The notes beneath the pieces were generated by a model that worked only from the letters and a program-made list of their open reading frames with translations, was not told the origin of the DNA and did no database searches. From assembly GCA_937899625.1 (NCBI GenBank), contig CALCCB010000111.1, positions 1-64,000 of the forward strand: DNA of 64,000 nucleotides. The letters run 5' to 3'. Source of the DNA: an uncultured Bacteroidota bacterium (GTDB lineage Bacteria; Bacteroidota; Bacteroidia; Flavobacteriales_D; Crocinitomicaceae). The translations under genes and the position numbers were made by a program. Each line of letters opens with the position of its first letter. The first letter of the stretch is position 1. Shown here in pieces: positions 1 to 64,000 of this stretch.

Positions 1-626
1 AACCCATTCTCGCTTCAAAACAACCTCATTGTTTTTGTCCAATTTATAGGCCAAAGATAGCTGCGGAATGTTTGGTATTTCGTCGTCTTTTTTCTTGATA
101 AAAAAATGTCCCAACTGATTGATAAACATTTTTATAATCGCAAAAATGCCCAAGCCAATCAAGCTAAACATGATTTCGGTGTAATCTTTGAATCCCAACA
201 GATATTCGCCTGCTTTAATATAATTGAAGCTATCGAAATATTCATATAGAAATGTTAGTACCAAAATAAAAGCAACAACAGTGAATAAGCTTTTAATTTG
301 AAAATGAAGGCATTGAAAACAATAAAATTGGATTTAGAAGCAGAAACTAAATAAATTGGTTGTAACTCTATAGCCGCCGGCTTTGAAGCCATACAACTAA
401 TTATTACTGATCGCAAATTACTTAGCAAAGCTGCAAGAAAAACAAAGACAGTGTTTATAACGATTCGAAAAAAAGAGAATACCTGCCCCCAAACCTTTCC
501 ACTCCCCATCATCATCACCGCACCCAACAAAGCAACCAATACACCTAACAAAACAATCATACTCCTCAAAGCGCTTCGCCTGGAAGAAGTGTTGTTGTTG
601 TTGCTATTTCGGTTTAAATGGCTCAT
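1..626 (-). pseudogene. membrane protein gene, apparently frameshifted and cut by the window edge
   Basis: From an ATG at 626 the minus strand encodes a polar Asn/Ser-rich start (MSHLNRNSNNNN), then two hydrophobic stretches, but the frame stops at 255-257. A second frame, open from 333 down to base 1, carries protein-like sequence with two more hydrophobic segments (for example FTVVAFILVLTFLYEYF) and a charged tail (KKKDDEIPN, KLDKNNEVVLKREW), yet has no ATG near its beginning. One missing base in the T-rich run near 300-304 would join the two frames into one membrane protein that continues beyond the left edge. I do not recognise the family. A sequencing error or two separate genes are alternatives. 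Confidence 0.4.
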
Positions 627-1148
627 TCAAATTATTTGGCAAGATCTTTTAACGAGATTGTACTGAATAGAAGTGCATTAGTCTCGCTCAAGAATTTATT
701 CAAATTTGTGATTCGCATCTGGGCGCGAAAGATATTTGGCTTCTTCACTCGAGGTAAAAAACAACTGGTCTGATTTTTACATTTACGTAGTTCAACCATT
801 TTTAACTCAGTAAAAACACGTAGTTGGTGAAAGGAATAAAAACTAAGCTTAGGTCTACTTTTATTTTTTTTGGTTGGATTGTTCAGCCACAAAAATTTGC
901 AAACCGATAACCAAAGCGGAAAAAAATAATAAATTAGTTTTTTTAATTGTAGCAGTTTAACCATAGCTCTGTCTTTAGAAAAAAGCGCGTGTGTGAGTAC
1001 GTGCGAATCAAAAATCAATCCAATAGACTTAACTTGCTGACTTTATAAACTTTACAAAATATAATTTTTTTGTGAAATTCCCATTTTGGGAAAAAGTATC
1101 TCTATTAAAATTCTTTACTCGAACGCTTTTCATTAAATATTTTTGCGC
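627..1148. other. gene-free, AT-rich stretch
   Basis: I see no convincing gene. A 128-codon minus-strand frame (632-1018) has odd composition and no recognisable family features, so I did not call it. The octamer ACGTAGTT occurs twice about 35 bases apart near 783-830. The stretch lies between the 3' end of the ppx operon and the start of the broken membrane gene, so it should hold the latter's promoter, but no clear one was found. Confidence 0.5.
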
Positions 1149-2045
1149 CTATATGGCACCTTCCTTTAACGAAAAAGGAGAGATCATTACCCTTTTCACA
1201 TTCAACTTTTGGATCACCCATCTGGTTTTAATTGCAGCAATAGGAGCCATTTTCTTTCGAATCGGAATAATAAATGGATTTTTATCTCTGTCCTTTTGTG
1301 TGGATCGGATGATCATTTCAAGACTCTCCATCAATTCCTCAAAAGGCACTTCAACTGATTTGACTTTTTCCGGAAATGGCTCTTGATGGATCAATTCATA
1401 GAAAGTTTCAAAACTACCTGATGCACCAATCAATAGATCCGAATTTTTTCCATCAAAAAATCCATCGGCTCTTTCCTCCAGCCAGTTTTCGATTACTTGA
1501 ATATCATTTTCAGAAACCGGATCACTACATTCAAATTGCTGATAAATTCTCGAAACCCCAACATTGAGTGAAACAATATCAGTCATTCCATTTGAATCGG
1601 CAAAAATAAATTCTGTGCTTCCACCACCAATATCCATGATGACCCCAGGAGTACTGAAATTGTATGACCATTTTACCCCCTTATAGATGAGCTCTGCCTC
1701 TCGTAAACCGGACACGATTTCAATATTAATGCCCAGTTCCAATGCTGCCGATAAGAATTCTGACGCATTCGCTGCACTTCTTAGTGCAGAGGTGCCAATT
1801 GCCGTCACTTCATTTACTCCAAGGTTTTTACACTTATCAATAAAACGACTAAGCGTTGCAATACCTCTGTTAAAAGCTTCCGAAGCAAGTATCCCGTCAT
1901 TGATCCCTCCCATGCCTAAAGCAACGCCTTCTTTTTCAGTATGAACCAGTTCAAAAGTATTATCGCCCAGATCAACGATCAGGAGATTGAAGGTGTTTGT
2001 CCCCAGGTCTATGACAGCTTTACGAATCAACTTTTTCCTAACCAT
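1149..2045 (-). CDS. Ppx/GppA family exopolyphosphatase
   Basis: Predicted to remove terminal phosphate from polyphosphate or from pppGpp in the cytoplasm. The 298-residue protein shows the ASKHA (actin-like) phosphatase signatures: an N-terminal phosphate loop VIDLGTNTFNLLIVDL (about residues 11-26), GTSALRSAAN (about 84-93) and a second phosphate loop DIGGGSTEFI (about 138-147). It is much shorter than the roughly 500-residue enterobacterial PPX and GppA, so it has only the catalytic core. The ATG overlaps the end of the ABC permease gene by 19 bases, which suggests translational coupling. Family is clear; whether polyphosphate or pppGpp is the main substrate cannot be decided. Confidence 0.9.
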   Translation of the reverse strand: MVRKKLIRKAVIDLGTNTFNLLIVDLGDNTFELVHTEKEGVALGMGGINDGILASEAFNRGIATLSRFIDKCKNLGVNEVTAIGTSALRSAANASEFLSAALELGINIEIVSGLREAELIYKGVKWSYNFSTPGVIMDIGGGSTEFIFADSNGMTDIVSLNVGVSRIYQQFECSDPVSENDIQVIENWLEERADGFFDGKNSDLLIGASGSFETFYELIHQEPFPEKVKSVEVPFEELMESLEMIIRSTQKDRDKNPFIIPIRKKMAPIAAIKTRWVIQKLNVKRVMISPFSLKEGAI

Positions 2046-3361
2046 TTAATGAGCAGAGAAAATTTCACTCGATGCCCAAATTGCAATATCCCATTCTTGT
2101 ACAATCTTCCAGCGATCATCATGGTAAGTAATGATGAAACCAGCAATATGATCAAGGACAGCCAGATCTGATAGGCTTCACCAGGACCATATCCGTAAGC
2201 CAGTTTGACCATAACTACGATCGGAGAAGTAAAAGGAATATATTGCAAGTAATCCACAATTAAAGCATCAGGATTTTCCAAGGAATAGTATCCTGCATAG
2301 ATCGAAGCTAATAGAATAAAGACCAAAGGAAGAACAAACTGTTGTCCGTCACTCTCTGATCCTGACGTTGAGCCAATAGCCGCAAAGAACGACGCATAAA
2401 AGAAGTATCCACCAATGAAAAACATCAAGAAATAAAAGATCATGGTCGAAAATCTCACTCTTTCAAAAATAAGCTCAACAAATTCATTATATTCTCTAGC
2501 CTGGAACATTTGGTCAAGAGAATATCTCGATCCTTCATCGGATAATTGCTGAATATCCATATTCGCAACTTCAAGTGGATTCGTAAAAATATAGGACCTC
2601 ATCAGGTATAATCCCAATCCAATGATCAGTCCCCAGATCAGAAACTGCAGAAAAGCAGCTATTCCTATTCCTGCGATCTTTCCTGCCATTAGTTGTCGCG
2701 GATTTACGGAAGCCAACAACACTTCGACGATCCTGTTGCTCTTCTCCCTCGAAATACTTCGAAGAATGGTCATTCCAAACAAGAAAATAAAAGAAAAGAT
2801 CACTGCGCCAAAAAAGAAACCAACCCATCCCCTTTTATCTGAGGACTCATCATTTGGGTCATAAACATTTCTAAAAGCCACATTCATGGGCTGTTTGATC
2901 TTCCTAAACTCTTGCACTGATAAGTCGGTGAATTCATCGACCATTCTTTCTTCCAGTCTCCGTTCTACATGGAATTGAACCCTTGTTTGCATTCGCACAC
3001 TCGGTTTATCTCTAAAAAAGACGAAAACAGTTTTATTCTGAAGTACTTTTTCATTGATCTCCAACATCGCATCAAACTCCTGAAAACGCTTACCGTCCCT
3101 GAAATCCTCAATTTCTAAATAAGAGTCACCAAAAGAGTAATTGACTGATTTATCTTCATTTGCAAGGATCTTATTCTCCATGATCCCTGCAGGATCAGTG
3201 ATCAACACATTCCAATGTTGTTTTCCCTGATCACCAAGAACAAAAAGCATAGAGATCATTAACAAAATGATCATTGGACCCATTATAGATAATAGCAGGA
3301 AAGATCTCGACCCGATCCTTTCCTTCAATTCGCGTACAGCGATCAACCAGCTCTTAGTCAT
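2027..3361 (-). CDS. ABC transporter permease, NatB/YhaP-like (ABC-2 type)
   Basis: Inner-membrane half of an ABC exporter. The 444-residue protein has the NatB-like layout: one hydrophobic segment near the N-terminus (about 20-43), a long soluble loop of roughly 130 residues, then a cluster of five or six hydrophobic segments from about residue 180 to the end. The loop-proximal motif SREKSNRIVEVLLASV, typical of this ABC-2 family, lies just after the second segment. The start overlaps the ATPase gene by 8 bases, so the two are one transporter. The cargo is unknown; relatives are linked to sodium export or antibiotic resistance, but nothing here fixes that. Confidence 0.9.
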   Translation of the reverse strand: MTKSWLIAVRELKERIGSRSFLLLSIMGPMIILLMISMLFVLGDQGKQHWNVLITDPAGIMENKILANEDKSVNYSFGDSYLEIEDFRDGKRFQEFDAMLEINEKVLQNKTVFVFFRDKPSVRMQTRVQFHVERRLEERMVDEFTDLSVQEFRKIKQPMNVAFRNVYDPNDESSDKRGWVGFFFGAVIFSFIFLFGMTILRSISREKSNRIVEVLLASVNPRQLMAGKIAGIGIAAFLQFLIWGLIIGLGLYLMRSYIFTNPLEVANMDIQQLSDEGSRYSLDQMFQAREYNEFVELIFERVRFSTMIFYFLMFFIGGYFFYASFFAAIGSTSGSESDGQQFVLPLVFILLASIYAGYYSLENPDALIVDYLQYIPFTSPIVVMVKLAYGYGPGEAYQIWLSLIILLVSSLLTMMIAGRLYKNGILQFGHRVKFSLLIKWLGKS

Positions 3362-4283
3362 TCTTCACCTCCTCCTTTACTTTAACAAGGTCAATAAACA
3401 CATCCTGCATCGTTGGTAGCACTTCCCATGCTGCTTCTATCTTCACCTGCCCGATCAATACTTTTAAAAGATCTTCAAACTGATTATCCCCACGCATTTT
3501 AACACGAACGACGAAACGATCATCACCCAGAATCTCCTTATCTTCTATCTCAAACCCGACCCAAAGCGCATTTACAAAGGCAATCATATTACCTCTGAAC
3601 TTAACAGCATAGAGCCCCGTTTTCCTTTCTTCCTGTAATTCCGAAATCCTTCCTTCTGCTACCTTTTTAGAAGCATGGATCAAGGCAGCTCGATCACAGA
3701 TCTCCTCCACACTCCTCATATTATGTGTCGAAAGAATGATAGTCTTTCCTTTCGCTCTCATTTCGATAAGTTCTTGCTTGATCAGCTCAACATTGATCGG
3801 ATCAAAACCACTGAATGGCTCATCCAGGATCAACAGATCGGGTTCATGCAAAACAGTACATATGAACTGGATCTTTTGTGCCATTCCTTTAGAAAGCTCT
3901 TCGATCCTTTTTATTCGCCAATCAGTGATCTGAAATTTTTCCAGCCAGTAATTCAGTTTCATCTGAACATCCTTTTTGGATAACCCCCTTAATCTTCCAA
4001 GAAATATAGCATGGTCTTCAACGGTCATTGATTTATACAACCCCCTTTCTTCAGGTAAATATCCGATGACCTCAAGGTGTTTTTCTGTCATGAGATCACC
4101 ATTGAACCGAATGTGTCCCTTGTCGGGTTCTATAATTCTGTTAATGATCCTGATCAAGGTTGTTTTACCGGCACCATTTGGTCCCAGCAGTCCATATATC
4201 TCACCTTTATTCACACGTAATGACACGTCATCCAGTGCAATATTCCGATAAAACGATTTCGATATATTATTAATTTCCAGCAT
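3354..4283 (-). CDS. ABC transporter ATP-binding protein, NatA-like
   Basis: ATPase subunit that drives the partner permease encoded directly downstream. The 309-residue protein has Walker A GPNGAGKTT (about 34-42), an ABC signature in the variant form LSKGM (about 129), Walker B LLILDEP followed by FSGFDP, and the switch histidine in LSTHNM. The last 90 residues form the C-terminal extension usual in NatA/YhaQ-type exporters. It lies 24 bases downstream of the CPBP protease gene, so the two may share a transcript. Function as an exporter ATPase is secure; substrate is not. Confidence 0.93.
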   Translation of the reverse strand: MLEINNISKSFYRNIALDDVSLRVNKGEIYGLLGPNGAGKTTLIRIINRIIEPDKGHIRFNGDLMTEKHLEVIGYLPEERGLYKSMTVEDHAIFLGRLRGLSKKDVQMKLNYWLEKFQITDWRIKRIEELSKGMAQKIQFICTVLHEPDLLILDEPFSGFDPINVELIKQELIEMRAKGKTIILSTHNMRSVEEICDRAALIHASKKVAEGRISELQEERKTGLYAVKFRGNMIAFVNALWVGFEIEDKEILGDDRFVVRVKMRGDNQFEDLLKVLIGQVKIEAAWEVLPTMQDVFIDLVKVKEEVKND

Positions 4284-4307
4284 AAATATCTGTTAGATTA
4301 AAGCTAA

Positions 4308-5267
4308 TCAATTCTCCTCAAGATCATCCTTGGAATGAACATTCTCCTCTTCTGAAATATCAGGTTCAGAAAACAATTTTTCCTTCCATCCTTTCCAGCC
4401 ATAAATTTTACTAAATAATAACAGCAAGGCAGGCTGCAGTACGATCAATGTCAACAAACTATCCCATCCGAATTGTGGACCTGAACGATCCATAAAAAGG
4501 GCATCGGTCTGAAATGCCTGCCAGTCATTCGTTACAATGAGCGCTGCGAAAATATTGTTTGCCGCATGATACCCAATGCTTAACTCCAATCCTTCATCCA
4601 TCTGCGCCATGACCCCAAGAAAAACACCGGTCATAACATAGTAGATCAATAGAATGTTTCCAATCTTCTGAACTTCAGGATTTGCCCCGTGCAACACGCC
4701 AAATAAAATTCCTGTAAGAAGAATGGAGATCCAGGCTTTCTTGAATGTCGGACCCAAAAGCTGCATCAGAAAACCTCTGAACAGAACCTCTTCACAAGTG
4801 GTCTGCAAGGGAATCAGAAAAAATGAAATGAGTAGCAAAGTGAAAAATGTATCGCTTTTAAAATTCCACTCCAGTGGGCTTCCCGAATAATAAGAAATGA
4901 TCAAAAAGAAGCCCATGATACCGAACCAAATCATGAATGAAAGAAGTACCCTTTTCAGGTCAAAGGATGTCCTGGTTGTAAAAAGGCCCAAGACTGGTCT
5001 TTTGAAGATAAACTTGACAGACAACATGATCACGGCAAGTCCAAAAATAAAAGGAATGATCAGATAGGTTAGAAACGTGTTGTAACCAAGCGTTTCAGCC
5101 ATATTACCTACAGTCGGTTCGAATCCACTGGTCAATAATCCAGAAGATACAAGTGCAAAGATAAGTGGCAATTGACCGATCACTGAATAGGCAACCACAA
5201 CGGCAGCCAAGGTAAGTATTGCTAAAGGCCAGTTCGGTTTGCCTCCGTTCAAATGAAAATATTTCAT
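4308..5267 (-). CDS. CPBP family intramembrane glutamic protease
   Basis: Polytopic membrane protein of 319 residues with about eight hydrophobic segments. It carries the CPBP/Rce1-like active-site motifs in order: EEVLFR (EExxxR), FGVLH (FxxxH) and HAANN (HxxxN), so it should be an active intramembrane protease. The substrate is unknown. In bacteria the family acts in prenyl-protein-like processing, bacteriocin immunity or signalling. The acidic C-terminus (SEEENVHSKDDLEEN) probably lies in the cytoplasm. The gene starts right after the intrinsic terminator that follows dnaJ, so it is expressed by read-through or from a weak promoter of its own. Confidence 0.88.
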   Translation of the reverse strand: MKYFHLNGGKPNWPLAILTLAAVVVAYSVIGQLPLIFALVSSGLLTSGFEPTVGNMAETLGYNTFLTYLIIPFIFGLAVIMLSVKFIFKRPVLGLFTTRTSFDLKRVLLSFMIWFGIMGFFLIISYYSGSPLEWNFKSDTFFTLLLISFFLIPLQTTCEEVLFRGFLMQLLGPTFKKAWISILLTGILFGVLHGANPEVQKIGNILLIYYVMTGVFLGVMAQMDEGLELSIGYHAANNIFAALIVTNDWQAFQTDALFMDRSGPQFGWDSLLTLIVLQPALLLLFSKIYGWKGWKEKLFSEPDISEEENVHSKDDLEEN

Positions 5268-5272
5268 ATCAA

Positions 5273-5303
5273 TAAAAAATCCCGTTATAAAGATAACGGG
5301 ATT
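5273..5303 (-). terminator. intrinsic terminator after dnaJ
   Basis: On the minus strand an 11-base-pair perfect stem (AATCCCGTTAT with its complement, four-base loop) is followed at once by a run of six T. It closes the grpE-dnaJ unit. The CPBP gene begins only a few bases further on. Confidence 0.85.
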
Positions 5304-5326
5304 ATCGAAGTTCGATACTTCAATTC

Positions 5327-6454
<1,128 letters not shown>

Positions 6455-6991
6455 TTATTGTCCTACCACCACTTTAGCATATCTGATCACTTTTTCGTTC
6501 AGATAATACCCTTTCTCAACCTCATCAAGGTTTTTTCCTTTCTCACTTTCCGAAGGAGCCGGAACATTAGCTATTGCCTCATGCAGTTCGCTGTCAAAAA
6601 TTTCTCCTTTTGAATTCATTGGCTTAAGGCCTTTGCTTTCGAGAATATTTCTAAACTTATTAAAGATAAGATGGAATCCTTCTTTTACACTTACGATATC
6701 CTCAGCATTCTCGTTGTTTTTGATCGCTCGTTCAAAATCGTCCATAACCGGCAAAAGATCCTTTAAGATCCCTTCGCCAGCACTACTGATCAGCTCTACC
6801 TTTTCTTTGTTCGTTCTTCTTCGATAATTGTCGAACTCTGCATATAAACGCATGTACTTATCCTGAAATTCAGCGACCTGTTCCTCAAGTGACATTTCCT
6901 TCGATCCGCCTTCCTGATTTGACAGCTCATCCTGAACGTTTTCAGTACCTTCTTCTTTTTCCATTTCTTTTTTATTCGTCTCCTCTGCCAT
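6455..6991 (-). CDS. grpE: nucleotide exchange factor GrpE
   Basis: Releases ADP from DnaK in the DnaK-DnaJ-GrpE cycle. The 178-residue protein has the expected acidic, low-complexity N-terminus (about 1-35), a long helical coiled coil (about 35-90, containing YAEFDNYRRRT) and the compact C-terminal beta domain with the motif EIFDSELHEAI near its start. Length is normal for the family. It is the first gene of the grpE-dnaJ pair. A TAnnTTTG box at 7020-7027 lies a few tens of bases upstream of the ATG. I did not find a CIRCE-type inverted repeat in front of it. Confidence 0.96.
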   Translation of the reverse strand: MAEETNKKEMEKEEGTENVQDELSNQEGGSKEMSLEEQVAEFQDKYMRLYAEFDNYRRRTNKEKVELISSAGEGILKDLLPVMDDFERAIKNNENAEDIVSVKEGFHLIFNKFRNILESKGLKPMNSKGEIFDSELHEAIANVPAPSESEKGKNLDEVEKGYYLNEKVIRYAKVVVGQ

Positions 6992-7019
6992 AGTTCTCTA
7001 TTTTGCTTGCGCCAAACGA

Positions 7020-7027
7020 CAAAGATA
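7020..7027 (-). promoter_or_regulatory. Bacteroidota-type -7 box (TATCTTTG) for grpE
   Basis: TATCTTTG on the minus strand, 28 bases upstream of the grpE ATG, matches the TAnnTTTG -7 consensus of the Bacteroidota primary sigma factor. No good TTTG -33 element stands at the usual distance. Confidence 0.45.
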
Positions 7028-7165
7028 CTGCCACGCTTGAAATTCGGACATGGTGTCATAAAAAACATTCTGATTTGTGAAAAACTGTCAGAACATGCGT
7101 CAAAAATGTGTATTGATTTGTTGACAAAAATCGTTAAGTCGGCCAACCACTTCAGGCGGGTTGAT

Positions 7166-7173
7166 TAACTTTG
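7166..7173 (+). promoter_or_regulatory. Bacteroidota-type -7 box (TAACTTTG) for the SGNH/MBOAT operon
   Basis: TAACTTTG matches TAnnTTTG. It overlaps the first possible TTG start (7171), which makes the later TTG at 7192 the more plausible start if this box is used. Confidence 0.4.
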
Positions 7174-8661
7174 TTTACTTATCGGAGAAATTTGAAAGAG
7201 ATCAAACCATATCAGGTTCTGGCCTTTGTTGCCGGAGTGTTACTAGTAATGAGTCCCATCGTGTATTTTGCACCGGACAAAGGATATGATCTGGGGTTCA
7301 TGAAATTAAATTTTCTAACTGCTGAGGAATTCCTTCACCCAGTTAAACCTGAAAAGAAAGACATTTCAAAAATCGTCGCGAACATTGACACAACATCACT
7401 GGATCTGAATGATGATCCAATGCTAAGACATCAAAATGGTTCTGAAGGTAACATGGGAGCTCCATCTGGTGGAACCATGAATACTGAGAGTAACACCGAG
7501 ATCATACTGAATGATGCTGCAAGAGCCCAACTTCATCAGCTTTTTTCAAAGCTGGATAAAGCCGCACCGGATAAAAAGAAATTGCACATTTTGCACTACG
7601 GTGATTCTCAGATAGAGGGTGATCGTATGACCGCATATATCAGACAGCGAATTCAGAATCAATTTGGGGGAAATGGACCAGGATTGATCCCTGCCATGAA
7701 TGTTTACCATACAAATACATTCAAACAGACTTATTCAGAAAATTTCAGGCGATTTACCTGTTTTGGTGGTGAAAAGCTGAAAAACAAAAAATATGGGGTC
7801 ATGGGAAGTGCCGCACGATTTACTGCTGATTCAGACAGTCTTCTTAAAAACCAAGGCCCGACAGTAGAAGCATGGATCGAATTTGAACCAAACAAATCAG
7901 CATATTCCAGATCGAAAGAGTACAACAATGTGACCATGTACTACAACAGCTGTGTTAAACCATGCATACTAAAAGTATATCAAAACGGATCATTGATCCA
8001 TGAAGATAGTTTATCGACGGATGGAAAATCTCATGAGGTTCATTTGTCATTTCCAAATACACCTGGAAAATTAAAATATGTGTTCTCTTCGACTTACAGC
8101 CCGAATATTTCAGGATTTTCACTTGAAGGAGATTACGGCGTTCAGGTGAGTAATATTGGAATGAGAGGATCCAGTGGAACGATCTTCGGATCTATGGACC
8201 AAACCCTATTATCCAAAATGTACGGTGATCTCAATACCGAATTAGTTATTATGCAATTCGGAGGAAATTCGGTTCCTGCATTCAAGGATAGTTCAGGGGT
8301 GAGAAACTACGCCAGGTACTTCAAAGGACAACTGAATACCATACGAAAACTTAGACCTTCCGCTGCAATTGTAGTTATCGGACCAAGCGATATGTCTACA
8401 CCAGATAATGGAAACTTCATCACTTACCCACTTCTACCATATCTGGTGGAACAAATGAAAAAATCAACCCTTGAGGCAGGATATGCTTATTGGGATCTCT
8501 ATTCAGCTATGGGAGGACAAAACTCCATGCCTTCTTGGGTTGAAGCAGGCTTAGCTGCCAAAGATTATATTCATTTCAGTCCGAAAGGTGCAAGTATTGC
8601 CTCGCAAATGTTCTTTGATGCCTTTGCCGCTGAATATACAAAATGGAAGCAGGGAAAATAG
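7171..8661 (+). CDS. SGNH/GDSL-hydrolase-fold protein, membrane anchored
   Basis: Likely periplasmic O-acyl transferase or esterase acting with the MBOAT protein of the same operon. One hydrophobic segment near the N-terminus (about residues 13-33) should anchor it. The SGNH blocks follow: GDSQIEGDR (block I, nucleophile Ser, about residue 145), FGGNS (block III Asn) and DYIHFS near the C-terminus (catalytic Asp-His pair). About 496 residues, longer than simple GDSL esterases, with a beta-rich insert in the middle. There is no ATG in the first 22 codons; starts are TTG at 7171 or TTG at 7192, the latter giving MKEIKPYQ before the membrane segment. The next gene overlaps it by 19 bases. Confidence 0.8.
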   Translation: MFTYRRNLKEIKPYQVLAFVAGVLLVMSPIVYFAPDKGYDLGFMKLNFLTAEEFLHPVKPEKKDISKIVANIDTTSLDLNDDPMLRHQNGSEGNMGAPSGGTMNTESNTEIILNDAARAQLHQLFSKLDKAAPDKKKLHILHYGDSQIEGDRMTAYIRQRIQNQFGGNGPGLIPAMNVYHTNTFKQTYSENFRRFTCFGGEKLKNKKYGVMGSAARFTADSDSLLKNQGPTVEAWIEFEPNKSAYSRSKEYNNVTMYYNSCVKPCILKVYQNGSLIHEDSLSTDGKSHEVHLSFPNTPGKLKYVFSSTYSPNISGFSLEGDYGVQVSNIGMRGSSGTIFGSMDQTLLSKMYGDLNTELVIMQFGGNSVPAFKDSSGVRNYARYFKGQLNTIRKLRPSAAIVVIGPSDMSTPDNGNFITYPLLPYLVEQMKKSTLEAGYAYWDLYSAMGGQNSMPSWVEAGLAAKDYIHFSPKGASIASQMFFDAFAAEYTKWKQGK

Positions 8662-9968
8662 TGCGATTGTACAGAAACATATTGCTCCTATTGACTATTC
8701 CTCTCTTTAGTTTCTGCCAGGATAGAGATAAAGGTCAATTCAATGACTCACTCAATTTGTATTGTTTTCCGGATTACGCCAGGATCGATTCATCCATAAA
8801 AGTAGAATATCCTTTCATCGTCTTTGAAAAGAATAATTTCCAGTTCTTCTCGCACAATAGCCCAACCTGGGAATATTTGTTCAGCAGAATAGATGAACTT
8901 CAAAAAGGAGGAAACGAAAAACTTCACTTTTACCACATAGGCGGATCGCATCTTCAGGCAGACATATATACCAATGACGTTCGAACTTTCTTTCAAACAG
9001 AATGGAAAAATGCCTTAGGAGAAAGAGGTATCGTTTTCCCTTTCAATCTGGCAAAAACGAACAATCCTTCGAATTATCAGTTCAAATCACCCAATTACTG
9101 GACAGCCTATCGAAGTGTCGTTCATCGACCAAGTTCATTGGATTATGGCGTAATGGGTGCTGTTCTTTTGTGCAGAGATTCAGTGATCAACATCACTTTT
9201 TCACATCGCCATACCAACTCAAAACCTCCCTATTCTATCCTCAAGATTTATCATAACAAAGGGGAATTGCCATTTGAATTGAATTTCGGGACGGATGAGA
9301 TCCTGATCGATCATGTTGTGCAAGATCCAAAAGTGGGCACAACAACCATTTATTTTACCGACCCTATCGATGAAATGGATCTTCAATTCTCAAGGATCAC
9401 CAGTGAATCTTTAGAATTAGAGATCTATGGTTTCCAATTCATGAATGAGTATCCAGGCGTTTCATACACAAGTATCGGAGTGAACGGAGCGGGGTTATAC
9501 ACCTATCTTGATAACAAAAACTTTGAAGAACAACTCAAGCAATATCCACCCGATTTCTTTGCCTTTTCTGTAGGCACGAATGATGGAAATGTGCCTTATG
9601 ATAAGTTCGATCCCCAGGTCTACAAAAACAACCTGGAAAAAATGATGCTGAAAGTACTTCGTGCCAATCCTAAATGCGCAATCCTTTTGACAGTACCGAA
9701 CGATTCCTATTATCACAGAAAATACCTGAATCGAAACATAGCACGAGAACGGGAAGTGATCGAAGAGCTTGCAGAAAAATATAAAATTCCTGTTTGGGAC
9801 TTTTACGGTATCATGGGAGAATTAGGTTCCTCTAAAACGTGGAACAGAAAAGGACTGATGCAAAGTGACCTTGTCCATTTTACTTCAATGGGCTATCATT
9901 TGAAAGGGGAATTAATGATCGATGCTTTCCTGAAGTATTTCGAACAAATGAAAACTGTACAACGCTAA
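8643..9968 (+). CDS. second SGNH-hydrolase-fold protein, secreted
   Basis: A second SGNH-family enzyme of 441 residues, predicted to be exported: a hydrophobic signal peptide (about 9-24) ends near FSFCQD, where the Cys could be a weak lipobox. The blocks are HIGGSHLQAD (block I with Ser in a GGS rather than GDS context), FSVGTNDGN (block III, Asn) and SDLVHFTSMG (Asp-His). It overlaps the first SGNH gene by 19 bases and is followed 12 bases later by the MBOAT gene, so the three are one operon. The two SGNH proteins are distant relatives, not a recent duplicate. Substrate and direction (acyl transfer or hydrolysis) are unknown. Confidence 0.8.
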   Translation: MEAGKIVRLYRNILLLLTIPLFSFCQDRDKGQFNDSLNLYCFPDYARIDSSIKVEYPFIVFEKNNFQFFSHNSPTWEYLFSRIDELQKGGNEKLHFYHIGGSHLQADIYTNDVRTFFQTEWKNALGERGIVFPFNLAKTNNPSNYQFKSPNYWTAYRSVVHRPSSLDYGVMGAVLLCRDSVINITFSHRHTNSKPPYSILKIYHNKGELPFELNFGTDEILIDHVVQDPKVGTTTIYFTDPIDEMDLQFSRITSESLELEIYGFQFMNEYPGVSYTSIGVNGAGLYTYLDNKNFEEQLKQYPPDFFAFSVGTNDGNVPYDKFDPQVYKNNLEKMMLKVLRANPKCAILLTVPNDSYYHRKYLNRNIAREREVIEELAEKYKIPVWDFYGIMGELGSSKTWNRKGLMQSDLVHFTSMGYHLKGELMIDAFLKYFEQMKTVQR

Positions 9969-9980
9969 TCCGGAAAATTA

Positions 9981-11645
9981 ATGGAAAGATTATATCAAGC
10001 ATTTGCATTTAATGAAGCCGAACCGCTGATCTTTACTCAACTCGATTTCTGGCTGTTCTTTCTTGCTGTGATGATCATTTTTTCAATGATCCATAAAAAT
10101 TTCCTGGTTAGAAGTTTCTTTCTAACGGTGATTAGCTTGTTCTTTTATTTTAAAACTTCCGGTCTTTATGTGTTGTTACTCGGCTTAAGCCTTGTCGGCA
10201 ATTATCTCCTTGGAAATGCCATTTTTAAAAGTCGATCAGAAACAAGTAAAAAGTGGATCATCGCCGCTTCCAGCATTTTCAACTTGTCGATGCTCGGATA
10301 CTTTAAGTACGCTTACTTCTTTACTGATAGCTACAACAAAATGTTCCATACCGACTATCAGGTATTTAATCAACTTGCGGTTTGGGGGAACGGTTTCTTT
10401 GGCGAAGGCACCTTTGTTGAGCAGATCATCTTGCCAGTAGGAGTTTCGTTCTTTACATTCCAAAGTATCAGCTATGTTGTAGACATTTACAGGAAAGAAG
10501 TTGAACCTGTTAGAAATTTCTTCGATTATACCTTTTTCGTCACCTTCTTTCCACAACTGGTTGCAGGTCCGATCGTTAGAGCCCGAGACTTCATCCCTCA
10601 AATCAGACAACCATTTCAACTCGATAAAAATGATTTTTCATGGGCAATCATTCAGATCGTAAAAGGATTGATCAAGAAGATCGTATTAGCAGATTACATC
10701 GCCGTTCATTTCATTGACAAAGTTGCAGATGCACCTGAAGCCTATCCAGGTTTCGTAAGCGTTCTCGCCATGTGGGGTTATTCATTACAGATCTATGGTG
10801 ACTTCTCCGGGTATACAGATATTGCCATCGGAGTTTCGAGACTAATGGGTTTCAAACTACTTGAGAATTTCAATTCTCCGTACAAAGCGGTTAGTGTTGC
10901 TGACTTCTGGAGAAGGTGGCATAGATCATTGGGATCATGGTTAAGAGATTATCTGTACATCCCTCTTGGTGGAAACAAATCTGGAGGCATTGGCACCTAT
11001 GTAGCGACGCTTATAATTCTGATCTTTCTGGTGTTCATCACCCAATGGTATGAATTGATCTTTGTATACTTGGGTTTGATGACCATTTACATCATCGGAG
11101 TACTGATCATTCCAAACTTCAAGCAATATGTTCATCGCGACCTCAACCTTCTGATCACCATGGTTGTCGGTGGCTTATGGCATGGTGCAAGTGAAAACTT
11201 CGTGATTTGGGGAGCAATGAACGGCGCCGCACTTGTGATCTACAATTACTGGAAGAAATTTTCACCCTACGAGAATAAAGGAAACCTTTTTATTGTCCAT
11301 TTCTGGAAGATCTTCATCACGTTTAACTTTATTACGTTTACGAGAATCTGGTTCCGCTTGGAAGAAGATGGACAACCTCTGGTGATGCTAGATCAGATCT
11401 GGAACCATTTCAACTTCACATGGGATACATTTGTATTAGTGCTCTCAACGTACCAAAGTGTTTTCTGGGTAATGCTGGGTGGATACATTGTTCACTGGCT
11501 CCCACAAACAATTAAAGACAAATGGCAGGAATGGTTTACGAATACGCCTATGGTCCTTCAAGCCGTCAGTGTAGCGATCATTGTTGTTCTGATGTATCAA
11601 GCAGTTTCTGATACATTTAAACCCTTTGTATACTTCCAGTTTTAA
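9981..11645 (+). CDS. MBOAT family O-acyltransferase (AlgI-like)
   Basis: Polytopic inner-membrane acyltransferase expected to move an acyl group, usually acetyl, across the membrane to a periplasmic partner that modifies a polysaccharide. The 554-residue protein has about 11 hydrophobic segments, the MBOAT signature FWRRWHRSLGSWLRDYLYIP (about 310-329) and the catalytic histidine in GGLWHGAS (about residue 397). AlgI-type proteins are usually 460-520 residues, so it is slightly long. With two SGNH proteins just upstream it resembles the AlgI-AlgJ/X alginate acetylation arrangement, but there are no polymer synthesis genes beside it, so the acceptor is unknown. A bidirectional terminator follows. 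Confidence 0.93.
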   Translation: MERLYQAFAFNEAEPLIFTQLDFWLFFLAVMIIFSMIHKNFLVRSFFLTVISLFFYFKTSGLYVLLLGLSLVGNYLLGNAIFKSRSETSKKWIIAASSIFNLSMLGYFKYAYFFTDSYNKMFHTDYQVFNQLAVWGNGFFGEGTFVEQIILPVGVSFFTFQSISYVVDIYRKEVEPVRNFFDYTFFVTFFPQLVAGPIVRARDFIPQIRQPFQLDKNDFSWAIIQIVKGLIKKIVLADYIAVHFIDKVADAPEAYPGFVSVLAMWGYSLQIYGDFSGYTDIAIGVSRLMGFKLLENFNSPYKAVSVADFWRRWHRSLGSWLRDYLYIPLGGNKSGGIGTYVATLIILIFLVFITQWYELIFVYLGLMTIYIIGVLIIPNFKQYVHRDLNLLITMVVGGLWHGASENFVIWGAMNGAALVIYNYWKKFSPYENKGNLFIVHFWKIFITFNFITFTRIWFRLEEDGQPLVMLDQIWNHFNFTWDTFVLVLSTYQSVFWVMLGGYIVHWLPQTIKDKWQEWFTNTPMVLQAVSVAIIVVLMYQAVSDTFKPFVYFQF

Positions 11646-11648
11646 ACT

Positions 11649-11676
11649 AAAAAAGGGAGCTTTTCGCTCCATTTTG
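11649..11676. terminator. bidirectional terminator between the MBOAT gene and paaZ
   Basis: GGAGC and GCTCC form a short stem around TTTTC, flanked by AAAA on the left and TTTT on the right, so it can end transcription on both strands. It lies in the 33-base gap between two converging genes. Confidence 0.65.
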
Positions 11677-11678
11677 AA

Positions 11679-13727
11679 TTAGTTCTGATCCAGTTTTCTG
11701 ACCATGGTAAGAATTGTCGCTAATGCCACCGTTTCTCCGGTCTCGTCGTAAACGTCTACAAGGAACTTAACAATCCCTTTGGCGATATCGTCCTCTGATC
11801 GTTTTTCCTGATCGATCTTTTCTTTAACTGTAAACCTCACTCCAATCGTAGCTCCCGGATACACAGGCTTCGTGAATCGAGCTTCATCAATTCCATAATT
11901 CAGCAAGACTGGTCCTTTTTTCGGATCTACAAATAATCCAGCTGCTTTTGACAGGATAAAATATCCATGGGCCACACGCTGCTCGAAGATTGTACCGTCC
12001 AGTGATGTCGCATCCATATGTGCATAGAAATTGTCACCAGAAACATTGGCAAAGTTTACAATGTCAGCGTCTGTTACAGTGTGTTTATGCGTGAATACCG
12101 TTTCTCCAACGACTAGTTCTTCAAAGTGTTTACGGAATACATGAGGGTTTGCCTCCGGCATTTCCGCTCCCACCTGGAACTGTTGTGTGATCTTCGTGAT
12201 CGTGGTTGGATGCCCCTGAATTGCGGTTCTCTGAAGATAATGTAATACTCCTCTTTTACCTCCCATTTCTTCTCCTCCTCCTGCGCGACCAGGTCCACCG
12301 TGAGTCAATAATGGCATTGGAGATCCATGTCCTGTACTTTCTTTTGCACAATCCTTATTAAGTACAAGGATCCTTCCGTGCATGCTAGCCGCATTAACGA
12401 CATATTCAACAGCCTCTTCGTCACTTGGAGTAACGATCGAAGAAACAAGGGATCCTTTACCCATTTTTGCCAGCTCTATTGCATCTTCAATTTCCTTATA
12501 TGGCATTATTGTCGAAACAGGTCCAAAAGCTTCGATATCATGAACATCCGTTTTGTTGAACGGATCGTCGTTTCTAAATAAAATTGGAGAGAAGAACGCT
12601 CCTGTATTTTTGTCTGCACCAAACACTTCAAAGTTGTCTAGATCTCCAAAGGCTATTCTTTGAGAAACAGCTAGTTTCTCTACATTTTCTCTAACTCGCG
12701 AAACTTGCTGACGTGTCGCAAGAGATCCCATCCGAACACCTTCCTGACTTGGATCTCCCATTTTTGTGGTTGCAAGTCTTGCTGAAATTGCTTTTTCGAC
12801 ATCGTCGATCAAGTCTTCCGGTACCATGATCCTTCTGACCGCTGTACATTTCTGACCTGCCTTTATCGTGATCTCTTTTACTGTTTCCTTTATGAACAAG
12901 TCAAACTCTTCTGTTCCAGGTACCGCTTTTTTCCCTAGAATGGTAGCATTCAATGAATCGGCTTCAAGATTGAAAGAAACACTCTCCTGAGCTATTCTTG
13001 GATGTGCCTTCAGCATTTTTCCAGTCGATGCCGAACCTGTGAAAGTTACTGTATCCTGACTTTCAACAAAATCAATAATTCCTCTTCCCAAACCACACAC
13101 CAACTGCAATGAACCTTCAGGAAGAATCTTTGAGTCAATAATATCTCGCACCATCACTTCAGTCAAGTAACAAGTCGATTCTGAAGGTTTAACCACAGCA
13201 GGAACCCCAGCCATAAGGTTGACCGCTATTTTTTCTAGCATCCCCCAGATCGGGAAGTTAAATGCATTGATGTGAACAGCAACACCTTCTTTCGGAACCA
13301 TGATATGATGACCGATAAATGATCCATTTCTCGAAAGTGGAGCAGCAGCTCCATCCACGTAATACGGAAGGTCTGGAAATTGTCTTCTTAAGGATGCATT
13401 CGCAAACAAATTACCGATACCTCCTTCGATATCGATCCAGGAATCAACCTTGGTCGCACCGGTCCATGCACTCACCTGATAGTATTTTTCTTTTCTGTCC
13501 ATCAGGTAAAGCGCTAGAGCTTTTAGCATTCTCCCTCTTTCCTGAAAGGTCATCTTTCGAAGTACCTTACCACCCGTTTTTCTACCGTAGTCAAGAATAG
13601 CAGCATAGTCAAGTCCGGCACTTGAGACTTCTCCAATGATCTCTCCATTGATCGCATTGTACAACTGGGTCTCGGTACCATCCCCATCTATCCATTTTCC
13701 AAGTATATAATTCTGATATCGACGCAT
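11679..13727 (-). CDS. paaZ: PaaZ-type bifunctional aldehyde dehydrogenase / enoyl-CoA hydratase
   Basis: In phenylacetate breakdown this enzyme opens the oxepin-CoA ring and oxidises the resulting semialdehyde. The 682-residue protein has an aldehyde dehydrogenase domain (about 1-520) with catalytic Glu in NLEADSLN and Cys in KAGQKCTAV, and a MaoC-like hotdog domain (about 540-680) with the catalytic Asp/His in SGDNFYAHMD and VAHGYF. Length and order match PaaZ. No other paa gene is in the window, so the rest of the pathway must be elsewhere, or the enzyme serves another CoA pathway. It is a single-gene unit facing the MBOAT operon tail to tail. Confidence 0.93.
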   Translation of the reverse strand: MRRYQNYILGKWIDGDGTETQLYNAINGEIIGEVSSAGLDYAAILDYGRKTGGKVLRKMTFQERGRMLKALALYLMDRKEKYYQVSAWTGATKVDSWIDIEGGIGNLFANASLRRQFPDLPYYVDGAAAPLSRNGSFIGHHIMVPKEGVAVHINAFNFPIWGMLEKIAVNLMAGVPAVVKPSESTCYLTEVMVRDIIDSKILPEGSLQLVCGLGRGIIDFVESQDTVTFTGSASTGKMLKAHPRIAQESVSFNLEADSLNATILGKKAVPGTEEFDLFIKETVKEITIKAGQKCTAVRRIMVPEDLIDDVEKAISARLATTKMGDPSQEGVRMGSLATRQQVSRVRENVEKLAVSQRIAFGDLDNFEVFGADKNTGAFFSPILFRNDDPFNKTDVHDIEAFGPVSTIMPYKEIEDAIELAKMGKGSLVSSIVTPSDEEAVEYVVNAASMHGRILVLNKDCAKESTGHGSPMPLLTHGGPGRAGGGEEMGGKRGVLHYLQRTAIQGHPTTITKITQQFQVGAEMPEANPHVFRKHFEELVVGETVFTHKHTVTDADIVNFANVSGDNFYAHMDATSLDGTIFEQRVAHGYFILSKAAGLFVDPKKGPVLLNYGIDEARFTKPVYPGATIGVRFTVKEKIDQEKRSEDDIAKGIVKFLVDVYDETGETVALATILTMVRKLDQN

Positions 13728-13889
13728 ACATCTAAAATTTCGACCTCTAAGTTAAGTATAGTGGTCGAATATCATAGTCCATATGAATGGAAAGAATACT
13801 CTATTTATGTACAGTTTCGTTGCTATCTCATTGATTTTCTTTGATTTCTGACTGTCACTTCTTAATTTTATATCAGCTATTCACATCAT

Positions 13890-14309
13890 TTGGACGTAAC
13901 TGTACCTATATATTTACGTGCCGTCCTGGCAGAAAAAGACATTGGAAGTGCCATTTTCAAGATCTATGAGGGAGGTATTTACCATGTAGAGATCAAACGT
14001 GGGCAGAAGGTGACCATGGATTTCGTGATGCAGGGATACCAGTTCTTAGACGAATTTGGAGGAGGACAATACTTTAACATCTATGAATTCAGCTCTTTTT
14101 CGGATGTAGAACCATAAGTTAGAGATTGGGCGGCGTCACCTACGAACAATAGTTACACCCTAGTCGATGCAATCGTTATCAGCAGTTTCCCTCAGAAGAT
14201 CTTAGCTGACTTTTATGTTCGTTTCAACAAACCTTTTAAACCAACGAAGATTTTCACTTCAGTACATTCCGCATGCGAATGGATCAGATCTATTGAAAAA
14301 GAGCCTTAA
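13890..14309 (+). pseudogene. STAS/SpoIIAA-like protein gene with a premature TAA
   Basis: One frame reads from a possible TTG start at 13890 to TAA at 14307-14309 but is split by a TAA at 14115-14117. The upstream half has FKIYEGGIYHVEIKRGQK and FNIYEFSSFSDVEP; immediately after the stop the same frame goes on with VRDWAASPTNNSYTLVDA, then QKILADFYVRFNKPFKPTKI. Together they look like the roughly 130-residue STAS-like proteins common in Bacteroidota, where the segment normally runs on as an acidic residue followed by VR-W. GAA or GAG to TAA would explain it by one substitution. No ATG was found, so the 5' end may be damaged too. The tail overlaps dusB by 4 bases, in opposite orientation. Confidence 0.72.
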
Positions 14310-15298
14310 ACAAAAATGAATTCTTCCTGGTGATTTTCGATGTAATCAAGGGTTGAGAGTATTTCATCAAGATCAAAAGAACTCACCAATTTGGTCCTGA
14401 ACTCTTTGAAATGAGCTATTCCTTTGAAATAATTCGTGTAATGGCGTTTCATCTCAGCAATCCCAAGATTTTTTCCTTTCCACTCAATACTCATCATCAG
14501 ATGTTGCCTTGCTGCCTCTACCCGATCTTTAACATTCGGCGCGGATAAATGCTCACCTGTTGCCATGAAATGTTTGATCTCATTGAAAACCCACGGATAA
14601 CCAATACTTGCTCTACCGATCATGATTCCATCAACTCCATATCGAGCCCTGTATTCCACTGCCTTCTCAGGAGTATCTATATCACCATTTCCAAAAACTG
14701 GAATTCGCATACGTTGATTGTTCTTCACATCACCGATCAAGGTCCAGTCAGCATCACCTTTATACATTTGCTTACGTGTCCTTCCGTGAATCGATATTGC
14801 TTCAATACCGACATCTTGAAGTCTTTCAGCTGTTTCAACAATGTACTTTGTTTCGTCATCCCAGCCTAATCTCGTTTTAACTGTAACAGGAAGTTTAGTG
14901 GATTTAACGATCTCTTCGGTCATTCTGACCATCTTCGGAATATCCTGGAGGATACCGGCCCCTGCTCCTTTACATGCTACCTTTTTCACAGGACAGCCGT
15001 AATTGATGTCGATAATGTCCGGATTCGCCTTTTCAATGATCTCAGCAGCCATACGCATACTTTCGATCTCAGCTCCGAAAATCTGTATTCCAATTGGTCT
15101 CTCGTATTCGAAAATATCGAGCTTCTGAACACTTTTTGCAGCATCACGAATCAACCCTTCAGATGAAATAAATTCAGTAAACATCAGGTCTGCGCCATGT
15201 TTCTTGCATAAAGCACGAAAAGGTGGATCACTCACATCCTCCATCGGAGCAAGTATCAAAGGGAATTCCCCTAATTCAATATTCCTGATCTTTACCAC
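14306..15298 (-). CDS. dusB: tRNA dihydrouridine synthase DusB
   Basis: FMN- and NADPH-dependent reduction of uridine to dihydrouridine in the tRNA D-loop. The 330-residue TIM-barrel protein opens with the family motif APMEDVSDPPFR (about 16-27), has the catalytic Cys in DINYGCPVKKV (about residue 100), the phosphate-binding GNGDI and IGRASIGYPW, and a C-terminal helical domain for tRNA binding. Length is typical of DusB. It stands alone, divergent from the P-type ATPase gene. A TACCTTTG box lies only 5 bases upstream of the ATG, implying a very short or absent leader, or a start further in. Confidence 0.93.
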   Translation of the reverse strand: MVKIRNIELGEFPLILAPMEDVSDPPFRALCKKHGADLMFTEFISSEGLIRDAAKSVQKLDIFEYERPIGIQIFGAEIESMRMAAEIIEKANPDIIDINYGCPVKKVACKGAGAGILQDIPKMVRMTEEIVKSTKLPVTVKTRLGWDDETKYIVETAERLQDVGIEAISIHGRTRKQMYKGDADWTLIGDVKNNQRMRIPVFGNGDIDTPEKAVEYRARYGVDGIMIGRASIGYPWVFNEIKHFMATGEHLSAPNVKDRVEAARQHLMMSIEWKGKNLGIAEMKRHYTNYFKGIAHFKEFRTKLVSSFDLDEILSTLDYIENHQEEFIFV

Positions 15299-15302
15299 GG
15301 CA

Positions 15303-15310
15303 CAAAGGTA
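15303..15310 (-). promoter_or_regulatory. Bacteroidota-type -7 box (TACCTTTG) for dusB
   Basis: Matches TAnnTTTG on the minus strand. The predicted transcription start would fall at about the ATG, suggesting a leaderless or nearly leaderless mRNA. Confidence 0.4.
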
Positions 15311-15378
15311 AGGAGTTGTCGAGAGAAATACTATTTTAGTAACATCGGTTTATCTGATAATACGAATCTATATTATCC

Positions 15379-17835
15379 ATGATCTCAAGAAAAAATAACG
15401 GTCTAACAAGCGCAGAAGCACAAGAAAGACTTAAGAGATTCGGATACAATGAATTAACCGACAAAAAAAGCAATAGTATCTTCCAATTGATCATTGGCAT
15501 CTTCAAAGAACCAATGTTTATCCTCCTCCTTATCTGCGCGGGGCTGTACACTATTCTTGGTGATTACAAAGAGGGCATGATCCTTTTGTCTTCTACTGTG
15601 TTGATCATTTTTATCACAGTATATCAGCATCAAAAAACGGAGAAGGCCCTGGAGATGTTGCAAAAACTTTCCTCTCCCAGAGTGATCGTAAGAAGAGATG
15701 GGAAAGAGAGCAGAATCCCTGGCAGAGAAGTGGTTCCTGGAGATCTAATCCTATTGCATGAGGGAGATCGTATACCAGCGGATGCAGAATTATTCCTGAA
15801 CGACCAATTGGTAATTGACGAATCGGTCTTAACAGGTGAATCCGTAGCAGTTTCCAGAAGTGAAGGAAAGGTGTTTTCTGGAACATTGGTGGTACGCGGA
15901 AGTTCTGAAGCTATCGTGCTAAATACCGGAGAAAAAACGGAATTTGGAAAGATCGGAGAGTCACTCAAAGGTATTACTCAAGAACAGACAAGACTTCAGA
16001 AAGAAATGACAAGTCTGATAAAAAGGCTTTTTTTAATAGGAGGAGTAATCAGTATTCTTGTTGTTCTCACATTCTATCTGACAAGAGGAAACTTCTTACA
16101 GTCTCTTCTTAATGGGCTCGCTTCCTCCATGGCTATTTTGCCTGAAGAATTCCCCGTTGTTCTGACCGTTTTCCTTGCATTAGGAGCATGGAGAATGTCG
16201 AAGAAAAATGTACTAACACGAAAACCTTCGGCCATTGAAACACTGGGAGCGGCGACAGTTTTGTGCACTGATAAGACCGGCACCCTGACACAAAATAAAA
16301 TGAGGATCGTCAGGATCACTAATGGTGAAAGGTCTTTTCTAACGGAGGATTCTGACCCCATCAACACCAAAATCTTACAATATGGCGCACTGGCAAGCGA
16401 TCCTCGTTCTATTGACCCTATGGATGTCGCTTTTCAGGCATTTCAATCTGAATCATCAATGGAATTCATAAAAGAATTCCCTTTGTCCAAAGATCACTTG
16501 ATGATTACCCGAGTTTTCAAAAAAGAAGATCAATACCACATTTTTGTTAAAGGAGCTCCTGAAAGTGTGCTTAAATGCTGTCCTTCTGTTTCTGAAGAAT
16601 TGCACAATCAGCTGAATGAAAAGATCACTAAATATGCGGATAAGGGAATGAGGGTTCTTGCTATTGGAGGTTGTATCACATCAGATCTTCCTGAGCGTAT
16701 TGAAGACATTCAATTTAATTTTGAAGGTCTTGTCTCCTTTGAAGACCCAATCATGTCGGAAGTTCCTAAAGCAGTTGAAGAATGCAGAACTGCGGGAATA
16801 AGAGTTGTCATGATCACGGGAGATCATCCAGCAACAGCACTGAATATCGCAAGACAAATAGGAATTTCGGAACCTACTGTTCTTACAGGACAAGACCTCA
16901 ATAATATGTCCGAGGAACAATTGCAAAAAGACATTACATCGGTCACTGTATTTGCGCGAGTTATACCGGAACAAAAACTCAGGATCGTTAAAGCATTGCA
17001 ATCAAATAATGAAGTCGTAGTGATGACTGGAGATGGTGTCAATGATGCTCCTGCTCTGAAAGCAGCTGATATCGGAATTGCAATGGGTATGAAAGGTACT
17101 GATGTCGCTCGAGAAGCTGCCTCATTAGTTCTTTTAGATGATAATTTCTCGAGTATTGTAGCGGCAATCAAAAGTGGACGAAAGATCTTTGATAACCTAC
17201 AAAAGGCAATGTCTTACATTATCGCTGTTCATATCCCGATCATAGGTCTTGTTTTGACACCAGCTTTTTTCCCAGAAATGCCATTGATCTTACTTCCGAT
17301 TCATATTATTTTCATGGAATTGATCATAGACCCTATTTGTTCAATTGCTTTTGAAGCGGAAGAAGAAGAAAAAGGTATTATGCAAAGACCACCTCGAAAC
17401 CCTTCGCATTCTTTCTTTAGCAATCAGCGGATTTTGAGAAGCGTTGGATCAGGACTTTTTCTATTTGTAATAGTGATGATCGTTCATTATGTTTCTAGTT
17501 TGGAGGGTCATACCGAGGATGAGATTAGAGCGATTAGTTTTACAACATTGATCATCGGTAATATCTTTTTGATCATCAGTTATCTTTCTCAGACAAGAAG
17601 TATTTTCCACATATTTACTGAAAGAAATCCAGTACTTCTAATCATCCTAAGCGTGTCCAGTCTCGTTCTCTTTGTAACAATAAGTGTTCAAAGTGTGCAA
17701 CATCTTTTTAAATTCCATAATCCCGGATATTCTCATTTCCTGATATCAATTGGTCTATCCGCTTTAATGCTTATCATTCTGGAATTTGTAAAAATTATTC
17801 GATTGAAAAAATTACAGAAACAAAATGTGGTTTGA
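15379..17835 (+). CDS. cation-transporting P-type ATPase (P2, calcium-pump-like)
   Basis: ATP-driven cation pump in the inner membrane. The 818-residue protein has an actuator domain with LTGES (about 152), the membrane motif MAILPEEFP in the helix before the phosphorylation domain, the phosphorylated Asp in CTDKTGTLTQNK (about 306), the nucleotide-binding KGAPESVLKCC, the hinge MTGDGVNDAPALK (about 550) and six C-terminal membrane segments. PEEFP replaces the PEGLP usual in calcium and H/K pumps, so the ion is uncertain. It overlaps the CaCA antiporter gene by 11 bases, which supports calcium as the shared ion. Confidence 0.9.
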   Translation: MISRKNNGLTSAEAQERLKRFGYNELTDKKSNSIFQLIIGIFKEPMFILLLICAGLYTILGDYKEGMILLSSTVLIIFITVYQHQKTEKALEMLQKLSSPRVIVRRDGKESRIPGREVVPGDLILLHEGDRIPADAELFLNDQLVIDESVLTGESVAVSRSEGKVFSGTLVVRGSSEAIVLNTGEKTEFGKIGESLKGITQEQTRLQKEMTSLIKRLFLIGGVISILVVLTFYLTRGNFLQSLLNGLASSMAILPEEFPVVLTVFLALGAWRMSKKNVLTRKPSAIETLGAATVLCTDKTGTLTQNKMRIVRITNGERSFLTEDSDPINTKILQYGALASDPRSIDPMDVAFQAFQSESSMEFIKEFPLSKDHLMITRVFKKEDQYHIFVKGAPESVLKCCPSVSEELHNQLNEKITKYADKGMRVLAIGGCITSDLPERIEDIQFNFEGLVSFEDPIMSEVPKAVEECRTAGIRVVMITGDHPATALNIARQIGISEPTVLTGQDLNNMSEEQLQKDITSVTVFARVIPEQKLRIVKALQSNNEVVVMTGDGVNDAPALKAADIGIAMGMKGTDVAREAASLVLLDDNFSSIVAAIKSGRKIFDNLQKAMSYIIAVHIPIIGLVLTPAFFPEMPLILLPIHIIFMELIIDPICSIAFEAEEEEKGIMQRPPRNPSHSFFSNQRILRSVGSGLFLFVIVMIVHYVSSLEGHTEDEIRAISFTTLIIGNIFLIISYLSQTRSIFHIFTERNPVLLIILSVSSLVLFVTISVQSVQHLFKFHNPGYSHFLISIGLSALMLIILEFVKIIRLKKLQKQNVV

Positions 17836-18820
17836 TGTTCTAGGATTTCTGGTTTGTGCGGTCATCATTTTTTTCTCTGGAAAAAAGTTGTCTTTCTATG
17901 GGGATCAGATCGCAGAGGTCACAGGTATGGGTAAAGCCTGGGTCGGATTGATCCTAATGGCTGCAGTTACATCTCTTCCTGAAATGATGGTTGGGATCAG
18001 TTCCTCTATGGTTCTTGAATCAGCAGATCTTGCTGTTGGAGATATTATCGGTAGTTGTGCATTTAACCTTGGAATTCTCACCTTAATGGATCTATTTACG
18101 CCAAAGGATAAACCATTGTTCCAGAATGTCTCTCAAAGCCACATCCTGGCGGCTTCATTCGGAATAATTCTAATCGGAATGGCAGGATTAGGTATTTATC
18201 TAAATGAGAATTTTGTGCTTATCCCTTCCATTGGATTGTTTGCGCTTTCTTTTGCTGTCGTCTATTTAATCTCGGTGCGGACCATATATCGATATCAGAA
18301 AGTTCATCCTCAAATCCAACCTGTATCAACAACAACCTCTCATCTTTCATTGAAAAAGATCATTTTGATGTATTGCATTTTTGCATTGATCATTATCGTC
18401 ACTGCATTTGCGCTTCCCCATTTTGCGGAAGGAATTGCACAAAAAACAGGGTTGGGTCAAACGTTTGTCGGAACCTTGTTCCTGGCCATAAGTACTTCAC
18501 TTCCAGAGATTGCTGTTTCATTGGCTGCAGTGCGCATAGGATCAACGGACATGGCAGTTGGTAACCTACTCGGAAGTAATTTATTCAATCCTTTCATTCT
18601 TTTTCTCGACGACATTTTTTATACCAAAGGATATCTTTTAAAAGATGCATCTGATTCGCATATCGTATCTATTTTCTTCGTGATACTTATGTCATGTGTT
18701 GCCATCATTGGTGTAATGTTTCCACAAAAGGAAAAAAAGATCTTCATGGCGGCTGACACACTCGTGATCTTCATTTTCTATACGATAAACATGATCATAC
18801 TTTATCAACTATCCCGTTAG
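17825..18820 (+). CDS. calcium/cation antiporter of the CaCA family
   Basis: Inner-membrane exchanger expected to move calcium against sodium or protons. The 331-residue protein has about ten hydrophobic segments and the two inverted alpha repeats of the family: TSLPEMMVG with AVGDIIGSCAFN in the first, and TSLPEIAVS with AVGNLLGSNLFN in the second. The second repeat has the canonical GN and GSN residues; the first has GD and GSC instead. It starts inside the end of the P-type ATPase gene, so the pair is co-transcribed and probably coupled in translation. Together they look like a two-mode calcium extrusion unit. Confidence 0.88.
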   Translation: MWFDVLGFLVCAVIIFFSGKKLSFYGDQIAEVTGMGKAWVGLILMAAVTSLPEMMVGISSSMVLESADLAVGDIIGSCAFNLGILTLMDLFTPKDKPLFQNVSQSHILAASFGIILIGMAGLGIYLNENFVLIPSIGLFALSFAVVYLISVRTIYRYQKVHPQIQPVSTTTSHLSLKKIILMYCIFALIIIVTAFALPHFAEGIAQKTGLGQTFVGTLFLAISTSLPEIAVSLAAVRIGSTDMAVGNLLGSNLFNPFILFLDDIFYTKGYLLKDASDSHIVSIFFVILMSCVAIIGVMFPQKEKKIFMAADTLVIFIFYTINMIILYQLSR

Positions 18821-18870
18821 ATCGATAAAATTGTTCTTGAGAACCGAATAAATTCTTCATTTTTGTATTC

Positions 18871-19656
18871 ATGGAAGAAAGGCACAATAACAGAGAATTG
18901 TACTTCAAGGAACAACACACGACCTTGAACAAATACATCCTTCCCTATATTGAGAAATTCAAACCAATTACTGAAAACACTCAAGTTCTTGAAGTGGGCT
19001 GTGGCTATGGCGGAAACCTGAAGCCTTTCATGGATAAAGGTTGTTTTATTACCGGAGTAGATATTCGAGAGAAAAGTATTGAAGACGCAAAAAGGCTCCT
19101 GGATATTGATTCTCATCCAAAACTAACACTTATTGCTTCAGACATTTACGACGTTAAAGATTTCGATCAAAAATTCGACATCATCTTTATGAAAGATACA
19201 CTGGAACATATTCCGAATCAGGAGAAATTTGTTCCACTTCTTAAAACTTTTTTAAAGGACGATGGAGTTATCTTTCAGGGATTTCCGCCTTGGTGTAACC
19301 CGTTCGGAGGTCATCAGCAAATGTGCGAAGGAAAGATCCTGAGCAAATTACCTTGGTTTCATGTTACTCCAAGACCTGTATTCAAAGCCATTTTAAAATT
19401 ATTTGGAGAAAAAGAATCAACCGTAAACGGATTATTAACTGATGTTTACGATACACGAATTTCGATCTTTAGATTTAAAAAGATCGTTCGTAAAAGTGGT
19501 TTGGAGATCTTGGATGAAAATTTATTTTTCATCAACCCCAATTATGAAGTGAAGTTTAAATTGAAGCCGAGAAAATTATTACCTGTCTTTAATATTCCTT
19601 TCCTGAGAGAATTTTACACTACCACGGCGTATTATATCCTCAGAAAAAAACAATGA
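18871..19656 (+). CDS. class I SAM-dependent methyltransferase
   Basis: Cytoplasmic methyltransferase of 261 residues with the Rossmann motif I VLEVGCGYGG (about 38-47), the acidic end of strand two in GVDIREKS, motif II-like LIASDIYDV and motif post-I DIIFMKDTLEHI. The C-terminal third (from about residue 160) has no known catalytic motif. The ATGA junction with the next gene, a GT-C-like membrane protein, shows tight coupling. The pairing suggests methylation of a lipid- or polysaccharide-linked sugar, but that is inference from position only. The substrate is unknown. Confidence 0.85.
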   Translation: MEERHNNRELYFKEQHTTLNKYILPYIEKFKPITENTQVLEVGCGYGGNLKPFMDKGCFITGVDIREKSIEDAKRLLDIDSHPKLTLIASDIYDVKDFDQKFDIIFMKDTLEHIPNQEKFVPLLKTFLKDDGVIFQGFPPWCNPFGGHQQMCEGKILSKLPWFHVTPRPVFKAILKLFGEKESTVNGLLTDVYDTRISIFRFKKIVRKSGLEILDENLFFINPNYEVKFKLKPRKLLPVFNIPFLREFYTTTAYYILRKKQ

Positions 19657-21020
19657 GGATCCAAAACAAAATAGATTCTCCTAAATTGTTTATCCTCATT
19701 ACTGGATTGGTAATGACACTGGTCTCAAATAACTTCAACTGGACCAAAGAAAGCTGGAAACACATCCTGGAAGCAGATGCCAAAGGATACTACGCATACC
19801 TTCCAGCAACTTTTATCTATCATGATCTGAATTTTGGATTCTTTGACGAGATCGAAAAAGAAAAATATTACAACCCGAATACTTATTACGATTATAGATC
19901 AGGATCCAATAATAAGGTGATCAATAAATATTATGCGGGAACGGCCTTGGCTGAATTACCTTTTTTCTTAGTGGCACATCTTTACGCAACTGTTACGGAT
20001 TCTGTGGCTGACGGATTTTCAAAACCGTATATGGTTTCGGTCAGTGTTGCAGCATTGTTCTATTTCCTTTCAGGATTGCTGCTGTTAAATCGTATTCTTG
20101 AAATGTACTCTATTTCAAAATGGAATAGAGTCTGGGTGATCGTAGCATGTACATTTGGCACCAACTTATTTTACTATGTTGTCAGTGAACCTGGGCTTTC
20201 CCATGTTTTCAGCTTTTCCTTTTTTACAGCCTTTATTTACACAGCAAAACGGTACTTCCTGTCCGGCGATCTGAGGTGGCTTTTGTTCCTGAGCTTGACT
20301 ACTGGAATGATCGTATTGATCAGACCCGTTAATGGATTGATCCTCTTCTCACTCCCATTCATTGCTGGAGACTATAAAACCCTTAAGGAGGATCTTGTTT
20401 TACGGCTTACAAAAGAGCCTTTTAAAATGTTACTGATCATGGTTACCGGATCGTTGATCGTATTCCTCCAATTAATTATCTACAAGGTATCAACTGGAAA
20501 TTACATCGTCTATTCATATGGTGAAGAAGGATTCGATTTCCTACATCCCCATTTGATTGATATCCTGTTCAGCTATAAAAAGGGGCTATTTCTATACACA
20601 CCTATTTACCTTGTTTCCTTGTTTGGTCTCTACAAATTATGGAAGGACACAACGTTTACAGCAACATCACTCTTTCTTTTCTTATTCGTTACGACCTATG
20701 TATTTTCCTCTTGGTGGATGTGGTATTATGGAGGTAGTTTTTCATCCAGAGTGTTTGTCGAATTCCTCCCTTTCTTTATGATCCCTCTTGGTATCTTACT
20801 CGAATCGAGACTGAGAAAAAAATTGATTATTCCATTGATCGTTGTCCTAACAATTGTGTGTCAGATCCAGATATTTCAATACAGGTATTATGAGATCCAT
20901 TGGTCAGAAATGACGAAAGAAAAATACTGGAATGTGTTCTTGAGAGTTGACAGGCTGATCTATAAGGAAACTAATCCTGTTCCTCCAGTTGAAGGATCAG
21001 AGACCAGCTCCCCTCAATAA
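19653..21020 (+). CDS. polytopic membrane protein, GT-C/glycosyltransferase-39-like
   Basis: 455 residues with about ten hydrophobic segments. After the first there is an acidic loop with LEADAKGYYAYLPA, resembling the D/E-containing first loop of GT-C enzymes that use polyprenyl-phosphate sugars. No other catalytic motif was recognised, so a role in transferring a sugar outside the inner membrane is only likely. The start overlaps the methyltransferase stop (ATGA). Its final 24 bases overlap the 3' end of the giant adhesin gene on the opposite strand. Polyprenyl-phosphate-mannose made by the synthase at 55458-56168 would be one possible donor. Confidence 0.6.
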   Translation: MRIQNKIDSPKLFILITGLVMTLVSNNFNWTKESWKHILEADAKGYYAYLPATFIYHDLNFGFFDEIEKEKYYNPNTYYDYRSGSNNKVINKYYAGTALAELPFFLVAHLYATVTDSVADGFSKPYMVSVSVAALFYFLSGLLLLNRILEMYSISKWNRVWVIVACTFGTNLFYYVVSEPGLSHVFSFSFFTAFIYTAKRYFLSGDLRWLLFLSLTTGMIVLIRPVNGLILFSLPFIAGDYKTLKEDLVLRLTKEPFKMLLIMVTGSLIVFLQLIIYKVSTGNYIVYSYGEEGFDFLHPHLIDILFSYKKGLFLYTPIYLVSLFGLYKLWKDTTFTATSLFLFLFVTTYVFSSWWMWYYGGSFSSRVFVEFLPFFMIPLGILLESRLRKKLIIPLIVVLTIVCQIQIFQYRYYEIHWSEMTKEKYWNVFLRVDRLIYKETNPVPPVEGSETSSPQ

Positions 21021-24000
21021 GGAAACGTGACCAACAAATTCTTCTTTACGGTCGGTGTTGATATTCATCACCTTCAATTTCCACGTATAAACTCCTTCCT
21101 GGCATTTTGTGCCTTTATAGGTTCCATCCCAACCTTCTCCAGCTACCGTTGAATTAAAGATCAATTCTCCCCATCTGTTGAAGATCATCAATTCATAATT
21201 TCTAGGGTCGTATCCTGAAGAAAGGATCGGCACGAATTCGTTGTTATATGCGTCACCGTCAGGAGTGAATGTATTTGGCACGTACAATATCAGCTCCTCT
21301 GTCATATTGATGTACGCATTCGTTGAATCTATACATCCGAAATCCGATATAGCATACAACCATACCTCAAAGGACTCTTGACCTGTCGCTGTAGGGAATT
21401 GGTGATACGGTTCCTCTTGATAATTCAATGGCGTTCCATCTCCAAAATTCCAGATGAAATTAGAAGCGCCAGTAGAGCTGTTGTAGAAATAAGTATCAGG
21501 ATCCGTTGTATACAACTCGTACGACTCGGCCGTGAATGAAGCAACAGGATCCGGAGCTACACAAAGGAATTCTGTGATCGCAATAGTATCTCTACATCCT
21601 TGACTATTCGATACGATCAATTGCATGTCAAGACAAACAGTTTGATCAAAATTGAAGATGATTGGTCCACAGTCATAAATAGTAGTTCCGTCAGAGAAGG
21701 TCCATTCACAGTTTGAACCAGTTGATGCATTGGCATCAATTACAATCTCACTTCCAATACACCCGACAACAGAATTTGGAATATCGAAAAGAGGAGTTGA
21801 TTCCGCCCACATGTTCACCATTGTAGTGTCTGTACATCCATTCGCATCCGTTACTGTAGCTGTCCAGATTCCTTCCATGAACTGATCAAAGTAACCGGTG
21901 TTCACGGGAGGAATAGTATTCCATGCCACTGAATATCCAGCCGTACCACCACTATAGGTGGCCTCTGCAATTCCGTCATTGTTACCTAAACAACTAATAG
22001 GTGCGCCGAAATAATTCGAAATGATCTCAGATTGGGCAACCAATGGAGTTGGTTCAGTAACTGTTACAGTAGATGTTGCATCACAACCATTCACGTCCGT
22101 AACCTGAACATTGTAGATTCCTGCACCCACAGATGTTATTAAGGACTGTGTAGTTCCAATTACACCAGTAGCATCTGACCATGAATACTGATATCCTGGA
22201 GTACCTCCCACCGGGTCAGCCTGCACACTTCCATCTTCATATTGGAAACAAGATACATCTGCTCCATTGTAATCAGAAATAACTTGAGAAGAAACGATCA
22301 ATTCATCCGGCTCAGTAACCGTAACATTCGCAAGGCTGATACAACCATTTGCATCGGTAACAGTAACTTCATAATCTCCCGCTACCAATCCATTTGGACT
22401 TTGGGCATTGCTGATCACTATTCCGTTTTCATCTCTCCAGGTATATGTATATGCTGGAGTTCCTCCAACCAAATCAACCGTAATTGCGCCATCAGTCGAT
22501 CCGAAACAACTTACGTCGGCTCCATTGTAATCCGAGGTAACATAACTATCCAGAACCAGAACCGGTGGATCAGAAAGTGTCACATCAAATGTTGCCGTAC
22601 AACCTTCTAAGTCCGTTGCCGTCACTGTATAAGTTCCTGCGGGAACATTTGTTAGATTAGCTCCATTCCCTACCACGATTCCATTGATGTCGGTCCATTG
22701 ATACGTATATGGACCAGTTCCTCCTGAGGCATTTCCATTCGCGCTACCATCATTGGCCCCTGGACAAGATATATCTGCGCCATTGTAATTCGAAGTGACC
22801 GTTCCTAAAACAGATACAACAATTGGCTGAGTCAAAGTAATATCCTGAATGATCTGACAACCATTAAGATCAGTAACTATCAATGAATATGTACCTGCTG
22901 CCAGGTTACTCAAATCTTCGATAACCTCTCCATTTGGCGACCAGGCATATGAATATCCAGGGCTTCCTCCGGAAATAGTTGCGTCTATTGTTCCGTCGTC
23001 ATCACAAGCAGACAAATTAAATCCACCTGAATATACAGAAGGCGTCAAACTTAGATCCAACGCTGTCGGCTGAACCAACGTGATAGATGTAGTTTGCTGA
23101 CAACCATTAATATCTGTTAAAGTAACCTGGTAAGTACCCGTTGTTAATCCGGTTTGATCTTCATTGCCTGGAACTAATCCTGTACCATTAATAGTTGTCC
23201 AGCTGTAGGTGTAACCCGGTGAACCACCTGCCGGCACATAATCGATTGATCCATCATTAAATCCGAAACAAGAGATGTTATCCCCGCTTGGGAATGTACC
23301 AGCCGTAATCGATTGATTCAAAGGCGCAGGCTCAATGAGCGTAGCTGAAGAAGTTATCGTACAGCCGTTAACGTCAGTTACTGTCACCGTATATGTGCCA
23401 GCTGTTAAACCAGAAATATCCTGATTACTCGAACCATTTGACCACAAATAATTATAGGTTGGTGATCCACCTCCGATGGTTAGATCAATACTTCCATCAC
23501 TGAACCCATTACAGCTAATATTATCTCCACTAGGATAAGTAAATGGTGTATTGGATTGTGTTAATGCGACTGGTTCAACAAGCGTAATTGAAGTCGTGAC
23601 CTGACAACCATTAAGATCTGTGATGATCACTGAGTAGGTTCCAGCAGGAGCGCCACTTATATCTTCCGTTACTGCTCCATTAGACCATGCATATGAGTAA
23701 CCAGGGCTACCTCCAGACACCGATAAATTCACACTTCCATCGGAAAGACCAAAGCAACTGATGTTATCTCCACTTGGATAAGTCCCAGGTACGTTCGATT
23801 GAGTCAAGAGCGTCGGCTCAATTAATGTGGCAGAGGCTGAAATTGTACAACCATTAATATCCGTTGCTATGACATTGTATGTACCAGCTGGCACTCCTCC
23901 AATATCCTCTGATGTGGCCCCATTAGACCATGAATACGTATATTCTGGACTTCCGCTTCCGATCGTAAGATCAATACTTCCGTCACTAAATCCAAAACAA

Positions 24001-27000
24001 GAGATATTATCGCCACTCGGATAAGTAAATGCAGCTGTTGACTGTGTAAGTGCCGTCGGCTGTGTCAATGTAATCGACGATACGATCTGACATCCGTTAT
24101 CATCTGTAATGGTTACATTATAAGTGCCTGCAGGCACATTCGAAAGATCTTCTGTAGTACCTCCATTGGACCATAAGAAAGTATAAGGAGGAGCACCTCC
24201 TATTGGAGATAAGTCTACCGTACCATCACTTGCTCCAAAGCAACTAATATTATTTCCACTTGGGAAAGTCGGTGATGAAACCGTTTGACTCAAACCACTA
24301 GGCGAAGTCAAAGTAATCGTATTTGTTGTCGTACAACCGTTGTTATCTGTGATCGTTACGATGTATGTACCTGCAAGAAGATTAGAAATATCCTCTGTAT
24401 TAGCACCATTAGACCACACATATGAGTAATTCGAAATCCCACCATTTACAGTAAGATCAACCCATCCGTCTGGAGCACATCCCGAAAGGTTAAACCCACC
24501 TGGGTAAATTGAAGGAATAACTGAAGAGGTTAATAATGTCGGCTCGGTCAATGTAACAGTTAATGTGGTTGCGCAGCCTCCTGTCGAGCCGTTGGCATCA
24601 TTAATTGTTACTGTGTATGATCCGGCAGGAACTCCCGAAATATCTTGTGTCGTTGCACCGGTTGACCACGAGTACGTATATGCCGGTGTACCACCTGCTG
24701 GTGTGATATCAACTGATCCGGTAGCATCCCCAAAACAAAGAATGTCAACCTGAGTAGAAGTTACACTTACAGGAGCCAATGGTTGTACAATAGTAAAACT
24801 GGTCGTTGCCGTACATCCTCCCGTACTACCATTCGCATCACTCACAACAACACTGTACGTTCCTGCAGCCACACCAGAAAGATCCTGTGTTGTCGCTCCA
24901 TTCGACCATAGATAAGAATAAGCAGGTGTTCCTCCTGATGGAGTAATATCAATTGATCCATTGGATCCCCCAAAACAAAGTACATCAATCTGGGTTCCAG
25001 TCACTGTAAGAGGAGCTAAAGGCTCAACAACAATCACCGTTGTTGACGCTGTACACCCACCATTAGTACCATTCGCATCATTAACTACAACGGTATATGT
25101 TCCAGCCGGTAATCCAGAAATATCCTGAGTTGTCGCACCATTTGACCACAAATAGGAATATCCTGGGGTACCTCCCGCTGGGGTAAGATCAACTGATCCG
25201 GTTGTTCCTCCAAAACACAATACATCCACTTGTGTCGTAGAAACGGTAACAGGTGCTGCCGGTTGCGCTATTGTGAATGAAGCTAAAGCTGTACAACCTC
25301 CAGTTGTTCCACTGGCATCATTGACAGTCACAGTATAAGTTCCTGCAATCAAACCTGAAACATCCTGAGTAGTTGCTCCATTTGACCATGAATAAGTATA
25401 TCCCGGAGTTCCTCCGGCAGGTGTAATATCAATCGATGCATTGGACCCACCAAAACACAAAACTTCAACTTGAGTTCCTGATACAGTAACAGGTGCTATT
25501 GGCTGAGTTATCGTTACGCTTAACGCAGAGGCACAACCTCCTCCTGCCCCAGAAGCATCATTCACGGTAACAGAGTAGGTTCCAGCTAATAATCCTGAAA
25601 TGTCTTGAGTTGTAGCTCCGTTTGACCATAAATATGTATATCCTGGAGTACCACCGGTAGCAGATAGATCAATTGATCCTGTTGCTCCACCAAAACAAAG
25701 AATATTCACTTGAGTTGAGGATAATGTAACTGGAGCAAGAGGTTCTGTGATCGTAACACTTACCGTAGAACTGCATCCACCTGAACTTCCATTGGCATCA
25801 TTAACTATCACTGTGAATGTACCGGCAGTTAAGCCTGAAATATCCTCAGTAGTGGCACCATTCGACCAAGAGTATGTATATCCTGGAGTTCCCCCTGCAG
25901 GCGTAATATTAATTGCTCCGTCTGAACCTCCAAAACATGAGACATTGGTTTGAGTAAATGTGATCGAAACCGGTGCAAGAGGTTCAGTAATAGTTACGGA
26001 TGTTGAAGCAGTGCAACCCGCTGTTGTACCATTTGCATCATTAACAGTAACCGTGTATGTTCCCGCTATTAATCCTGATACGTCCTGAGTAGTCGCCCCA
26101 TTTGACCATGAGTAAGTATAGCTTGGAGTTCCGCCTGATGGAGTTAGATCCACAGATCCAGTACTTCCTCCAAAACATACAACATTAACCTGGGTAAACG
26201 ATAGGGTTACTGGGGTAGGTTGAGCTATTGAAGCTGTCGTTGAGGCAGTACAGCCGTTTACATCTGTTACTGTAACTGTATATGATCCGACTGCCAAGCC
26301 ACTAATATCTTCAGTGACAGCACCAGTAGACCATGAATAGGTTGAAGTGGCATAGGCAGGTGCTCCTGGTGAAACAGTTAAATTTATTGAACCATTAGTC
26401 AAACCATTACAAGAAATGTCCGTTGGAATTGCATTTAATGTTGATGTGAACTGAGTTAAGTTGATCACTACCTGATTTGCCGTGTTAGGACATCCTCCCG
26501 TGTTTGTAGGAGTTAAAGTAAGTGTTACTGAACCAGCTGCAATTTCAGCTGCTGTAGGAATATAGCTTAGGGAAAGATCATTTACATTATCTGTATATGT
26601 TCCATTTCCTCCACTCCAGATTCCACTGTTTGTACCAGAAACAGTACCGTTCAGTAAAACTGTAGGAGCAGGAGTACCACAAACCGCCTGATCCGGTCCA
26701 GGATCCGCGACAATGTCGACGAAAAACTCGGTCACGATCACTGAACCTGTTGCAGTCGGACACCCAGTTGCATCACTGATCACACAAGTATAAGTACCAG
26801 CGATCATTGCTGTAATATTGTCCGTGGCAGAGTTACTTACGTTAGTTTGAGAAAATCCACCGGGACCGGTCCACGTATAAGTATAAGGAGCTGTTCCACC
26901 TATAGCACCCATTGTGACTGTTGCACCTGTAACGGTTCCATTACATATAGCTACACTCGGGCCAGGATCTACGAATAAAGTCGGGAAGATCGAGACCGAA

Positions 27001-27752
27001 GCCGTGTCACAGAATGATGCTGCACTACAAGCACCTAGCACTGTACCACATACCTGATAAGCTATGGTTGGTGGATATCCAGGCTGTGGAGTGACCAAAA
27101 CGGTTGTTAGATCCTGATCATATAGAACACCACTGGTTCCCTGTTGACCACCCGTTAAATTTGAAAGGTAATTGTTGTAATAGTTAACCGGTTGACCATT
27201 TTGAGGAATCGAACTCCAGGTTACTGAAGCAGGATTCAATCCAAAAACACTTAACGTATCCTGACACCCATCCGCAGTAAGAATGTCACCCGAAGAGCTC
27301 GGTGCAGGGATTGAAGCAATCGAGTAACAGTTTTCATTATTCCCGGGCTTACAAAAGGTAATAACAAACGGTCCGGTTCCCGATAAACATAAAGGCGTCC
27401 CGACAGAAGTTAAAGGTCCACAATCAACTTGGTAAAATAAGGACCCCGACGGTGACGCTCCACATCCGTCTGGAACTGAGAATAAGATTCCTTCTGCTCC
27501 AGGATCAAGAGTTACGTTAAACTGAACACAGTTATTATCCCCTCCAGGGTTACAACAAGCCCCACCTCTTTGTTCCGGATTACTTGTCCATGTTCCACCT
27601 GGATTACCCGTTAAGTCTACTTCGAAAGTAGGCGTTCCTCCACCGCAATTCAACGTATCATTAAGTGTTACGGGCTCTAGAGATTGAGCAAATACACCCT
27701 GAAAGATCAGAATAAACAAGAGAAGGGAAGTATGGATATACCTTAGAACCAT
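20997..27752 (-). CDS. giant SprB-repeat surface adhesin with gliding-associated C-terminal domain
   Basis: Secreted cell-surface protein of 2251 residues. Order: signal peptide (1-22, ending GVFA), an N-terminal region rich in Cys pairs (about 25-260), an Ig-like repeat with GGTAPYTYTWTGPGG, about 19 SprB-type repeats of 72-85 residues with a GGTPxYTYxWSNG core, a PKD-like segment (NFIWNFGDGT) and a C-terminal CHU_C/type B sorting domain (YVPNTFTPDGDAYNNEF, IFNRWGELIF). Such proteins are exported by the type IX system with PorP/SprF-like partners; none is beside it here. Likely roles are gliding on surfaces or adhesion. It is a single-gene unit with a hairpin in its leader. Confidence 0.92.
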   Translation of the reverse strand: MVLRYIHTSLLLFILIFQGVFAQSLEPVTLNDTLNCGGGTPTFEVDLTGNPGGTWTSNPEQRGGACCNPGGDNNCVQFNVTLDPGAEGILFSVPDGCGASPSGSLFYQVDCGPLTSVGTPLCLSGTGPFVITFCKPGNNENCYSIASIPAPSSSGDILTADGCQDTLSVFGLNPASVTWSSIPQNGQPVNYYNNYLSNLTGGQQGTSGVLYDQDLTTVLVTPQPGYPPTIAYQVCGTVLGACSAASFCDTASVSIFPTLFVDPGPSVAICNGTVTGATVTMGAIGGTAPYTYTWTGPGGFSQTNVSNSATDNITAMIAGTYTCVISDATGCPTATGSVIVTEFFVDIVADPGPDQAVCGTPAPTVLLNGTVSGTNSGIWSGGNGTYTDNVNDLSLSYIPTAAEIAAGSVTLTLTPTNTGGCPNTANQVVINLTQFTSTLNAIPTDISCNGLTNGSINLTVSPGAPAYATSTYSWSTGAVTEDISGLAVGSYTVTVTDVNGCTASTTASIAQPTPVTLSFTQVNVVCFGGSTGSVDLTPSGGTPSYTYSWSNGATTQDVSGLIAGTYTVTVNDANGTTAGCTASTSVTITEPLAPVSITFTQTNVSCFGGSDGAINITPAGGTPGYTYSWSNGATTEDISGLTAGTFTVIVNDANGSSGGCSSTVSVTITEPLAPVTLSSTQVNILCFGGATGSIDLSATGGTPGYTYLWSNGATTQDISGLLAGTYSVTVNDASGAGGGCASALSVTITQPIAPVTVSGTQVEVLCFGGSNASIDITPAGGTPGYTYSWSNGATTQDVSGLIAGTYTVTVNDASGTTGGCTALASFTIAQPAAPVTVSTTQVDVLCFGGTTGSVDLTPAGGTPGYSYLWSNGATTQDISGLPAGTYTVVVNDANGTNGGCTASTTVIVVEPLAPLTVTGTQIDVLCFGGSNGSIDITPSGGTPAYSYLWSNGATTQDLSGVAAGTYSVVVSDANGSTGGCTATTSFTIVQPLAPVSVTSTQVDILCFGDATGSVDITPAGGTPAYTYSWSTGATTQDISGVPAGSYTVTINDANGSTGGCATTLTVTLTEPTLLTSSVIPSIYPGGFNLSGCAPDGWVDLTVNGGISNYSYVWSNGANTEDISNLLAGTYIVTITDNNGCTTTNTITLTSPSGLSQTVSSPTFPSGNNISCFGASDGTVDLSPIGGAPPYTFLWSNGGTTEDLSNVPAGTYNVTITDDNGCQIVSSITLTQPTALTQSTAAFTYPSGDNISCFGFSDGSIDLTIGSGSPEYTYSWSNGATSEDIGGVPAGTYNVIATDINGCTISASATLIEPTLLTQSNVPGTYPSGDNISCFGLSDGSVNLSVSGGSPGYSYAWSNGAVTEDISGAPAGTYSVIITDLNGCQVTTSITLVEPVALTQSNTPFTYPSGDNISCNGFSDGSIDLTIGGGSPTYNYLWSNGSSNQDISGLTAGTYTVTVTDVNGCTITSSATLIEPAPLNQSITAGTFPSGDNISCFGFNDGSIDYVPAGGSPGYTYSWTTINGTGLVPGNEDQTGLTTGTYQVTLTDINGCQQTTSITLVQPTALDLSLTPSVYSGGFNLSACDDDGTIDATISGGSPGYSYAWSPNGEVIEDLSNLAAGTYSLIVTDLNGCQIIQDITLTQPIVVSVLGTVTSNYNGADISCPGANDGSANGNASGGTGPYTYQWTDINGIVVGNGANLTNVPAGTYTVTATDLEGCTATFDVTLSDPPVLVLDSYVTSDYNGADVSCFGSTDGAITVDLVGGTPAYTYTWRDENGIVISNAQSPNGLVAGDYEVTVTDANGCISLANVTVTEPDELIVSSQVISDYNGADVSCFQYEDGSVQADPVGGTPGYQYSWSDATGVIGTTQSLITSVGAGIYNVQVTDVNGCDATSTVTVTEPTPLVAQSEIISNYFGAPISCLGNNDGIAEATYSGGTAGYSVAWNTIPPVNTGYFDQFMEGIWTATVTDANGCTDTTMVNMWAESTPLFDIPNSVVGCIGSEIVIDANASTGSNCEWTFSDGTTIYDCGPIIFNFDQTVCLDMQLIVSNSQGCRDTIAITEFLCVAPDPVASFTAESYELYTTDPDTYFYNSSTGASNFIWNFGDGTPLNYQEEPYHQFPTATGQESFEVWLYAISDFGCIDSTNAYINMTEELILYVPNTFTPDGDAYNNEFVPILSSGYDPRNYELMIFNRWGELIFNSTVAGEGWDGTYKGTKCQEGVYTWKLKVMNINTDRKEEFVGHVSLLRGAGL
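21790..26450 (-). repeat. about 19 tandem SprB-type repeats inside the adhesin gene
   Basis: Units recur about every 230-260 bases. Three blocks differ by their linkers: nearest the N-terminus, linkers like STQVDVLCFGG plus an extra GGC (about 24.7-26.2 kb); in the middle, YPSGDNISCFG (about 23.2-24.3 kb); nearest the C-terminus, DYNGADVSCFG (about 22.0-22.8 kb). Two Cys-containing units with GGFNLS linkers (near 24.48 and 23.02 kb) mark block borders. Confidence 0.85.
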
Positions 27753-27759
27753 TTAGTAG

Positions 27760-27793
27760 TTTCTCGTTCCGGTTGTTGTAAGTAAACGAGAAA
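27760..27793. repeat. inverted repeat in the leader of the adhesin gene
   Basis: TTTCTCGTT and AACGAGAAA are perfect 9-base arms with a 16-base loop, starting 8 bases upstream of the adhesin ATG. With a two-base bulge the pairing extends to AGT/ACT. It could be a leader hairpin or an operator. Confidence 0.5.
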
Positions 27794-27887
27794 AACTAAG
27801 TAAGGTTGTCTTTTTTATATAAATCCTGAATTACTGTAGACGAACTCTTGATTATCGTCTATTAAACATAAGCTGCATAAGATCTGA

Positions 27888-28457
27888 TTATTTTTTCACG
27901 TATTGTGTGAGAATGTAAATGCTTTGTCCATTTACTTTTCCTTCGATCTGTTCCTCATTGTCATGAACCAATCTTATATTTCTAACGGCCGTACCTCTTT
28001 TTGCAGTAAAGCCACCGCCTTTCACATCCAGATCTTTAATCAGAACAACACTATCTCCATTTTCTAATACAGCACCATTGCTATCGATATGAATGATTTT
28101 CTCGTCATCTGAAAGTCCAATACCCGTAGATTTGGCCCAATTGAGTTCTTCATCAGAAAGATACATTGTTTCAATCAGGTCTTTCGCCCACTGATCTTCG
28201 ATTTGATGAAGCATTCTCCAACTCAGTACTTTGACACCAGGAACCTCACTCCAGATACTTTCATTCAGACATCGCCAATGGTTCACATCCAAACTTTTTA
28301 CCCCATTGATTTGATCCAAGCATGTCGCACATATTGCAGGTATTTCGTCTTGTGGCGAATTAATTCCGGGTTCAACAAAATATTCTTTTAACTCCGACTG
28401 GTTTGAACATATTTCACAATGTCCAGCCGCTCTTTCTGAAGCCAGCTTAAGAGACAT
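27888..28457 (-). CDS. PhnA/YjdM family zinc-ribbon protein
   Basis: 189 residues. The N-terminal half has two Cys pairs typical of a zinc ribbon (CEIC at about 14 and CATC at about 43); the C-terminal 75 residues are the conserved PhnA/YjdM domain (LENGDSVVLIKDLDVKGG, KRGTAVRNIRLV). Longer than the 111-residue E. coli protein, as is common in Bacteroidota. Despite the old name, the family has no proven role in phosphonate breakdown. Its ATG overlaps the thioredoxin-like gene's stop (TAATG), so it is the last gene of the murA unit. Confidence 0.88.
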   Translation of the reverse strand: MSLKLASERAAGHCEICSNQSELKEYFVEPGINSPQDEIPAICATCLDQINGVKSLDVNHWRCLNESIWSEVPGVKVLSWRMLHQIEDQWAKDLIETMYLSDEELNWAKSTGIGLSDDEKIIHIDSNGAVLENGDSVVLIKDLDVKGGGFTAKRGTAVRNIRLVHDNEEQIEGKVNGQSIYILTQYVKK

Positions 28458-28972
28458 TACTTTTTTAAGAATTTATCGAGTGTAATATGAAGATTCATTC
28501 CTCTTAATTCTTCACCTTTTGCCACAACTTTCCCATCTCCATCAACCAGGAATGCTGAAGGAATAAACTGAACGCTATATTGGGTTGCGACTTCGCCTTT
28601 TTTATCCCAGCCATGATTTTTCCATGTCAGATTATCCTGCTCAATGGCCTTCTTCCAGGCATTTTCATCCTTATCTAAGGAAACACTGAAAACTTCAAAT
28701 CCTTTTCCGCTTTCAAACTTTTCGCTTTTGTATTTTGTATATGCCTCGACAACTCTAGGATTTTCTTTTCTACATGGACCACACCAACTCGCCCAAAAAT
28801 CAATCAAGACCATCTTCCCTTTTAGTTTAGAAAGCTTGACATTCTTGCCTGTGGGTGATTGCAAAACGATCTCAGGAGCTTTTTCTCCAACTACAATTGA
28901 ATTTGTCGAGGAAGGAATGAATGAACAAAGAACAAACCCAAGAATAAAACTTATAGCTATTGTATGTCTCAT
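28457..28972 (-). CDS. TlpA-like periplasmic thioredoxin-fold protein
   Basis: Thiol-disulfide oxidoreductase of 171 residues. A signal peptide or anchor covers about 1-22, then the thioredoxin fold with active site WASWCGPCRKE (about 71-81) and the cis-proline loop in FIPSAFLV. Similar to TlpA/ResA-type proteins that reduce apocytochromes or other periplasmic thiols. The ATG overlaps the murA stop (TAATG) and its own stop overlaps the next start the same way, so murA, this gene and the phnA-like gene are translated together. The physiological substrate is not shown. Confidence 0.9.
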   Translation of the reverse strand: MRHTIAISFILGFVLCSFIPSSTNSIVVGEKAPEIVLQSPTGKNVKLSKLKGKMVLIDFWASWCGPCRKENPRVVEAYTKYKSEKFESGKGFEVFSVSLDKDENAWKKAIEQDNLTWKNHGWDKKGEVATQYSVQFIPSAFLVDGDGKVVAKGEELRGMNLHITLDKFLKK

Positions 28973-30279
28973 TATTTTATCCTCCTGATATCTGCGCCAA
29001 GATTGTTGAGTCGCATTTCAATGTCTTCGTAACCTCTGTCGATCTGCTCAATGTTATGAATAACTGATTTCCCTTCAGCCGAAAGTGCAGCAATCAAAAG
29101 TGAAACTCCCGCACGAATATCAGGAGAAGTCATCTGAATACCTCTTAATGCATTTTGACGATCCAAACCGATCACAGTAGCTCTGTGTGGATCACAAAGG
29201 ATGATCTGCGCTCCCATGTCGATCAATTTATCCACAAAGAACAATCTTGATTCAAACATTTTTTGATGGATCAATACCGAACCTTTCGCCTGAGTAGCAA
29301 CTACAAGAACTATGGAAAGTAAATCAGGTGTAAATCCAGGCCAAGGAGCATCAGCAATTGTGAGGATCGAACCATCAATAAACGTATCGATCTCATAGTG
29401 ATCCTGTGCTGGAACAAAAATATCATCTCCCCTTCTCTCAAGCTTGATCCCAAGTCGTCTAAAAACATTCGGAATAATACCTAAATTGTCATAACTGACA
29501 TCTTTGATCGTAATTTCTGACTTGGTCATGGCCGCAAGACCAATGAAACTACCAATTTCGATCATATCCGGAAGTATCCTGTGATAACAACCTTTAAGCG
29601 CCTTGACACCTTCGATGTGCAGCATATTTGACCCAATACCTGTGATCTTTGCCCCCATTGAATTCAGCATTTTACACAATTGCTGAAGGTAAGGCTCACA
29701 AGCTGCATTATAGATCGTTGTTTTTCCTTCAGCCATCACAGCTGCCATTACAACATTCGCTGTCCCGGTAACCGAAGCCTCATCAAGATGAATGTATGTT
29801 CCTTTTAGTTTTTTCGATTCTATCGAATAGAAATGCTCTCCCGCATCGTAATTGAACTTTGCCCCAAGCATTTGAAAACCTTCGAAGTGAGTATCCAATC
29901 TTCTTCGACCGATCTTATCACCACCCGGCTTTGGAATGAAACCTTTGCCAAATCGAGCAAGAAGAGGCCCAACGATCATAATCGACCCTCTTAAAGAACT
30001 TGCTCTCTTTTTAAAATCTTCCGATTCAAGATATTTAAGATCGATGTCTTTCGCCTGGAAAATGAACGTACCCTTTTCTACTTTTTCCACCTTCACTCCC
30101 ATTGCCTGTAAAAGTTCGATCAACTTGTTTACATCAACAATATCAGGGATATTCGATATGGTTACTTTTTCAGGAGTTAGTAGAGGAGCACATAACACTT
30201 GTAATGCTTCATTTTTTGCCCCTTGAGGGATCAATTCTCCTTTTAGTGGTTTACCACCATATATTTCAAAAGAAGCCAT
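28972..30279 (-). CDS. murA: UDP-N-acetylglucosamine 1-carboxyvinyltransferase MurA
   Basis: First committed step of peptidoglycan synthesis: transfer of enolpyruvate from PEP to UDP-GlcNAc. The 435-residue protein has the two inside-out alpha/beta domains and the N-terminal PQGAKNEAL (Lys at about 22). The active-site loop reads KPGGDKIGRRRLDTHF: Asp121 takes the place of the Cys (Cys115 in E. coli) alkylated by fosfomycin. Asp is a known natural variant that keeps activity but resists the drug. Five bases separate it from the DUF4290 gene upstream, and the next gene is coupled by a TAATG overlap. Confidence 0.96.
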   Translation of the reverse strand: MASFEIYGGKPLKGELIPQGAKNEALQVLCAPLLTPEKVTISNIPDIVDVNKLIELLQAMGVKVEKVEKGTFIFQAKDIDLKYLESEDFKKRASSLRGSIMIVGPLLARFGKGFIPKPGGDKIGRRRLDTHFEGFQMLGAKFNYDAGEHFYSIESKKLKGTYIHLDEASVTGTANVVMAAVMAEGKTTIYNAACEPYLQQLCKMLNSMGAKITGIGSNMLHIEGVKALKGCYHRILPDMIEIGSFIGLAAMTKSEITIKDVSYDNLGIIPNVFRRLGIKLERRGDDIFVPAQDHYEIDTFIDGSILTIADAPWPGFTPDLLSIVLVVATQAKGSVLIHQKMFESRLFFVDKLIDMGAQIILCDPHRATVIGLDRQNALRGIQMTSPDIRAGVSLLIAALSAEGKSVIHNIEQIDRGYEDIEMRLNNLGADIRRIK

Positions 30280-30284
30280 TCAGA

Positions 30285-30911
30285 TTATTTTTTGAATTTT
30301 CTTTTTTGCTTTTGCTTTTTATTCTTGTTGTTCCATTTGTTTTGGTTCATACCCATTGAACGAAGCAATGTATTTGTATTTACCAGCTCATCCGGATTTT
30401 CAAGAACAAGATCGCCTTTCGACAATTCTTTCAACTGTTGAGCGATCACATGATTTTCTACCGTATCGTTATTGTAGGATAGGAATTGTTTCTTCATGAA
30501 ATTCGCCATCGTATTTTTCAAATACTCTTTTTCCTTTTCATCGTTCACTTCCATCGAAGATTCAAGGATCTTCTGAGTATACTGACCATAATGCCCGTAG
30601 CGAATTTTGCTTTTTGGATACTCCATTAACTTTGGTTTTTCGTCAAGGATCTCCTGCTTTGGAATCTCATAAGGTGAATCTACATCCAATTTGAAATCTG
30701 ACATCACAAAGAGATGCGTCCAGAGTTTGTGTCTGAAATCATCTACATCCCGTAAATGAGGATTTAACTGTCCCATCACTTCAATGATCGCCATTGCAGC
30801 ACGATTTCTTTCGACGCGATCATTGATCTCCATCGCATAAGCGATCATATTCTGCACGTTCCTGCCGTATTCAGGCAAGATCAATCTTCCACGGGTTGTA
30901 TTGTATTCCAT
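30285..30911 (-). CDS. DUF4290 protein of unknown function
   Basis: 208-residue soluble protein belonging to the Bacteroidota-restricted DUF4290 family, recognised by the start MEYNTTRGRLILPEYGRNVQ and by MGQLNPHLRDVDDFRHKLWTH. It appears mostly helical and ends in a strongly basic, Asn/Lys-rich tail from about residue 185 (NKWNNKNKKQKQKRKFKK), which may bind RNA or another polyanion. It lies 11 bases downstream of purL and 5 bases upstream of murA. The neighbourhood with murA is common in the phylum and suggests an envelope or growth role, but no function is established. Confidence 0.85.
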   Translation of the reverse strand: MEYNTTRGRLILPEYGRNVQNMIAYAMEINDRVERNRAAMAIIEVMGQLNPHLRDVDDFRHKLWTHLFVMSDFKLDVDSPYEIPKQEILDEKPKLMEYPKSKIRYGHYGQYTQKILESSMEVNDEKEKEYLKNTMANFMKKQFLSYNNDTVENHVIAQQLKELSKGDLVLENPDELVNTNTLLRSMGMNQNKWNNKNKKQKQKRKFKK

Positions 30912-30922
30912 ATTTTTTTATA

Positions 30923-33160
30923 TCAATTTTCCAGATGCTTACCAAGTGCGTTGTCGTAGATATCTTTTGCTTCAGTGATAAATCCGAAATGCTCGTCGTC
31001 TACCATCATTTTTCCTTTGGTGACATGTCCAAGCAATGTGAAGTTCACTCCTGATTCCATCATGAATTCGATGAATTCTTCTTCTTGATCTTCATTCACT
31101 GAAACAACTACTCTACCCTGTCCTTCTCCGAACAAATATGCATCTTCACGAATTTCAGAGTCTGTTACGATGTCAAATCCTAGTTCTCTTGGCATTGACA
31201 TTTCAACTAAAGTAACAAATAATCCACCATCCGCAATATCATGCGCTGCATTGATCAATTCTGAATGGATCAATCCTTTTATAGCCTGATGTAATTCATA
31301 TTCTTTTTCAAGATCAAAATACGGAGCAGGTGAAGCCTTAACTCCATGATAACTTGCCAAATATTCAGAGCTCGAGATATCTTCTTTGCACTCACCAAGA
31401 ACAAAGATCAGATCACCTTTTTGCTTGAAATCAAGTGTCATCATCTTATCCTTGTCCTCGAGGATACCAATCATTCCGATCGTTGGAGTTGGGAATACCG
31501 GAACCTCTAAACCATTCGTTACTGTCTGATTGTAGAATGACACATTACCTCCTGTAACAGGCGTACTGAATTTTATACACGCTGCGGACATTCCCTTTAT
31601 CGCACCAACAAACTGCCAGTATGACTCTGGATTGTATGGATTACCGAAATTCAAACAGTTTGTGATCGCACTTGGCTCTCCTCCTGCACACGTAATATTT
31701 CTTGCTGCCTCAGAAACTGCGATCATAGTCCCGACCTCAGGATCCGCATTCACATAACGTGAATTACAATCAACAGTCATCGCAAGTGCTTTATTGGTTC
31801 CTTTAATGTTCACTACACCAGCATCAGATGGTCTATTTGTAGCCATATTTTTAGTTCCTACCATTGAGTCATATTGCTCATAGACCCATCTTTTGGAGGC
31901 AATGTTCGGTAATTGCAACAATTTAAATCCAACCTCCTTAAGGTTATCAGGCTGCTTTACTGAATTGATATCAAACTTTTTAAACTCCTGATAATATGCA
32001 GGCTCTTTATATTCTCTGTGATACTGAGGAGCTCCTCCTCCCAACACAAGTGATTCAGCCGGTACATCTCCAACCAATTCACCATGCATGTAATATCTTA
32101 CTCTACCAGTGTCTGTAACGACTCCAATTTCCTCAGCATGTAGATCCCACTTGTCAAAAATACCTTTTACAACACTTTCTTTTCCTTTCTCAACAACAAC
32201 AAGCATTCTCTCCTGTGATTCTGATAATAGGATTTCGTACGGAAGCATGTTCGCCTGTCTTGTAGGCACTTTATCCAACTGAATCTCCATTCCAACATCT
32301 CCTGCAGCACTCATCTCACATGTTGAACAAGTAATACCAGCCGCACCCATATCCTGCATTCCTCTGATCACATCAGTTTGAGCTAGCTCCATTGTTGCTT
32401 CAAGTAGTAATTTCTCCATGAACGGATCACCTACCTGAACTGATGGAAGATCGTTTGCTGATTCTTCCGTAATATCTTTTGATGCAAAAGCAGCACCCGC
32501 AATTCCGTCCTTTCCTGTTGCCGATCCGACTATGAAAACGGGATTGCCTGGCCCGGTAGCCTTTGCAGAAATAATTTTCTTTGTGTCAATAATTCCAGCG
32601 GAGAAAGCATTCACTAATGGATTTGTGTTGTATGAATCATCAAAAAAGACCTCTCCACCAACGATTGGAATACCAAAAGCATTTCCATAATCACCAATTC
32701 CTTTTGTCACTCCCTTAACCAACCACTTTGTTCTGGCATTTTCTATATTTCCAAAGCGAAGTGAATTGAGCTGAGCAATTGGACGAGCACCCATTGTGAA
32801 GATATCTCGGTTAATTCCACCTACACCGGTTGCAGCTCCCTGATACGGTTCCAATGCGCTTGGGTGATTGTGCGACTCGATCTTGAAAACACAACCAAGT
32901 CCGTCACCAATATCAACCAATCCTGCATTTTCTTCTCCCGCCTTCACAAGCATGTGAGGACCATCCTTCGGCAAAGTCTTCAACCATACGATCGAATTCT
33001 TATACGAACAGTGTTCTGACCACATTACTGAATAAACAGCTGTTTCTGTAAAATTCGGAGTGCGTCCTAAAATTTCTTTGATCATTTCGAACTCGTCAGG
33101 TCTAAGACCAAGTTCTACCGCTTGTTCCAGCGTTGCTTCTTGCTGTAGTGTGCTTTCCAT
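30923..33160 (-). CDS. purL: phosphoribosylformylglycinamidine synthase subunit PurL (short form)
   Basis: ATP-dependent conversion of FGAR to FGAM in purine synthesis. The 745-residue protein is the short PurL that needs separate PurQ glutaminase and PurS; neither is in the window. Landmarks are the N-terminal SEHCSYKNS (about 48-56, catalytic His), the glycine-rich [17 protein letters not shown] and a second AIRS-like half with TGGNVSFYN. Length is right for the subunit form rather than the roughly 1,230-residue fused enzyme found in many other Bacteroidota. It heads the unit purL-DUF4290-murA-tlpA-phnA. Confidence 0.96.
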
Positions 33161-33176
33161 AGAATTAAATGAGTCA

Positions 33177-33184
33177 CAAATTTA
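33177..33184 (-). promoter_or_regulatory. Bacteroidota-type -7 box (TAAATTTG) for purL
   Basis: TAAATTTG on the minus strand, 16 bases upstream of the purL ATG, matches TAnnTTTG. No purine-riboswitch-like structure was seen in the short leader. Confidence 0.4.
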
Positions 33185-33256
33185 GTGATTTTAAATGTAG
33201 ATGGAGGTTTTTTGAGCCTGATCAACCACAAGAGTTTTCCACAAGCAGACGGTAAA

Positions 33257-34033
33257 TTACTCGCCCAGCTTTACCCTGATTCCAAAAACTGAAGAATAGA
33301 CCCAGTTATTGACTCCTGGAACAGGGTCTGAATCATAAAACCCGTTAAATTCTGCCCTCAGATCCAGTCTTTTGAAAACAGAGAACAAAAGAGCATATTG
33401 CCCCATAAATCTGTAATCTTTGAATCGTTCGGTATTCGGCTGAATGTACGTTGCTCCAGTAAATGAAATCTTTTTGCTGACATTTAAATACCAAGACAAA
33501 TAATTACTCCATCGCAGATCTGAATACTCATCAGCACTACTTCTGATCACTTCATGCTCTATAAAAACAGAAGAACCTAAAAACATTTTCCCCAAGTCCT
33601 TATCAGCGAATTTCCATCTCAATCCTGTGCCGATCAACCCCCTGAACTGCAGATCCAAAACGGAATTATATTGTACTTGAGCGTAAGACTCCCATTTCCA
33701 TGGACTCTTTCTCTCCGCATTCTTTCGCTGCAATCTATACGCATATCTGAAATGCGCCATTCCGCTGTTGGAATAGGTTGCAGAAGAGCTTCCTGAAAAT
33801 TGCTCATCAAGAAGGATCAAATAATAATGCCTTTTGGTTTTATACTGCACCCTGGTACGAAACGCCAGATTGAAAAACAGCTGATCATTTTTCACCTGAC
33901 TCATGGATGCGTCAATGACTCCACTCCATCCTAACGTATCGTCATAGATCCTCTTATTCTCAATGTTCACAATTTGAGCCGTCGATGTAAAACCGACCAA
34001 GAAGGTATTAGCGATGAAAAAAAATCTGATCAT
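33257..34033 (-). CDS. outer-membrane beta-barrel protein, DUF481-like
   Basis: 258 residues. A signal peptide (about 1-19, ending TSTAQ) is followed by alternating polar/hydrophobic beta strands rich in Tyr and Trp, for example RHYYLILLDEQFSG and FRYAYRLQ. The pattern fits the DUF481 barrel family (YdiY-like), whose function is unknown. Its start overlaps the end of the LptF/G-like gene by 4 bases, so it belongs to the tgt unit. The link with an LPS-export permease may hint at an envelope role. The family assignment is moderate. Confidence 0.65.
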   Translation of the reverse strand: MIRFFFIANTFLVGFTSTAQIVNIENKRIYDDTLGWSGVIDASMSQVKNDQLFFNLAFRTRVQYKTKRHYYLILLDEQFSGSSSATYSNSGMAHFRYAYRLQRKNAERKSPWKWESYAQVQYNSVLDLQFRGLIGTGLRWKFADKDLGKMFLGSSVFIEHEVIRSSADEYSDLRWSNYLSWYLNVSKKISFTGATYIQPNTERFKDYRFMGQYALLFSVFKRLDLRAEFNGFYDSDPVPGVNNWVYSSVFGIRVKLGE

Positions 34034-35106
34034 TTTTGAGCGAAACGATACATCACATAGGCAATCACGCCGAAAATGATATTAGGAACCCAAACGGCAA
34101 TGGGAGGTGAAAAGCCTACTTTTAGCGCAGCTACAGTTGTGACCTGCATCGCAAAAATGTAGATAAAAATGATCATCAACCCCAAAGCAATGTTGATCCC
34201 AATTCCCCCTCGCCTTTTTCTACTGGAAACAGAAACTCCGATCACTGTTAGTACATAAGTGGCAAAGGGAAGCGATGTTCTTTTGTAAAGCTCGATCTCA
34301 TACATCGGAACATTTCCGGATCCTTTTAATTTTTCTCTTTCAATGAATTGCTTTAACTCGCCATAGGTCATAGCTTCAGCCACATTATCTCTTTGAGCCA
34401 TTTCGTCGATCTTGAAATTGAAGACAGTATCTTTCCTCCTCCCTTCATTGATCTTGTCATTGGGATAACCAACTCTGCGTTCGTAAAAATCCTTCAGAAT
34501 CCATTTATTCCCTCCAGCCTCATTCGATGCAGTTCTTGCTTTTATAATGTATTCGAGCTTTTTATCATTCCCCCATTTTTCGAGTACGAAATCGTTGATG
34601 ATATTCTCTTCGGATGAATAGGAAGAAAAATAAACTACCTGATTTCCTGGATACTCTGCATGATAATCATTCACATACATTGCATCCCTGTAATACTTCT
34701 CCTCAAAATCAAGTCTTGACTTATTCGATACAGGAATGACAAAATGATTGAAAAACATAGCCATGATCATCAACAATGTGGCAACGATCATATACGGTCT
34801 TAAAAACCGCTCAAAAGTTCTACCACTATTCAAAATTGGAATCACTTCTGCATCCTGAGCCATCTTAGCTGTAAACCAGATCACAGACACGAAAATGATC
34901 ATTGGAGAAAATAAATTCCCGTAGTAAACAATAAAGTTTACGTAGTAATCCATAATTATCCCAGACAAAGGCGCATCATTCTCAATGAACTCACTTAAAC
35001 GTTCAGAGAGATCAAAAACCATCGCAAGTAGCATGATCACTCCGAGCATAAAGAAGAAAGTGCTCAGAAATTTTCGAATGATATACCAGTCAAGGATCTT
35101 CAACAT
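34030..35106 (-). CDS. LptF/LptG family permease (YjgP/YjgQ)
   Basis: Inner-membrane permease that, with LptB, extracts lipopolysaccharide and passes it to the periplasmic bridge. The 358-residue protein has the family layout: three hydrophobic segments in the first 130 residues (from YIIRKFLSTFFFMLGVIML), a periplasmic beta-jellyroll domain of about 150 residues, then three more segments. The start ILDWYIIRKFLSTF is typical. A TAATG overlap couples it to tgt, an order common in Bacteroidota. Whether it is LptF or LptG cannot be settled, and its partner is not in the window. Confidence 0.93.
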   Translation of the reverse strand: MLKILDWYIIRKFLSTFFFMLGVIMLLAMVFDLSERLSEFIENDAPLSGIIMDYYVNFIVYYGNLFSPMIIFVSVIWFTAKMAQDAEVIPILNSGRTFERFLRPYMIVATLLMIMAMFFNHFVIPVSNKSRLDFEEKYYRDAMYVNDYHAEYPGNQVVYFSSYSSEENIINDFVLEKWGNDKKLEYIIKARTASNEAGGNKWILKDFYERRVGYPNDKINEGRRKDTVFNFKIDEMAQRDNVAEAMTYGELKQFIEREKLKGSGNVPMYEIELYKRTSLPFATYVLTVIGVSVSSRKRRGGIGINIALGLMIIFIYIFAMQVTTVAALKVGFSPPIAVWVPNIIFGVIAYVMYRFAQK

Positions 35107-36236
35107 TACAACCTGTTCTTCAGTTTAGGTATCATTTGATCTTTCCAGGTTCTGAAAGTACCCTCTTTGATTTTGTTTCTTGCCTCACCAACCAACCATA
35201 AATAGAAGGCAAGATTGTGGATCGTTGCGATCTGGATCGCCAGATTTTCTTTCGCTTTTATCAAGTGCCTCAAATAGGCTTTGGAATACACATGATCAAC
35301 ATACGCAGTCCCATTTGGATCCAAGGGTGAGAAATCTTTTTCCCACTTTTCATTTTTAATATTGATGATGCCCTCCGATGTAAACAACATTCCATGCCTT
35401 GCATTACGACTCGGCATTACACAATCGAACATGTCCACACCCATAGCAATACATTCAAGTAAATTCACAGGTGTTCCAACCCCCATAAGGTATCTCGGTT
35501 TATCTTCAGGAAGAATTGAACAAACCAAGTCAGTCATGCTGTACAGTTCCTCATCCGGCTCACCAACGGACAATCCGCCAATGGCATTACCGATTGCATT
35601 GTGAGAGGCAATTGTCTCAGCTGATTCAACCCTAAGATCCTTGTAAACACTCCCTTGAACAATCGGAAATAAGGCCTGTTTGTATCCATACTTTGGCTCA
35701 GTGACTGACATCTGTTCGAAACACCTCTTCAACCATCGATGTGTCATATGCATTGATCTTTTTGCATAATCGTACTCGCATGGATAAGGTGTGCATTCGT
35801 CAAATGCCATGATGATATCTGCACCAATAGATCTTTGAATATCGATCGCTCTTTCCGGAGTAAAGAAATGATAACTTCCATTAATGTGCGACTGAAATGT
35901 CACTCCTTCTTCAACAATTTTCCTCGAACCTGAAAGTGAATAAACCTGATAACCACCACTATCCGTTAATATCGGACGTTCCCATCCCATAAACTGATGC
36001 AATCCTCCTGCCGCTTCCAATACTTCCAGACCAGGTCTGAGGAATAAATGATAGGTATTACCGAGAATAATCTGCGCTTTCACATCCTCTCTCAACTCTT
36101 GCTGATGCACTCCTTTTACAGAACCTGCAGTTCCCACCGGCATAAAGATCGGCGTTTCGATCGCTCCATGATCTGTGTTTAAAACTCCTGCCCTGGCTTT
36201 TGTTCCTGAATCCTTATGTTGTAACTCGAAGTGCAT
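35106..36236 (-). CDS. tgt: tRNA-guanine transglycosylase Tgt
   Basis: Exchanges guanine 34 of tRNAs with GUN anticodons for preQ1 in queuosine synthesis. The 376-residue TIM barrel has the N-terminal ARAGVLNTDHGAIETPIFMP, the nucleophile/acid region in MAFDECTPYP and the substrate loop GGLSVGEP, with the bacterial-type Val. The usual zinc motif CxCxxC before SRAYLHHL is absent: the segment reads DPNGTAYVDHVYSKAYLRHL, with no Cys, while the later His in ATIHNL is kept. First gene of a tgt-lptG/F-barrel unit; TATCTTTG lies 23 bases upstream. Confidence 0.95.
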   Translation of the reverse strand: MHFELQHKDSGTKARAGVLNTDHGAIETPIFMPVGTAGSVKGVHQQELREDVKAQIILGNTYHLFLRPGLEVLEAAGGLHQFMGWERPILTDSGGYQVYSLSGSRKIVEEGVTFQSHINGSYHFFTPERAIDIQRSIGADIIMAFDECTPYPCEYDYAKRSMHMTHRWLKRCFEQMSVTEPKYGYKQALFPIVQGSVYKDLRVESAETIASHNAIGNAIGGLSVGEPDEELYSMTDLVCSILPEDKPRYLMGVGTPVNLLECIAMGVDMFDCVMPSRNARHGMLFTSEGIINIKNEKWEKDFSPLDPNGTAYVDHVYSKAYLRHLIKAKENLAIQIATIHNLAFYLWLVGEARNKIKEGTFRTWKDQMIPKLKNRL

Positions 36237-36259
36237 AAATTGTTGAAAAAATAACGTGG

Positions 36260-36267
36260 CAAAGATA
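36260..36267 (-). promoter_or_regulatory. Bacteroidota-type -7 box (TATCTTTG) for tgt
   Basis: TATCTTTG on the minus strand, 23 bases upstream of the tgt ATG, matches TAnnTTTG. Confidence 0.45.
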
Positions 36268-36317
36268 CATGTATTTCATTAAGCCCCCCATCTTTGCACC
36301 AAAGCTTTAATTAAGCA

Positions 36318-37454
36318 ATGCAGGTCATCCCCTCTTTTGAATTCGGCCCAGTCCTCGTCTTGTTTTTCGCCTTCGTTATAATGGTGTTCACTCAACTGAT
36401 GTACACTCTTTTAATTCATGGTAAATTGGCTTTTTTCAAAGAAAAGAAGGTGCTTTCTGAAGATGAACTACCGCCAGTATCCGTGATTATTGCAGCAAGA
36501 AATGAAGCGGATAATATTTACGAAAACCTCCCCTTTATTCTAGATCAGAACTACCCGGAATTTGAGGTGATCGTTATAAATCATCAGTCCGTTGATGAGT
36601 CGAGCCACCTTCTGAATGCCTATCAACGTCAATTTCCGAATTTACACGTCATTGAAATTGCAAGAAACCAGCATTTAAGACCTGGAAAGAAACTCCCCAT
36701 TACTCTTGGTATTAAAGGAGCAAAGTACGATCATTTGATCCTTACCGACGCAGACTGTAAACCTGCCAGCAGAAACTGGCTACGTAGTATTGCATCCAGA
36801 TATACTGCAGGAACAGAGCTAGTACTGGGTTATGGTCCCTACACAAAAAAGAAAGGTTTCCTGAACAGAGTCATCCGTTTTGATACTGCATGGATCGCAA
36901 TGAGCTACTTTTCAATGGCATTGGCGAAGTTACCGTACATGGGCGTCGGACGAAATCTTGCATACACAAGATTCATCTTCAACGAGGTTCACGGATTTAA
37001 AAGTCATTACTCCCTTCCTTCAGGTGACGACGACTTATTCATTCAGGAAGCAGCCAAGAAAAGAAATTTCAGAATTGACTTAAGCCCCGAATCTTATTGT
37101 TATTCAGAGCCTTCTGAAACCTGGAAGTCATGGGTACGCCAAAAGACAAGACATTATTCCACTTCAGACAGGTATCAGGTTATTAAGAAGTCATTGTTAG
37201 GAATATATCCACTCACCCTCCTTTTGACAATGGTATCCTTTGTTATTTTGATGTTGAATAGTGAATATCGCCTGATCTCACTTTGTGTTTTTGGACTATT
37301 GTTGATCGTTAAATGGTGGATACAAGCAAAATGCATGATCCGACTTGGAGAAAAGAAGTTTGCTTATTTCATTCCATTATGGGATCTTTTCTACACCGTC
37401 CTGATTCCTGCATTGTATTATTCAGGTGAAAAAAAGAGACCTAACCGATGGTAG
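36318..37454 (+). CDS. family 2 glycosyltransferase, membrane-associated
   Basis: 378 residues: one N-terminal hydrophobic segment (about 10-32), a GT-A domain (about 50-290) and two or three C-terminal membrane segments. The GT2 signatures are VSVIIAARNEADNIYENL, the DxD-type metal site in LTDADCKPAS and a late acidic/basic motif SGDDDLFIQEAAKKR. It resembles processive or lipid-linked sugar transferases rather than nucleotide-sugar pumps in the cytosol. It overlaps the sigma factor gene by 7 bases. The acceptor and sugar are unknown. Confidence 0.87.
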   Translation: MQVIPSFEFGPVLVLFFAFVIMVFTQLMYTLLIHGKLAFFKEKKVLSEDELPPVSVIIAARNEADNIYENLPFILDQNYPEFEVIVINHQSVDESSHLLNAYQRQFPNLHVIEIARNQHLRPGKKLPITLGIKGAKYDHLILTDADCKPASRNWLRSIASRYTAGTELVLGYGPYTKKKGFLNRVIRFDTAWIAMSYFSMALAKLPYMGVGRNLAYTRFIFNEVHGFKSHYSLPSGDDDLFIQEAAKKRNFRIDLSPESYCYSEPSETWKSWVRQKTRHYSTSDRYQVIKKSLLGIYPLTLLLTMVSFVILMLNSEYRLISLCVFGLLLIVKWWIQAKCMIRLGEKKFAYFIPLWDLFYTVLIPALYYSGEKKRPNRW

Positions 37455-38053
37455 AAGGTGAAAATTTGTCTGATAAAGCGCGTTACGACCTGCAACTTGT
37501 AGAAGCGGCACGTAAGGGAGATCAGTCTGCATATGCTGAATTAATGGAGCGTTATCGCGACTCCATTTATTTCATGATGTTGAAAATGGTCAAGAACAAT
37601 GACGATGCTGATGATCTCACAATTGAAGCATTTGGCAAAGCCTTCAGCCGAATCGAACAGTATTCACCAAGCTTTGCCTTTTCCACCTGGCTCTTTAAGA
37701 TCGCTTCGAACAACTGTATTGACTTTATCCGTAAAAAACGTATTCACGTGACTTCTATGGATACGGGACATACGACAGACGATGGGGAAGTGATCTTTAT
37801 CGATGCGAGATCCGGAGGTATGGATCCTGAACAAACAATCATTCACGGACAGAAGGTGATCCACATGCGAACACTTGTCAGTAAATTGAAGCCTAGATAC
37901 CGCGAATTGGTTGAAAAAAGATACTTTGAAGAATTGAGTTATGAAGAGATTGCTGAAGAACTCAATCTTCCATTAGGCACAGTCAAGGCTCAGTTATTCA
38001 GAGCAAGAGATTTCCTTGCGAACATGATGGAAAAAATGAAAGATGATATCTGA
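37448..38053 (+). CDS. ECF-type RNA polymerase sigma factor
   Basis: 201-residue sigma-70 family member with region 2 (about 20-95, DDADDLTIEAFGKAFSRI and FSTWLFKIASNNCIDFIRKK) for core binding and -10 recognition, a short acidic linker with DGEVIFIDARSGG, and region 4 (about 140-195, YRELVEKRYFEELSYEEIAE, then LGTVKAQLFRARDFL) for the -35 element. The gene begins inside the glycosyltransferase gene and is followed by rsmG after 2 bases. No anti-sigma factor adjoins it, so it may be controlled by transcription level or by an unlinked regulator. Confidence 0.93.
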   Translation: MVEGENLSDKARYDLQLVEAARKGDQSAYAELMERYRDSIYFMMLKMVKNNDDADDLTIEAFGKAFSRIEQYSPSFAFSTWLFKIASNNCIDFIRKKRIHVTSMDTGHTTDDGEVIFIDARSGGMDPEQTIIHGQKVIHMRTLVSKLKPRYRELVEKRYFEELSYEEIAEELNLPLGTVKAQLFRARDFLANMMEKMKDDI

Positions 38054-38055
38054 TC

Positions 38056-38691
38056 ATGGAAATGGATATCCTTTTAAAGTATTTTCCTGATCTGACAAAA
38101 AAACAGATCCAACAATTTTCTCAAATTAAAGAGCTTTACCTGCACTGGAATGCACAAATCAATGTGATCTCCAGAAAAGATCATGATAACTTTTATGAAA
38201 GACATGTCTTGCATAGTCTTGGAATTGCCAAAATCATGTCTTTCAAACCGGGAAGTAACATACTTGACATAGGAACCGGTGGAGGATTTCCAGGTATTCC
38301 ATTGGCCATCTTATTCCCTGATTGTCAATTCACACTTGTTGATTCGATTGGGAAGAAAATAAAAGTCGTGAATGAGGTTAGTGATGCACTTGGATTAACA
38401 AACGTTCAAGGGATTCATGAGAGAGCAGAAAAAATAAAAGGTGAATTCGATTTCATTGTGAGTCGCGCAGTTACAGCAATGCCCGCATTTTTAACCTGGA
38501 CGAAAGGAAAGATCAAAAAGAAGGGTATCAACGATCTTCCTAATGGAATTTTATACCTCAAAGGCGGAGATCTTACCGAAGAGCTTAGCCCTGTAAAACA
38601 GACGTACACCATTTACGAACTTAACAAGGTATTTGAGGAAGATTTTTTCGAGACGAAAAAGGTCGTTCACGTCAGAATTAAAGCTCAATAA
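38056..38691 (+). CDS. rsmG: 16S rRNA (guanine-527-N7) methyltransferase RsmG
   Basis: Methylates G527 of 16S rRNA using S-adenosylmethionine. The 211-residue protein has NVISRKDHDNFYERHVLHSL (about 35-54), the SAM-binding GTGGGFPGIPLAILFPD and FDFIVSRAVT, all typical of RsmG (formerly GidB). Length is normal. It is the last gene of a three-gene plus-strand unit and is followed by a weak hairpin. Loss of this gene in other bacteria gives low-level streptomycin resistance, which is known for the family and not visible here. Confidence 0.96.
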   Translation: MEMDILLKYFPDLTKKQIQQFSQIKELYLHWNAQINVISRKDHDNFYERHVLHSLGIAKIMSFKPGSNILDIGTGGGFPGIPLAILFPDCQFTLVDSIGKKIKVVNEVSDALGLTNVQGIHERAEKIKGEFDFIVSRAVTAMPAFLTWTKGKIKKKGINDLPNGILYLKGGDLTEELSPVKQTYTIYELNKVFEEDFFETKKVVHVRIKAQ

Positions 38692-38722
38692 AAAAGTGGC
38701 TTTCACCACTTCACTATTTCTT
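38692..38722 (+). terminator. weak terminator after rsmG
   Basis: AAGTGG and CCACTT make a 6-base stem with a 6-base loop right after the rsmG stop, followed by a moderately T-rich stretch. The opposite gene ends 15 bases later. Confidence 0.4.
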
Positions 38723-38736
38723 TTGAGAGTATCCCC

Positions 38737-39276
38737 TTAATTAAGCTTGTACTTTTTAAAGAAGGCATCCCAATTCCAGATAAAGCTTGCCATCACCTCA
38801 TCCATTCTTTTAAGAAATAAAGGATTTGGCGCTTGCATTCTCTTGAAATACTCATCCTGATATTGGTTCAAATGATACTTATGGAATACCGCTTTGGACA
38901 TTCCATAGATCATGTTTTTTGACGGATGATTCACTCGTGTAATGAATGACTGATAATCTCTGATGAGCTTTGTGAAATCACTTGTTGACATTTCGTACAT
39001 CTTTGCAAGTTTTTCAAAGATGATACCTTCCACTCTTGCAGCTTGCTCAGCTTCAAAGGTACTTTCCAGAAAAGATAGATTTCCAACGATCACGATCAAT
39101 GCAAATTCTCCATTCTGATTTTCTTCCAAAGATGGAGATGTCACAAACGCCACATCCTCATTGATCAATTGTGCAACTTCCTTGAATCCATTGTCAACTG
39201 TATCAAAAATAGAATTGATAAAGATGTTGGCAACCTGATTATCAGAAAGTTTGCGTTTGATTAGTGATCCAAGCAT
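38737..39276 (-). CDS. conserved-looking hypothetical protein
   Basis: 179-residue soluble protein of unknown family. It is acidic and predicted mostly helical, with a central segment FALIVIVGNLSFLESTFEAE that looks like buried strand and helix, then SFITRVNHPSKNMIYGMSKA. No signal peptide, Cys pair or membrane segment is seen. It stands alone between rsmG (tail to tail) and miaE (same strand, 113 bases away). The spacing, the ATG and the clean amphipathic composition support a real gene, but I do not recognise a function. Confidence 0.7.
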   Translation of the reverse strand: MLGSLIKRKLSDNQVANIFINSIFDTVDNGFKEVAQLINEDVAFVTSPSLEENQNGEFALIVIVGNLSFLESTFEAEQAARVEGIIFEKLAKMYEMSTSDFTKLIRDYQSFITRVNHPSKNMIYGMSKAVFHKYHLNQYQDEYFKRMQAPNPLFLKRMDEVMASFIWNWDAFFKKYKLN

Positions 39277-39389
39277 GAGTCTTTCAGTTTGTTGTTGTTT
39301 ATATACAAAATTAAAAGACTATAGACGTTTTGACGATTTCATCCTTAGGTGATTATCAACTAAGTTATTAACAATAAGGAATGATTTAA

Positions 39390-39980
39390 TTAACCATGCA
39401 TGGTTTCTTTTTTCCCATACTTGGACATCAGTGATGCTTCAAATTCGAGAAAATCCTTCCATCTGGCATCGACATCCACTCCCTTCCCATACTTTCTGGC
39501 AAAATTAAGAAACGTGATGTAGTGCCTTGCTTCACTCTCCATAAGACTCCGATAAAACACTCTGAGATCTTCATCATTGATCTCCTCTGAAAGGATCTTG
39601 AAACGTTCACAACTTCTAGCTTCGATCATTGCCGCAAACAGCATTTGATTTACGAAATGGCTTTCTCTTGAACCAGTATTCTTGTTTTGTTTCAGGTAAG
39701 CTGCAAGATCATGTACGTACGGGTCTTTCCTTTCAAAGCCGAGCTTCATTCCCCTTTCCATCATTTTCTCATGCACCATTCCGAAATGTTCCATTTCCTC
39801 CTGACTGATTTCAGTCATCGCCTTCACTAGATCGGTATACTGAGGATATTGAACGATCATTGAAATAGCATTACTCGCTGCCTTCTGTTCACAAAAAGCA
39901 TGATCCGTTAAGATCTCCTCAATATTCTTCTCCACAATATTGACCCATCTTGGATCCGTTGCCATTTTCAACCCTAACAT
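39390..39980 (-). CDS. miaE: tRNA-(ms2io6A) hydroxylase MiaE
   Basis: Oxygen-dependent diiron enzyme that hydroxylates the isopentenyl group of ms2i6A37 in tRNA. The 196-residue helical bundle has the diiron ligand pattern in EKNIEEILTDHAFCEQKAAS, ISQEEMEHFGMVH (ExxH), MIEARSCERF (Glu) and LMESEARHYITFL (ExxxH), as in ferritin-like hydroxylases. It requires the products of MiaA and MiaB, which are not in the window. A TAACTTTG box sits 15 bases upstream of the ATG. The gene is divergent from the PafA-like phosphatase. Confidence 0.93.
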   Translation of the reverse strand: MLGLKMATDPRWVNIVEKNIEEILTDHAFCEQKAASNAISMIVQYPQYTDLVKAMTEISQEEMEHFGMVHEKMMERGMKLGFERKDPYVHDLAAYLKQNKNTGSRESHFVNQMLFAAMIEARSCERFKILSEEINDEDLRVFYRSLMESEARHYITFLNFARKYGKGVDVDARWKDFLEFEASLMSKYGKKETMHG

Positions 39981-39995
39981 GTCCCAGTTTTTTCA

Positions 39996-40003
39996 CAAAG
40001 TTA
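39996..40003 (-). promoter_or_regulatory. Bacteroidota-type -7 box (TAACTTTG) for miaE
   Basis: TAACTTTG on the minus strand, 15 bases upstream of the miaE ATG, matches TAnnTTTG. Confidence 0.42.
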
Positions 40004-40036
40004 ATACCCATTCCTAAAGAAGAACAAGGGAATCTG

Positions 40037-40044
40037 TATTTTTG
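40037..40044 (+). promoter_or_regulatory. Bacteroidota-type -7 box (TATTTTTG) for the PafA-like gene
   Basis: TATTTTTG matches TAnnTTTG and lies 20 bases upstream of the phosphatase ATG. Confidence 0.42.
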
Positions 40045-40064
40045 AACATCAATATTTTCCAGCT

Positions 40065-41699
40065 ATGAGATATTTAATATTCATCTGTGCATCAATCTTG
40101 TTAGGATCTACCACAGTAGTTGGTCAATCAAAACCTAAGCTTATTGTAGGAATTGTGATCGACCAGATGTGCTATGACTACCTGTACCGGTACAAAGATA
40201 AATTCTGTGAAGGAGGATTTTTGAAACTAATGAATGAAGGAGCTAATTTCAGGAATACTCAATACAATTACATACCCACATTTACCGGACCTGGACACGC
40301 GAGTATATACTCTGGAACTACTCCAGAAAATCATGGAATTGTCGCGAATGAATGGTACGAAAGAGAATCAAAGAAAGTAGTAAACTGTGTTGCTGATGCG
40401 AATTATCAAACAATAGGATCATCAAGCTCATATGGATACTGTTCTCCTAAAAACCTAAAGAGCTACACCGTTACAGATCAACTTAAGCTTACCTATGCGA
40501 ATTCAAAGGTGATTTCACTTAGCATAAAAGACCGAAGTGCTATATTGCCCGGTGGACACTTGAGTGATGGTAGTTATTGGTACGACCCTGAGACCGGGAA
40601 CTTTATTACAAGTTCCTTTTTTAAAAAAGATCTTCCTGATTGGGTAAAAGAATTCAACGATAATGGTTACCCAGAGAAAATGTTGAATGGGGAGTGGAAT
40701 ACATTACTTGATTTAAATGCCTATGGCGAAAGTGGACCAGATGATTCTCCTTATGAAGTATTGTTACCAGGCAAAACAAGCCCAACGTTTCCTTATGATC
40801 TAAAAAAAATGAGAGGGAGCAGTAAAGGGTATGGATTATTTATATACACACCTTTTGCCAATACCTACTTAACTGATCTCGCCATTTCTGCAGCAAAAAA
40901 AGAGCAAATGGGATCGGATGGACAAACAGACTTTCTTTGTATTTCTTACTCTACACCCGATATTGCCGGACACGCATTTGGTCCATATTCTGTAGAGATT
41001 GAGGATATCTATATCCGTCTTGATCTGGAGATCAAGCGATTGATCAAAGAATTGGAAAGTACTATCGGAAAGGATGAATTCGTTCTTTTCATGACAGCAG
41101 ATCATGCGGTTGCGCCTGTACCACAGCAATTGATGGATCTTAAAATGCCAGGTGGATACTTTTATCTGAACGAAAACATGAATTCACTAAAGCAAATTGT
41201 TATAGAAAAATACGGGCATGACCTAATCGAAGAACAAGAGAATTTAAACATCTACCTTGATCATCAAAAGATTGACTCTTTAAAATTTGACTTAGACGAA
41301 ATATCGTCTTTTGTAGCTAACGAGATAAATAATTGGGAAGGGGTTAAACGCGTATTTACCGCTGCTCAAATTCTTGATGGAAACTCAGATGACAGCTGGT
41401 TAAACATGGTACGAAGAGGTTTTCATTCGAGAGAGAGTGGCGACGTCATCTTTATGCTGGAGCCGGGTTATTTACCTAAAACTGAAGATACCGAGTCATC
41501 CCACAAAGGTACAAGTCATGGATCAGCTTTTAATTATGACACACATGTTCCATTATTATGGTACGGAAGAGGAATTGACCATATAGAGGTTTTCAGGTCT
41601 GTTCAAATAACCGACATAGGTGCAACACTCATCCATTTACTCGAGATACAACGAACTGGGGCAATGACCGGAAATCCACTTCTGGAAATCTTAAAATAA
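40065..41699 (+). CDS. PafA-like alkaline phosphatase
   Basis: Exported phosphomonoesterase of the alkaline phosphatase superfamily. The 544-residue protein has a signal peptide (1-20, ending TTVVGQ), the metal ligand Asp33 in GIVIDQM, the Thr74 nucleophile in FTGPGHAS, the Lys/Arg pair in SIKDRSAILPGGH, the ligand Asp/His in PDIAGHAFGP, TADHAV and the last His in SHGSAF. These match the phosphate-insensitive PafA enzymes of Bacteroidota. Likely role: release of phosphate from organic phosphates in the periplasm or outside. It is a single-gene unit closed by a strong hairpin; no Pho-type operator was identified. Confidence 0.92.
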   Translation: MRYLIFICASILLGSTTVVGQSKPKLIVGIVIDQMCYDYLYRYKDKFCEGGFLKLMNEGANFRNTQYNYIPTFTGPGHASIYSGTTPENHGIVANEWYERESKKVVNCVADANYQTIGSSSSYGYCSPKNLKSYTVTDQLKLTYANSKVISLSIKDRSAILPGGHLSDGSYWYDPETGNFITSSFFKKDLPDWVKEFNDNGYPEKMLNGEWNTLLDLNAYGESGPDDSPYEVLLPGKTSPTFPYDLKKMRGSSKGYGLFIYTPFANTYLTDLAISAAKKEQMGSDGQTDFLCISYSTPDIAGHAFGPYSVEIEDIYIRLDLEIKRLIKELESTIGKDEFVLFMTADHAVAPVPQQLMDLKMPGGYFYLNENMNSLKQIVIEKYGHDLIEEQENLNIYLDHQKIDSLKFDLDEISSFVANEINNWEGVKRVFTAAQILDGNSDDSWLNMVRRGFHSRESGDVIFMLEPGYLPKTEDTESSHKGTSHGSAFNYDTHVPLLWYGRGIDHIEVFRSVQITDIGATLIHLLEIQRTGAMTGNPLLEILK

Positions 41700-41701
41700 A
41701 A

Positions 41702-41735
41702 AAAGGCTCAGTGTTCACTGAGCCTTTCCTTTTTA
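41702..41735 (+). terminator. strong terminator after the PafA-like gene
   Basis: A 12-base perfect inverted repeat (AAAGGCTCAGTG and CACTGAGCCTTT with almost no loop) is followed by a T-rich run. The A-rich left flank means it can also serve the opposite carboxypeptidase gene. Confidence 0.85.
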
Positions 41736-41745
41736 TGTGTTGAAA

Positions 41746-44586
41746 TTAGAACTTCACAAATTTTACCTGGCTAATCATTTCTGAACTGATCGTTCTCAAA
41801 TAATAAACACCATTCTGAATTTCAGGTAGATTGATCAACTCAAGACTAGCGTTCGCTTTCTGGCTATACACCAACTTTCCGTTGATATCATAAACCTCGA
41901 TCTGATCACCAGCAGTCAATCCATTGACGATGAATTCTCCATTGTTAGGATTCGGCACAACCACTATGTTAGCTGAATTCAATTCGTCAATGCCCGCGCA
42001 GTTTTGTACCTCAATAGAAACTGCATCAGTAGCCTGACATCCATTACCATCTGTATACGTACCAGTAATAACATGTATCCCAACTCCTGCTACGGCAGGG
42101 TTAAAAGTATTGCCAGATACACCTACTCCTGTAAAGACAGCCGCTGTAGGGTTAGAAGTCAAAGTTACTGAACCTTCATTCGAACAGACAAGATTATCTA
42201 GATCAGAAGTTGAAACGGCAACTGAAGGAAGTGCATTCACAGTGATTTGACTTGTGTAAGTATCACTTCCAGCAGCATTTGTAACAGTTAATGTAATCGT
42301 GTAAGTTCCTTGAGCAGCAAATGTATTTGTTGGGTTCTGCATGCTAGATGTATTCCCGTCACCGAAATCCCAAGCCCAACTTGTAGGAATGTTACTTGAG
42401 AAATCATTGAATGTAACCGAAGACCCAGCGCAAACTGAAGTTGAGGATGCTGAGAAATTGGCAGTTGGTGCGGTAGGCGTCCCCGCCTCATTGTACATTA
42501 CTCTGAAATCATCAAAGTAAAAGCCATCCCCGTTCACACCTCCGTCGGCTCTTAACTGGAATCTTACTTTGATCTGTTGGCCCAGATAATCACTCAAACT
42601 GATTTCATCTAACACCCAAGAAGTCTGCACCCCTTCATAAACAGGAAGGTTGTTCGGCTGCACACTACCATTCGCACTTGTTCCTGGCACTGTATAATTT
42701 GTACACTGACCGATCCATGTAGTACCACCATCAGTAGAAACTTGGAATTGACAATAATCATAATCAGCCTCAATATCCCACTTCGCATAATAAGAAATCG
42801 CTGCATCTGTAGCATTTGAGAGATCAATCACAGGATTATAAGTATATGTTCGATTCGCATTGTTGCTATAGTTCCCTGTTGGTGAGTCAGTATAAGACTG
42901 ACTGGGCGAAACAAAAGTAGAAGTGGTCGACGACCAGTTGCCTGTCCAGTTTGCAGTAGAACCATTTTCAAGTGCTTGAAGTGTCAATGCCCCATATGTT
43001 TTGTAAATAGTGTCTCTTTTAATCCACAACCCATTATTCGTCTCCAAAACATAAATGATCGGATCCCCATATTGTATTGAAGGGTTCAAGGTGTAAGAGA
43101 TCGCTCCTGCCTCTGTTGCTCTGATATTGATATCATGAATTACTGGCGAACCAACAGTTTGAATGTTCTGCAAAGGTTGAATAGAAACCGTAACTGGTCC
43201 ATCCTCCAAACCTAAACGGTACGCGTCGTGGTTAAAATTACCAGACATTGTAGCAATATTTGAAGGATCAGTATCTGTAACGATCAAATATCTTCTAGTC
43301 AAATGGGCAAGAACCAGATTCGGGAAGAACATTTCCTGGCATGTAGCTACAATTTGACCAGAAGGCTGCCAGAATGCAGTACCTACCTCTGGAGTGTGCA
43401 CGAAAATGGTATCTTTTTGACCAACTCCAATATCTACCTTATACATGTAATCATCGCTATCTCCGGACGCAGGATACAAACCAGAACTCTTCATTGCAGT
43501 GTATCCGTTAAACTGAACTTGATGATTTGATTCATCCTGAAAATAGTCATGATGGTCAGCAAATTCTGCAACTGTAGTTCCAACTGGAAAAAGGATATCG
43601 CCTCCGTATGTATGAGCATTGAATCCTGTTCTAAAATTGTTATTCTGAACTAGCCATCTCATTGCTTGGGTTTCTGGCTCAGAAAAAGGGGCAGGTCCGC
43701 AATAAGTATCATCACTTGTATTCGTGGTAGTTGTCCCTGTCGTACCCCAACCGTATGAATAATTTCTATTTAGGTCAACACCATAAACATTTCCTCCATT
43801 ATTTCTTCTGTTCTTTCTCCACATACCACCACCGTTAGGATTGGTAGTCTCGTTTCTGAGATACCCATCCGGATTGATACATGGAACAAAATACATTTGA
43901 GTATTATTCACCAGGTATTGTATTTCTTCGTTTGAATCATAATTCTCCAACAAATACCACATGTAAAAAATAGTTTCCATCAAACTCATTGGTTCCCTCG
44001 CGTGATGGATTGCAGTGTAAAGTACTTTAGGTTCTGCACTCTCATCAGTTGAAGGGTTATCAGAGATCTTTACATAATAGATTGGACGATTTTCGTGCGT
44101 CAAATAAGTAGATATCGGTGCTTTAATCGTAATCAGGTTGGGATACTGAGCAGCCATTGCGTCTAACTCCGCCAACATTTCATTGTATTTCAAATACCCT
44201 CCCATTGTTCCCAAATTGAAATTAGAAGGCTGTGTTGGACTTACATAAAAGTTATTGCCAGATCCGCCGCCGGATCCTCCAGAACAAGTTGCATTTCTGT
44301 TCGTTTCCGGTTCACTATTTTCGTTTAACAACAAGAATTCAGCTTGAATGTCTTCGACGAGTATTTCAAAATCAAAATTGTAATCACGCATCATCTGAAT
44401 CTCTTCAGCAGAATAATCAGAAATGAAGAACGTGTTTTCCTTGTAGATCCCATGATCAACAGGAACACCTATAGCCGCAAGTCTTACTAATTCTTCTGCA
44501 TTAGCGTAAATTTTGACTTTAGAGTATTGCTGACTAAAGGAAAGTGTAGAACACAATACACCGAAAAAGAGGAGTAATTTTTTCAT
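41746..44586 (-). CDS. secreted M14 zinc carboxypeptidase with PKD domain and type A T9SS tail
   Basis: Secreted peptidase. I start at the ATG at 44586 (MKKLLLFFGVLCS, a signal peptide), not the ATG 24 bases upstream. Order: an inhibitor-like propiece (about 20-95), the M14 catalytic domain (about 125-430) with zinc ligands in HHAREP and FNAHTYGG, substrate-binding DLNRNYSYG and the catalytic Glu in HTPEVGTAFW; a MAM/jelly-roll-like module (YYAKWDIEADYDYCQFQVS), a PKD domain (WAWDFGDGNTSS) and an 80-residue type A sorting domain (VVPNPNNGEF, VKFVKF). Likely digests proteins outside the cell. Confidence 0.92.
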   Translation of the reverse strand: MKKLLLFFGVLCSTLSFSQQYSKVKIYANAEELVRLAAIGVPVDHGIYKENTFFISDYSAEEIQMMRDYNFDFEILVEDIQAEFLLLNENSEPETNRNATCSGGSGGGSGNNFYVSPTQPSNFNLGTMGGYLKYNEMLAELDAMAAQYPNLITIKAPISTYLTHENRPIYYVKISDNPSTDESAEPKVLYTAIHHAREPMSLMETIFYMWYLLENYDSNEEIQYLVNNTQMYFVPCINPDGYLRNETTNPNGGGMWRKNRRNNGGNVYGVDLNRNYSYGWGTTGTTTTNTSDDTYCGPAPFSEPETQAMRWLVQNNNFRTGFNAHTYGGDILFPVGTTVAEFADHHDYFQDESNHQVQFNGYTAMKSSGLYPASGDSDDYMYKVDIGVGQKDTIFVHTPEVGTAFWQPSGQIVATCQEMFFPNLVLAHLTRRYLIVTDTDPSNIATMSGNFNHDAYRLGLEDGPVTVSIQPLQNIQTVGSPVIHDINIRATEAGAISYTLNPSIQYGDPIIYVLETNNGLWIKRDTIYKTYGALTLQALENGSTANWTGNWSSTTSTFVSPSQSYTDSPTGNYSNNANRTYTYNPVIDLSNATDAAISYYAKWDIEADYDYCQFQVSTDGGTTWIGQCTNYTVPGTSANGSVQPNNLPVYEGVQTSWVLDEISLSDYLGQQIKVRFQLRADGGVNGDGFYFDDFRVMYNEAGTPTAPTANFSASSTSVCAGSSVTFNDFSSNIPTSWAWDFGDGNTSSMQNPTNTFAAQGTYTITLTVTNAAGSDTYTSQITVNALPSVAVSTSDLDNLVCSNEGSVTLTSNPTAAVFTGVGVSGNTFNPAVAGVGIHVITGTYTDGNGCQATDAVSIEVQNCAGIDELNSANIVVVPNPNNGEFIVNGLTAGDQIEVYDINGKLVYSQKANASLELINLPEIQNGVYYLRTISSEMISQVKFVKF

Positions 44587-44778
44587 TTTATAGATTTGTT
44601 TAGCGACCACAATTTACACAAAAAAGAATTCAGCTCCATTAATTTTCGACGATATTAATGAATCTAAAGACCAATGAGTTGAATTTGAAAACCTACCTCA
44701 TTTATCAGTGATTTCTTTCACTTAACCTTTTGATTTTCCACTTATAAAAATGAAATTAGGTTCACTTTGCTTATTCCT

Positions 44779-44786
44779 TACATTTG
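44779..44786 (+). promoter_or_regulatory. Bacteroidota-type -7 box (TACATTTG) for sppA
   Basis: TACATTTG matches TAnnTTTG and ends 21 bases upstream of the preferred ATG at 44808. It overlaps the TTG at 44784, which argues against that earlier start. Confidence 0.42.
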
Positions 44787-44807
44787 ATTGAATTAACGAA
44801 TCTCATT

Positions 44808-46610
44808 ATGTCTGATGCTTCAAATAAAATCGGTTTTGGCAAGATCTTCTGGCCTAGCTTCCTTGCAGTTCTGGTTGTTTCTATAATTGGTATGTTGCTT
44901 TTCTTCCTAATTCTTGGAGGGATCATAGGGTCCTTTGGCGACTTTGGACCACAACCAATGAGTTTAAAGGATAAAACCGTCTTGCACATCACTCTGGATG
45001 GCGAAATAGGAGAAAAAAGTGATAATAAGTTCAACCCAGGCACATTTCAGCTGAATAAAAAAATTGGACTAAGTGACCTACTTTACGGATTCGAAAGGGC
45101 TAAAAAAGATGACAAAATCAAAGGTGTATTCATTGAGATCGGTGATGTTTCATGCGGATACTCTACGGCAAGAGAGATCAGAAATGCGATAAATGACTTC
45201 GAAAAATCGGGGAAATTTGCAATCGCCTACAATAAAGGTGAAGTTATATCTCTGAAGGAATATTACATCGCTTCAGCCGCAGACAAAAATTATGGTTTCC
45301 CTACTTCCAACATGGAAATGTTGGGACTTGGAGCTGAACTGAGCTTTTTTAAGGGGACATTGGATAAACTGGACATAGAGGTTGAAGTGATCAGAGGATC
45401 AAACAACGATTTTAAAAGTGCCGTAGAACCTTTCTTCAGAAGCAATATGAGTGACTCTAGCCGTCTACAGGTCGAGCGTTATTTGAATTCGATCTGGCAG
45501 GATATCAGAATGGATATTGCTAAAGACAGAAAGATAGATCAGAATTCATTGAATGAAATTGCTGAAGAAGGAAAGATCCGTCGTGCTGAAGATGCTGTTG
45601 ATTATAAACTACTAGATGGCGTCATGTACCGTGACGAAATGATCGCAATGCTTAACAAAAAGCTTGGACTAAAAAATAACGATGAAGTTGAACTTCAGGC
45701 ATTTGAAAAATATGCAAAAAAGAAGTTCTATCAGGACCAGATCCTTGTAAGAAATGAAAAACCAAACATAGCTGTTATTCTTGCTGAAGGAGGTGTAGCG
45801 ACAGACGGAGACGGGCTTACATCCAAAGAGATCTGCAAACTTTTTCAGGACGTAAGAAAGAACAAATCAATCAAATCGGTTGTCTTCAGAATCAACAGTC
45901 CTGGTGGTAGCGCACTAGCAAGTGAGGAGATCTGGAGAGAGGTTAAATTGACGAACAAGACAAAGAAAGTGATCGTTTCAATGGGAGATGTTGCCGCTTC
46001 AGGTGGATACTACATCGCGACACCAGCTACAGCCATTTTTGCAGAGCCAACAACGATAACAGGGTCAATCGGAGTATTTGGCATGATCCCTTATATGGGT
46101 GCAATGTTTGAAAACAAGCTTGGAATCTCCTTTGATCGTGCAATGACGAACAGTCATGCTATATTGACAACCAATCGAAAACTGACTCCTGAAGAATTAT
46201 CCATGATCCAGGATGAAGTTGACGAAATCTATGACTTGTTCAAGGAGCGCGTTGCTGAGGGCCGTAAAATGTCAAAAGAAAAAGTTGACATTCTTGCCAG
46301 AGGCCGCGTTTGGACTGGAAAAGATGCATTATCGATTGGTTTAGTCGACAAGCTTGGAGGAATCGAAGATGCGATCAATTACGCAGCTGACAAAGCAAAG
46401 ATCAAAACCAAAAAGGTACTTTACTATCCTCTCAAAAAAGATGATAAGTGGATGGCATTGATCGAGCAACTTGAAGACGAAAACGAAGAAATCTCTATTG
46501 AAATTGAGGCCATGCCAGAAGAGCTCGTTAGAGAATATCAGAAGATCAAACGCATTGAAGACTGGATGGGGATTCAGATGAGACTCCCTTACGAGATCGA
46601 ACTAAAATAA
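44808..46610 (+). CDS. sppA: signal peptide peptidase SppA, 67K type
   Basis: Membrane-bound serine/lysine protease that degrades cleaved signal peptides. From ATG 44808 the protein is 600 residues: an N-terminal anchor (about 17-42), then two ClpP-like repeats. The catalytic Lys lies in the first repeat (DFKSAVEPFFRS) and the nucleophile Ser in the second (GDVAASGGYYIA, with RINSPGGSA before it), as in the long E. coli-type enzyme. The upstream TTG start is rejected because it overlaps a promoter-like box. Single-gene unit with a hairpin after the stop. Confidence 0.95.
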   Translation: MSDASNKIGFGKIFWPSFLAVLVVSIIGMLLFFLILGGIIGSFGDFGPQPMSLKDKTVLHITLDGEIGEKSDNKFNPGTFQLNKKIGLSDLLYGFERAKKDDKIKGVFIEIGDVSCGYSTAREIRNAINDFEKSGKFAIAYNKGEVISLKEYYIASAADKNYGFPTSNMEMLGLGAELSFFKGTLDKLDIEVEVIRGSNNDFKSAVEPFFRSNMSDSSRLQVERYLNSIWQDIRMDIAKDRKIDQNSLNEIAEEGKIRRAEDAVDYKLLDGVMYRDEMIAMLNKKLGLKNNDEVELQAFEKYAKKKFYQDQILVRNEKPNIAVILAEGGVATDGDGLTSKEICKLFQDVRKNKSIKSVVFRINSPGGSALASEEIWREVKLTNKTKKVIVSMGDVAASGGYYIATPATAIFAEPTTITGSIGVFGMIPYMGAMFENKLGISFDRAMTNSHAILTTNRKLTPEELSMIQDEVDEIYDLFKERVAEGRKMSKEKVDILARGRVWTGKDALSIGLVDKLGGIEDAINYAADKAKIKTKKVLYYPLKKDDKWMALIEQLEDENEEISIEIEAMPEELVREYQKIKRIEDWMGIQMRLPYEIELK

Positions 46611-46638
46611 AGAAAGCCGGCTAGTCCGGCTTTTTCTT
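46611..46638. terminator. terminator between sppA and the barrel gene
   Basis: AAAGCCGG and CCGGCTTT form an 8-base GC-rich stem with a five-base loop, followed by a T run on the plus strand and preceded by an A-rich stretch, so it likely serves both converging genes. Confidence 0.8.
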
Positions 46639-46640
46639 TC

Positions 46641-47327
46641 CTATGTACTTCTTCTCTTGAATCTTTGCTTTTCCCTTGTCCAAGGGTATTTTTTCCTTTC
46701 GAAATTACTTTTCGATTTTGACCCTCGAGGATCATGCTTGTAGATCACCCCAAATGAATGCTGCATATAATTCGCATTCGAGAATAAAATCTCAGGGAAG
46801 AGCCCCATTTTTCCACTTGTTTGTACCTGTAGTCCCCAGCTGTTCGATATCCAATAATTGGTTCCCAGATTTAAGTTGAAATTGGCATTCACAGGAACAT
46901 CCAAACTGGTTCGAAACGTTCCTCCTATTCCCATCGAAAAGTAAGGATCAAATCTCTTTCTGTTTTTCATTTTAGCACTATTGAGACTGTACTTAAAATT
47001 AAAATCAGCATTCACATTAAATCCAGAATGTCCTGTTTCCTGATTGATCAGTTTACTTGAGTAATATTTATTATAAGCTGCAGCTATTTCCCAACTCCAG
47101 TGATTGTACAAATACTTGTCAGCAAATAATCTCGTCGGAAAATATTGATAATTCCATGAGCCTGGCATATCGATCAATTTGGTAAATGGATAACCATTAT
47201 CATCGATCACATTCCATGAAGCTCCAAAGATCCATTTATAAGGATCCCTGTTCGTTTCCATGATCGATGGTTGAGCGAACGTCGTCCAAGCCAAAAAGGT
47301 AAAGGGTATTAAAAGAATTCTTTTCAT
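46641..47327 (-). CDS. small outer-membrane barrel-like protein with basic tail
   Basis: 228 residues with a signal peptide (1-18, ending TTFAQ) and a body of alternating beta-strand pattern (YFSMGIGGTFRT, FNLNLGTNYWISNSWGLQVQ) similar to the N-terminal barrel of OmpA-like proteins. There is no peptidoglycan-binding OmpA domain. The last 30 residues are strongly basic (SKSKSNFERKKYPWTREKQ), which is unusual because barrels normally end in an aromatic residue. Single gene between two terminators. Function not recognised. Confidence 0.65.
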   Translation of the reverse strand: MKRILLIPFTFLAWTTFAQPSIMETNRDPYKWIFGASWNVIDDNGYPFTKLIDMPGSWNYQYFPTRLFADKYLYNHWSWEIAAAYNKYYSSKLINQETGHSGFNVNADFNFKYSLNSAKMKNRKRFDPYFSMGIGGTFRTSLDVPVNANFNLNLGTNYWISNSWGLQVQTSGKMGLFPEILFSNANYMQHSFGVIYKHDPRGSKSKSNFERKKYPWTREKQRFKRRST

Positions 47328-47390
47328 CGTTACTGCGGATCACAAAAAATGTACCTTTTCAAACGATAAAACTACAAAAAGATACAGCAT

Positions 47391-47418
47391 TAAAAAGCCC
47401 CATTCTCAGGGGCTTTTC
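47391..47418 (-). terminator. strong terminator after trigger factor
   Basis: A 9-base perfect stem (AAAAGCCCC and GGGGCTTTT, seven-base loop) followed on the minus strand by a T run, directly after the tig stop codon. Confidence 0.87.
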
Positions 47419-47421
47419 TAA

Positions 47422-48774
47422 TTATTTAGAGGCAATCTCCACGAATTCATCGTAGGACACCTGTTTCTCTTTCAACTTAACTGTGCTTTTGAAATATTCA
47501 GTAAGTTTTTTCTCTGCGAGCATATCGTAGATGCGATTCGCTTCTTCCTTGTTCTGAAGTACCTGAAGAGCTGACGCTGTCAGTTCTTTATCTTCAGGAG
47601 CAGGAATTCCATATTGAGCGTAATTGTTCACCAATAATCCTTTCGTGAAATCGATCACCTCACTGTTATCCAACTTTATCTCATTGCTCTTGAAAATATC
47701 ACTCTGGATCAGCTGCCACTTCAAACCTTTCGCATAGCTGTCATAATCCTGCTCGATCTGCTCGTCAGTAATTGGCTTTTCGTTTGACAGTTTGATCCAT
47801 CTTTTCAAGAATGTATTCGGAAGCTCAACTTTAGTGTTCTGAACAAGATCCTCATAGATATCTCTAGTCAAGATGCGATCTGAGTCATTACCAAACATTC
47901 CTTCAAGATCTGCTGCAATTCTCTCTCTTAGTTCTTTTTCACTCTTTACAGCACCTTCGCCGAACAGACGGTCAAAAAGCTCTTGATTAAGATCAGCCAT
48001 CTCCATGTGCTTGATCTCGTTTATCGTCAACTGGAATTTCTTTGAAATACTTCCAAGATCTTCCTCCTTCACTCCCAACATTGATGCAGTATCCTTTCCT
48101 CCTCTTGAAACTTTCGCAGGATCAATTATCACTTTATCTCCATTCGCTTTACCGATCAACTCCTTCTTCGTTTTTTTGTCTTCAATAAATTCCATTGAAA
48201 CAGTCGATGAATGAAGAATTCCTCCTTCCTTGATCGAATCATCATCATTCAATTCAACAAATTGAGCAAGTACAAGATCGTTTTCACCGACACTATCAGC
48301 CGATACTAGTTTACCGTATCTTCTTCTTAGGTCTTCGATCTGCTTGTCCAACAATTTCTCGTCTACTTTTACTTTCACATAATCGTACTTACTCTTGTCG
48401 TTCAATTTGATCTCAAACTTCGGAGACAACCCAATTTCGTATTCAAATTCGAAAGTATCCGGCTTGTCAAAATCACCAACAACATCTGAACCTTCCTTAG
48501 GAATAGGATTTCCTAGAATTTCGATCTTGTTTTCAGAAATATAGTTGTACAATGCATCGTTCACCAACTTGTTCAATTCATCTGCCAATACTGATTTTCC
48601 ATATTGTTTTTGAATCAAAGCCAATGGAACATGACCAGGTCTGAATCCTGGAATTTTAGCCGTCTTACGGTATTTTTCCAAAGTTGATTTTACCTTCTGG
48701 CTGTAATCATCAGCAGAGATCTGCACTTTAAGGACAGCGTTCAACGCATCCACATCCTGACGAATAGTATTCAT
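47422..48774 (-). CDS. tig: trigger factor, ribosome-associated chaperone
   Basis: Binds nascent chains at the ribosome exit tunnel. From ATG 48774 the protein has 450 residues: an N-terminal ribosome-binding domain with the signature-like FRPGHVPLALIQKQYGK (canonical FRxGxxP), a middle domain (about 150-240) with only weak resemblance to the FKBP-type prolyl isomerase, and a long helical C-terminal arm. The frame is open upstream to 48870 but that part would read into tRNA-Leu and has a nonsense-like Cys-rich composition, so the later ATG is chosen. Followed by a strong terminator. clpP/clpX are not adjacent. Confidence 0.94.
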   Translation of the reverse strand: MNTIRQDVDALNAVLKVQISADDYSQKVKSTLEKYRKTAKIPGFRPGHVPLALIQKQYGKSVLADELNKLVNDALYNYISENKIEILGNPIPKEGSDVVGDFDKPDTFEFEYEIGLSPKFEIKLNDKSKYDYVKVKVDEKLLDKQIEDLRRRYGKLVSADSVGENDLVLAQFVELNDDDSIKEGGILHSSTVSMEFIEDKKTKKELIGKANGDKVIIDPAKVSRGGKDTASMLGVKEEDLGSISKKFQLTINEIKHMEMADLNQELFDRLFGEGAVKSEKELRERIAADLEGMFGNDSDRILTRDIYEDLVQNTKVELPNTFLKRWIKLSNEKPITDEQIEQDYDSYAKGLKWQLIQSDIFKSNEIKLDNSEVIDFTKGLLVNNYAQYGIPAPEDKELTASALQVLQNKEEANRIYDMLAEKKLTEYFKSTVKLKEKQVSYDEFVEIASK

Positions 48775-48842
48775 CTTACTTCTTCTTTTAAAACTACTAC
48801 AAACAAAAAATGGCCTCGTCAGACAACAAGACCATTTGAAGT

Positions 48843-48923
48843 GCGGATGGAGGGACTCGAACCCGCACACCTCTCGGCACCAGATCCTAAGTCTGGCGTG
48901 TCTACCAATTTCACCACATCCGC
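48843..48923 (-). tRNA. tRNA-Leu (anticodon UAG)
   Basis: An 81-base gene on the minus strand folds as a class II tRNA: a 7-base acceptor stem GCGGATG with CATCCGC, D-loop GAAATTGGTAGA, anticodon stem CCAGA/TCTGG with loop CTTAGGA (anticodon TAG, reading CUN), a long variable arm and T-loop GTTCGAGTC. The CCA end is not encoded. It lies 68 bases upstream of trigger factor on the same strand. Confidence 0.95.
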
Positions 48924-49094
48924 AAATTAATATTTCAAAACCTGTAGCTCGACTGCTATAGTTCCCTGAAATTGGGAGTGCAAATCTATTAATTTCTTTT
49001 GAAGTAAGAAACCATTTTTAAAAAAAATATTCAAATTTTTCAAATTGTGGAAAACACGTCCCACAGAGTAAGAATGAATGCATATAGAAAGGAG

Positions 49095-49102
49095 TATCTT
49101 TG
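49095..49102 (+). promoter_or_regulatory. Bacteroidota-type -7 box (TATCTTTG) for the flavin-reductase-like gene
   Basis: TATCTTTG matches TAnnTTTG and ends 16 bases upstream of the ATG at 49119, which supports that start over the ATGs further upstream. Confidence 0.45.
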
Positions 49103-49118
49103 CCAAAAATCTTTGAAT

Positions 49119-50015
49119 ATGCTTACTCTTGATCCAAAAGAACTTCCCGTACCAAAGGTCCATCAATACCTACTAGGTGCCATCGGACCTCGACCGATTG
49201 CTTTTGCATCGACCGTAGATGCAGAAGGGAACAGCAATTTGGCTCCATTCAGCTTTTTCAATGTTTTCAGTGCTAACCCACCGATACTGATCTTTTCACC
49301 GGCAAGATCCGGACGAACAAACACTACTAAGGACACTTATAATAACGTGAAACAGGTGCCTGAAGTAGTGATCAATATTGTAAATTATGACTTGGTTCAT
49401 CAGATGAGCCTTGCCAGCTCACCTTATCCTGCAGGAACAAGTGAGTTTGTTAAGTCGGGACTTACTCCATTAGCATCTGATCTGATCAAACCCATGAGAG
49501 TTGCAGAATCTCCTGTCCAGTTCGAATGTAAAGTAAATGAAGTCGTCGAGCTCGGTAATGAAGGAGGGGCAGGTAATCTTGTTATTTGTGAAGTCGTAAA
49601 GATCCACATCCGTGAAGAGGTTTTGGATGCGAATCAGATGATCGACCAGAAAAAGATCGATCTTGTTTCAAGAATGGGTGGTAACTGGTATTGCCGTGCT
49701 GACGAAAATTCAATGTTTGAAATAGCAAAACCGATCACCGCATGCGGAATCGGATATGACAACATACCGGACGATATCAGAAATAGCAAGGTACTGACCG
49801 GGAATGATCTTGGTTTCCTTGGCGGAATCGAAGAATTACCAAATGAAACAGATGTAAATGAGTATAAATTGCTGGAGCTAAGTGATCTTTTTTTATCTTT
49901 AGAAGATCAACCTGACGCACTTGAAGCTGCCCTTCACAAAAAGGCTCAGCAACTGCTTAAGGAAAATAAATTGGACGAGGCGTGGATGACTCTGCTCTCA
50001 TTCAACAATGGCTAA
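49119..50015 (+). CDS. flavin-reductase-like (split-barrel FMN-binding) protein
   Basis: Probable FMN-binding oxidoreductase. From ATG 49119 the protein is 298 residues. The first 200 form the flavin_reduct split barrel with GAIGPRPIAFASTVDAEG and NLAPFSFFNVFSANPPIL, where FMN phosphate is expected to bind. The last 90 residues are a helical extension (LEAALHKKAQQLLKENK) of unknown role. Related to the DIM6/NTAB group rather than to two-component monooxygenase reductases with known partners. The next gene, DUF3127, follows after 32 bases. Substrate unknown. Confidence 0.85.
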   Translation: MLTLDPKELPVPKVHQYLLGAIGPRPIAFASTVDAEGNSNLAPFSFFNVFSANPPILIFSPARSGRTNTTKDTYNNVKQVPEVVINIVNYDLVHQMSLASSPYPAGTSEFVKSGLTPLASDLIKPMRVAESPVQFECKVNEVVELGNEGGAGNLVICEVVKIHIREEVLDANQMIDQKKIDLVSRMGGNWYCRADENSMFEIAKPITACGIGYDNIPDDIRNSKVLTGNDLGFLGGIEELPNETDVNEYKLLELSDLFLSLEDQPDALEAALHKKAQQLLKENKLDEAWMTLLSFNNG

Positions 50016-50047
50016 GAAACAAACAACAACCAATTAATAATTAACGT

Positions 50048-50449
50048 ATGTATAAGTTAACAGGAACCGTGAAGGTGGTGAACAATACTGTTCAAGTGTC
50101 GGAGAAGTTTTCAAAAAGAGAATTTGTAGTGACAGACTCTACTGGAATGTATCCACAGGATATTTCATTCCAGGCAACTCAGGATAAGTGCTCTCTTCTG
50201 GATGGTGTTCAACCGGGAGAACAGATCGAAGTGTCATTCAACCTTAGAGGAAGAGAATGGACCAGCCCTCAAGGAGAGGTGAAATATTTCAATACTCTTG
50301 AAGCATGGAGAATTGAAAAGGCTGGTGCCAATTCAGGAATGGCTGCCAATTCAGGAATGGGCTCTATGTCTAACGATCCAATTCCTGCTTCTACTCCATC
50401 TCCTATCGAAGCTGCGAGCAGTGACGAAGATGACGATCTACCATTCTGA
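50048..50449 (+). CDS. DUF3127 protein with SSB-like acidic C-terminal tip
   Basis: 133-residue protein of the Bacteroidota DUF3127 family. The first 90 residues (MYKLTGTVKVVNNTVQVSEK, GREWTSPQGEVKYFNTLEAW) look like a small beta-barrel, possibly OB-like. A disordered Ser/Asn/Gly/Pro linker follows (NSGMAANSGMGSMSN), ending in SSDEDDDLPF. That tip closely matches the DDDIPF-type end by which single-stranded DNA-binding protein recruits repair and replication enzymes. Function is not established; a nucleic-acid role is inferred. A strong terminator follows. Confidence 0.85.
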   Translation: MYKLTGTVKVVNNTVQVSEKFSKREFVVTDSTGMYPQDISFQATQDKCSLLDGVQPGEQIEVSFNLRGREWTSPQGEVKYFNTLEAWRIEKAGANSGMAANSGMGSMSNDPIPASTPSPIEAASSDEDDDLPF

Positions 50450-50470
50450 TTTAGTTTAAAGAATTGATTG

Positions 50471-50500
50471 AAAGGCCGGTTGATCCGGCCTTTATTTTTG
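50471..50500. terminator. strong bidirectional terminator after DUF3127
   Basis: AAAGGCCGG and CCGGCCTTT pair perfectly over nine bases with a five-base loop; a T-rich run follows on the plus side. The gene on the other strand ends 2 bases beyond. Confidence 0.85.
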
Positions 50501-50501
50501 A

Positions 50502-51617
50502 CTAAAAATTCCTTTCAAGCTTTCTCCCTCTCCATTCCGGTTTGAAGAAATACATCATTCCTGCAATTGTGATCAAATAAAATGGATAGATCAATTCGTA
50601 AGCAGAAATGAAAAACCATGATCTCAATCTTCGACTTCTATTAAAGAATACTAAAAACACCAACATATCAATGAGCGTCTTTGCCAGTAAAAGACCAATG
50701 AAAGTGCTCCAATTTTCATTTGATATCTCCATGATCAACAACCCAACAAATACCAACGTAAGTAACCCCTGAAGTATCGCAAGCGCCGTGCTCAAATAGT
50801 CTTTGACATCCCCTGTTTTTGCTACCCACCTCAAGCGCTGATTGAAAAATTCTTTAATTGTCTGAGGCGTCTCGGTGTTAATCGCCAGACCAGGATCAGT
50901 CATTAGTCTGATGTTTGCCTTTGCATTTCTAAAGTCTCTTAATAAATAGATGTCATCACCACTTGACATATGTTCATGCGTCTCCAGTCGATCGAATTTC
51001 TCGAAAGCATCTCTTCTGAATAATAAATTTGCTCCACTCGCCATGATCGGTCTGAACCATCCTGACAAACCACAATTAAAAGCATTCACAAGTAAAAGGT
51101 CGACTTCAAAAAGATGTTTCCAGAATTTATCAGCCACCATAATAGCTGGCAGTACATACATATCTGCATTTGAAAGTCTGGACAGATTGAGAAAATAATC
51201 AGGATGAAAAGAAATATCTGCATCCATGGTCAGGATGTATTCTGAATCGGAATTTGAAATGGCATGACGAATTGCCGCCTTTTTACCTTTTGAACCTTCA
51301 GGTAATTCCAATACACGATAAGGTATTTCATCTGAAAGTGTCTTGACCAGTTCAACAGAATTGTCTTCTGAATGATCATTTACAAAAATGAATTCTCCCG
51401 GATAATAATTCAATGCTCGAATGGAATCCAGGATTACTTTGATCCTTTTTTCTTCATTTCGAAAAGGAATGACAACAACTACGTTTTGATTGGCAATGTG
51501 ATCTGATTCGTCTCCTTTATACCCTCCTTCACGCATCCGCTGAATGAAATACCCGAAGACAGCGATTAAGATCAATAATACGCCATAAAGACCTAAAAAA
51601 AGAATCATCCAATTCAT
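50502..51617 (-). CDS. family 2 glycosyltransferase, membrane-bound
   Basis: 371 residues: an N-terminal hydrophobic segment (about 3-24), a GT-A catalytic domain with NQNVVVVIPFRNEEKRIKVI, FVNDHSEDNS and the metal-binding TMDADISFHP, the acceptor-side motif QRLRWVAKTG (QxxRW) of processive GT2 enzymes, and three C-terminal membrane segments. The QxxRW motif and membrane anchors suggest transfer to a lipid or growing polymer. It lies 5 bases downstream of a flippase-like gene, so the two probably work together. Sugar unknown. Confidence 0.88.
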   Translation of the reverse strand: MNWMILFLGLYGVLLILIAVFGYFIQRMREGGYKGDESDHIANQNVVVVIPFRNEEKRIKVILDSIRALNYYPGEFIFVNDHSEDNSVELVKTLSDEIPYRVLELPEGSKGKKAAIRHAISNSDSEYILTMDADISFHPDYFLNLSRLSNADMYVLPAIMVADKFWKHLFEVDLLLVNAFNCGLSGWFRPIMASGANLLFRRDAFEKFDRLETHEHMSSGDDIYLLRDFRNAKANIRLMTDPGLAINTETPQTIKEFFNQRLRWVAKTGDVKDYLSTALAILQGLLTLVFVGLLIMEISNENWSTFIGLLLAKTLIDMLVFLVFFNRSRRLRSWFFISAYELIYPFYLITIAGMMYFFKPEWRGRKLERNF

Positions 51618-51622
51618 ACCAA

Positions 51623-52540
51623 CTATTTTTTTCTGATCAGCACCAATGCCAACACTGTAGGCAATACCAAATTAATTAACCAAATACTGAAACTCGAAAT
51701 TAGAATAATGGGACCACTTAAATGAAATGAAGTTAATACCCAGACAGCTACGCTGTCACGGATAATGACCTTACCAAGAAATAAGGAAGGAGTTAAAGTT
51801 ACCCAGAAATAATATTGCCAGATCCAAAAGAATAATTCCAGATCAATAGTAGCTCCAAATGCTGCCAGCATCACCAACATTTGAACCGTAAAGATCATCA
51901 ACCGCAACAGACTAATACCGAGAATTTGCCAGCGAAAACTAAGTCGATTGCGAAAATCTTTCAACCGATAGAATAATTTCATTCGTTTAGGAAAGATGAA
52001 TTTGAAGAACGAATCGAAATAAAAATATCCAACAAACAACACAAGCAAAACGAGTCCACCCAATAAGATCAAATGATGAGGAGGAACCCCCAATGGCGAC
52101 ATCCCGAGATAGAGAAGTGAAATAAATCCCGCTAACATACTAGCGAAAAACTGCGCATAGTTGGAAAGCAAGGTCAATACTGTAATGCTGATGGACGATC
52201 TCTTTGAAAAGTACATTAATCGGCCGACAAAATTCCCAATCATATTTGGGGTAAGCATTCCGCTAATAATTCCGGCCAAAAAACCATTACTCGTTTCAAA
52301 AGGGGATGACCTAATATTAGCCACTTTTAAGATCAATCGCCATTTCATCCATTCACACCACCAGTTCGGAACGAATAAAAGAAAGCTTAAGAGAAACAAT
52401 AAAGGATTAAAATGGTCAAAAATATTCCATGACCAGTCCATCTTATTGATCTGATCAACTAAGTATGCAACAAATCCCATCAACAGAATCAGTTTGCCGA
52501 CAATAAAGAAATTCTTACCTTTTTTAGTAGCTTTAGACAT
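51623..52540 (-). CDS. lysylphosphatidylglycerol-synthase-like / UPF0104 membrane protein
   Basis: 305-residue polytopic protein with seven or eight hydrophobic segments, of the family that includes the flippase part of MprF. The family motif region FVPNWWCEWMKWRLIL and GIISGMLTPNMIGNFVGRL is present. I start at ATG 52540 (MSKATKKGK); the frame is open further upstream but there it would run into ruvC. It has no lysyl-transferase domain. Paired with a GT2 gene, it may flip or carry a glycolipid. Only 12 bases separate its ATG from that of ruvC on the other strand. Confidence 0.8.
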   Translation of the reverse strand: MSKATKKGKNFFIVGKLILLMGFVAYLVDQINKMDWSWNIFDHFNPLLFLLSFLLFVPNWWCEWMKWRLILKVANIRSSPFETSNGFLAGIISGMLTPNMIGNFVGRLMYFSKRSSISITVLTLLSNYAQFFASMLAGFISLLYLGMSPLGVPPHHLILLGGLVLLVLFVGYFYFDSFFKFIFPKRMKLFYRLKDFRNRLSFRWQILGISLLRLMIFTVQMLVMLAAFGATIDLELFFWIWQYYFWVTLTPSLFLGKVIIRDSVAVWVLTSFHLSGPIILISSFSIWLINLVLPTVLALVLIRKK

Positions 52541-52552
52541 TCCTAGTGTACA

Positions 52553-53110
52553 ATGGTTGAAGATAAGATTATTCTTGGAATTGATCCCGGCACCACTGTG
52601 TTGGGTTATGGATTGATCCATGTAAAAAAGAACAAAATTGAACTCGTGAATTTTGGGATCATTCAATTGCACAAATTACCGACTCAACCTGACAAGCTAA
52701 AAAAGATCTACGATCGGCTGGATTCGATCATTCGGGAATTTAAACCGGATGAAATGGCGATCGAAGCCCCTTTCTTTGGAAAGAATGTGCAATCGATGCT
52801 AAAACTTGGGAGGGCTCAGGGTGTAGCCATCGCTGCATGTCTTGCTCACAATATTCCTTTTGAAGAATATACTCCTAAAAGGATCAAACAATCGATCACT
52901 GGCAACGGAGCAGCATCGAAGGAACAAGTTGCAGCGATGCTTCAAAAATTGTTGAATTTTGAAGACATGCCGAAGTACCTCGATGCAACTGATGGTTTAG
53001 CAACTGCTGTTTGTCACCATTTTTCAAAAGGTGTTGGAGAAAATAATAAAGCCAAGGTTGGAGGCTGGAATGATTTTATAAAGAACAATCCGAATAGAAA
53101 ACTAAGATGA
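52553..53110 (+). CDS. ruvC: Holliday-junction resolvase RuvC
   Basis: Dimeric endonuclease that cuts Holliday junctions in recombinational repair. The 185-residue protein has the RNase-H-like fold with acidic catalytic residues: Asp11 in ILGIDPGTT, Glu in MAIEAPFFGKN, and the C-terminal Asp in YLDATDGLATAV; it also has the usual NVQSMLKLGRAQGV. Normal length. RuvA and RuvB are not in the window. A broken YdeI-like gene overlaps its end by 4 bases. Confidence 0.96.
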   Translation: MVEDKIILGIDPGTTVLGYGLIHVKKNKIELVNFGIIQLHKLPTQPDKLKKIYDRLDSIIREFKPDEMAIEAPFFGKNVQSMLKLGRAQGVAIAACLAHNIPFEEYTPKRIKQSITGNGAASKEQVAAMLQKLLNFEDMPKYLDATDGLATAVCHHFSKGVGENNKAKVGGWNDFIKNNPNRKLR

Positions 53111-53704
53111 TTGATCCCCGAGTCGATACGTATATTGATAAAGCTGAGCAATTCGCACAGCCGATATTAAAAAAATTAAGAAGCTCTATTCATAATGCAA
53201 GTCCTGAAATTGTCGAAACGATCAAGTGGGGATTTCCAAATGTTGAATACAAGGGATCAATTCTCTGCAGTTTCGCATCTTTTAAGCACCATTGTTCAAT
53301 TGGATTCTGGCTTGGATAGAAAATGGAGGATCCTGATAAAATCTTTATTCAAGGAGAGGCCATGGGAAATCTTGGAAAGCTTCAATCCATTGACGATCTG
53401 CCTTCCGAGGATATTCTCAGAAGATACATTCAAGAAGCGATGATTCTCATTGAAAATGGTGAAAAATGTGAGAAACACTAATCAGGAAACCGACCTAAAA
53501 GTACCTGATGACCTCGATTTAATTCTGAACAAACATCCAAAAGCACGAACTACTTTCGATTCCTTCAGCAGGTCAAACAAAAAGGAGTATATCACTTGGA
53601 TAGAAGATGCAAAAACTCAAACCACACGAGAAAAAAGAATGTCAACGACTATAAAGTTTCTGTCCGAAGGGAGAACAAAAAACTGGAAATACGAACGAAA
53701 ATGA
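53107..53704 (+). pseudogene. YdeI/OmdA family (DUF1801) gene with a stop and a frameshift
   Basis: The first frame begins with ATG at 53107 (MIDPRVDTYIDKAEQFAQP, KWGFPNVEYKGSILCSFASF) and meets TAG at 53317-53319. The same frame resumes directly after it with KMEDPDKIFIQGEAMGNLGK and RRYIQEAMILIENGEK until 53479. From about 53468 the next frame continues with LKVPDDLDLILNKHPKA, NKKEYITWIEDAKTQTTREK and NWKYERK to 53704. Joined, these give a complete DUF1801 plus OmdA-type protein of about 198 residues. One premature stop and one single-base indel near the A run at 53462-53466 explain the break. Function is poorly known even in intact relatives. Confidence 0.82.
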
Positions 53705-54121
53705 TCAATGACCTAAAATTCCGGGAAGATGATTATTCGTATCCTTCGTCACAGGCAATGCTCTAACCCCTCTTTGCTCCAATTTTCCTGACATACGATT
53801 CAATGAATCCAAAACCTCGGCGTAGATCGACTGCATTTCAGTCTTATTGCCCCCGTAATAACTCATGCTTCGATCATAACGATCATACTGCAAATTAAAC
53901 TTATTAAGGACCCTGTCTCCAGACTTTTTCATCAAACGATGGTATCTTGAAACACTTTGATATTTCATTTTTACATGAGATTCGATCAACATCATCTCAC
54001 ATAATACCTGGACAACGGTATCTCTCGGTATAAGGTCTTTAGGGGCAGACGAGCTGTTCACTTCATCTCTGCAACCAGAGACGATCAGTATAAAACAAAC
54101 GACACCTGTCAACCTTATCAT
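53705..54121 (-). CDS. DUF4296 lipoprotein
   Basis: 138-residue predicted lipoprotein: signal peptide with lipobox IVSGC (Cys at about 17), then a short helical domain of the DUF4296 family (LCEMMLIESHVKMKYQSVSR, FNLQYDRYDRSMSYYGG). The family is limited to Bacteroidota and commonly follows dihydroorotase, as here: the ATG overlaps the pyrC stop by 4 bases. Likely located in the periplasm or outer membrane. Function unknown. Confidence 0.88.
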   Translation of the reverse strand: MIRLTGVVCFILIVSGCRDEVNSSSAPKDLIPRDTVVQVLCEMMLIESHVKMKYQSVSRYHRLMKKSGDRVLNKFNLQYDRYDRSMSYYGGNKTEMQSIYAEVLDSLNRMSGKLEQRGVRALPVTKDTNNHLPGILGH

Positions 54122-55461
54122 CTATCAAACCTCAAACGACTACCAGTGGTACCCTCGATTATTTTACCGCCTTCGAAAACTTTATTTCCGTTTACATAAG
54201 TACTATCGATCGAATGGCTGAACGTGAAACCTTCAAATGGAGACCAACCGCATTTGTAAAGTATATTCTCTTTGGTCACTGTCGTCTTTTTATTTGGATC
54301 AACAATAACCAAGTCAGCAAAATAACCTTCTCTCAAATAACCTCTTTGGTTCACTCTGAATAAATCTGCCGGAGCATGAGCCATTTTTTCGACTACTCTT
54401 TCGATTGCAAAATTCTTCTCTATTGACTTTTCAAGCATGGCAAGAAGTGCATGCTGAACCAAAGGCCCACCAGACGGAGCTTTAAAATATGAATTCTCTT
54501 TTTCTTCAATCGTGTGAGGAGCGTGATCAGTTGCTACCACATCAATTCTATTATCAAGAACTGCTGCAAGGATTGCATCTCTGTCAGTCGCTTTTTTCAC
54601 TGCTGGATTCCATTTTATGTAGTTTCCTTTTGTAGCGTAATCCTCATCTGAAAACCACATATGATGGATACAAGCTTCAGCAGTGATCAATTTATCCTTA
54701 AGCGGGATCTCATTGGTGAACAACTCAAGTTCCTTCGCAGTTGAAATATGAAGAATATGTAGCCTAGTATTGTGTTTCTTGGCCAAACGAACCGCAAGTG
54801 ACGAGGATAAATAGCAGGCTTCTTCACTACGGATGATCGGATGCATTTCTATAGGAACGTCCTCACCATACTTTGCCTTTGCTATTTCAATGTTTGCTCT
54901 AACCGTATGCTCATCTTCGCAGTGCGTAGCTATCAGCATTGGGGGTACTTTACTGAAAAGTGAATCCAACGTCTTTTCATTATCTACCAGCATGTTCCCC
55001 GTAGACGATCCCATAAAGATCTTCACTCCACAAACATCCTGATGACTTGTTTTTAAAACTTCATCAATGTTATGGTTAGAAGCTCCCATGAAGAAGGAAT
55101 AGTTCGCAATCGATGATTCTGCTGCGATCTGGTATTTATCTTCCAACAATTCCTGAGTAAGGGCATTGGGAACCGTATTCGGCATTTCCATGAACGAAGT
55201 GATTCCTCCAGCAACTGCTGCTCTCGATTCCGTTCCGATATTTGCCTTATGGGTTAAGCCTGGTTCTCTAAAATGCACTTGATCGTCGATACAACCAGGA
55301 AGAATATATTTCCCATTTAGGTCAACAATGGTCGCATTTCCTTCTGCTGATAAAGAATTTCCAATCTTCGAAATTCTACGATTCTCAATAAGTATGTCCG
55401 CTTCTTTTCTGGATCCTTCATTGATCAGGATCCCATTTTTCAGGATCGTTATTTGACTCAT
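54118..55461 (-). CDS. pyrC: dihydroorotase
   Basis: Third step of pyrimidine synthesis, cyclising carbamoyl-aspartate. The 447-residue amidohydrolase has the metal-binding IDDQVHFREPG, the Lys for carbamylation in GVKIFMGSSTGNM, His in IATHCEDEH and LHILHIST, and the catalytic Asp in ATDHAPHT. In most dihydroorotases the first motif is DxHxH; here Gln61 replaces the first His, while His63 is kept. Length and motif order fit the class I enzyme. Operon: polyprenol mannosyltransferase, pyrC, DUF4296, with 4-base overlaps at both junctions. Confidence 0.93.
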   Translation of the reverse strand: MSQITILKNGILINEGSRKEADILIENRRISKIGNSLSAEGNATIVDLNGKYILPGCIDDQVHFREPGLTHKANIGTESRAAVAGGITSFMEMPNTVPNALTQELLEDKYQIAAESSIANYSFFMGASNHNIDEVLKTSHQDVCGVKIFMGSSTGNMLVDNEKTLDSLFSKVPPMLIATHCEDEHTVRANIEIAKAKYGEDVPIEMHPIIRSEEACYLSSSLAVRLAKKHNTRLHILHISTAKELELFTNEIPLKDKLITAEACIHHMWFSDEDYATKGNYIKWNPAVKKATDRDAILAAVLDNRIDVVATDHAPHTIEEKENSYFKAPSGGPLVQHALLAMLEKSIEKNFAIERVVEKMAHAPADLFRVNQRGYLREGYFADLVIVDPNKKTTVTKENILYKCGWSPFEGFTFSHSIDSTYVNGNKVFEGGKIIEGTTGSRLRFDR

Positions 55462-56168
55462 AAATTCATTTTACGCATTTTCCAAACTCCAAAAAATGCC
55501 TCCTTAAAAATACCCGTACTCATTTTTGACACTCCATAAAGTCTATCAACAAATGTGATAGGAACTTCTTTCACTTTAAAGCCATGTTTCACAGCAGCGT
55601 ACTTCATGCAAATCTGAAAAGCGTATCCTTTAAATGTTACACCGTCCAGATTGATAGTCTCCAACACTTTTCTTCTGTAACACTTAAATCCGGCTGTAGT
55701 ATCCTTGATCGAAATCCAAAGGATCAATCGAACATATACACTGGCAAAATACGACATCAAAACTCGCTTGAGTGGCCAATTTGAAACTTTTCCACCTTTT
55801 ATGTAGCGAGATCCAATACTTAGATCCGCTCCATCAAAGCAAGCCTGATACAACCGAATCAGATCATCCGGGTTGTGCGAGAAGTCACAATCCATTTCAA
55901 AAATAAAATCGTATCCTTTTGAGACAGACCATTTGAATCCATGAATGTATGCTGTACCAAGCCCAAGCTTTCCAGACCTTGTTTCAAGGTGAATTCTTCC
56001 GGGAAATTCTTGTTGAAGCTCAATGATTTTATCTGATGTTCCGTCAGGTGAATTATCATCAACAAACAGGAGATGAAAATCCTTTTCAATAGACATGACC
56101 TTACGGGTCATTTTCTCGACATTTTCAATCTCGTTATACGTTGGTATGATAATAACAGAATCCGACAT
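55458..56168 (-). CDS. polyprenol monophosphomannose synthase (DPM1-like GT2)
   Basis: Transfers mannose (or a similar sugar) to polyprenyl phosphate, supplying GT-C enzymes outside the membrane. The 236-residue soluble GT-A protein has IIPTYNEIENVEKM (about 6-19), FVDDNSPDGTSDKI (about 36) and the metal-binding MDCDFSHNPDDL (about 94-105), with the family motif GVSKMSTGIFKEA near the end. It lacks C-terminal membrane segments, as in most bacterial members. It overlaps pyrC by 4 bases. The GT-C-like protein at 19653-21020 is a plausible user of the product, which is inference. Confidence 0.92.
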   Translation of the reverse strand: MSDSVIIIPTYNEIENVEKMTRKVMSIEKDFHLLFVDDNSPDGTSDKIIELQQEFPGRIHLETRSGKLGLGTAYIHGFKWSVSKGYDFIFEMDCDFSHNPDDLIRLYQACFDGADLSIGSRYIKGGKVSNWPLKRVLMSYFASVYVRLILWISIKDTTAGFKCYRRKVLETINLDGVTFKGYAFQICMKYAAVKHGFKVKEVPITFVDRLYGVSKMSTGIFKEAFFGVWKMRKMNL

Positions 56169-56247
56169 TATATCACTGATACATACTGCTAAAATAAGTA
56201 ATATATACCAATCAGATTGTTAATAATCCTAAATGGCTCAATGTGCT

Positions 56248-56255
56248 TATCTTTG
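56248..56255 (+). promoter_or_regulatory. Bacteroidota-type -7 box (TATCTTTG)
   Basis: TATCTTTG, 7 bases upstream of the ATG at 56263, matches TAnnTTTG. The predicted transcript would start at about the ATG, that is, be leaderless. Confidence 0.4.
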
Positions 56256-56262
56256 AATTTAG

Positions 56263-57657
56263 ATGATAACATCTCTTACAAGAACATTGATACTGTTTTG
56301 CTGGCTGGCAAATATCGGTTATGCTCAGGAAAAGAAGAATATGACACTCTTGGATCATTGGTTCCAGGACAGCCTTGTCACAAACTCAACTTCTGTAAGA
56401 TATTCGGGATGTTGGGGCTTTGACTTTGAGGGTAGTGAGTATGCTGTAATCGGCTCGACTGAAGGAACCCATGTTTTTCAGATCAAGGATAAAAAATTGC
56501 ATCCTGCAGGATTTGTAGAAGGAAAGTACAATTCATCGATGGTCATTCATAGAGAATTCAAAACCTATAAGAACTACCTATACTCTATTTGCGATGAGGG
56601 GAATAGTAGCCTTCAGATCATTGACCTTTCTTATCTTCCGGATTCAATCGTTCTGGTAGCTGACATACAAGATAGTAGGATCGGAAGGTGCCACAATTTA
56701 TTTATTGACACAACTAATGACCTTCTGTTTGCATGTCTTGTAACACCAATTATTTCAGGAACTCCTACTTCTGTTGAGCCAATGAGGGTATTTTCACTTG
56801 CTGACCCTCTTGACCCACAAATCCTTTGGACAGGACCAGATGACATCCCAGAGGTTCATGACTGCTATGTAAGAGATCGAAAAGCAATCCTGAATTGTGG
56901 AACCAATGGAATTAGGGTCTATGACTTCACTAATACCTCTTCTCCATCCTACATCAATAATCTGACCTTCTATACAGATCAGGGATACAATCACCAGGGT
57001 TGGTTATCCCCGGATGGAGACACCTATGTCTTTGCAGATGAAACCAATGGTAAAAAAGTAAAACGTTGCTCAGTGGACGATGCGTTTAACCTTCAGGTTA
57101 CGGGAAGTTTCGGCACTGCTTTCAATGAAGGAAGTGTTACACATAACATCATGATCTCCGATACCTTTGCCTATGTGGCATATTACAATGAGGGGGTCCG
57201 AATATTCGACCTTCGGGATCCTGTCCCACATGAAGTAGCATTCTACGATACCTACCCAGATGAAAACATTTTTAAGATGAATGGCGCCTGGGGTGTTTAC
57301 AGTCAGTATTCAAATAACCAATTGATCGTTTCGGATCGTCAATATGGTCTATTTCTATTGGAGTTCAATTCAAGCAATTTCGGCGCAGTAACCAGTATTG
57401 CCCCATTTACAATTTATCCTAACCCTTCCGTAACTGGAGAATCGGTAACCATTCGATCAAATAATGATGAAATAAGTCAATTCTACACATCTATCTACTC
57501 TGCAGATGGAAGACTTGTTTTTGAAAAAGAAAATGATCAAAGTACCATCCTTCATGCCCCTACAGATCTAAGCGTGGGTTCTTATTTCGTCCGGATCTTT
57601 TACGAGAATTACCTGGGGAATACAGCTATGTATATCGGAAAGATCATCATTCATTGA
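56263..57657 (+). CDS. secreted choice-of-anchor-B beta-propeller protein with type A T9SS tail
   Basis: 464 residues. Signal peptide 1-21 (ending NIGYAQ), then a LVIVD-type beta-propeller with repeated segments (GFDFEGSEYAVIGSTEGTHV, SLQIIDLSYLPDSIVLVADI, NHQGWLSPDGDTYVFADE) typical of choice-of-anchor-B proteins, then an 80-residue type A sorting domain (FTIYPNPSVTGESVTI and GSYFVRIFYE). Predicted to be exported by the type IX system and attached to the surface or released. Function unknown. Its 3' end overlaps recX by 11 bases in opposite orientation. Confidence 0.88.
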   Translation: MITSLTRTLILFCWLANIGYAQEKKNMTLLDHWFQDSLVTNSTSVRYSGCWGFDFEGSEYAVIGSTEGTHVFQIKDKKLHPAGFVEGKYNSSMVIHREFKTYKNYLYSICDEGNSSLQIIDLSYLPDSIVLVADIQDSRIGRCHNLFIDTTNDLLFACLVTPIISGTPTSVEPMRVFSLADPLDPQILWTGPDDIPEVHDCYVRDRKAILNCGTNGIRVYDFTNTSSPSYINNLTFYTDQGYNHQGWLSPDGDTYVFADETNGKKVKRCSVDDAFNLQVTGSFGTAFNEGSVTHNIMISDTFAYVAYYNEGVRIFDLRDPVPHEVAFYDTYPDENIFKMNGAWGVYSQYSNNQLIVSDRQYGLFLLEFNSSNFGAVTSIAPFTIYPNPSVTGESVTIRSNNDEISQFYTSIYSADGRLVFEKENDQSTILHAPTDLSVGSYFVRIFYENYLGNTAMYIGKIIIH

Positions 57658-58123
57658 TCAGGACATTGATCACATCAAAACACAGATCTTGCTCGTATCC
57701 CCTTGAAGCAAGAAATCGAAGTGTTTTGACCTTTCTTTGAAATGGTTCCTGGTTATCAAGATCATTCCATTTTCTCTCCGCAATGTTCTTAAGCGTTTCA
57801 TAGTAAGCGTCTGAATCTATTGAATCAATTGCTGTTTTTATCATCTCTTTCGAAACACCTTTCGATATAAGTCCTTGTCGGATCTTGATCCTGCCCCATT
57901 TTTTGATCTTGAATTTTCCGGATAAATACGATTCAGCAAAGCGCTCCTCATTTAAGAAAGAATAGGAAATTAGATGATCTATAATTTTTGCTTTTTGTTC
58001 ATCCGATAATTGAAATGACTTCAATTTTTCAATAACTTCCTTTTTACATCTGTCCTGATAAACACAAAAGGCCTCCATTTTCATGGTGGCCTCTTTTAAT
58101 GTGTTATTTGTAATTGAACTCAC
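57647..58123 (-). CDS. recX: RecX family regulatory protein
   Basis: Modulates RecA filaments. I place the start at GTG 58123, in a GTGA overlap with the rng stop, because homologous sequence (about residue 10 on: TLKEATMKMEAFCVYQDRC) begins before the first internal ATG at 58084; this gives 158 residues. The three-helix repeats show as RCKKEVIEKLKSFQLS, FLNEERFAESYLSGKF, KWGRIKIRQGLISKGVSKE and LRFLASRGYEQDLCFDVI. A hairpin with a T run lies in the first codons (58066-58097), which may limit its expression. recA is not adjacent. Confidence 0.87.
   Translation of the reverse strand: MSSITNNTLKEATMKMEAFCVYQDRCKKEVIEKLKSFQLSDEQKAKIIDHLISYSFLNEERFAESYLSGKFKIKKWGRIKIRQGLISKGVSKEMIKTAIDSIDSDAYYETLKNIAERKWNDLDNQEPFQRKVKTLRFLASRGYEQDLCFDVINVLINE
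58066..58097 (-). promoter_or_regulatory. terminator-like hairpin in the 5' end of recX
   Basis: On the minus strand AGGCCACCAT and ATGGAGGCCT pair with one A-A mismatch around a GAAA tetraloop, followed by TTTT. It begins 24 bases past the rng stop, includes the internal ATGs of recX, and looks like an intrinsic terminator or attenuator. Confidence 0.55.
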
Positions 58124-59667
58124 AATGTGATCTCTTCGTTCTTTCCGTTCACAAAAGTGTATTGTAAAAGATGATTTGCAGTCACACCTCTGATCGGAAT
58201 CCACTTTTTGTACTTAAAGAACCATTTCAATTGTTTCGAAATCAATCCTTTTTTAAAGTAAGCCTCAAGATAAGGATGCACCAACAATGCCACCTTATTC
58301 TCCTTACGATCAAGGATCAAGAAATTCAAGTTTGTTTCAATTTCTTCAGCATAAAGAATTGAAGCTTGAACCTCTCCAGTTCCATTACACGTGGGACAAG
58401 TTTCTGAAGTATTGATATCCGTTTCAGGTCTTACACGCTGACGAGTAATCTCAACTACCCCAAATTTTGATGGAGGTAAAATATTGTGTTTAGCACGATC
58501 ATTTTGCATGAACGTTTTCAGCTTGTCATACAGGATTTTGTTGTTCTCTCTATCATGCATATCGATAAAGTCGATACACACGATTCCTCCCATATCTCTT
58601 AACTGAAGTACTCGTGCGATTTCTTCTGCAGCCTCTATGTTGGTTGCCATTGCATTACTTTCCTGACCATCTGCACCTTTACGATTTCCGCTGTTCACAT
58701 CAATAACGTGCATCGCTTCAGTATGCTCAATGATCAGATATCCACCACTAGGAAGAGGTACTTTTTTCCCAAATAAAGCCTTGATCTGTTTGTTGATCCC
58801 GAAACGCTCATAGATCGACAATTTACCATCATAATGCTTCAAGATCTTTTCACGTCCCGGAGCAATTCCAGATACGTACTCCCTCATTTCATTGTAGACT
58901 TTCTCATCATTTACATGAATATTGCTAAAGTCTGCATTAAGAAGATCTCTCAGAATAGATGATGTCTTATCTATTTCACCTAGAACTCTTTTGGGTGGAG
59001 TTGCATTTTTCAAGTTCGTATGCATGGTCTTCCATTTCTCAAGTAGATTCTTGAGATCCTGATCGATCATTTCAACTTTCTTATTTTCTGCAACTGTGCG
59101 AATGATCACACCAAAGTTTTTAGGCTTGATCGCCTCAAGAAGATCTTTCAAACGATCTCTTTCTTCCTGTTCTTTTATCTTCTGAGAAATCGAAATCTTA
59201 TCCGAAAAAGGAACAAGAACTAAATATCTACCTGCAAGGGTGATCTCGGAACTTAACCTTGGACCTTTTGACGAGATCGGTTCTTTGGCAACCTGTACCA
59301 GGATTGGTTGAGAAGCTGAAATAATTTCGTCGATCTTTCCTTCTTTCGGAATATCTTTTTCCGATCTGAAATACAAAAGATCAGCAACGCTTTGCTTACC
59401 GTGCAGCGTTTCCTTGGTAAACTTATTAAGTGAACTGAATTGAGGCCCCAGATCAAGATAATGCAGAAAAGCATCCTTCTCATATCCTACGTCCACAAAA
59501 GCAGCATTTAAACTGGGAACGACTTTACGTACTTTTCCTAGATATATGTCGCCAACAGCGAAATCAGTATTTCCCTGTTCTTCATGCAACTCAATAAGCT
59601 TTCCGTCACGCAACAAAGCAAGCCAAATGCCATTAGGTCTGGCATCGACTACTAATTCTAAACTCAC
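58120..59667 (-). CDS. rng: ribonuclease E/G family protein
   Basis: Endoribonuclease for rRNA and mRNA processing. The 515-residue protein has an N-terminal S1-like domain (about 36-120, VGDIYLGKVRKVVPSLNAAF), the 5'-sensor and DNase-I-like catalytic region (VIDVNSGNRKG, GGIVCIDFIDMHDREN with the two metal-binding Asp) and the zinc-link CPTCNGTG (about 443) that joins subunits. No long C-terminal scaffold as in RNase E, so it is nearer RNase G. It lies just downstream of the tiny COX24-like gene, separated by a hairpin, and its stop overlaps the recX start. Confidence 0.94.
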   Translation of the reverse strand: MSLELVVDARPNGIWLALLRDGKLIELHEEQGNTDFAVGDIYLGKVRKVVPSLNAAFVDVGYEKDAFLHYLDLGPQFSSLNKFTKETLHGKQSVADLLYFRSEKDIPKEGKIDEIISASQPILVQVAKEPISSKGPRLSSEITLAGRYLVLVPFSDKISISQKIKEQEERDRLKDLLEAIKPKNFGVIIRTVAENKKVEMIDQDLKNLLEKWKTMHTNLKNATPPKRVLGEIDKTSSILRDLLNADFSNIHVNDEKVYNEMREYVSGIAPGREKILKHYDGKLSIYERFGINKQIKALFGKKVPLPSGGYLIIEHTEAMHVIDVNSGNRKGADGQESNAMATNIEAAEEIARVLQLRDMGGIVCIDFIDMHDRENNKILYDKLKTFMQNDRAKHNILPPSKFGVVEITRQRVRPETDINTSETCPTCNGTGEVQASILYAEEIETNLNFLILDRKENKVALLVHPYLEAYFKKGLISKQLKWFFKYKKWIPIRGVTANHLLQYTFVNGKNEEITL

Positions 59668-59689
59668 GAAAGCTTAAATTAAATTATTT

Positions 59690-59727
59690 AAAACACAAAA
59701 AACTTAGCAAGACAGACCTACTAAGTT
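59690..59727 (-). terminator. AT-rich terminator between the COX24-like gene and rng
   Basis: On the minus strand AACTTAG and CTAAGTT pair (7 bases, 13-base loop) and are followed by a long T-rich run. Stem strength is low. Confidence 0.5.
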
Positions 59728-59749
59728 ATTGATAACTAGTTGAGAAGAA

Positions 59750-59842
59750 TTACTTCTTCTTCTTGTGACGGTTTTTTCTAAGTCTCTTCTTACGCTTATG
59801 CGTAGCCATCTTGTGTCTCTTTCTTTTCTTACCGCTTGGCAT
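59750..59842 (-). CDS. tiny basic protein, COX24/AURKAIP1 (mS38-like) family
   Basis: A 30-residue protein starting MPSGKKRKRHKMATHKRKK and ending in HKKKK; about two thirds of the residues are Lys, Arg or His. It is the Bacteroidota member of the COX24/AURKAIP1 domain family, whose mitochondrial relative (mS38) is a small-subunit ribosomal protein. A ribosomal role in this phylum is therefore likely, but inferred. The ATG is clear and both neighbours (HU upstream and rng downstream, each behind a terminator) are on the same strand, so it is a small independent unit. Easily missed by gene finders. Confidence 0.85.
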   Translation of the reverse strand: MPSGKKRKRHKMATHKRKKRLRKNRHKKKK

Positions 59843-59892
59843 AATCTATATTATTAAATTGGTTAATCTCAATTTGACTGGATTTCGCTATG

Positions 59893-59924
59893 GAAAAAAA
59901 ACACTCCCGCGAAAAACAGGAGTG
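59893..59924 (-). terminator. strong terminator after the HU gene
   Basis: CACTCC and GGAGTG form the stem on the minus strand, followed by a run of eight T. It lies about 50 bases after the HU stop. Confidence 0.8.
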
Positions 59925-59976
59925 CAAAGATAGTATTTTCATTGAATCTGCAAGAGATTTAATGAAAGGAAATCTA

Positions 59977-60267
59977 TTATTTTACTTTCACCTTATTCTT
60001 CACTTCATCAACGAATGTCTTAGCAGGCTTGAATGAAGGAATATTGTGCGCTGGAATAATGATCGTAGTATTTCTTGAAATGTTTCTTCCCGTTTTCTCA
60101 GCACGTTCTTTAACTACAAAACTTCCGAAACCTCTCAAATATACATTCTGCCCGTTTGCCAAAGATGACTTGATGCTTGTCATGAATGATTCTACTGCCT
60201 TTAGAGCTTCAGCTCTCTCCAACCCTGTTTCTTCTGCAATACCTGCAACGATGTCTGCTTTAGTCAT
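59977..60267 (-). CDS. HU/IHF family DNA-binding protein
   Basis: Histone-like dimer that bends DNA. The 96-residue protein has the helical N-terminal dimer part (MTKADIVAGIAEETGLERAE), VYLRGFGSFVVKERAEKTGRN, the arm region containing the conserved proline (IIIPAHNIPSFKPAK) and a basic tail KNKVKVK. Length and motifs fit HU. Divergent from mutY; CAAAAGTA (TACTTTTG on the minus strand) at 60305-60312 is a good -7 box. A strong terminator follows. Confidence 0.94.
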   Translation of the reverse strand: MTKADIVAGIAEETGLERAEALKAVESFMTSIKSSLANGQNVYLRGFGSFVVKERAEKTGRNISRNTTIIIPAHNIPSFKPAKTFVDEVKNKVKVK

Positions 60268-60304
60268 TATTCTATGATTTATTTGTTTTCAAAAATTAAG
60301 ACCG

Positions 60305-60312
60305 CAAAAGTA
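60305..60312 (-). promoter_or_regulatory. Bacteroidota-type -7 box (TACTTTTG) for HU
   Basis: TACTTTTG on the minus strand matches TAnnTTTG, 37 bases upstream of the HU ATG. It is 16 bases from the opposing mutY box, so the two promoters diverge from one short segment. Confidence 0.45.
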
Positions 60313-60328
60313 GTTCACTCAAAAGAAT

Positions 60329-60336
60329 TAACTTTG
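60329..60336 (+). promoter_or_regulatory. Bacteroidota-type -7 box (TAACTTTG) for mutY
   Basis: TAACTTTG matches TAnnTTTG and ends 33 bases upstream of the mutY ATG at 60370. It also argues against the ATG at 60274, which lies upstream of this promoter. Confidence 0.45.
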
Positions 60337-60369
60337 CTTCAAGGTCAAAAAAAAATCTTTTTTCCCTTA

Positions 60370-61401
60370 ATGGCTGATTTTCACCTATTAACAACGGATT
60401 GGTATAGACAAAACCATCGTGATCTTCCATGGAGGAACACAACTGACCCATATTATATCTGGTTGTCCGAAGTTATCCTGCAACAAACAAGGGTAGCGCA
60501 AGGACTCTCCTACTATGAAAAATTTGTTCGAAATTATCCGTCACTTGAAAGCCTGGCAAGCGCAGAAGAGCAACAAGTGTTAAAAGACTGGCAAGGACTA
60601 GGCTACTACTCAAGAGCTAGGAATCTCCACTTTGCCGCAAAACAGATCATGAATGAATTTGAAGGGAATTTCCCTTCGTCTTTTAGGGACTTGAAAAAGG
60701 TAAAAGGGATCGGAAATTATACTGCAGCAGCCATTGCTTCATTTGCTTATAAAGAGCCTGTCGCTGTTGTAGACGGAAATGTTTACAGAGTACTTTCCAG
60801 ATGTTTTGATCTTAGCACCCCCATTGACACTTCTGCAGGTATCAAAGAATTCCAGGATCTTGCACAACTATTGATCCACCCGGTTCATCCAGATATTCAT
60901 AATCAAGCGATAATGGAGTTGGGAGCTTTGATTTGTACACCTAAAAAGCCGGAGTGCAATGTGTGTCCGATAAACTCGATCTGTCTTGCAAGGCAGAACA
61001 AAACGATTGAAAACAGACCGGTAAAATCAAAAAAAACAAAGGTTCGTCAACGGTACTTTCACTATTTCATTGAAGAGTCTAACCACATACATTTGGCGAA
61101 ACGTTCAGAAAAAGATATCTGGCAGAACTTGTTTGAATTCCCACTATTTGAGTCGCTTAGTGAAAAGGACTTTCAACTGAAACATAAAGAATTAAGCAAT
61201 AAATCAATCTATCATTCGGAGGTGATCACTCACCTTTTATCACATCAGAAATTAAATGTGGTCTTTTACCACATGAAGGAAATTAATGAAGAATTCGATG
61301 GTAGAGAAGTTTTTAAAATAGATGTTGAACGATTGTCTGATTATCCTGTTCCAAAACTGATTGAAAACTACATCGACAGGATCAATAATGAGCGCAAATG
61401 A
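60370..61401 (+). CDS. mutY: A/G-specific adenine DNA glycosylase MutY
   Basis: Removes adenine mispaired with 8-oxoguanine. From ATG 60370 the protein has 343 residues: WYRQNHRDLPWRNTTDPYYI, catalytic Glu in SEVILQQTRV, helix-hairpin-helix VKGIGNYTAAAIASFA, catalytic Asp in VVDGNVYRVLSR, the iron-sulfur cysteines C-x6-C-x2-C-x5-C (CTPKKPECNVCPINSIC) and a C-terminal NUDIX-like domain for 8-oxoG recognition. The upstream ATG (60274) is rejected because the added 32 residues look random and precede the promoter box. First gene of mutY-ssb-gldE-gldD, a conserved Bacteroidota order. Confidence 0.96.
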   Translation: MADFHLLTTDWYRQNHRDLPWRNTTDPYYIWLSEVILQQTRVAQGLSYYEKFVRNYPSLESLASAEEQQVLKDWQGLGYYSRARNLHFAAKQIMNEFEGNFPSSFRDLKKVKGIGNYTAAAIASFAYKEPVAVVDGNVYRVLSRCFDLSTPIDTSAGIKEFQDLAQLLIHPVHPDIHNQAIMELGALICTPKKPECNVCPINSICLARQNKTIENRPVKSKKTKVRQRYFHYFIEESNHIHLAKRSEKDIWQNLFEFPLFESLSEKDFQLKHKELSNKSIYHSEVITHLLSHQKLNVVFYHMKEINEEFDGREVFKIDVERLSDYPVPKLIENYIDRINNERK

Positions 61402-61416
61402 TTAACTTGAAAACCA

Positions 61417-61424
61417 TATATTTG
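61417..61424 (+). promoter_or_regulatory. Bacteroidota-type -7 box (TATATTTG) for ssb
   Basis: TATATTTG matches TAnnTTTG, 17 bases upstream of the ssb ATG, so ssb may be made from its own promoter as well as from mutY. Confidence 0.45.
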
Positions 61425-61441
61425 TATTTTAACAACGCATT

Positions 61442-61894
61442 ATGGCAGGAAGTGTAAATAAAGTGATCTTGATCGGCAACCTTGGAAAAGACCCGGAAGT
61501 AAGAAGGCTAGAGAGCGGTGCAGTTGTAGCCAATTTCCCTTTGGCGACTTCTGAAGCGTATACAGACAGAAATACCGGTGAAAAGCGTGAGAATACGGAC
61601 TGGCATGACATCGTTCTATGGAGAGGACTGGCAGAAATTGCAGAAAAGTACGTTCGTAAAGGGACCAAAGTCTATATCGAAGGAAAACTCAAAAAGAGAT
61701 CCTGGCAAGATAAAGAAGGCAATACACGTTACTCTACAGAGGTACTTGCAGATGAAATGACCATTCTTTCAAGACCAGAAACCACTGAAAGAACGGAATC
61801 TGCACAACCTTACCCGACCAATGATGGTCCTCAGGCACCACCTCCTATTCCGGATTTACTGAAGGACAGTTCTGACGATGGATTACCGTTTTAA
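61442..61894 (+). CDS. ssb: single-stranded DNA-binding protein
   Basis: Binds single-stranded DNA in replication and repair. The 150-residue protein has the OB fold (about 1-105: [54 protein letters not shown]), a flexible Pro-rich linker and the acidic tip SSDDGLPF that docks partner proteins; here Gly stands where most relatives have Asp. It is 40 bases downstream of mutY and 6 bases upstream of gldE. A TATATTTG box precedes it. Confidence 0.96.
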
Positions 61895-61900
61895 TAAACA

Positions 61901-63244
61901 ATGAGTAGTATCGAACCTCCGAGTCTTACGCCTCTTCTAGAGGCATTCTCAACTGAAACGACCTACGCAGGCGTGACAGTACTTTTTGTTATTCTAATCA
62001 TTTTAATCGCTCTATCTGCCCTTGCTTCGGGCTCTGAAGCAGCATTCTTCTCGCTCAATCCAACACAAAAGGAAGAACTTAAAGCTGAAAACACAAAGAA
62101 CAGTAATCTGGTGCTGGAGCTTTTGAGTGTACCTAAAGAATTGTTAGCAACCATTTTGATCACGAATAACTTCGTGAATGTTGGTATTGTTATTATTTCA
62201 TCAGCGATACTTGGCGAAGTTTATCCAAAGGAGAACGCGAACGAAACTTTGAGATTCATTGTTGAGGTCGTAGGGATTACATTGGTTTTGTTGTTATTGG
62301 GTGAAGTAATTCCAAAGATCTATGCGAATCGAAATCCTCTTTCGTTCGTAAAAATAACTGCTCTTCCACTCAATATTGTACGTAAAATACCACCCCTTTC
62401 ATGGTTGAAATCATTTTTAGTAAATGGCACCAAATTTATTCAGCGAATTGCCGGAAGAAAAGGAATAAAGATCACTACTGACGAGTTGGAAAAAGCCCTT
62501 GAGCTGACTAAGCAAGAGTCTACCTCTGAGGAAGAACAAAAGATCCTTGAAGGAATTGTAAAGTTTGGTAATACTGAAGCTCGCCAGATCATGAGATCAA
62601 GAGTAGACATGGTTGCAATTGATAACACAGTCGATTTTGATCAGGTTCTTGAGGTGATTCTGAATGCAGGATATTCAAGAATACCAGTTTTTGATAAAAG
62701 CATGGATAACGTAATCGGAATTCTGTATATCAAAGATTTACTTCCTCATTTGGGTTCAGAAAGTTCATTTGATTGGAACCTATTGATCAGAAAGCCCTTT
62801 TTTGTTCCTGAGAATAAAAAGATTGATGACCTTCTCAGAGAATTTCAAAGTATGAAAATGCACATGGCTGTGGTCGTTGATGAATATGGTGGTGCAAGTG
62901 GAATTATTACTCTGGAGGATGTCCTTGAAGAGATCGTAGGTGACATTACGGATGAATTTGATGATGACGACATCATTTATACGAAAGTAGATGATCATAC
63001 CTACGTCTTCGAAGGGAAAACTGCATTGGTAGATTTTTACAAGGTTACAGGAATTGACAGTAAAGATTTTGAAGCAACTAAGGGAGATTCGGAAACTCTG
63101 GGAGGGTTTATCCTTGAGCATGCTGGAAGGATCTTAAGAAATAATGAATACATTGTTTGCTCTGATGTAAAGTTGATCGTTGAATCAAGTGATAAACGTC
63201 GGATCAAAATGATCAAAGCTATTTTGCCTGATGAAAAGATCTAA
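61901..63244 (+). CDS. gldE: gliding motility-associated protein GldE (CNNM/CBS family)
   Basis: Membrane protein of 447 residues with the CNNM/HlyC architecture: four hydrophobic segments (about 20-180, DUF21, ASGSEAAFFSLNPTQKEEL), a CBS pair (about 220-340, EARQIMRSRVDMVAI and GYSRIPVFDKSMDNVIG) and a C-terminal CorC-like domain (GGFILEHAGRI). Located between ssb and gldD, which identifies it as GldE. In Flavobacterium it helps gliding and type IX secretion together with GldD; the family fold suggests divalent-cation handling. It overlaps gldD by 14 bases. Confidence 0.95.
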   Translation: MSSIEPPSLTPLLEAFSTETTYAGVTVLFVILIILIALSALASGSEAAFFSLNPTQKEELKAENTKNSNLVLELLSVPKELLATILITNNFVNVGIVIISSAILGEVYPKENANETLRFIVEVVGITLVLLLLGEVIPKIYANRNPLSFVKITALPLNIVRKIPPLSWLKSFLVNGTKFIQRIAGRKGIKITTDELEKALELTKQESTSEEEQKILEGIVKFGNTEARQIMRSRVDMVAIDNTVDFDQVLEVILNAGYSRIPVFDKSMDNVIGILYIKDLLPHLGSESSFDWNLLIRKPFFVPENKKIDDLLREFQSMKMHMAVVVDEYGGASGIITLEDVLEEIVGDITDEFDDDDIIYTKVDDHTYVFEGKTALVDFYKVTGIDSKDFEATKGDSETLGGFILEHAGRILRNNEYIVCSDVKLIVESSDKRRIKMIKAILPDEKI

Positions 63245-63812
63245 ATCATTCTTTTTCATTCTAATCATACTCACCCTAACAAGTTGTGGAGGAGATGAGC
63301 TTTTGGTACCAAAACCTCCCACTTATCTGAGATTGGATTTCCCTGAACATAGTTACCGTGAAGTAAACAGCAATTGTGGCTTCTCCTTCGAACTTTCGGA
63401 AGTTTATACATTACCCGAGGGAAATACAACTGGCAATGTTTGTTATCAGGAAATCGATCTGGGAAAAGTGAATGGGAAACTTTTTTTGTTCCACTACCAA
63501 CTTCAACCTTCAGACACTTTATCAAAGTTCATCAATTTTTCTAATGATAAGGTTGACGACCATAAATTGAAGGCAACATCAATCGAGGACGAAAAGATCA
63601 TCAGAAAAAAAGATAATGTTTTTGGAACATTTTTCTTTTTGAAGGGAGATGTAGCCACGAATTATCAGTTTTATTTGACGGACTCAACAAATCATTTCCT
63701 TAGAGCAGAGTTATTATTGAACTGTACTCCGAATTTTGATTCACTGAAACCAACGTTGGATTACATCCATACCGATCTAAAAAAAATGATCAACACCCTC
63801 AAATGGAAGTAA
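63231..63812 (+). CDS. gldD: gliding motility lipoprotein GldD
   Basis: 193-residue lipoprotein needed with GldE for gliding and, in several Bacteroidota, for type IX secretion. The signal peptide ends in the lipobox LTSC (Cys at about 19), then the family signature VPKPPTYLRLDFPEHSYREV, the two conserved Cys (CGFSFEL and CYQEIDLG) and the C-terminal domain with LLNCTPNFDSLKP. The ATG lies inside the gldE end. Its own stop overlaps the start of folK by 10 bases, so the unit extends beyond the right edge. Confidence 0.95.
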   Translation: MKRSKSFFFILIILTLTSCGGDELLVPKPPTYLRLDFPEHSYREVNSNCGFSFELSEVYTLPEGNTTGNVCYQEIDLGKVNGKLFLFHYQLQPSDTLSKFINFSNDKVDDHKLKATSIEDEKIIRKKDNVFGTFFFLKGDVATNYQFYLTDSTNHFLRAELLLNCTPNFDSLKPTLDYIHTDLKKMINTLKWK

Positions 63813-64000
63813 CTGTGTACCTGAGTCTGGGAAGTAATTCCGGAGACCGGTTAGATCTTTTAAAACAGGCAATTAAACTTATACATTTAAGAGCAGGCAA
63901 AGTTTTCAAAATCTCATTAAGCTACGAAACTGTTCCTGTTGGTTTCGTTTCAGAAACAAACTTCATTAATCTGGCACTTGCTTGTAAAACGACTCTTAAT
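63803..64000 (+). CDS. folK: 2-amino-4-hydroxy-6-hydroxymethyldihydropteridine pyrophosphokinase FolK (5' part)
   Basis: The first 66 residues are present; the gene is cut by the window edge. The opening VYLSLGSNSGDRLDLLKQAI and SYETVPVGF are the family hallmarks (substrate and ATP loop, N-terminal half of the FolK fold). The enzyme activates the pterin for dihydropteroate synthesis in folate production. The ATG lies 10 bases inside the end of gldD, in another frame, so the two are coupled. The catalytic acidic motif is not yet reached. Confidence 0.9.
   Translation, partial: MEVTVYLSLGSNSGDRLDLLKQAIKLIHLRAGKVFKISLSYETVPVGFVSETNFINLALACKTTLN

Follow-up and report, generated by a model that had tools for sequence, protein, structure and literature searches.

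The 64,000-nucleotide stretch of DNA that was analysed (the window), from an uncultured Bacteroidota bacterium, carries a gene for a 2,251-aa SprB-repeat protein, which is probably a surface stalk exported by the type IX secretion system (T9SS). The gene is a duplicate of a paralogue at a second locus (locus 2) and has a frozen repeat array, with blocks a and b apparently old expansions. The array of 19 units is ancient and frozen, its unit number and order being unchanged since the split of the three species that have it, because no neighbour effect was found among its units, its synonymous sites are near saturation and its orthologues align without gaps. It is under purifying selection.

Organization of the gene and its product

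The SprB-repeat gene is a single open reading frame on the minus strand (20997..27752, stop codon included). The Pfam search of the protein gave SprB (PF13573) with 619.8 bits (cut-off 28) in 19 stretches, plus a CHU_C tail, and segmentation gave 19 units in the order U0, a1-a7, B1, b1-b5, B2 and c1-c4, followed by the type B tail. The preliminary description of about 19 SprB repeats in three blocks with distinct linkers was thus borne out, and the three linker types and the two GGFNLS borders were all confirmed in the sequence. The units are 80 aa long in block a, 81-87 aa in block b (b5, with 87 aa, carries an insert) and 83-86 aa in block c. In addition, the unit model search found a weak twentieth match ahead of the array. 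The features are as follows.

18871..21020, plus strand: co-inserted neighbour genes, convergent with the SprB-repeat gene, 24-base overlap
18871..19656, plus strand: methyltransferase
19653..21020, plus strand: 455-aa protein with no Pfam family and, by eye, membrane-like
20997..27752, minus strand: SprB-repeat T9SS type B surface protein (open reading frame and Pfam; gap-free orthologues in two other assemblies)
27684..27752, minus strand: hydrophobic N-terminus, aa 1-23, probably a Sec signal peptide (by eye only)
26967..27683, minus strand: N-terminal head rich in cysteines, aa 24-262, with no listed Pfam match
26448..26966, minus strand: aa 263-435, a pair of divergent domains of which the first is Ig/SprB-like (sub-threshold matches and model)
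26220..26447, minus strand: leading repeat unit U0, aa 436-511 (unit tree, segmentation)
24540..26219, minus strand: block a, seven 80-aa units of STQVDVLCFGG type, aa 512-1071
24300..24539, minus strand: border unit B1 (GGFNLS), aa 1072-1151
23067..24299, minus strand: block b, five units of YPSGDNISCFG type, aa 1152-1562
22824..23066, minus strand: border unit B2 (GGFNLS), aa 1563-1643
21801..22823, minus strand: block c, four units of DYNGADVSCFG type, aa 1644-1984
21282..21800, minus strand: pre-tail region, aa 1985-2157, conserved with the paralogue
21012..21281, minus strand: T9SS type B C-terminal sorting domain (CTD), aa 2158-2247 (PF13585, TIGR04131)

The AlphaFold model of aa 24-435 was poor (pLDDT 63.4), and a fold of the N-terminal head was not accepted from it, the model being too poor for interpretation. 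Its best-modelled portion was aa 263-435, where aa 269-339 gave weak sub-threshold Ig_2 and SprB matches. The Foldseek list for this model consisted mostly of Ig-like and cadherin chains, with fragments of grappling hook protein A (GhpA), a T9SS-secreted protein of Aureispira sp. CCB-QB1, among the best. Because the head has no known family and a poor model, "adhesin" is a label that we infer for the product.

The type B CTD was found by both PF13585 (aa 2158-2243, 50.9 bits, cut-off 27) and TIGR04131 (aa 2158-2247, 47.6 bits, cut-off 35), and the SprA translocon is encoded in the same genome (2431 bits, cut-off 200). A type A tail (TIGR04183 / PF18962) was considered and rejected as spurious; the whole-protein score passed, yet all single stretches failed, and the best of them was located inside a repeat (aa 1114-1143). 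SprB repeats can therefore produce false type A tail calls in annotation.

Cysteines and fold of the units

All 19 units contain two cysteines and no more. These occupy common alignment columns, apart from the first cysteine of the borders, which is displaced by one; in the full unit set, cysteines were counted in 221 of 222 units, one unit under 70 aa being left out. The Gly-Gly-Cys of block a, earlier proposed to form an extra disulfide, is the ordinary second cysteine behind a four-residue insert, and the counts of two per unit reject an additional disulfide in this block. Judging from the two invariant cysteines, one disulfide probably closes each Ig-like bead.

The model of three consecutive units (a7-B1-b1) was all-beta with a pLDDT of 95.7. 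Among solved structures, GhpA was the best match in the profile search, Foldseek and VIA-align alike. The profile of 55 tri-unit rows matched GhpA with an E value of 6.8e-20, and VIA-align gave Z 11.2 with an rmsd of 4.0 over 216 residues; the same list included a phage Hoc chain with Z 10.0 and further Ig chains reaching 9.6. A single-sequence search of the PDB gave no match at 0.01.

Grouping of the units by block

Among the 16 units of blocks a, b and c, the mean identity was 0.615 within blocks versus 0.435 between blocks for amino acids, and 0.622 versus 0.511 for DNA. None of 10,000 label shuffles reached the observed difference, for either amino acids or DNA. In the 19-unit tree, block a (76/33) and block c (96/95) each formed a single branch, so that a tree without grouping by block did not occur for these two; the b units fell together with both borders and U0 (82/90), and block b alone was a single branch in 1% of 200 bootstrap trees. 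The grouping by block is real, and block b is the least clean.

A cross-species tree was built from 159 of the 222 units over 85 columns, with the units of genomes G014 and G005 left out. In this tree, the block a units and those of type a from other species made up one clade (SH-aLRT 97), and the border units of different species formed another (SH-aLRT 98). Block b was not one group, since b5 grouped with the locus 2 b units of the same species (SH-aLRT 99), apart from b1-b4. Furthermore, c2, c3 and c4 grouped by position across species; c1 did not, falling with the third c units of G010 and G022. Units of 13 proteins were also assigned to classes, excluding those under 40 bits; with the patterns used, some genuine a, b, border and c units ended up in class 'o', and an early unit of G022 and another of G010 were assigned to class 'c'; for G009 and G021 34 domains each were counted, not classed. 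Four c units preceded the tail in all 13 classed proteins, with three end units assigned via the 159-unit tree, and block c is therefore a shared old set. The preliminary description had the GGFNLS borders separating the blocks; both are in place here, but relatives also have borders inside block b, and a role purely as separators was rejected. Blocks a and b resemble old expansions within a frame that is otherwise fixed, running from the head and U0 to a border, four c units and the CTD.

Age and stability of the array

Neighbour similarity was tested over all orderings of each block, for protein and DNA. For protein, 2250 of the 5040 orderings of block a, 42 of the 120 of block b and 4 of the 24 of block c gave a difference between adjacent and other pairs at least as large as the observed one; for DNA the counts were 1510 of 5040, 98 of 120 and 8 of 24. 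Accordingly, the likeness within blocks reported in the preliminary description stands as a difference between blocks, but there is no neighbour gradient inside them. Block b showed a weak two-unit rhythm, first noticed by eye, with a lag-2 excess reached by 4 of 120 (DNA) and 12 of 120 (amino acid) orderings. The within-block pS medians were 0.65-0.79, near saturation, indicating that the block duplications are old, and the highest DNA identity between any two window units was 71%.

The two syntenic orthologues, which belong to two other species, align with the window protein gap-free across 2,251 aa. Compared with them, dN/dS was 0.072 and 0.086, and dS was 0.205 and 0.273. These dS values were near those of the flanking genes murA (0.24 and 0.30) and purL (0.26 and 0.33), and those of tlpA and phnA (0.43-0.65) were above them. 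An assembly artefact was rejected, as no two window units exceed 71% DNA identity and the assemblies of two other species contain the same units with no gap.

The preliminary description held that the blocks were amplified separately by stepwise local duplication. In its stronger form, with recent duplication of neighbours and a unit number that still varies, this explanation is quite improbable for the window gene. The units do group by block, block b has its weak rhythm, and such duplication is seen in paralogous arrays, where DNA identity is 91-94% among units 10-12 of G003 and 90% between units 1 and 3 of the window genome's locus 2. However, the neighbour test, pS and the gap-free orthologues contradict recent growth of the window gene, none of whose units exceed 71% identity; no indel separates the three species, and the four c units ahead of the tail are fixed in 13 of 13 classed proteins. 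Local amplification is thus visible in the paralogous genes, not in the window gene. A second alternative, that within-block gene conversion and not common descent maintains the likeness of the units, would yield block-wise similarity without a neighbour gradient, as observed, but is very unlikely. In the 159-unit tree, all 19 window units grouped with their counterparts of equal number in G012 rather than with their own neighbours, and with pS near saturation no recent conversion is visible.

Duplication and insertion site

The locus 2 SprB-repeat gene was found in 13 genomes of the genus, including the window's own, in which it is split between contigs C46 and C75. In G002 and G005, locus 2 has 33 units over 40 bits. 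The border, b and c unit types and the closing order (border, four c, CTD) are common to locus 2 and the window gene, and block a is common to the window gene and locus 2 of G002, G003, G005 and G022. The U0 units of the two paralogues in the window genome share 72% identity. The two loci differ in their site, locus 2 lying by ribonucleotide reductase genes, a DAO oxidoreductase, PF06491 and TspO; in addition, locus 2 in G002 has a different N-terminal head from the window gene, and the window genome's own locus 2 has 'GFGVSC' units. Contig C224 of G014 was rejected as a locus 2, since it has no locus 2 flanking gene and groups elsewhere in both N-terminal trees.

In the tree of the 3' region, the window locus (locus 1) and locus 2 of the same three species grouped together (100/99; 89/96 in a smaller tree). 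A clade of eight locus 2 proteins (those of the three species and five others) without locus 1, which was chosen for testing after the smaller tree, was rejected (p-AU 0.0007). Because the nearest relative of its 3' part is locus 2 in these same species, the window gene is taken as a duplicate of locus 2; gene conversion between the two loci may account for part of the tree signal. In the genomes read, the a, border and c block types are older than the duplication. For the heads, locus 1 joined G008 and G017 (95/95) and stood apart from locus 2 of its own genome, and owing to this conflict one simple duplication needs a later divergence or replacement of the head.

Of the 15 stretches that were read, seven contained both phnA and dusB. 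Their matches were 14 bases apart in two of these (G017 and G001), and in the other five (G003, G013, G010, G008 and G024) other genes, but no SprB gene, lay between them. Among the relatives whose junction was read, the SprB gene is located between phnA and dusB solely in the three species, and this is a lineage insertion. The near-identical methyltransferase and 455-aa protein adjoin the SprB gene in both syntenic orthologues.

A methyltransferase homologue was also seen in G010, beside a broken fragment with a head-like start and, by eye, an end like a type B tail, and such a homologue lies next to the contig end in G022 and G020. In G016, a different type B gene of 1,063 aa with weak repeats directly follows phnA, with a PorP-like open reading frame behind it (by eye), so the phnA side can host such genes elsewhere too.

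Proposed role and comparison with known systems

For the proposed stalk, the Sec signal would take the chain to the periplasm, SprA would export the protein, and a PorP/SprF-like shuttle encoded elsewhere would receive the CTD and anchor the protein at the outer membrane. The 19 Ig-like beads may then form an extended stalk that holds the cysteine-rich N-terminal head off the cell, and the function would most likely be static adhesion to a surface, a polymer or a cell. The genome has 17 PorP/SprF matches over the cut-off, and none of its 19 TIGR03519 matches is on the window's contig C111, which thus has no shuttle gene.

SprB of Flavobacterium johnsoniae, described as a gliding adhesin of 6,497 aa (PMC9870892), also has SprB repeats and a T9SS type B tail; it is about three times as long as the window protein and is likened to it by family name, not by sequence. 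A gliding role, in which an SprF-like carrier disulfide-linked to GldK would move the window protein along a track like SprB, is a less favoured, rather unlikely explanation. The repeat family and CTD class are those of SprB, and SprA and GldJ are present (GldJ with its neighbours at 490.8 bits, cut-off 458.2, a value exceeded in none of 14 control genomes). One PorP/SprF gene with no type B gene near it (L163, contig C125 of G000) has a tail cysteine pair. However, in contrast to F. johnsoniae sprB, no sprF-like gene adjoins the window gene, and the C-x-C motif, reported in PMC12635249 as required in F. johnsoniae SprF for gliding, was found in none of 18 PorP/SprF frames (17 over the cut-off and one below) in the 94.6% complete draft genome, with 16 readable tails, L171 being cut by a contig end and L168 ending in an extra domain. 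A 56-aa N-terminal fragment in this genome has no tail. The two tail cysteine pairs found are 10 and 12 residues apart. According to PMC12618676, the F. johnsoniae orphans Fjoh_1123, Fjoh_1720 and Fjoh_4934 have, like the window gene, a type B CTD without linked porP/sprF, and all three are placed there with the gliding machinery. The same source gives one orphan shuttle common to the three, Fjoh_1677, identified by experiment; the likeness to the window gene is by description only. As such orphans exist, the missing adjacent sprF lowers the probability of gliding but does not exclude it.

GhpA (PDB 9flp, 9flw and others) has detectably homologous Ig-like beads. A review (PMC11205867) describes it as T9SS-secreted and its hooks as heptamers that attach to prey flagella. 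A role as a capture hook that holds prey cells, as for GhpA, is extremely unlikely for the window protein, even with GhpA as the best solved match by all three methods. GhpA has 5,898 aa and shows no specific head or base match with the window protein, the shared portion is the common Ig-like bead, for which Hoc also scored Z 10.0, and no sign of oligomerisation or of a hook-shaped head was seen in the present data. For the stalk, the homology supplies a solved structural relative of the repeats.

In the open-licence PMC literature, no account of the block structure of this gene family and no paper on SprB in Crocinitomicaceae was found. Repeat-rich surface proteins are commonly assumed to be unstable. 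In contrast, the 19-unit array is unchanged in three species, whereas the paralogue in the same genome has near-identical, recently copied units. Together with the block grammar and a duplication that can be placed, this contrast makes a clean system for studying how T9SS stalk length is fixed. As a tentative suggestion, stalk length and bead order could be a selected ruler, in which the head and middle blocks exchange or diverge between copies after copying to a new site, and the closing set (border, four c beads and tail) and the exact bead number stay fixed in each copy over long periods. If so, the lineage would be a natural test of selection on the length of a T9SS filament, not just on its tip.

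Architecture of the Protein and Its Units

The SprB-repeat gene between phnA and dusB is a duplicated gene for a probable T9SS surface stalk, and its block structure is old and stable. In its product, Pfam detects SprB repeats in 19 stretches as well as a T9SS type B C-terminal sorting domain (type B tail), and NCBIfam confirms the tail. N-terminal to the units lie two divergent domains and a head rich in cysteines, and the N-terminus, judged by eye, probably carries a signal peptide. The features were as follows:

20997–27752, minus strand, SprB-repeat open reading frame of 2,251 aa
aa 436–511, unit U0
aa 512–1071, units a1–a7
aa 1072–1151, border unit B1
aa 1152–1562, units b1–b5
aa 1563–1643, border unit B2
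aa 1644–1984, units c1–c4

The preliminary description had counted about 19 repeats with three linker types and GGFNLS borders, all of which agreed with Pfam and the unit segmentation. Scored over the full length of the protein, the type A tail models TIGR04183 and PF18962 also exceeded their cut-offs, but none of their stretches did so alone; a type A tail was rejected, as the best stretch sits inside a repeat. Automatic annotation may mislabel such proteins as type A-tailed.

Exactly two cysteines were present in each of the 19 window units, in the same alignment columns (the first cysteine of the borders being shifted by one), and in all 221 units of 70 aa or more from the window and its relatives. 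The Gly-Gly-Cys of block a, which had been proposed to form an extra disulfide, is the usual second cysteine behind a four-residue insert, and the proposal was therefore dropped. The model of the three units a7-B1-b1 (pLDDT 95.7, 55 alignment rows) was predicted to be all-beta, with one strand pattern seen three times. The repeat profile matched GhpA, the grappling hook protein A of Aureispira, at E 6.8e-20, followed by a phage Hoc protein (1.4e-7), and a GhpA fragment took the top Foldseek rank. VIA-align gave Z 11.2 and rmsd 4.0 over 216 residues for GhpA, compared with Z 10.0 and rmsd 5.9 for Hoc, the next in the list. The likeness shows a common bead, not a common function.

Block Structure and Age of the Duplications

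Across the 16 units of blocks a, b, and c, mean identity was 0.615 within blocks and 0.435 between blocks for amino acids, and 0.622 and 0.511, respectively, for DNA. None of the 10,000 label shuffles reached the within-minus-between difference at either level. In the protein tree of the window units, block a (76/33) and block c (96/95) each formed a single branch, whereas the b units shared a branch with U0 and both borders (82/90), and block b alone had its own branch in 1% of bootstrap trees. Accordingly, the expected grouping of units by block held for a, c, and overall identity, but not for b in the tree. The blocks are real, and the cleanest wording is three groups, the middle one taking in the borders.

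The similarity of adjacent and other units was compared over every ordering of each block. For amino acids, the adjacent and other values were 0.681 and 0.677 in block a, 0.617 and 0.601 in block b, and 0.434 and 0.376 in block c, and these differences were reached by 2250/5040, 42/120, and 4/24 orderings, respectively. No neighbour effect was found at either level (for DNA, 1510/5040, 98/120, and 8/24 orderings). The median pS was 0.70, 0.79, and 0.65 within blocks a, b, and c, values that approach saturation, and the most similar pair of window units reached 71% DNA identity, indicating that the duplications of the window array are old. Stepwise local duplication, as previously proposed, was thus not visible in this array: the pattern had been described rightly, and the history drawn from it was too recent. 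A two-unit rhythm in block b, spotted by eye before testing, is a weak hint only (lag-2 excess reached by 4/120 orderings for DNA and 12/120 for amino acids).

Two genomes of the same genus, G014 and G012, carry an SprB gene at the same place. Taken from the matching start codon, these orthologues align over all 2,251 residues with no gap, and the window gene showed dS of 0.205 and 0.273 and dN/dS of 0.072 and 0.086 against them. The dS values of the flanking genes were 0.24 and 0.30 (murA), 0.26 and 0.33 (purL), 0.35 and 0.08 (DUF4290 gene), 0.54 and 0.65 (tlpA), and 0.43 and 0.57 (phnA); the flank names rest on Pfam, with murA, purL, tlpA, and dusB being our reading of the families. All 19 window units paired one to one with G012 units in a tree of 159 units and 85 columns, and no array change was found between the three species compared.

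Unit Order in Relatives

Four c units precede the tail in all 13 proteins classed, although in three of these the last unit was missed by the pattern and was assigned to c4 by the 159-unit tree. In that tree (SH-aLRT in brackets), the a units (97) and the border units (98) each formed one clade, and c4 (99) and c2 (87) clustered by position. The c3 units did so only without G010 and G022 (95), and c1 was split, the window c1 joining the third c units of these two genomes (92); compared by identity alone, it matched c1 units best in four relatives. Block b was not one group, and window b5 fell with b units of its own species' locus 2, the paralogous SprB gene at another site (99), apart from b1–b4. 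The GGFNLS borders, said to separate the blocks, do so in the window, but in G002, G003, and others they are also found within the b region. Short forms were seen in G008 (two units plus four c) and in Flavobacteriales bacterium UBA2104 (six units; L074). On this evidence, blocks a and b look like old growth within the middle of a fixed frame.

Probable Origin from Locus 2

Flanking genes identified locus 2 in 13 genomes from the genus, the window's own included, and were as follows:

One side: ribonucleotide reductase genes, a DAO-type oxidoreductase, and a PF06491 protein
Other side: TspO and an esterase-like gene

In each of G002, G005, G009, and G021, its open frame (3,438–3,450 aa) contains 34 unit-model domains, and 33 units passed 40 bits in the two of those genomes classed. 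In the window's genome, locus 2 is broken over contigs C46 and C75, each of which stops within the array. Amplification is visible here: DNA identity is 90% between unit 1, truncated by the contig end, and unit 3, and two 'GFGVSC' units in the 5' half share 89%; this different unit type opens the locus (L113 6546–9800). In the locus 2 array of G003 (L039 8114–15379), b units 10–12 share 91–94% DNA identity, indicating recent local amplification.

In a tree built on the final 690 aa, the window gene grouped with its two orthologues, and their sister group was locus 2 from the three species concerned (100/99). Constraining eight locus 2 proteins to a clade without locus 1, the window gene's site, was rejected (p-AU 0.0007), this group having been picked after a smaller C-terminal tree that gave 89/96. 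Either the window gene thus arose in this lineage by duplication of locus 2, or its 3' part was converted by that locus. By its head (aa 24–262), the window gene grouped with G008 and G017 (95/95) rather than with the locus 2 gene in its own genome; identity to that gene is 25% over the head and rises to 72% by U0. After duplication, one of the two heads diverged fast or was replaced; the long branches fit either direction.

Insertion Site

The phnA–dusB junction (window 15298–27888) is a variable site within the genus. Both genes were found together in 7 of the 15 stretches read, and no SprB gene lay between them in any of the seven. The junction was empty in G017 and G001 (matches 14 bases apart), and other genes were present in G003, G013, G010, G008, and G024, namely a PemK-type toxin gene, a type A sorting-tailed protein, an AAA/DUF4143 protein, and desaturases (in G008, with similar frames in G024). 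Contrary to this picture of an insertion site, phnA of G016 has another type B gene directly behind it (1,063 aa, with weak repeats; L139 6401–11211), and no Dus gene was found in the stretch read. Behind this type B gene lies, by eye, a PorP-like frame.

The window lineage has, at this site, the SprB gene together with genes for a methyltransferase and a 455-aa protein, and G012 shares all three; the adjacent genes for a P-type cation ATPase and a Na/Ca exchanger (window 15379–18820) are missing from G012. In G010, a homologue (51%) of the window's methyltransferase comes directly after a broken fragment (L150, about 11080–11430) whose beginning resembles the head and whose end, by eye, resembles a type B tail in another frame. 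The fragment is what remains of a surface-protein gene, and its position suggests that the association of SprB gene and methyltransferase may be older than the insertion.

Proposed Export and Anchoring

PorP/SprF-like shuttles receive type B substrates. The window protein would be exported by SprA, received by such a shuttle, and anchored statically on the surface, where its head may serve in binding. Export by SprA is well founded, since the protein has a type B tail and SprA was found in the genome at 2431 bits. No PorP/SprF gene was found on the window's contig, and 17 matches over the cut-off lie elsewhere in the genome. The gene at L163 4000–4968 (PF11751), which has no type B gene closer than about 4 kb, is a candidate shuttle. 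In F. johnsoniae, the three orphan substrates are reported to share one shuttle and to be placed with the gliding machinery (PMC12618676). In the same species, the C-x-C tail of SprF is reported to link it to GldK and to be required for gliding (PMC12635249). A gliding role for the window protein would be in line with the presence of GldJ, but C-x-C occurred in none of the 18 PorP/SprF frames read (one cut by a contig end, one a fusion), and static anchoring fits better. The PorP/SprF-like frames at L163 4000–4968 and L165 3964–4926 have a spaced cysteine pair in the C-terminal tail, ending in SCPSF or SCPLF.

Window 41746–44610 encodes an M14 carboxypeptidase that carries MAM-like and PKD domains and has a T9SS tail of type A. 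SprB-repeat matches at E 0.001 number at least 127 in the 2.9 Mb draft genome, spread over 27 contigs, with 150 of 236 candidates scored.
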